From Candidatus Zhuqueibacterota bacterium (GTDB lineage Bacteria; BS750m-G25): a stretch of 13,802 nt of DNA. The translations under genes and the position numbers were made by a program. Below the pieces are notes generated by a model, which saw nothing but the letters and a program-made list of their open reading frames with translations, searched no databases and was not told the origin of the DNA. The stretch spans positions 1 through 13,802 of the forward strand of contig JADHWK010000057.1 in assembly GCA_016783505.1 (NCBI GenBank), given 5' to 3'. This document shows, piece after piece, positions 1 to 13,802 of the stretch; positions within the stretch are counted from its first letter, which is position 1; every line of letters begins with the position of its first letter.

Positions 1-138
1 AAATTCAAATATCTCCCTGTCTATTTGCTGCAGTTCGCCCATCATAAGTTTGATTTTAGTGATTTTTTTTAATTTTTCTTTTTTTGATACCTCAAGTGCA
101 GTAGAAATTACTGCTTCTGCTAACGCCCATTCATGCAT
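1..138 (-). CDS. hypA: HypA-like nickel incorporation protein, N-terminal part (cut by window edge)
   Basis: HypA/HybF delivers nickel during [NiFe]-hydrogenase maturation. The 46 visible codons begin MHEWALAEAVISTAL and continue to a GELQQID stretch, both hallmark positions of the family. His2 is the conserved nickel ligand and Trp4 is typical of the MHEW subgroup. The reading frame stays open to base 1, so the C-terminal zinc-binding half lies outside the window. The ATG at 138 is preceded by GAGGAG about 7 nt upstream, a good ribosome-binding site. It lies 273 nt downstream of the NifS-SelD stop on the same strand, with an opposite-strand antitoxin remnant between, so it probably starts its own transcript. 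Identification rests on the N-terminus only, but the match is strong. Confidence 0.88.
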   Translation of the reverse strand, partial: MHEWALAEAVISTALEVSKKEKLKKITKIKLMMGELQQIDREIFEF

Positions 139-177
139 GCAAATCTCCTCGTGCCGTCTCGACTATAAACAACTACG

Positions 178-330
178 ATGTACTACATCCCCAAAAAGCG
201 AATTGACCCCATTCCCGACCACTTCAAAAGCATCGGAGAAGCCGCTGATTTCTGGGATACCCACAGTCTTGCTGATTACTGGGATCAAACCAAAGAGGTT
301 TATTTTGACATCGAGATTTTCGTTGACTAA
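178..330 (+). pseudogene. CopG/BrnA-type antitoxin remnant, 50 aa
   Basis: This short plus-strand frame contains IPDHFKSIGEAADFWDTHSL followed by ADYWDQT and EVYFDIEI. That is the N-terminal signature of the CopG-type antitoxins of type II toxin-antitoxin systems (PF12441-like). Family members usually continue into a DNA-binding C-terminus ('RRRYLVALDP...' type), which is absent: the frame stops right after EIFVD. There is no recognisable ribosome-binding site, an in-frame stop lies just upstream at 166-168, and no toxin gene is visible. It is the only plus-strand gene-like element in the window. I read it as a decayed or truncated antitoxin, although a functional mini-protein cannot be excluded. 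Confidence 0.6.
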
Positions 331-335
331 ACCCT

Positions 336-350
336 AACCTTCGGAAGGTT
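336..350. terminator. Short hairpin, possible bidirectional terminator
   Basis: AACCTT-CGG-AAGGTT forms a perfect 6-bp stem between the plus-strand antitoxin remnant and the 3' end of the NifS-SelD gene. On the plus strand it is followed by TTACATTT, a weak T-rich tract. It is short, so its function as a terminator is only plausible. Confidence 0.4.
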
Positions 351-411
351 TTACATTTAAGCTACAGCCTTTTCGGAACGATCACTCAGGAAGAGGGCTT
401 CATCAAAACTT

Positions 412-2619
412 TCAGGGCTTTACCACAATTTTCCCTTCACCGGCCTCAGTAAAGTCTCCGATATGGGCGACTCCCGTGATTCCTTTTACCTTCAACGCTT
501 TCAGCAGTTTGTCCTTTCGCTCGGCGGGCAGGGCGATGAGTAGACCACCGGAGGTCTGGGCATCACAGAGGATAAGCCTGCCGGGATGGGGGATACGGTC
601 GTCCCACTGAACGCAATCTGAGACATACTCCAGATTGGAAAGGGTGCCACCGGGAACCACCCCGGCCCCGGCAAGACTTAAGGCTTCTTCAAGCACAGGG
701 ACCCTGCTGAGATATATCACCGCATTCAGGTGACCGCCCCTGGTCATCTCCTTTAAATGACCTAACAGTCCGAAGCCGGTGACATCGGTGCAGGCGTTGG
801 CACCCACCTTCATCATGGCCTCAGAGGCCCCCTGGTTGAGCATTTCCATCACCCCGATAGCTTTGTCCGTCAGTTCCGCCCCGGCAAGGTCCCGTTTCAT
901 AGCGGTGGAGATGATCCCCAATCCTATTGGCTTTGTTAAAATAATGGCATCCCCCGGCTGAGCCCGGTCATTAGTTAGCACCCTATCGGGGTTGATGATT
1001 CCGGTAACCACCAGACCGAATTTGGGCTCGTTATCCTCGACGGTATGACCGCCGAGGATGCTCATTCCAGCCTCAGCCGCCTTATCATGGGCACCTTTCA
1101 AAATCTGATGCAGGACCTCAAGGGGCAGCCTCTTTTCTGGAAACCCGACGATGCTGAGACCGAAGATGGGTTTTCCCCCCATGGCATAGATGTCGCTTAA
1201 GGAGTTGGCAGCGGCAATGGCACCAAAATGATAGGGGTCATCCACCACCGGGGTGAAGAAATCCACTGTCTGAACAATAGCCATGCCATCTCGTAGGCGA
1301 TAGACAGCGGCATCGTCAGCGGTGGTGGTGCCCACTATCACATTGGGGTCTTTAAGGGGCGATAGATGACTGAGCACCGCCTCCAGGGCCTGGGGACGCA
1401 ATTTACAGGCACAACCCAATCCGTGGGTATAATGGGTCAATTTGATGGTTTTCAAATCCGCTACTTGTAGGGTTGGGCCCACAGCCTCCGGGCGCAAGCG
1501 ATTAACTGCATTGGTGATGATGTCAATAGCTCGGTCAATCTCCTCCACAGTATTGGTGCGACCTACTGAAAATCGAATGGTTTGGAAAGCGACATTAAGG
1601 GGAACTTTCATAGCCATAAGCACTGGGGAAGGTTCCGCCAAATCCTCGTGACAGGCAGCACCCGCTGAGGCAGCCACCTCATCCAGTTCGGAAAGCAGGG
1701 TATTGGCATCCAGATCCGGAAAGCTTACGCTGAGGGTATTTGGCAGCCTCTTTTCGGGATGACCGTTAAGCTTGATGTCGGGAAAATTTTTCTTTAACCC
1801 CTCCCACAAATGATCGCGCAGCTTTCGCATATGGGCCGTGTTCTTCTCTAAATCCCCCCCGGCGATCTCGGCTGCCTTGCCCAGTCCGACAATTTCAAGG
1901 ACGTTTTCAGTACCTGCCCTGCGACCCTGCTCGTGATCGGCCCCATGCACGAGGATTTCAATCTTAGTCCCACGCCTGATGTAAAGAGCACCGATTCCCT
2001 TGGGGGCGTAGAATTTGTGTCCGGCTATAGAGAGGAGATCAATACCTAAATCCTCCACCTTAACCGGTATTTTTCCCACCGATTGGGCGGCATCGGTGTG
2101 AAAAATTATCCCATGGCGCCTGGCAATTTTGCTGATCTCAGGGATGGGCTGAATAGTGCCCACTTCATTGTTGGCGTGCATGATGGTGATGAGAATGGTT
2201 TCCGGGGTAATGGTTTTTTCTACGGCTCCAGGGTTGACCATTCCATATTCATCCACCGGGAGATAGGTGACTTTAAAGCCATCACCTTCCAGATATTTAC
2301 ACACATTAATCACCGCTGGATGCTCGATTTGGGAGGTAATAATATGGTTTCCCCGCTGGCGATGGGCTATGGCGACCCCTTTTATGGCAAAGTTATTGGA
2401 TTCGGTGCCGCCGCTGGTAAATATTACCTCATCGGGGTAGCAGCCCAAAAGCTCGGTCAACATCTGGCGGGCTTGCTCCACCGCTCGCTTCGCCTGAACC
2501 CCATACCAGTGGGAACTGGAGGGATTGCCAAAATGTTCCCGTAAGTAAGGGATCATAGCCTCGGCCACCCCCGGATCAATAGGGGTGGTGGCGTTATGAT
2601 CAAGATAAATGGGTTTCAT
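412..2619 (-). CDS. NifS-SelD fusion: cysteine desulfurase-selenophosphate synthetase
   Basis: One 735-aa frame joins two enzymes. Residues 1 to about 380 are a NifS/IscS-type PLP cysteine desulfurase: LDHNATTP near the N-terminus, the PLP lysine in AGHKFYAPKG (Lys202) and the persulfide cysteine in SAGAACHE (Cys323). Residues from about 388 to 735 are a complete selenophosphate synthetase: HGLGCACK carries Cys403 and Lys406, matching Cys17 and Lys20 of E. coli SelD, followed by DDAAVY, AMGGKP, AGGHT, TDVTGFGLLGH and CDAQTSGGLL. The active-site residue is Cys, not Sec. The desulfurase half would mobilise S or Se from Cys/Sec and hand selenide directly to the SelD half, which makes selenophosphate from ATP. 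The ATG at 2619 follows the FmdB stop by 29 nt with only a weak GGGA site, suggesting co-transcription. Both domains look intact, with no frameshift at the junction. Confidence 0.95.
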   Translation of the reverse strand: MKPIYLDHNATTPIDPGVAEAMIPYLREHFGNPSSSHWYGVQAKRAVEQARQMLTELLGCYPDEVIFTSGGTESNNFAIKGVAIAHRQRGNHIITSQIEHPAVINVCKYLEGDGFKVTYLPVDEYGMVNPGAVEKTITPETILITIMHANNEVGTIQPIPEISKIARRHGIIFHTDAAQSVGKIPVKVEDLGIDLLSIAGHKFYAPKGIGALYIRRGTKIEILVHGADHEQGRRAGTENVLEIVGLGKAAEIAGGDLEKNTAHMRKLRDHLWEGLKKNFPDIKLNGHPEKRLPNTLSVSFPDLDANTLLSELDEVAASAGAACHEDLAEPSPVLMAMKVPLNVAFQTIRFSVGRTNTVEEIDRAIDIITNAVNRLRPEAVGPTLQVADLKTIKLTHYTHGLGCACKLRPQALEAVLSHLSPLKDPNVIVGTTTADDAAVYRLRDGMAIVQTVDFFTPVVDDPYHFGAIAAANSLSDIYAMGGKPIFGLSIVGFPEKRLPLEVLHQILKGAHDKAAEAGMSILGGHTVEDNEPKFGLVVTGIINPDRVLTNDRAQPGDAIILTKPIGLGIISTAMKRDLAGAELTDKAIGVMEMLNQGASEAMMKVGANACTDVTGFGLLGHLKEMTRGGHLNAVIYLSRVPVLEEALSLAGAGVVPGGTLSNLEYVSDCVQWDDRIPHPGRLILCDAQTSGGLLIALPAERKDKLLKALKVKGITGVAHIGDFTEAGEGKIVVKP

Positions 2620-2648
2620 AATGTCCCAAGAACTTTCCAGGGATATTC

Positions 2649-2849
2649 CTATGAGAGATTACAAGTCGGGCACACACCCTCTGTGCATTCGGTCTTCACA
2701 TCGGATGATGATGCAAACACTGAAAACTGCTTGACGGGGCAGGAGGCGCCGCATTTCGGACAGATAACATCCTTGTTTGTACCACTTATGTTTTGCAGTA
2801 GTTCAAATTTTGTGCCGCACTTCCGGCATTTGTACTCGTAGATTGGCAT
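2649..2849 (-). CDS. FmdB-family zinc-ribbon protein, 66 aa
   Basis: The start MPIYEYKCRKCG followed by a CPKCG pair is the FmdB/CxxC-CxxC family signature (putative regulatory protein FmdB). Cys8, Cys11, Cys30 and Cys33 form the expected zinc ribbon. Unusually there are four more cysteines: Cys37, Cys55 and a terminal CPTC (Cys60, Cys63), so a second metal or cluster site is possible. A strong GGAGGAG site lies upstream of the ATG. It is the first gene of a two-gene unit with the NifS-SelD fusion, which suggests a role linked to sulfur or selenium handling. The family function is not established. Confidence 0.85.
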   Translation of the reverse strand: MPIYEYKCRKCGTKFELLQNISGTNKDVICPKCGASCPVKQFSVFASSSDVKTECTEGVCPTCNLS

Positions 2850-2961
2850 AGTGACTCCTCCGTAGAAGTTATCAGTAGGTCATGCTAAGAAGCTTGTAAA
2901 TTGCCTAAATTGCCAAAAATTCAAAAATTTTTATAATAATTCAAATAATTCGATGTAGCTT

Positions 2962-2989
2962 AATATATACACTGTTACAAACAGTGTAA
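2962..2989 (-). promoter_or_regulatory. Candidate promoter with operator palindrome, upstream of fmdB-like/nifS-selD
   Basis: On the minus strand a -35-like TTACAC (2989-2984) and a -10-like TATATT (2967-2962) are 16 nt apart. A perfect dyad ACACTGTTTGTAACAGTGT (8-bp arms, 3-nt centre, 2969-2987) overlaps the -35 element and fills most of the spacer, as repressor or MerR-like operators do. It lies about 110 nt upstream of the FmdB start. The cognate regulator is not identifiable here. Confidence 0.45.
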
Positions 2990-3031
2990 GATCATTAACC
3001 GGCGAGGTTTTGGAGTGAAGCGACCAGCCTG

Positions 3032-3078
3032 TCCCGATCATTCGGGATGTCGCTTCATGCATCCCGAACCTTCGGGAT
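3032..3078. repeat. Two TCCCGA...TCGGGA hairpins
   Basis: TCCCGA-TCAT-TCGGGA (3032-3047) and ATCCCGAA-CC-TTCGGGAT (3061-3078) are related inverted repeats 13 nt apart. They lie in the 270-nt gap between the aminotransferase stop and the FmdB start, which has no gene. They look like a small dispersed palindromic repeat, or part of a processing or termination region. Confidence 0.5.
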
Positions 3079-3092
3079 TACTGCAGGAGGAT

Positions 3093-3118
3093 TAGGATAG
3101 GAATTTATTCCTATCCTA
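3093..3118. terminator. Long hairpin directly after the aminotransferase gene
   Basis: TAGGATAGGAAT and its exact complement ATTCCTATCCTA form a 12-bp stem around a 2-nt centre (or a slightly shorter stem with a larger loop). It begins 1 nt beyond the aminotransferase stop codon. No run of U follows on the minus strand, so it may stabilise the 3' end rather than be a classical intrinsic terminator. Confidence 0.5.
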
Positions 3119-3119
3119 C

Positions 3120-4406
3120 CTAAGAGACAGAGTGGTTGCGAAAAAAATCCAAAACGTCCTGTAGCTTTTGTGACAATTTTTTAATGACATCCGGTGTCAT
3201 CCCGGCGTAACCAAAGCGGAGACATCCCGGAGCGCCGAATACGCTGGCGGGTATGACACTGAACTTTTCTAATTCCATAGCCTTTTCCACGAAGGTTCGG
3301 TCATCAACCTTTATATCATCAGGCAGTTTGGCAAGAACACTGATCGCTCCGGATGGAGTATCCTTGTCTCTTCCAGCTAAGGTAAAACCCTTGGCCTTGA
3401 GCACAGAAATCATCAGGTCCCGGCGTCTTTTGAGTTCTTCTTTAATCGCAGTGATAAACCCTGGAGGCCGATGGTTTTCGAGATCATTGACCTCGGGCCT
3501 CAGGATTTCAATCAACCTCCGTTGACCGAGGATATTGGGTGAGGAAGAAGAAGATCGGATAAGGTTTGGTATCCAGTGATTGGTGAACGATTTATTCGCA
3601 GACAATATATAGCCCACTCTGGCCCCCGGGATCAGGTATTCTTTCGAGGCAGAGCTTACAACAACCGTGCGCTCCGGGGCAAACCCCAGCATGGACTGCG
3701 GCTCACCCTCGTATCGCAGATAATTGTAAACCTCATCGGAGATGATGATCAGCCCCAGCCGCCGGGCAAGTATGGCCAGATTTGCCATTTCAGCATCGGT
3801 CAATACATCCCCCGAGGGATTAACAGGGAAATTGATCAGAAGAGAGGTTATGTTATGTGTTTTAATCACCCTTTCGGCGATCTCGGGACTGAAGTGATCA
3901 TTTTTATCAAACAGATTTACCACGATGGGGTTGCCACCGGCATTTCGGATGATACCCCGGTAATTACTCCAATAAAGTCTCATAAGACCGACATTCTGTT
4001 GGTAAGCAAACAGGCGCATAACAATCGCTAATCCCTCTGTAGCTCCGGAGACAATTGCTACATGGTTTTTGTCCAGTCCATCAGCGGGTATTCCAGGCCT
4101 CCCTTCCAGCCGATAAGCCAGGGTCCAGAATCTGGCGATCAACTCCCGCAGCTCTTCCAGCCCGGCGGTGGGACCGTAATAGATCTCTTTTTTCGGAAAA
4201 ATTCCCACAACCTGGCCCTGGTCACAGCGGATGAAGTCGGGGTTTTGGGCGGCAATGGCCTTTGCCCTTGCCACAACCGCCGGAATTATTGGCTCAGAAG
4301 CGATGGTCTCCCGCATCCCCGCAGGCATGAATTTCCAGGCACATTCCAAAAGAGGGGTTGCGTCTTCAGGATCTTTAACGACGTGCTCGAAGTTGTCATT
4401 CAACAT
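3120..4406 (-). CDS. PLP-dependent aminotransferase, class I/II
   Basis: A 428-aa fold-type I aminotransferase. Visible landmarks: YGPTAGLEELRELIARF in the N-terminal part, VSGATEGL at the cofactor phosphate site (about 119-126), NFPVNPSGD (192-200) with the conserved Asn, SDEVY (223-227) with the PLP-pairing Asp, SSASKEYLIPGARVGY with PLP Lys255, and LRFGYA near the C-terminus with the carboxylate-binding Arg. I chose the ATG at 4406 because AGAGGA lies about 8 nt upstream; an ATG at 4439 would add 11 basic residues, overlap the upstream gene and has no good ribosome-binding site. It follows the NifX-like gene by 20 nt, so the two are probably co-transcribed. Substrate is not predictable; aspartate- or alanine-type enzymes share these motifs. 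Confidence 0.88.
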   Translation of the reverse strand: MLNDNFEHVVKDPEDATPLLECAWKFMPAGMRETIASEPIIPAVVARAKAIAAQNPDFIRCDQGQVVGIFPKKEIYYGPTAGLEELRELIARFWTLAYRLEGRPGIPADGLDKNHVAIVSGATEGLAIVMRLFAYQQNVGLMRLYWSNYRGIIRNAGGNPIVVNLFDKNDHFSPEIAERVIKTHNITSLLINFPVNPSGDVLTDAEMANLAILARRLGLIIISDEVYNYLRYEGEPQSMLGFAPERTVVVSSASKEYLIPGARVGYILSANKSFTNHWIPNLIRSSSSSPNILGQRRLIEILRPEVNDLENHRPPGFITAIKEELKRRRDLMISVLKAKGFTLAGRDKDTPSGAISVLAKLPDDIKVDDRTFVEKAMELEKFSVIPASVFGAPGCLRFGYAGMTPDVIKKLSQKLQDVLDFFRNHSVS

Positions 4407-4426
4407 GCTATGTTTCCTCTGTTTCC

Positions 4427-4801
4427 TTAATGCTCGCATTCGGTTTTGTCAACCCCGTAGCCCTTTCCTGAACCGGGACGGCATAGGCTCTCACCCCCCT
4501 TAAGCTCGCCTTTGAGCAACATGTCAATTGTCTCGTCCACTTTACCAGTTATTCCTAGGACGAGTTGAATATTTTTTTCGTCAAAGAGCATTTGGGCCCG
4601 CTGGCCGGCCCCTCCGGCAATGACGGCATTGATCCCCATTTCGGCGAAGAATTGGGGCAGAAACCCCGGATGATGACCAGGATTGGCGATAACTTCTGTG
4701 TTTACTATTTTGCCCTCGTCGATCTCCACGACCGTGAAAGTTGGACACCTGCCGAAATGGGCGGAAACAAAATCACCGTCTGTAGAAACTGCTATTTTCA
4801 T
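4427..4801 (-). CDS. NifX/NifB-domain (dinitrogenase Fe-Mo cofactor biosynthesis family) protein
   Basis: A 124-aa single-domain member of the Fe-Mo cofactor biosynthesis family (PF02579), which in better-known members (NifX, NafY, ORP protein) binds metal-sulfur clusters. Diagnostic segments are MKIAVSTDGDFVSAHFGRCPTF at the N-terminus, NPGHHPGFLPQFF (40-52), VIAGGAGQRAQ (60-70) and the C-terminal tail with Cys107, GKGYG and the final ECEH. The Cys/His tail is common in short anaerobe members and could bind a metal. A clear AAGGAG site precedes the ATG. It heads a unit with the aminotransferase and follows the DUF169 gene after 172 nt. It lacks the DUF5320 extension seen on its paralogue at 11212-11874. 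Confidence 0.9.
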   Translation of the reverse strand: MKIAVSTDGDFVSAHFGRCPTFTVVEIDEGKIVNTEVIANPGHHPGFLPQFFAEMGINAVIAGGAGQRAQMLFDEKNIQLVLGITGKVDETIDMLLKGELKGGESLCRPGSGKGYGVDKTECEH

Positions 4802-4915
4802 TTGATTCTCCTTTTTTTAACATTGACAAATTAAATTTAACAATATTTAGTTTAATAATCCAGAGAATTCTTGATTTTTAACCTTGATTATAAAAATTTA
4901 TTTTTAATGCAGGGT

Positions 4916-4945
4916 GTAGATGCAAAAGCAGAGCTTTTGTACTAC
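4916..4945. repeat. Hairpin between DUF169 and NifX-like genes
   Basis: GTAG..CAAAAGC-AGA-GCTTTTG..CTAC forms a 7-bp core stem (4923-4929 with 4933-4939) extended by a second 4-bp GTAG/CTAC stem across a small internal loop. It is 28 nt past the DUF169 stop. The rest of this 172-nt gap is very AT-rich. The hairpin could end the upstream transcript, or be a dispersed palindromic repeat. Confidence 0.45.
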
Positions 4946-4973
4946 GGGGAATTTTTAATTTTGTTCTTTATCT

Positions 4974-5576
4974 TTATAAGAAAGTTTTCATTAGGACATA
5001 AGGCACGCCGACAACCAATCTGTCTCTAGGAATTTTACCGTAAAGACGGCTGTCGTCGCATCCGAAGGAGATCGAAATCTGTTGTGATAGATAGCTCCTC
5101 ACTGCAATGTTTCCACAAACGGACATTAGGCAGGAAACATCAGCATGTATGTTTTTACCCAACCGGGTTTGATGGTATTTAATCAGCCTCATGACCTGCC
5201 CTGGCTGGAGGTAAGAAATTAAAATATCAGGCAGTTCGTATGTGTTGAGCCCGATAGCGACAAGACGCTCCTTTAATCTGGGAACGCTTTCTATCATAGA
5301 CTTAACAACCCCTTCTGGTAGGTTTCGTTTCTCCTTGCATTCCTGGATAATCCTATTCTGGGCATATTTGTCCCAACCAAAAGCGTATTTTGCTCCTAAG
5401 CAGCTAATAGATGATTGGGTCAAGAAAACGCTTGAAGTTTTTGCCTTATGTAGCGCTTCGCAAAAACGAATATCCGTAGGAACCGCAGCACTTCCTATGT
5501 CTGGCATTTCCTTGTAAAATTTAACCCTCACCCATGACCCACCGAACTTTCTCGCAAACTTTTTTATATTCTCCAT
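4974..5576 (-). CDS. DUF169-family protein, 200 aa
   Basis: Matches the general layout of the uncharacterised DUF169 (PF02596) family: PTDIRFCEALHKAK (33-46), LTQSSISCLGAKYAFG (52-67), HADVSCLMSVCG (144-155) and SFGCDDSR (170-177). Conserved cysteines at 39, 59, 149, 154 and 173 suggest metal or cluster binding, but no function is established. AGAGGA lies about 7 nt before the ATG. It follows the MIP18-like gene by 33 nt, so it likely belongs to the MinD ATPase transcript. No signal peptide or membrane segment is evident. Confidence 0.75.
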   Translation of the reverse strand: MENIKKFARKFGGSWVRVKFYKEMPDIGSAAVPTDIRFCEALHKAKTSSVFLTQSSISCLGAKYAFGWDKYAQNRIIQECKEKRNLPEGVVKSMIESVPRLKERLVAIGLNTYELPDILISYLQPGQVMRLIKYHQTRLGKNIHADVSCLMSVCGNIAVRSYLSQQISISFGCDDSRLYGKIPRDRLVVGVPYVLMKTFL

Positions 5577-5609
5577 TATTGTCCTCTCATAACCGGTCTT
5601 TTTAAGAAC

Positions 5610-5897
5610 TTATTGACCTTCAGCCAAGATCTTTTCCAATTGCTCAGCGTGAATGAAACCTTCTACATTTATCCTCAAATCCTTTACACCCTCTACGCCC
5701 TTCACGGCCTGCTGAATAGCAAACCCCAGTTGAAATGCCAGGGGACATACCGGGGAAGAAGGCCTGAAAGTCAAGGAGACCCGGCCATTCTTCTCAATCT
5801 TCAGGTTTCGTATCAGCTCCATCCTCACGACATTAAGACCCGTTTCAGGGTCAATTACCTTTTCTAAGAAAGTTATTATTATCTGCTCAAGTTTCAT
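5610..5897 (-). CDS. MIP18/DUF59-family protein (PaaD/SufT-like)
   Basis: A 95-aa MIP18-family domain (DUF59), used in Fe-S cluster assembly and insertion in SufT, PaaD and eukaryotic CIAO2 proteins. It shows VIDPETGLNVV (14-24), the family's 'DPE' turn, VSLTFRPSSPVCPL (40-53) with conserved Cys51, and a C-terminal segment running VKDLRINV. The start at 5897 lies 1 nt after the stop of the MinD-like ATPase (TAG-T-ATG), with GGAAAG upstream. A TTG at 5921 would overlap the ATPase and is less likely. Pairing of an MIP18 domain with a MinD/Mrp-type ATPase is a recurrent theme in Fe-S assembly (Mrp proteins fuse the two), supporting a shared cluster-delivery role. Confidence 0.85.
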   Translation of the reverse strand: MKLEQIIITFLEKVIDPETGLNVVRMELIRNLKIEKNGRVSLTFRPSSPVCPLAFQLGFAIQQAVKGVEGVKDLRINVEGFIHAEQLEKILAEGQ

Positions 5898-5898
5898 A

Positions 5899-6765
5899 CT
5901 ATGGGCTTTCCAAAAACCCAATGATATTTTCCCAGATATTTCTGATTTCCTTGGTCACTACCCCGTCCGAGTATTCGATCACGGTTTTTCTGTGCACCAT
6001 GGCTTCGGTGACGATGGTGTCAAAGTGTATTCTACCTATAAAACCAAGCCCCTTGATGCGGCAGTAGGCCTCAATTTCCCGGGTCATCCCAGGATTTATG
6101 TCGAACTTATTTACACAGATCAGCGTTTTTATTCCAAAATGGGCTGCCAGGCTCACTACACGCTCCATATCATGCACACCGGAGAGGGAGGGTTCGGTCA
6201 CTACCAGTACACAGTCGGCCCCGGTGATCGAGGAGATAACCGGACAGCCGATACCGGGGGCCCCGTCCACGATGATGAGATCCTTTCCTTCTTTCTCGGC
6301 GATCAACCTGGCTTGATGTCGGACTAACGTCACCAGCTTACCCGAGTTTTCCTGCGCTATCCCCAGCCTGGCGTGCACCATGGGGCCGAATCGTGTCTCG
6401 GAGATAAACCATTCACCGGAGGTATTCTCCTGAAAATCTATGGCCTTTTCAGGACAAAAATATACGCACACCCCGCAGCCTTCACATGAAATCTTGTCCA
6501 CGACAAAATCATCGCTGATGGCATCGAAACGGCAGACTTCAAGGCATTTTCCGCATTCTGTGCACGAATCTTCATTAATGGATGCGGCCTTTCCCCCGGC
6601 GAAATCCTCCCTCAATTTTACCCTGGGCTCAAGGATAAGATGCAGATCAGCCGCATCCACGTCGCAATCGGCCATTACCTTGTTTTTTGCCAACGCAGCG
6701 AAACAGGCCGTTATGCTGGTCTTGCCAGTTCCGCCCTTGCCGCTGATTATGATTAGCTCTTTCAC
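5899..6765 (-). CDS. MinD/ParA-superfamily ATPase with inserted 2[4Fe-4S] ferredoxin domain (copy 1)
   Basis: A 288-aa P-loop ATPase. The deviant Walker A is SGKGGTGKT (8-16), and VVTEPSLSG with the VDGAPGIGCP segment marks the switch regions. A bacterial-type ferredoxin domain is inserted between: Cys68/71/74/78 and Cys94/97/100/104, each CxxCxxCxxxC. The same architecture occurs in the paired MinD ATPases of ORP complexes and in cytosolic Fe-S carrier-type ATPases. The start codon is GTG at 6765 with only a weak upstream GAAGA. It overlaps no gene and is followed 1 nt later by the MIP18-like gene. The two ATPase copies share the fold but differ clearly in sequence, consistent with a heterodimer. 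Confidence 0.93.
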   Translation of the reverse strand: MKELIIISGKGGTGKTSITACFAALAKNKVMADCDVDAADLHLILEPRVKLREDFAGGKAASINEDSCTECGKCLEVCRFDAISDDFVVDKISCEGCGVCVYFCPEKAIDFQENTSGEWFISETRFGPMVHARLGIAQENSGKLVTLVRHQARLIAEKEGKDLIIVDGAPGIGCPVISSITGADCVLVVTEPSLSGVHDMERVVSLAAHFGIKTLICVNKFDINPGMTREIEAYCRIKGLGFIGRIHFDTIVTEAMVHRKTVIEYSDGVVTKEIRNIWENIIGFLESP

Positions 6766-6831
6766 TCTTCAATCATCCGATTCTTCATATATGAGGAATC
6801 AATTTTTCGTAACTATTCAGTTGCAAAGACT

Positions 6832-6948
6832 CTAAGACACCAAGATTAGAACATAATAAAGAAACTGATAATTTCAGACCTTGTCAAATTGAGTCACACT
6901 GATAGGGGTTTAAATCTAATATTCCTTCGTTGTGCCTTGGTGTCTTAG
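6832..6948. repeat. Inverted pair of CTAAGACACCAAG repeats
   Basis: CTAAGACACCAAG at 6832-6844 recurs as its exact complement CTTGGTGTCTTAG at 6936-6948, 91 nt apart, with partial similarity extending outward (TTCAG on the left, CTGAA on the right). The pair occupies most of the 150-nt gap between the two ATPase genes. Its right arm lies inside the 3' end of the upstream ATPase frame. This resembles a small dispersed palindromic or non-autonomous element. Confidence 0.6.
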
Positions 6949-7788
6949 TGGCTGAACTATTTTTCTTTCTATCCTGGCAAAGAGCGATTGGAAGCGCTGT
7001 TTGTATTCCGGCATAATCTCGATGATGGGGATTCCCTTTGAATAGGCCTCGGCTATTGTTCTTTCGGTTTTTATCTCCATCAGAACGGGAATATTCTCTT
7101 GATTACAGTATTCGATTACCCCTTTATCCCCCACGTCCGAGCGGTTGATAACCACCCCAAAGGGGATTTTAAGGGTTCGGATCATCCCTACGGCGAGCAC
7201 CAGATCATTGAGACCAAATGGGGTTGGTTCGGTCACCAAAAGGGTAAAATCGCTCCCTTTCACTGCCTCGATGACCGGGCAGGAGGTTCCCGGTGGGGCG
7301 TCTATGATTGTCGTTTTTTCCCCGTTGATATGTTTCTTCACCGCCCTGATAAGAGGCGGTGACATGGCCTCGCCAATGCGCAGCCTCCCATGAATGAATT
7401 CCATTTCCCCCGCCAGCCCCTTCTCCACTACGCCCATCTCACGGTCTTTATCTGAAATCGCATCTTCCGGACATACCAGCGAACACCCGCCGCAGCCGTG
7501 ACAGAGTTCAGGAAAGGTCAGGACATTTTTTTTGATAACCACGATGGCACTATATTGGCATATCTGGCCGCATTTGCCGCAGTAAGTGCAGATGGATTTA
7601 TCAACTTCAGGAACCGGGATTCCGATGATTCTCGTTTCCTGAAAATCGGGTTTTAAAAATATGTGGGCGTTGGGTTCCTCAACATCGCAGTCGAGAAACA
7701 GAACATCTTCCTTTAAAGAAAGGGCGAGATTGGTAGCTACGGTGGTCTTGCCCGTCCCGCCCTTTCCACTGGCAACAGAGATTACCAT
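6916..7788 (-). CDS. MinD/ParA-superfamily ATPase with inserted 2[4Fe-4S] ferredoxin domain (copy 2)
   Basis: A 290-aa partner of the ATPase at 5899-6765. Walker A is SGKGGTGKTT (7-16), IDAPPGTSCPV is the switch segment, and LLVTEPTPFG follows. The inserted ferredoxin has Cys67/70/73/77 and Cys96/99/102/106. Adjacent pairs of such ATPases are typical of ORP loci in anaerobes, where they are thought to work with NifX-like proteins on a metal-sulfur cofactor. The ATG is 3 nt after the stop of the 64-aa gene. The last dozen or so residues (VQPLRHQGTTKEY) are encoded by one arm of an inverted repeat, so the native C-terminus may have been replaced. Confidence 0.93.
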   Translation of the reverse strand: MVISVASGKGGTGKTTVATNLALSLKEDVLFLDCDVEEPNAHIFLKPDFQETRIIGIPVPEVDKSICTYCGKCGQICQYSAIVVIKKNVLTFPELCHGCGGCSLVCPEDAISDKDREMGVVEKGLAGEMEFIHGRLRIGEAMSPPLIRAVKKHINGEKTTIIDAPPGTSCPVIEAVKGSDFTLLVTEPTPFGLNDLVLAVGMIRTLKIPFGVVINRSDVGDKGVIEYCNQENIPVLMEIKTERTIAEAYSKGIPIIEIMPEYKQRFQSLFARIERKIVQPLRHQGTTKEY

Positions 7789-7791
7789 ATT

Positions 7792-7986
7792 TCATCCAAA
7801 ATATCGCTTGATCAATCTCTCGGCATAGTTTTTAAGGAAATTATAGAGGATTTCACTTTTACAATCCTCTGCAAATTTACGGCAGACGCTTTCCTTCAGA
7901 TTAATCGCTTGTTCCTTCGATTTGCAGGCCTTAATCTTTTTTTCTATGCCTGCCCAATGTTTCCTAACCTTTTCTTCCGGTCTCAT
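7792..7986 (-). CDS. Small conserved-looking protein, 64 aa, unknown
   Basis: I do not recognise a family. The protein is Lys/Glu-rich and probably helical, with three cysteines (CKSKEQAINLKESVCRKF and AEDCKSE). Its ATG overlaps the stop of the upstream DUF1858 gene as ATGA, and its stop is 3 nt before the MinD ATPase. This tight packing argues for a real, translationally coupled gene. It may be an accessory or adaptor to the ATPase. Confidence 0.7.
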   Translation of the reverse strand: MRPEEKVRKHWAGIEKKIKACKSKEQAINLKESVCRKFAEDCKSEILYNFLKNYAERLIKRYFG

Positions 7987-8189
7987 CTCAGTTGCTTGTT
8001 CAGTTCTTCCACTAACTGCTCGATAGTCTCATCATCCATACCCTTTTGTTGGGCGTTGTCCTCCAGTGTTCCCCATACCGGTGCTCCGCAGGCAATACAT
8101 GTGATGCCCTTTTCCATGAGAAATCGGACCGATTGCGGATACACTTGGATCAGGTCTTCAATGAAGATGTTCTTGTTAATCCTGACCAT
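7983..8189 (-). CDS. DUF1858-domain protein, 68 aa
   Basis: Matches the DUF1858 (PF08984) pattern: an N-terminal helix, then VYPQSVRFLMEKGITCIACG (17-35), with the CxxC pair Cys31/Cys34, then a C-terminal helix. The family is small, soluble and found mostly in anaerobes. A redox or cluster-binding role is suggested by the CxxC but unproven. The ribosome-binding site is weak. It is coupled to the following 64-aa gene through an ATGA overlap. Confidence 0.85.
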   Translation of the reverse strand: MVRINKNIFIEDLIQVYPQSVRFLMEKGITCIACGAPVWGTLEDNAQQKGMDDETIEQLVEELNKQLR

Positions 8190-8205
8190 GAGTCTATCTG
8201 TTAAG

Positions 8206-8231
8206 AAGTGGGGTCAAAAACAACCCCACTT
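8206..8231. terminator. Strong hairpin between DUF5320 and DUF1858 genes
   Basis: AAGTGGGGT and ACCCCACTT form a perfect GC-containing 9-bp stem with an 8-nt loop (CAAAAACA on the plus strand). It lies in the 69-nt gap between the two genes. On the minus strand it is followed by CTTAACAG, a poor U tract, so partial termination or an RNA stability/processing element fits better than a full stop. Confidence 0.55.
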
Positions 8232-8258
8232 TTGCTCACCCTTCACCTTTAGCTGTTC

Positions 8259-8657
8259 CTACTTTTTGGGAGATGTTCCGATCTCCTTGATGCGGTTATT
8301 GATGGCGTCGAGCTGACCTTTCAGGTATTCAGCCTGGCTCCTCAGTTGATCAACCTCTTGTTGAGTAGTCATCTGCGGTGTGAAAGCTGCTCCGCCATAT
8401 CCCACAGGATAGGGAGCCATTCCATAGCCTTGAACAGGGGGAATCCCATAACCGGCATACGGCATCCCGCCAAAGCCAAAATATGGATACCCAGTGAAGC
8501 CCCGAAGGCTCCTGCCGCGACCACGACCGAACCCCAACCCCAGTCGGGGAGATACCGGATTTGCGAATCCGGGCGCAGGATAACCGGCGCAGTATCCAGC
8601 AGCTCTACCCGTCATTGGACCCATTCCCATTGGTCCAGTTCCGTTTCCACCTGGCAT
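8259..8657 (-). CDS. DUF5320-like Gly/Met/Tyr-rich protein with C-terminal coiled coil
   Basis: A 132-aa low-complexity protein. It starts MPGGNGTGPMGMGPMTGR, the DUF5320-type N-terminal signature, then has a Gly-, Arg- and Tyr-rich middle. The last ~40 residues form a predicted coiled coil (EVDQLRSQAEYLKGQLDAIN, then RIKEIG). The same C-terminal module occurs in the proteins at 11212-11874 and 11871-12236. I chose the ATG at 8657 because AAGGAGGT lies about 8 nt upstream; a GTG at 8666 would overlap that site. Such proteins commonly neighbour NifX-like and MinD-like genes in anaerobes; function is unknown. It ends 69 nt before the DUF1858 gene. Confidence 0.8.
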   Translation of the reverse strand: MPGGNGTGPMGMGPMTGRAAGYCAGYPAPGFANPVSPRLGLGFGRGRGRSLRGFTGYPYFGFGGMPYAGYGIPPVQGYGMAPYPVGYGGAAFTPQMTTQQEVDQLRSQAEYLKGQLDAINNRIKEIGTSPKK

Positions 8658-8716
8658 GAAAATCACCTCCTTCCATTAAGCTTTTGTATAATTGGTTCAG
8701 ATATTCTGCAACGTTC

Positions 8717-9133
8717 TTACCATTTTCTCCCCCTTCCCCGGCCCTGTCTTTTTCCCCGGCCCCTTCCCATGCCACCCCTACGGCCCATCCCTATCCGTTC
8801 AAAGGGGCCTGGTACGTGCTGAATGGGTGAGAGGGGAAAACCCCCTGTCCTCGTCAGAGGTGGGGGAAAGGCCGGAGCGCCCATCGGTTCAACAGTTGGC
8901 GAGTATGGGAGCTTCCCCATTTCAATTTCATCTTGGTCTGTTGATTCCGCTGCTATGATGGGCACCTGGTATTGGAGGGCGTTGTTGGGGCAGGTGTTAA
9001 GGCAAGCCCCGCAGTCATTGCATTTGGAGCCATCTATCTCGGCTTTGCCGTCTTCAAGATAGATGGCCCCCCAGGGGCAGGTGTCCACACAGGCCCCACA
9101 GCCGGTGCACGATTGCAGGTCAATCCAAATCAT
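8717..9133 (-). CDS. 2[4Fe-4S] ferredoxin with Gly/Arg-rich C-terminal tail
   Basis: A 138-aa protein. Residues 1 to about 55 are a bacterial ferredoxin with Cys9/12/15/19 and Cys38/41/44/48, both CxxCxxCxxxCP. Residues from about 55 are a Pro-rich linker and a tail ending in GRGKRQGRGRGRKW. Electron transfer is the known role of the domain. The tail is unusual for a ferredoxin and resembles the Gly/Arg stretches of the DUF5320-type neighbours, suggesting interaction with RNA, acidic partners or the same complex. The ATG follows the zinc-ribbon stop by 1 nt (TAA-T-ATG), with GAGGGA upstream. Confidence 0.88.
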   Translation of the reverse strand: MIWIDLQSCTGCGACVDTCPWGAIYLEDGKAEIDGSKCNDCGACLNTCPNNALQYQVPIIAAESTDQDEIEMGKLPYSPTVEPMGAPAFPPPLTRTGGFPLSPIQHVPGPFERIGMGRRGGMGRGRGKRQGRGRGRKW

Positions 9134-9134
9134 A

Positions 9135-9353
9135 TTATTCCCTCACCATCTTGGCCCCGCATTTGGGGCAGCTTTGCTTGTAACAGGGAACCGCCCTTTG
9201 ATGGGGTGCCGTGGCGCCGCAACTGGGGCAGACACAATTCCCTCCCAGCCCTGATCCCTGGCCTCCCATGCGTCCCCTGCCGCCGCCCCGTCCTAAACCA
9301 CGTCCCGTTCCCGGACCGGCACCGGCGGGTCCTGTTCCGTTTCCTCTCGGCAT
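9135..9353 (-). CDS. Gly/Arg-rich small zinc-ribbon protein, DUF5320-type N-terminus
   Basis: A 72-aa protein. It begins MPRGNGTGPAGAGPGTGRG, the same N-terminal signature as the protein at 8259-8657, then a Gly-rich stretch, then a cysteine domain: CVCPSCG (40-46), PCYKQSCPKCGAKM (56-69). Six cysteines (40, 42, 45, 57, 62, 65) could hold a zinc or Fe-S site. The start at 9353 has AAGGAGGT 7-8 nt upstream; an in-frame ATG at 9371 would sit before that site and is rejected. It heads a unit with the ferredoxin and DUF5320 genes. Confidence 0.82.
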   Translation of the reverse strand: MPRGNGTGPAGAGPGTGRGLGRGGGRGRMGGQGSGLGGNCVCPSCGATAPHQRAVPCYKQSCPKCGAKMVRE

Positions 9354-9389
9354 TTTGGTCACCTCCTTCAATTAATAGATAAACATCTA

Positions 9390-9415
9390 GCCCGAAGGTC
9401 TCCTGACCGAAGGGC
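9390..9415 (-). promoter_or_regulatory. Leader hairpin upstream of the zinc-ribbon/ferredoxin unit
   Basis: On the minus strand GCCC(TTC)GGTC-AGGA-GACC(TTC)GGGC can fold into a stem with a 3x3 internal loop, ending 36 nt before the zinc-ribbon start. It lies in the 216-nt gap between the FmdB stop and that start, which has no other gene that I can support. It could be a leader structure or partial terminator. Confidence 0.3.
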
Positions 9416-9569
9416 AATAGATTTATAAAAGTTTGGGGTTTCGGTGAGACACCTTAACCCTAGTGAGATAGGTTACCTCCTTCACTACCTCTCAGAATTT
9501 CTAAAACTAATTGATGACAACTGAATAAGCAATTAGCTATCAGCCCTTTTCTGATTCCTTACTTCGAAA

Positions 9570-9824
9570 TTATTTGCCACAACACCGCTTCGGATTGTCG
9601 CAGGGATTGGTGATCCCACAGCATTCGGCTTGTTCGGGGGTTTTTCTGCGATAATCAGTTTCATAAAACCCCGATCCCTTAAAAATGATTCCGGTTCCCC
9701 CGCTGATTATCCTCCTGACTTCACCTTCACATCTCGGGCAATACTTTAGGGGGTATTCAGTTATCTTTTGAAACCTGTCAAATTGATAACCACAGTTTAA
9801 ACATTGATATTCATAGGTAGGCAT
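9570..9824 (-). CDS. FmdB-family zinc-ribbon protein, 84 aa
   Basis: Starts MPTYEYQCLNCGYQFDRFQ with Cys8/11 and Cys29/32 (CPRC), then the IISGGTGIIFKGSGFYETDY segment typical of longer FmdB-like proteins. The C-terminus adds a Cys-rich tail with Cys68/69/75/81/82 and ends RCCGK, reminiscent of metal-binding tails. The ATG is 1 nt after the MBL-gene stop, with GGAG about 8 nt upstream, so it is co-transcribed with the MBL lipoprotein. Its paralogue lies at 2649-2849. Function is not established; a regulatory or cofactor role is only inferred. Confidence 0.88.
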   Translation of the reverse strand: MPTYEYQCLNCGYQFDRFQKITEYPLKYCPRCEGEVRRIISGGTGIIFKGSGFYETDYRRKTPEQAECCGITNPCDNPKRCCGK

Positions 9825-9825
9825 T

Positions 9826-10662
9826 TTATTCTCCTATTGTGATTGTCCTTCCAACCCCCAATTCCAAGAAATTTTCCCTATATGCTTCCCGGAATAGCTG
9901 TCTGGCTCTATCCCCGGAGCAGTGAGAGGGGCCAGCCTGGAGAACCCCCAGTTTTTTGAAGTCAGCGATAATTCGTCTTATTTCTCCCTCGCTCGTTCCA
10001 CCCAGATGGAAACCGCCCATAACCAACACGGGGTTTCCCCCAACCAATCGCTTTGATTTATTCACTATTTTTACCACTCCCGGATGGGCACAGCCGGTTA
10101 TGATCACGGGTCCTTTTGGGGTTTTTAGTATCAGCGATTGTTCCTTTATCCATACGCCGAGCTCACCGGTGGAATACACATTATCGAAAAGCTCTCCGGA
10201 CTTGTGCACCTCTTCGACCTTGGCACCAAAAGATCTTACTTCATCTTTGAAACTTAGCGGAAAGGATTTCGGCAGGTACACGGTTACCCCTGAGTTTCGC
10301 TTCAGAAAACCGGATAGCCCCCCCACATGGTCACCGTGGATGTGGGACAACACCACCGCATCTATTTCCTTGGGTTTGATTTTAAGTTGCTCCATGTTAT
10401 ATAGCAGGGTAGGACTATCCCCGCCGGTGTCGAACAGTATGTTTTTTCCCCCAAACCTTATTAGACATGAGAATCCCCAGGCAGTCCTTAGTGAACTGTC
10501 ATAGGGATTGTTGTCGTAGATGATAATAATTGTCAAATTTTCCAGAGACATGTTTGCCTTTTTATAATGATCTTTCGGATTCCTTTCTCCACCGGCGCCA
10601 CAGTTGAGGAGGACCACCAATGATAGAGCAACCATAGTCAAAAAGGCTATCTTTTCCATCAT
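9826..10662 (-). CDS. MBL-fold metallohydrolase, predicted lipoprotein
   Basis: A 278-aa metallo-beta-lactamase-fold protein of the COG1237-like type. Core motifs: WGFSCLIRF (62-70), LFDTGGD (76-82), SHIHGDHVGGL (106-116) with the HxHxDH metal site, TGCAHPG with His193, and GGFHLGG with His219. The N-terminus is hydrophobic with a lipobox VVLLNC (Cys21), so it is probably exported and lipid-anchored; most family members are cytoplasmic. ATG at 10662 or the adjacent one at 10659 could both be used. It is preceded by a Fur-box-like dyad and followed by the FmdB gene. The substrate is unknown; pterin-related phosphate-synthase annotations exist for the family but should not be assumed. Confidence 0.85.
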   Translation of the reverse strand: MMEKIAFLTMVALSLVVLLNCGAGGERNPKDHYKKANMSLENLTIIIIYDNNPYDSSLRTAWGFSCLIRFGGKNILFDTGGDSPTLLYNMEQLKIKPKEIDAVVLSHIHGDHVGGLSGFLKRNSGVTVYLPKSFPLSFKDEVRSFGAKVEEVHKSGELFDNVYSTGELGVWIKEQSLILKTPKGPVIITGCAHPGVVKIVNKSKRLVGGNPVLVMGGFHLGGTSEGEIRRIIADFKKLGVLQAGPSHCSGDRARQLFREAYRENFLELGVGRTITIGE

Positions 10663-10680
10663 TTCCGTTTCCCATTCTAT

Positions 10681-10695
10681 TGAAAATTATTTTCA
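10681..10695. promoter_or_regulatory. Fur-box-like 7-1-7 palindrome
   Basis: TGAAAATTATTTTCA is a perfect 7-1-7 inverted repeat differing from the classical Fur/PerR-type core (TGATAATNATTATCA) by one symmetrical base pair. It lies between the Fur-family gene and the MBL gene, ending 19 nt before the MBL start. A -35-like TTTACC and a -10-like TTCAAT or TAGAAT flank it on the minus strand, so binding would likely block transcription of mbl-fmdB. Confidence 0.65.
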
Positions 10696-10710
10696 GTAAA
10701 GGGTAAAAAA

Positions 10711-11154
10711 TTAATCTGAGGCGCATTGTTTGCAATATCCAAATAGTGTGAGCTCATGATCGATTATTATGAACCTGTGTTCTTGGGATAATTTTTCTGC
10801 CAGATGGTTTAGCTGGGGAAAGAAATCGGATTCGAAATCTATTAGTTTCCCACATTTCACACAGACGAGATGGTGGTGATGGGTATCCTTATTTCCGTTC
10901 GTGATGTTAAGCTCATAACGATAGGTTCCCTCACCAAAATCAAATTTTTTAATCAGCCTCATTTGGGTAAGGGCGCTAAGGGTACGATAAATGGTCGCCA
11001 GGGATACTCTTGACCTTCTTTTTTGCAGAAATCGGTAAAGGCCCTCAGCGGTAAAATGGGGTTCGACTTTCTGTAATGAATCTGTGATAATCGACCGCTC
11101 GAGGGTTACCCTGTAGCCCTTTATTCCCAGAGCATCCATTAACCGGTTTGCCAT
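10711..11154 (-). CDS. Fur-family metalloregulator
   Basis: A 147-aa Fur/PerR/Zur-type repressor. The N-terminal winged-helix ends in the recognition helix VSLATIYRTLSAL (50-62). The C-terminal dimerisation domain has THHHHLVCVKCG (91-102) with Cys98/Cys101 and CKQC (141-144) with Cys141/Cys144, the structural zinc site. His-rich regulatory metal ligands are present, but Fe, Zn, Ni, Mn or peroxide specificity cannot be decided here. The ATG at 11154 follows GGGGAAG at good spacing; a TTG at 11169 is possible but weaker. It is 57 nt after the NifX-fusion gene and directly upstream of a Fur-box-like site, so it may control the MBL/FmdB genes. Confidence 0.93.
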   Translation of the reverse strand: MANRLMDALGIKGYRVTLERSIITDSLQKVEPHFTAEGLYRFLQKRRSRVSLATIYRTLSALTQMRLIKKFDFGEGTYRYELNITNGNKDTHHHHLVCVKCGKLIDFESDFFPQLNHLAEKLSQEHRFIIIDHELTLFGYCKQCASD

Positions 11155-11211
11155 TTTTGTCTTCCCCAAACTGAACTTCAGATTTTTATCTTGGGAATCC
11201 CCGCCATTTTA

Positions 11212-11874
11212 CTATTCCCCTTTTTTCTTTCCCAGCTCGTTTATCCTCTTGCTAATGGCATCCAGTTGCTGCTTCATAAGATCGGCCTGCTGCTTTAATA
11301 GCTGAAGTTCCTGATCCGGGGTTGTTGGACCTGCACCCGGTGCCGCAGGCCCCGTTCCCGGAACGCCGGGCATGGCACCGTAGCCCACCTCAGGCAATCC
11401 ACCCCCGCCCATTCCTCGACCCATCCCTCTGCCCATTCCTCGCCCCATACCCATTCCGAAACCGGGTCCCATAGGCTGTCCCTGGCCGCCTGCCTGGCCA
11501 GGCGTGCCCGCACCCATCCCGAAATGGGCCTGCACATTGGGCTGGGCGGTGGGCTTAAGCTGACCGGATTTGTACCTTTGAATGGCATCCTGCACCGATC
11601 CTACGACGCCGATAATTACCTGAACACCGGCGGCTTGTAAGGTCTGGAAGGCGTTGGGGCCGCAGCTCCCGGTGAGCACCGTCTCGGCACCCTTGTCGGT
11701 AACAAACTGGGCCGACTGGATCCCAGCCCCTCCCATCGCGGCAACATTGGGGTTTTCAACGGCCTCAAATTGCAGCGTGTCGGGATCTACGAAGATGAAA
11801 TATGGACATCTTCCAAATCGGGGGTCAACCTGGGCCGCCAGATCAGTCCCTGCTGAGGTAATGACGATTTTCAT
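11212..11874 (-). CDS. NifX-domain protein fused to a DUF5320-type Gly/Met-rich coiled-coil tail
   Basis: A 220-aa two-part protein. Residues 1 to about 110 are a NifX-type Fe-Mo cofactor biosynthesis domain: MKIVITSAGTDLAAQVDPRFGR, CPYFIFVDP, NPNVAAMGGAGIQSAQ and TGSCGPNAF (Cys71). Residues about 115-185 are Gly/Pro/Met-rich, including four GMGR-type repeats, and residues about 185-220 are a coiled coil (TPDQELQLLKQQADLMKQQL then ISKRINELG). The tail matches the C-terminal module of the proteins at 8259-8657 and 11871-12236. Its ATG overlaps the upstream gene's stop as ATGA. The NifX domain is expected to bind a metal-sulfur cluster; the tail likely mediates assembly with its DUF5320 neighbours. 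Confidence 0.92.
   Translation of the reverse strand: MKIVITSAGTDLAAQVDPRFGRCPYFIFVDPDTLQFEAVENPNVAAMGGAGIQSAQFVTDKGAETVLTGSCGPNAFQTLQAAGVQVIIGVVGSVQDAIQRYKSGQLKPTAQPNVQAHFGMGAGTPGQAGGQGQPMGPGFGMGMGRGMGRGMGRGMGGGGLPEVGYGAMPGVPGTGPAAPGAGPTTPDQELQLLKQQADLMKQQLDAISKRINELGKKKGE
11408..11455. repeat. 12-nt tandem repeats encoding MGRG units
   Basis: Four 12-nt units (CCCATTCCTCGA, CCCATCCCTCTG, CCCATTCCTCGC and a diverged CCCATACCCATT on the plus strand) encode the GMGR repeats of the NifX-fusion protein on the minus strand. The units are similar but not identical, so the tract could vary in copy number between strains. Confidence 0.7.
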
Positions 11875-12236
11875 TTTTTCTCTCCTTCTAATTCCTTCAT
11901 TCGATCCTTAATACCCTCCAGTTGGTCTTCTAAGATCTCAGCCTGTCCTTTCAGCATTTCCAGTTCCTGTTCCGGTGTGCTCTGGGCGGCTCCCCAGGGA
12001 TCGTAAGGGGTGGGAAATCCAGGCATAGGAAAGCCCGGAGACTGGAACGCATAGGGGACCTGCCCGCTCTGCCAGAGGGCATCCATCTGCGGAGTGGGCC
12101 AATAGCCGTACATCAAATATTGTGCAGCGGGGCCAAGCCCTGTGGGACTCCTGCCGATCCAACCCGGGCTGAACCCGAACCGCATCCATCCAGGCAGCCC
12201 AGTCATTCTGTACCACCACCGATGTCTGTTACCCAT
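11871..12236 (-). CDS. DUF5320-like protein with Trp/Pro/Gly-rich N-terminus and coiled-coil C-terminus
   Basis: A 121-aa protein. The N-terminus (WWYRMTGLPGWMRFGFSPGW, then SPTGLGPAAQYL) is a recurrent pattern in small anaerobe proteins next to NifX-like genes. The C-terminal ~35 residues (STPEQELEMLKGQAEILEDQ, then LEGIKDRMKELEG) are the coiled-coil module shared with two neighbours. A strong AGGAGGT site precedes the ATG. It is the first gene downstream of the sigma-54-type promoter and is coupled to the NifX-fusion gene by an ATGA overlap. Function is unknown. Confidence 0.8.
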   Translation of the reverse strand: MGNRHRWWYRMTGLPGWMRFGFSPGWIGRSPTGLGPAAQYLMYGYWPTPQMDALWQSGQVPYAFQSPGFPMPGFPTPYDPWGAAQSTPEQELEMLKGQAEILEDQLEGIKDRMKELEGEKK

Positions 12237-12294
12237 TTCTATACCTCCTTTTTACTAAATATCCTTTCGATTTTAAAGTCTCCTTAGTAAATAG

Positions 12295-12310
12295 GCAATC
12301 TTTATGCCAA
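12295..12310 (-). promoter_or_regulatory. Sigma-54 (-24/-12) promoter candidate
   Basis: The minus strand reads TTGGCATAAAGATTGC. This fits the consensus TTGGCAC-N5-TTGC with the exact spacing (GG at 12308-12307, GC at 12296-12295, 10 nt between). Only one consensus position (T for C after TTGGCA) differs. The predicted start point is near 12284, leaving a leader of about 48 nt before the DUF5320 gene at 12236. ORP operons in Desulfovibrio are sigma-54 controlled, which matches this location. Confidence 0.75.
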
Positions 12311-12386
12311 CTTATCCTTATCATCCCAATTGCCAAATATCAAAGCTAATACATCTAATCTGGTTCAAAAAGGGATTCATTGGGTG

Positions 12387-12420
12387 TTTCACATTTGAAA
12401 TGTTTATTTCAACATTGAAA
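12387..12420. promoter_or_regulatory. Tandem TTTCA-N4-TGAAA dyads, candidate enhancer (UAS)
   Basis: TTTCA-CATT-TGAAA (12387-12400) and TTTCA-ACAT-TGAAA (12407-12420) are two near-identical dyads whose centres are 20 bp apart, close to two helical turns. They lie about 100-135 bp upstream of the predicted sigma-54 start point, a usual distance for binding sites of NtrC-type activators. The whole block is itself a 36-bp imperfect palindrome with GTTTCA/TGAAAC ends. Between the TonB receptor stop and the DUF5320 gene (248 nt) I see no gene. Confidence 0.6.
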
Positions 12421-12484
12421 CATACAGGGGAAAGGATGATCATTTCACTGTACAGTCCGGGCATCGGAATTCTATACTTTCTCC

Positions 12485-13802
12485 TTACTTATAAAACCGC
12501 ACTTTCAGTCCGCCATAGATAATGCGACCGGTATAAGGTGCGTACATAAAGGCAGCATCATCAGGGTGCCTCTCCTCTTGAACATAGTCAAATATATTTT
12601 TCGCACCCATAAAGATAGTAGTTCCATTTGAAAAACTTCTGGCTATTTTGGCATTCACCACCCAGAAATCAGGAGTATGCACAATTTTACTCTCGGGTAG
12701 TCCTATATCCTCTTCCTTGCAATAATCAATATACATTCTACCGGTATAATCAGCGTCTAATACCAGATCCCAGTGGCCCGGGTTATAGGTGAGCTCGACA
12801 CCTCCGGTAATCTTTGGGACCCGAGGAATATATTTGCTGTCTTCTGCATATTCTGGATGATTCTCTACCCAGTCTTCTCGCTCATTTTCATATTGAGCAT
12901 CGGTATAAGCCAGATTGAGGTCAAGGACAAGGTCACGTACCAGAAGTGTTCTGGATCCCAGTTCTATCCCCTGGGTATAAGCATCACCTATGTTGCCCCA
13001 TTCATAAGTGTAACCCAAATTTTTCGATGTTTCGCTGGCATCGGTAAACCCAATCTTGTCTTGCAGATTAGTACGAAAGAGATTTGCATTCACGGTAAAC
13101 CTCTCGGCCGAGTAATCTGCTCCCAGATTAAAGCTTACCGATTTTTCAGGCTTCAAACCGGCTGGTTTGTTAACCCTGGGTGAGCCGCTACAGAGATGCA
13201 AATCCTCGCTAAAGCCATAGGGAACCCGGAAACCTGTCCCTACGCTGGTTCGCAAGATAAAATTGGGAGACGCCTTAAGCCTTACTGCCATTCTGGGACT
13301 AAAGGCTTGTTCACCGTAGTCAAGCTTAATCCTTTGTTGGGGAGCAATCGTACCGGAACCACCAAAATCATCTTTGGAGCGGTGGATGTCATACCTGGCC
13401 CCCAGCACCAGTTCCAGAGCATCACTTAAGGAAACTTCGTCCTGAAGATAAGCCCCCCCGTCATCGGCGTGCTTTTCACTTTCGGAGGTGTAGGTGCCGC
13501 CATAATTGGGATCCGTATCATCCACAATGACATACCTGCCAGTTTCTTCCAGCTTATTGTGGGAATACTGGACTCCCCCTAATAGACGGTGGCTTCCGAG
13601 GGGATGAGAATAGTTGAAATCCACCACATAAAGGTTCTCGTCGGCAAGATAAGGCTGCATTTCGTCTATCGTAGGCAGCGTTCCATGAATGCCTTCATAG
13701 TCGCCCAGAAAGGCATCGTTGGTGGCACTGCGGTTATGGAAAGTATAGCCGAGGTTAAGGGTAATCTCATTGCCATAGCTAAACCTTTTCCTGTATCCAA
13801 TT
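12485..13802 (-). CDS. TonB-dependent outer-membrane receptor, C-terminal part (5' end outside window)
   Basis: The frame is open to the right edge, giving 438 visible residues of a beta-barrel. Recurrent features: aromatic-rich alternating strands (LGYTFHNRSA, DFNYSHPLGSHRLLGGVQYSH), the receptor segment FSPRMAVRLKASPNFILRTS followed by VGTGFRVPYGF, PEKSVSFNLGADY, then NIFDY near the end, and a last strand IIYGGLKVRFYK. These match BtuB/CirA/FepA-like TonB-dependent receptors, which import siderophores, cobalamin or other metal chelates across the outer membrane. Plug domain, TonB box and signal peptide are not visible. The substrate cannot be assigned. The gene ends 64 nt before the tandem dyads and shares strand with the downstream sigma-54 unit, but likely not its promoter. 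Confidence 0.92.
   Translation of the reverse strand, partial: IGYRKRFSYGNEITLNLGYTFHNRSATNDAFLGDYEGIHGTLPTIDEMQPYLADENLYVVDFNYSHPLGSHRLLGGVQYSHNKLEETGRYVIVDDTDPNYGGTYTSESEKHADDGGAYLQDEVSLSDALELVLGARYDIHRSKDDFGGSGTIAPQQRIKLDYGEQAFSPRMAVRLKASPNFILRTSVGTGFRVPYGFSEDLHLCSGSPRVNKPAGLKPEKSVSFNLGADYSAERFTVNANLFRTNLQDKIGFTDASETSKNLGYTYEWGNIGDAYTQGIELGSRTLLVRDLVLDLNLAYTDAQYENEREDWVENHPEYAEDSKYIPRVPKITGGVELTYNPGHWDLVLDADYTGRMYIDYCKEEDIGLPESKIVHTPDFWVVNAKIARSFSNGTTIFMGAKNIFDYVQEERHPDDAAFMYAPYTGRIIYGGLKVRFYK

Follow-up and report, generated by a model that had tools for sequence, protein, structure and literature searches.

A MinD-Ferredoxin, NifX, and DUF5320 Gene Array with Possible Roles in Anaerobic Iron-Sulfide Handling

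The window (the whole stretch of 13,802 nucleotides analyzed here) carries 19 consecutive genes, all on the minus strand, 16 of which lie inside the span delimited by the initial annotation, according to the ORF list and Pfam/NCBIfam searches. The domains named by that annotation, their positions, and their common strand agree with Pfam and NCBIfam. It overlooked, however, a 64-amino acid gene (7792-7986), and it counted three DUF5320-type proteins, whereas we count four. The genes and features are as follows.

2649-2849, minus strand: second copy of FmdB, outside the initially annotated span (Pfam/NCBIfam)
3120-4439, minus strand: PLP aminotransferase (PF00155), overlapping NifX by 13 nt; membership uncertain
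4427-4801, minus strand: stand-alone NifX/ORP-type protein, 124 aa (PF02579 and the C-terminal part of the MrpORP model NF041136)
4974-5576, minus strand: DUF169, short subfamily, four invariant cysteines (domain search, tree, neighborhoods, alignment)
5610-5921, minus strand: MIP18 (FeS_assembly_P; domain search), overlapping MinD-b by 23 nt
5899-6765, minus strand: MinD-ferredoxin ATPase b (domain search)
6916-7788, minus strand: MinD-ferredoxin ATPase a (domain search, AlphaFold model)
7792-7986, minus strand: 64-aa basic protein (ORF), with a 4-nt overlap with DUF1858 and its end 3 nt before MinD-a
7983-8189, minus strand: DUF1858 with CxxC, 68 aa (PF08984)
8259-8666, minus strand: DUF5320 protein c, 135 aa (PF17253, E 1e-22)
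8717-9133, minus strand: 2[4Fe-4S] ferredoxin with a Gly/Arg-rich cationic tail, tail pI 11.2 (domain search, composition)
9135-9353, minus strand: Gly-rich DUF5320-like protein b with a C-terminal four-cysteine zinc ribbon (PF17253, 24.7 bits)
9570-9824, minus strand: FmdB-type zinc ribbon (PF09723)
9826-10662, minus strand: MBL-fold hydrolase with an N-terminal extension, a possible signal peptide (PF00753)
10711-11169, minus strand: Fur-family regulator (PF01475, E 5e-30)
11212-11874, minus strand: NifX with a Gly/Met/Arg-rich DUF5320 tail, 220 aa, IssA/IssX-like (PF02579, PF17253)
11871-12236, minus strand: DUF5320-like protein a, 121 aa (PF17253, 26 bits), with a good ribosome site
12294-12309, minus strand: sigma-54 type -24/-12 site, TGGCATAAAGATTGCC, one mismatch to TGGCAC-N5-TTGC
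12387-12420, no strand: two TTTCA-N4-TGAAA dyads (inverted repeats) with a spacing of 20 bp, putative enhancer (activator) sites

Gaps of 150-270 nt interrupt the span, and the array may therefore comprise several transcripts. Rfam and tRNA scans of the window gave no matches.

Both ATPases contain two CxxCxxCxxxC motifs and a ninth cysteine at DxxPGxxC. The AlphaFold model of MinD-a (pLDDT 89.5) assumes the MinD/Mrp/HypB fold and also matches ApbC and Cfd1. The array resembles the Mrp/NBP35 (ApbC) carriers in its related P-loop ATPase fold, a MIP18 partner, and an Fe-S context. In contrast to these carriers, its ATPases possess a ferredoxin insert and occur as two tandem paralogs, and no Mrp is encoded in the window.

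The closest solved structures to the NifX-DUF5320 fusion are MTH1175 (PDB code 1EO1), which is the best match, and close behind it the Mo-Cu protein ORP from Desulfovibrio gigas (PDB code 2WFB, E 4e-20). MTH1175 was placed in the IssA clade by Vaccaro 2017, and IssX denotes uncharacterized, high-pI, Gly-rich relatives from non-thermophiles (PMC5524996). Like the thioferrate storage protein IssA from Pyrococcus furiosus and like IssX, the fusion consists of a NifX domain (IPR003731) and, C-terminal to it, a cationic, Gly-rich tail with a comparable pI. The Gly part of the tail contains 41% glycine and has a pI of 10.7, the value published for the IssA tail (PMC5524996), and the pI of the whole tail is 9.8. 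Aromatic residues account for 14 of 70 positions (20%) in the tail of P. furiosus IssA, whereas Phe, Trp, and Tyr make up 4% of the Gly part of the fusion. A C-terminal helix ends the fusion tail, a feature not reported for IssA. The fusion also differs from IssA in sitting among MinD-ferredoxin ATPase genes. A Gly-rich tailed NifX protein is found in only 26 of 75 loci. The Nitro_FeMo-Co domain is shared with the nitrogenase cofactor proteins NifX/NafY/NifB, whereas nif structural genes and NifB are absent from the window.

Two of the four DUF5320-type proteins, encoded at 11871-12236 (26 bits) and 9135-9371 (24.7 bits), score just below the Pfam cut-off for PF17253 (27 bits). Protein a ends in a coiled-coil-like helix that the other DUF5320s also possess. 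Protein b is Gly-rich with a zinc ribbon; its ORF extends over 9135-9371, and the true start is probably the ATG at 9353. Proteins resembling it adjoin MinD in two loci (L183 and L181) and are fused to NifX in another (L042).

The MinD-ferredoxin pair adjoins NifX-type genes in 80 named loci, which represent numerous phyla of bacteria and archaea. We determined enrichment genome-wide in 40 whole genomes, counting genes at most 8.4 kb away from the MinD pair. This distance captures 49 of the 65 DUF5320 genes (0.5 expected; DUF5320 was assigned by Pfam here and throughout), 12 of 50 MBL genes (0.4 expected, 32-fold), 15 of 106 FmdB genes (0.8 expected, 20-fold), and 9 of 80 Fur genes (0.6 expected), so that the four families are enriched 16- to 100-fold. 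Scattering of the genes in related genomes had been named at the outset as the mark of a chance cluster. Instead, the 80 loci and 40 genomes reveal recurrent co-occurrence, and the enrichment of these four families around the pair rules out a chance cluster. The suggestion that the set had not been described agrees with our search of an open-access library, in which no paper on this gene set was found.

NifU-like genes are present in 27 of the 80 loci and form the commonest Pfam family among the unlabelled neighbors, ahead of Radical SAM, DUF364 ("heavy-metal chelation"), and DUF134. FeoB of one subfamily adjoins the cluster in L042, L056, L061, and L110. The initial annotation had also counted the aminotransferase, DUF1858, and the second FmdB as parts of the set, but these, together with a NifS-SelD gene, lack clear recurrence in the loci compared; among the 80 loci, a same-strand relative of the aminotransferase lies close by only in L058. 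A homolog of the 64-amino acid gene is absent from the 80 loci, and the small genes that precede MinD-a elsewhere are not its counterparts, as they encode other proteins.

It could be argued that the system is confined to DUF5320, NifX, the ferredoxin, the MinD pair, MIP18, and DUF169, with MBL, Fur, FmdB, the aminotransferase, and others being co-controlled neighbors with separate jobs. The gaps that divide the array, partner sets that differ clade by clade, and the poor recurrence of the aminotransferase and DUF1858 would fit such an arrangement. We nevertheless consider it very unlikely, as MBL, FmdB, and Fur are 16- to 33-fold enriched beside the MinD pair and a cluster-linked Fur clade exists. 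This clade comprises six Furs from at least four phyla; membership of the window Fur in it was not supported, and no consensus Fur box was found. The product initially called an MBL lipoprotein does have the MBL fold, whereas the lipoprotein assignment depends on the N-terminal extension with its atypical lipobox (LLNC). The extension is absent from the cluster-linked MBLs compared, and an internal ATG would yield the usual cytosolic form.

MIP18 and DUF169 are rare, yet trees and neighborhoods show that their subfamilies recur beside the MinD pair, which upholds their place in the set. The MIP18 subfamily follows MinD-b in four other loci. Enrichment of FeS_assembly_P was rejected as support for the stand-alone MIP18: the three near matches (G070, G073, and G094) are Mrp-sized proteins of 334-352 amino acids with an N-terminal FeS_assembly_P domain, and their count therefore gives no such support. 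The subfamily tree does support the predicted linkage of the stand-alone MIP18. Pfam-wide enrichment of DUF169 near the MinD pair was not significant (1 of 43, 40 genomes), and only the short subfamily is linked to the pair. A fold search with the DUF169 model (pLDDT 91) gave no PDB match and no functional hint.

An alternative is Fe-S assembly and delivery without storage. The MinD pair would then be carriers of the Mrp/NBP35 type and NifX a transient carrier, whereas MIP18 and the zinc ribbons would serve as adaptors for the targets. The tie of the MIP18 subfamily to the locus, the NifU-like genes, the Mrp-sized proteins near the pair, and the fold match to ApbC and Cfd1 are all consistent with this alternative. 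However, it leaves four Gly-rich DUF5320-type products and the linkage to Fur and FeoB unexplained, and we regard it as unlikely.

The sigma-54 site lies ∼74 nt upstream of the first ATG. Similar sites precede 9 of 86 NifX/DUF5320 genes versus 0 of 311 other genes (window included). The two dyads follow ∼75-110 bp farther upstream with a spacing of 20 bp; they are the only copies of TTTCA-N4-TGAAA in the window, and none of 3000 shuffled versions of this region contained two dyads with the same arm. Judged by sequence match, dyads and sigma-54 site correspond to the layout of ORP promoters, supporting the proposed sigma-54 control as in ORP loci. In Desulfovibrio vulgaris, the orp activator sites are found at -88 and -131 (PMC3897727), and the dyads of the array are at a like distance. 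All eight regulators tested beside related clusters are sigma-54 activators, and loci with an adjacent activator fall in the same MinD-a tree. No sigma-54 activator gene is present on this contig; the closest homolog in the MAG lies on contig C48, which also carries Fur, FeoB, and an N-terminal fragment of TonB. We did not find rpoN in the 60%-complete MAG.

The likeness to ORP loci noted by the initial annotation therefore holds for the ATPase pair, NifX, and the sigma-54 site, but not for the Mrp-NifX fusion or the divergent operons, and the adjacent activator gene is not on the contig. Like the Desulfovibrio ORP (orange protein) complex (Orp3/Orp4/Orp5/Orp8/Orp9), the array possesses a pair of MinD-type ATPases that carry two [4Fe-4S] motifs apiece, NifX/ORP-type proteins (PF02579 in two window proteins), and a sigma-54 promoter-like site with upstream palindromes. 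Fe-S transfer into Orp3/Orp4 was demonstrated in vitro (PMC6345978). Whereas ORP has an Mrp-NifX (MrpORP) fusion and two divergent operons, the window contains no such fusion (NF041136 covers only the NifX part) and all genes are on the minus strand. In addition, the array includes DUF5320, the tailed ferredoxin, FmdB, Fur, MBL, MIP18, and DUF169.

A strict ORP complex, with NifX proteins carrying a Mo-Cu-sulfide cluster and a MinD pair serving septum positioning or a polar role as proposed for Desulfovibrio, would agree with the match to D. gigas ORP, the ferredoxin domains of the MinD pair, the sigma-54 site with its dyads, and the shared tree with activator-adjacent loci. The missing Mrp-NifX fusion, the single transcription direction, and the missing activator gene argue against it, as do Fur, FeoB, and NifU, partners that suggest a link to iron, and we consider this reading decidedly doubtful.

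With about even confidence, we interpret the array as an island for handling iron sulfide in anaerobes, akin to the ORP complex and IssA-type storage. This view draws on the recurrence and enrichment of the genes, the NifU-like, FeoB, and Fur partners, the resemblance of the fusion to MTH1175 and IssA, the ORP-like promoter layout and neighboring activators, the Fe-S transfer into Orp3/Orp4, and the expression data from Desulfovibrio desulfuricans given below. Weighing against it are the scarcity of aromatic residues in the fusion tail and its terminal helix, the nearly equal closeness of the NifX domain to ORP, the limited number of loci with a tailed NifX protein, and the failure to find a consensus Fur box or rpoN. 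Starting from the observed gene content, recurrence, promoter-like elements, and conserved motifs, we infer the metal, its storage, the path of the electrons, and the sequence of events. Under conditions rich in iron and sulfide, the fusion would nucleate an anionic iron-sulfide species through its NifX domain. This species would be held by cationic Gly/Arg/Met-rich tails, which the fusion has in common with the DUF5320 proteins and with the tailed ferredoxin, and the shared C-terminal helix would bring these proteins together. The MinD pair, with its inserted 2[4Fe-4S] ferredoxin and extra conserved cysteine after Walker B, would load or mobilize iron-sulfide, driven by ATP and electrons, and hand on Fe-S units, with MIP18, DUF169, and the zinc ribbons acting as the adaptors that link the pair to its target proteins. 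Control of expression would lie with Fur and with the sigma-54 promoter, the latter depending on an activator bound upstream. The assembly or metal-sensing pathway envisaged at first may persist as a proposal; Fur, FeoB, NifU, and the tail of IssA type suggest iron and sulfide rather than an unspecified metal.

More tentatively, ORP and IssA might be two faces of a modular iron-sulfide condensate system in anaerobes of both domains, in which Gly-rich DUF5320/NifX proteins joined by their common helix would make up an iron-sulfide store, charged and discharged by the redox-linked MinD-ferredoxin pair under sigma-54 and Fur control, although we think such a generalization improbable at present. 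The array bears on two questions: by what means strict anaerobes store iron when oxygen-dependent ferritin chemistry is not available to them, and what function the ORP complex serves. Because it joins ORP-type ATPases with IssA-type proteins, Fur, and FeoB, and points to partner subfamilies (short DUF169, MIP18, and DUF5320) and a candidate promoter, both become testable in a cultured relative. In D. desulfuricans, the run Ddes_1864-1867 (annotated as NifX, MinD-like, Fe-S, and NifX) was 12- to 40-fold lower in nitrate than in sulfate growth, and FeoA and, less so, FeoB were also lower (PMC5701242).

The window comprises contig C74 in its entirety, part of a 60%-complete MAG. Its genes are all encoded on the minus strand, in the following order (coordinates are given for genes discussed individually).

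Minus strand, partial TonB receptor
Minus strand, DUF5320-like protein a
11212–11874, minus strand, NifX-DUF5320 fusion
Minus strand, Fur
9826–10662, minus strand, MBL protein
Minus strand, FmdB
Minus strand, Gly-rich zinc-ribbon DUF5320-like protein b
Minus strand, ferredoxin with Gly/Arg tail
Minus strand, DUF5320 protein c
Minus strand, DUF1858 protein
Minus strand, 64-aa protein
6916–7788, minus strand, MinD-ferredoxin ATPase a (MinD-a)
5899–6765, minus strand, MinD-ferredoxin ATPase b (MinD-b)
Minus strand, MIP18
4974–5576, minus strand, DUF169 protein
Minus strand, NifX
Minus strand, aminotransferase
Minus strand, FmdB
412–2619, minus strand, NifS-SelD fusion (cysteine desulfurase and selenophosphate synthetase, Cys form)

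Several adjacent genes touch or overlap, and intergenic gaps of 150–270 nt (6766–6915, 4802–4973, 9372–9569, and 2850–3119) could accommodate promoters within the array. In the 270-nt gap that separates the aminotransferase gene from the second FmdB gene lie several inverted repeats, perfect or nearly so (2968–3118). The MBL protein carries an N-terminal extension with an LLNC lipobox, which may reflect either the choice of start codon or genuine export of the protein; the cluster-linked MBL homologs used for comparison lack this extension. NifS-SelD fusions are of a known kind (Mariotti 2015, PMC4561486).

The comparison genomes are related to the window MAG at domain level only. An alignment of MinD-a retrieved 80 named loci, which belong to Thermodesulfobacteriota, Myxococcota, Bacillota, Chloroflexota, Planctomycetota, Omnitrophota, Bipolaricaulota, and several groups of archaea. 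The second MinD adjoins the first in nearly all of these loci, and NifX-type genes occur in ∼75 of the 80. The MinD pair and NifX, which the initial annotation had placed in one array, recur together and are not scattered. In 40 whole genomes, genes within 8.4 kb of MinD-a were compared with a uniform expectation. This distance included 49 of 65 DUF5320 genes (0.5 expected), 12 of 50 MBL genes (0.4), 15 of 106 FmdB genes (0.8), and 9 of 80 Fur genes (0.6); the fold differences are large, and the p-values serve as a guide only, because the expectation disregards gene clustering within loci and the loci are those of the closest MinD-a relatives. DUF169, counted Pfam-wide in the same genomes, was not significantly enriched (1 of 43, 0.26 expected). 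A group of DUF5320, Fur, and MBL genes may also occur without the MinD pair, as on contig C7 of comparison genome G068 (∼49100–56800), where no MinD pair was found.

Pfam-wide counts conceal subfamilies, as the rare partners DUF169 and MIP18 illustrate. The window DUF169 is 44% identical to that of an Omnitrophota locus (L050), which sits directly 3′ of MinD-b, and both form a 100/100 clade separate from 20 other genomic DUF169 proteins. In 386 further genomes, five matches spread over four genomes reached an E-value of 1e-22: L178 and L181 are embedded in MinD/NifX/DUF5320 arrays, L180 is located ∼5 kb away from MinD-b and NifX, and L179 and L182 showed no MinD pair nearby. At another locus (L090), a distant DUF169 follows MBL in the same gene run. 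The window DUF169 has four invariant cysteines, and its high-confidence predicted model (pLDDT 91) found no fold match in the PDB. A stand-alone MIP18 follows MinD-b in L078, L097, L109, and L114; these proteins form one clade with that of L105, to which the window MIP18 is nearest (46% identity with L114). Six cluster-located Fur proteins from at least four phyla form one supported clade, and the window Fur falls outside it; each partner tree holds 20–28 short proteins, which limits its resolution.

Among 123 unlabelled neighbors, NifU-like proteins top the Pfam tally, followed by Radical SAM, DUF364, and DUF134. NifU-like genes occur in 27 of the 80 MinD-a loci, and one FeoB subfamily adjoins the cluster in L042, L056, L061, and L110; all these neighbors are iron and Fe-S genes.

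MinD-a and MinD-b each contain a Walker A motif, two CxxCxxCxxxC motifs, and a cysteine at +7 from the Walker B aspartate, a distance that we take to equal the Asp125–Cys132 spacing of the nitrogenase Fe protein, where Cys132 ligates the bridging cluster. A strict pattern recovered this cysteine in 68 of 81 MinD-a and 68 of 72 MinD-b proteins. MinD, ApbC, and ATPase-type HypB are the structural matches to the AlphaFold model for MinD-a.

The solved structures closest to the NifX domain of the fusion are MTH1175 (E = 1e-21) and D. gigas ORP (E = 4e-20). MTH1175 is assigned to the clade of IssA, a thioferrate-binding protein whose NifX domain carries a cationic, Gly-rich tail; the IssX clade is non-thermophilic and uncharacterised (Vaccaro 2017, PMC5524996). 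The Gly part of the fusion tail (41% Gly, pI 10.7) is poor in aromatics, and the tail ends in a helix-like segment that the DUF5320 proteins of the window also have. The ferredoxin tail is also cationic (pI 11.2).

In ORP, Fe-S clusters were transferred in vitro into Orp3/Orp4, the counterparts of the window MinD proteins (PMC6345978). Ddes_1864–1867 of D. desulfuricans (annotated as NifX, MinD-like, Fe-S, and NifX), assigned to the window family by their annotation, showed 12- to 40-fold lower levels on nitrate compared with sulfate; FeoA and, to a lesser degree, FeoB were lower as well (PMC5701242). Together with the NifX/IssA likeness, the cationic tails, and the MinD motifs and fold, these data lead us to favor an iron-sulfide store whose loader would be driven by ATP and electrons; storage, metal, and order of steps are what we infer. 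The array was initially termed ORP-like, which holds for the ATPase pair, the ORP-type protein, and the promoter type, whereas the window contains neither the Mrp-NifX fusion nor the divergent operons of ORP, and the array is therefore not classed as ORP. The open-access literature searched yielded no report naming this gene set or DUF5320 in such a context, which is weak evidence.

A strict scan predicted a sigma-54 site, TGGCATAAAGATTGCC (12294–12309), ∼74 nt 5′ of the first ATG, with a single mismatch within the scored core. Across all loci including the window, 9 of 86 NifX/DUF5320 genes have a site with no more than one mismatch within 120 nt, compared with 0 of 311 other same-strand genes. 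Loci with an activator gene have a site in 7 of 18 cases (window included), and all eight neighbors of ∼390–490 aa tested are sigma-54 activators. Upstream of the window site lie two TTTCA-N4-TGAAA dyads spaced by 20 bp, the only ones in the window; 0 of 3000 shuffles yielded two dyads sharing one arm. Their distance is similar to that of the activator sites of the D. vulgaris orp operons, at −131 and −88 (PMC3897727). No rpoN was found in the 60%-complete MAG. Its best match to the activators from the other loci (480 bits, with the second-best at 327) is encoded by contig C48 (locus L191, 1–5260), which carries in a row on one strand a sigma-54 activator, Fur, FeoB, and an N-terminal TonB fragment extending past the contig end. 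C48 and the window share no sequence overlap. Because the window TonB receptor is truncated at its 5′ end, lacking the N terminus, and its orientation is compatible, C48 may lie just upstream, adjoining the right end of the window.

Follow-up and report, generated by a model that had tools for sequence, protein, structure and literature searches.

Predicted sigma-54 promoter with tandem upstream dyads in front of an iron-sulfur/NifX gene cluster, and its candidate activator

Overview

The region at 12295–12420 of the window (the whole stretch of DNA analysed, which is the entire contig C74, 13,802 bp) is best read as the sigma-54 promoter of an iron-sulfur/NifX gene cluster, with an enhancer-binding protein (EBP) of the PAS-AAA+-Fis-HTH type, encoded on contig C48 of the same assembly, acting from two dyads upstream. 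We assign this reading a probability of about 0.87. The activator-dependent switch is conserved in evolution and the type of switch is already known; new are the dyad motif, the activator proposed for it and the occurrence of both in a range of uncultured phyla. A defined motif and a candidate activator become available for a widespread iron-sulfur cluster. As the same motif occurs in other phyla, the regulon can be searched for, and the Cys-rich PAS domains of the EBP hint at the signal.

Gene content of the window

The assembly comprises 2.5 Mb in 89 contigs and is ~60% complete. All assigned genes of the window lie on the minus strand, and they constitute an iron-sulfur/orange-protein-like cluster. 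The first gene of the operon (11871..12236, with its ATG at 12236 and a Shine-Dalgarno sequence, AGGAGG, at 12244..12249, all minus strand) encodes a DUF5320-type tail protein of 121 aa (PF17253, E 2e-5, just below the curated cut-off), and is followed by a gene (11212..11874, minus) encoding a NifX-type (Nitro_FeMo-Co) domain fused to DUF5320 (PF02579, E 7e-25; PF17253, E 2e-7). Further cluster genes occupy 4427..11169 on the minus strand, encoding Fur, metallo-beta-lactamase fold, Zn-ribbon, two DUF5320, ferredoxin and DUF1858 proteins, as well as two ferredoxin-inserted MinD/Mrp ATPases, FeS_assembly_P, DUF169 and a second NifX protein. Beyond the second NifX gene lie an aminotransferase gene and then, at the far end of the cluster (412–2619, minus), a fusion of a NifS-type cysteine desulfurase with selenophosphate synthetase (SelD). 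On the other side of the promoter region is the C-terminal part (438 residues; PF00593 positions 66–436) of a TonB-dependent receptor, encoded at 12485..13801 on the minus strand and cut at the contig end.

The -24/-12 element

The predicted -24/-12 element, TTGGCATAAAGATTGC (12310–12295, minus strand), has the GG-N10-GC spacing, and an exact TGGCA-N6-TTGC at 12309–12295 places this core in the TGGCA...TTGC context by which sigma-54 promoters are recognized. The original prediction had stated that the site fits the consensus with correct spacing, which is borne out. TGGCA-N7-TGC has a single exact copy across the window, at the TTGGCATAAAGATTGC site, while over both strands of the 2.5-Mb genome TGGCA-N6-TTGC occurs 16 times as against 4 times for a reversed control pattern. 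The element scores 13.6 of 15.8 on our own scale, lower than the 14.1–15.8 of its orthologues, and TGGCACGGATTTTGCA-type elements are present at the corresponding place in the orthologous loci. By standard sigma-54 geometry transcription would start at 12283..12285 on the minus strand, ~12 nt past the -12 GC. A search for RpoN (PF04552, PF04963) in the genome, which is ~60% complete, gave no hit; rpoN is present in 47 of 59 sampled genomes.

A second -24/-12-like match, TGGTAAGAACGTTGCA (8708–8723, minus, 13.8 of 15.8), lies immediately in front of the DUF5320 gene that starts at 8666, where it overlaps the end of the ferredoxin gene and has no adjoining dyads. It is a possible internal sigma-54 promoter.

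Tandem dyads in the window and in the genome

Between the stop codon of the TonB receptor (12485) and the -24 element are two exact copies of TTTCA-N4-TGAAA, the only ones in the window. The proximal dyad, TTTCACATTTGAAA (12387..12400), is 91 bp upstream of the -24 element and conserved in orthologous promoters, and the distal dyad, TTTCAACATTGAAA (12407..12420), is 111 bp upstream; neither is assigned a strand, both are predicted EBP sites, and both fall within the ~80–200 bp at which upstream activator sites are expected. Read along the minus strand, the order is the end of the receptor gene, TTTCAATGTTGAAA, 6 bp, TTTCAAATGTGAAA, 77 bp, TGGCATAAAGATTGC, AGGAGG and ATG. The dyad centres are exactly 20 bp apart, just as first described, and with +1 near 12284 they would lie at ~-110 and ~-130, in agreement with the earlier estimate of about 100–135 bp upstream.

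The dyad has 12 exact sites in the 2.5-Mb genome. A scan for the tandem pair, which the original prediction had called for, returned the window locus only, and at the observed density two dyads so close together are expected by chance ~4e-4 times per genome (our own arithmetic). Since none of the other exact dyads in the genome has a second dyad close by and only one, on contig C27, has a -24/-12 match within ~350 bp (a weak one), these remaining copies look like chance sites. Contigs C25 and C41 share a start sequence of ~130 bp containing TTTCA-N4-TGAAA (L055 1–150 and L056 1–150), which is probably a repeated element.

In unbiased scans of 386 sampled genomes, exact tandem dyads turned up in one other genome and the combination of a dyad with a promoter at two other places, and no match lay at a NifX cluster. 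The sole other exact tandem pair (L182 1501–1533) belongs to a genome of 9 Mb, where it adjoins the gene for an EBP response regulator.

Orthologous promoters in other bacteria

An alignment of four NifX proteins, used as the query against 84,980 species genomes, yielded 80 loci from many uncultured phyla (an alignment of eight proteins was too divergent to serve as the query). Strong -24/-12 elements, defined as those scoring ≥14 of 15.8 within 2 kb upstream of NifX, were detected at 16 of the 80 loci on the forward strand; the reverse strand gave 1 such locus, the downstream side 3, and shuffled sequences 1.8 on average. For exact TTTCA-N4-TGAAA the corresponding figures were 10 upstream, 1 downstream and 0.35 in shuffles. 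Most of the 16 loci with a strong element also have dyads, of the TTTCA or TTGCA variant, ~87–220 bp further upstream: i) L063, L064 and L076 have a dyad 87–89 bp above a TGGCACxGAAATTGCA-type element, ii) L065, L078 and L094 have two or three dyads each, at ~-200, -181 and -120, and iii) L058, L071, L074, L097 and L116 have related dyads, with TTGCA instead of TTTCA in several. Absence of the dyads from orthologous promoters had been named beforehand as an outcome that would speak against the prediction; promoters from WOR-3 and Cloacimonadota possess the same dyads, above -24/-12 elements stronger than that of the window.

In a set of 19 promoters, which takes in the window and two from genomes G023 and G029, 15 exact copies of TTKCA-N4-TGMAA were counted against 0.09 expected from shuffles, the TTKCA generalisation having been made after the sequences were seen. 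Neighbouring dyads in this set are spaced 18–21, 31–33 or 60–65 bp apart, with one outlier at 52. Since these distances tend to be whole multiples of ~10.5 bp (R 0.66, p ~0.003, the related loci not being fully independent), the helical-phase arrangement noted for the window in the original prediction holds across species. The majority of the 80 NifX loci lack a promoter of this kind, many being fronted by a Fur gene instead, so the association of promoter and NifX is a trait of part of the family only.

At one Poribacteria locus (L133 382–493), three or four TTTCA-type dyads, two of them GTTTCAATTTTGAAAC, follow each other in 20-bp steps and then at 58 bp; they lie ~2 kb upstream of NifX and have no strong -24/-12 element close by.

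The candidate activator

Eleven of the 80 loci, and also the genomes G023, G029 and G034, have an EBP with PAS, AAA+ and Fis-type HTH domains next to the cluster, and most of these cluster-linked EBPs carry the PAS motif C-x2-[IV]F-x4-C-x3-C-[PA]-L. Among loci with enough upstream sequence, a Cys-PAS EBP is a neighbour in 7 of the 10 dyad loci vs 4 of the 56 others (Fisher p 4e-5), and a Fur gene is upstream in 2 of the 10 vs 38 of the 56 (p 0.01).

The original prediction had pointed out that the window holds no activator gene, which should be elsewhere or nearby, and an EBP matching this family was indeed found on contig C48. The genome encodes eight full sigma-54 activators. The C48 EBP, with GAFTGA, two PAS domains and HTH_8, is the only one with the Cys-PAS motif, in two copies, and provides the genome with a candidate cognate EBP that has GAFTGA. 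In a maximum-likelihood tree it is nested among the cluster-linked EBPs (support 93/91 for ten rows and 95/96 for the inner eight), apart from the seven other EBPs of its genome, and its recognition helix, ISRTTLWRK, differs by at most one residue from the helices at TTTCA-dyad loci. Because tree, recognition helix and gene order agree, the C48 EBP is most likely the cognate activator, as judged from sequence comparison. Together with the conserved orthologous promoters, this putative activator supports the earlier view that the elements form a complete activator-dependent promoter.

Contig C48 (5,260 bp) carries the genes for the EBP, Fur and FeoB, followed by a TonB-receptor gene that is cut at the contig end after 168 residues, which include plug positions 3–38. 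This fragment has the same orientation as the receptor fragment in the window (the last 438 residues), and the two are colinear and non-overlapping on one receptor of locus L057, C48 matching 42–174 and the window 425–761; the gene for that L057 receptor adjoins a NifX cluster. The order in L097 is EBP, Fur, FeoB, sigma-54 element and NifX cluster, and in L064 EBP, FeoB and Fur are divergent from the NifX cluster. In view of the colinear fragments and of the L097 and L064 neighbourhoods, C48 probably lies next to the window on its upstream side, across a gap of ~0.5–0.75 kb, although no end overlap between C48 and C74 was found. The activator gene would then probably be a few kb upstream, in the order EBP-Fur-FeoB-TonB receptor-promoter-DUF5320-NifX. 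A second contig, C55, also ends within a receptor barrel, although it did not match the receptor of L057.

Alternative explanations

With Fur genes in the window operon and on C48, and a Fur gene fronting the cluster in many related loci, the dyads might instead be operators for the Fur-family regulators of the cluster or for another repressor, the -24/-12 match being incidental. We regard this as very improbable: the dyad is unlike the usual Fur or PerR boxes, 8 of the 10 dyad loci with enough upstream sequence have no Fur gene within 2.5 kb, only 2 of the 40 Fur-fronted loci have dyads, and a suitably placed -24/-12 element accompanies the dyads in nearly every promoter that has them. As the dyads track the EBP neighbour and run against the Fur gene, the Fur-operator reading was rejected. 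Similarly little credence is due to the idea that the dyads are unrelated to the promoter and form, as a terminator or other RNA hairpin, the 3' end of the transcript of the upstream TonB receptor. They do begin ~65 bp past the stop codon of the receptor gene, and folding of the tandem dyads as RNA gives a single long hairpin (z ~-3.2 to -3.7), but such a hairpin is automatic for two copies of one palindrome, and a similar distance from dyad to -24 element is kept in other loci. This terminator reading was likewise rejected, since no terminator-like site with a T run was found and the dyads of L063, L064 and L076 separate divergently transcribed genes, a position in which no upstream gene could end at them.

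A further possibility leaves the sigma-54 promoter real and changes its activator, which would be another EBP of this genome or one encoded in the missing 40%. The genome is incomplete and eight EBPs are present in it, and at L059, L060, L078 and L089 promoter and dyads, some of them weak, occur with no full EBP in the flank examined; nevertheless, among the genome's EBPs membership of the cluster-linked clade, the Cys-PAS motif and a matching recognition helix are found in the C48 EBP only, and we consider a different activator unlikely.

Proposed mechanism and comparison with known systems

Under the preferred reading, with the C48 EBP as activator, sigma-54 RNA polymerase would sit on TTGGCATAAAGATTGC in a closed complex, and EBP dimers would occupy both TTTCA-N4-TGAAA dyads, which, being two helical turns apart, present the same face of the DNA. 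The bound dimers may then assemble into an ATPase ring, which would loop to the polymerase, contact it via the GAFTGA loop and thus drive promoter opening. Direct observations are the DNA elements and how they are conserved, as well as the family and gene association of the activator, and we infer from them the binding, looping and activation steps.

In Desulfovibrio vulgaris Hildenborough, control of the orp1 and orp2 operons involves sigma-54, IHF and the EBP DVU2106; DVU2106 binds palindromes, and the EBP site of orp2 is at -88 (PMC3897727). Targets of DVU2106 are listed in PMC4641369. A sigma-54 promoter and upstream palindromic EBP sites, both of them predicted in the window, are common to both systems. 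The EBP gene is beside the cluster in orp, whereas in the genome of the window it is on another contig, probably an adjacent one. NifX-type proteins together with ferredoxin-inserted MinD ATPases, as expected of an orp-type system, are encoded in the window cluster, and the orp operons DVU2103-2105 and DVU2107-2109 encode NifX-type and MinD/Mrp-type ATPase proteins like those of the window. In contrast to the two divergent orp operons, the window has one operon with two helical-phase dyads; a divergent pair transcribed from one region was not found there, the receptor gene running in the same direction as the cluster. Also unlike orp are the DUF5320 genes, the nearby FeoB, TonB receptor and Fur genes, and an EBP with two Cys-rich PAS domains. 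Promoters of the NifA/NtrC type have, as here, a -24/-12 element, paired helical-phase palindromes and an AAA+ GAFTGA activator with a Fis-type HTH, but the half-site of the window, TTTCA/TGAAA, differs from theirs, as does the activator subfamily.

The Cys-rich PAS domains, together with the iron-related neighbours (FeoB, Fur, TonB receptor and Fe-S ATPases), suggest that the EBP may sense iron, Fe-S or redox state. More tentatively, and at somewhat less than even odds, the EBPs with the Cys-PAS motif over several uncultured phyla could be dedicated iron/Fe-S/redox sensors that switch the NifX/DUF5320/MinD cluster via TTKCA-N4-TGMAA, having replaced, or been replaced by, Fur in other lineages. 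Across L057–L136, a Fur-family gene directly precedes many NifX clusters, at the place where others have a Cys-PAS EBP and a sigma-54 promoter, and an exchange of regulators at one position before the NifX clusters is suggested.
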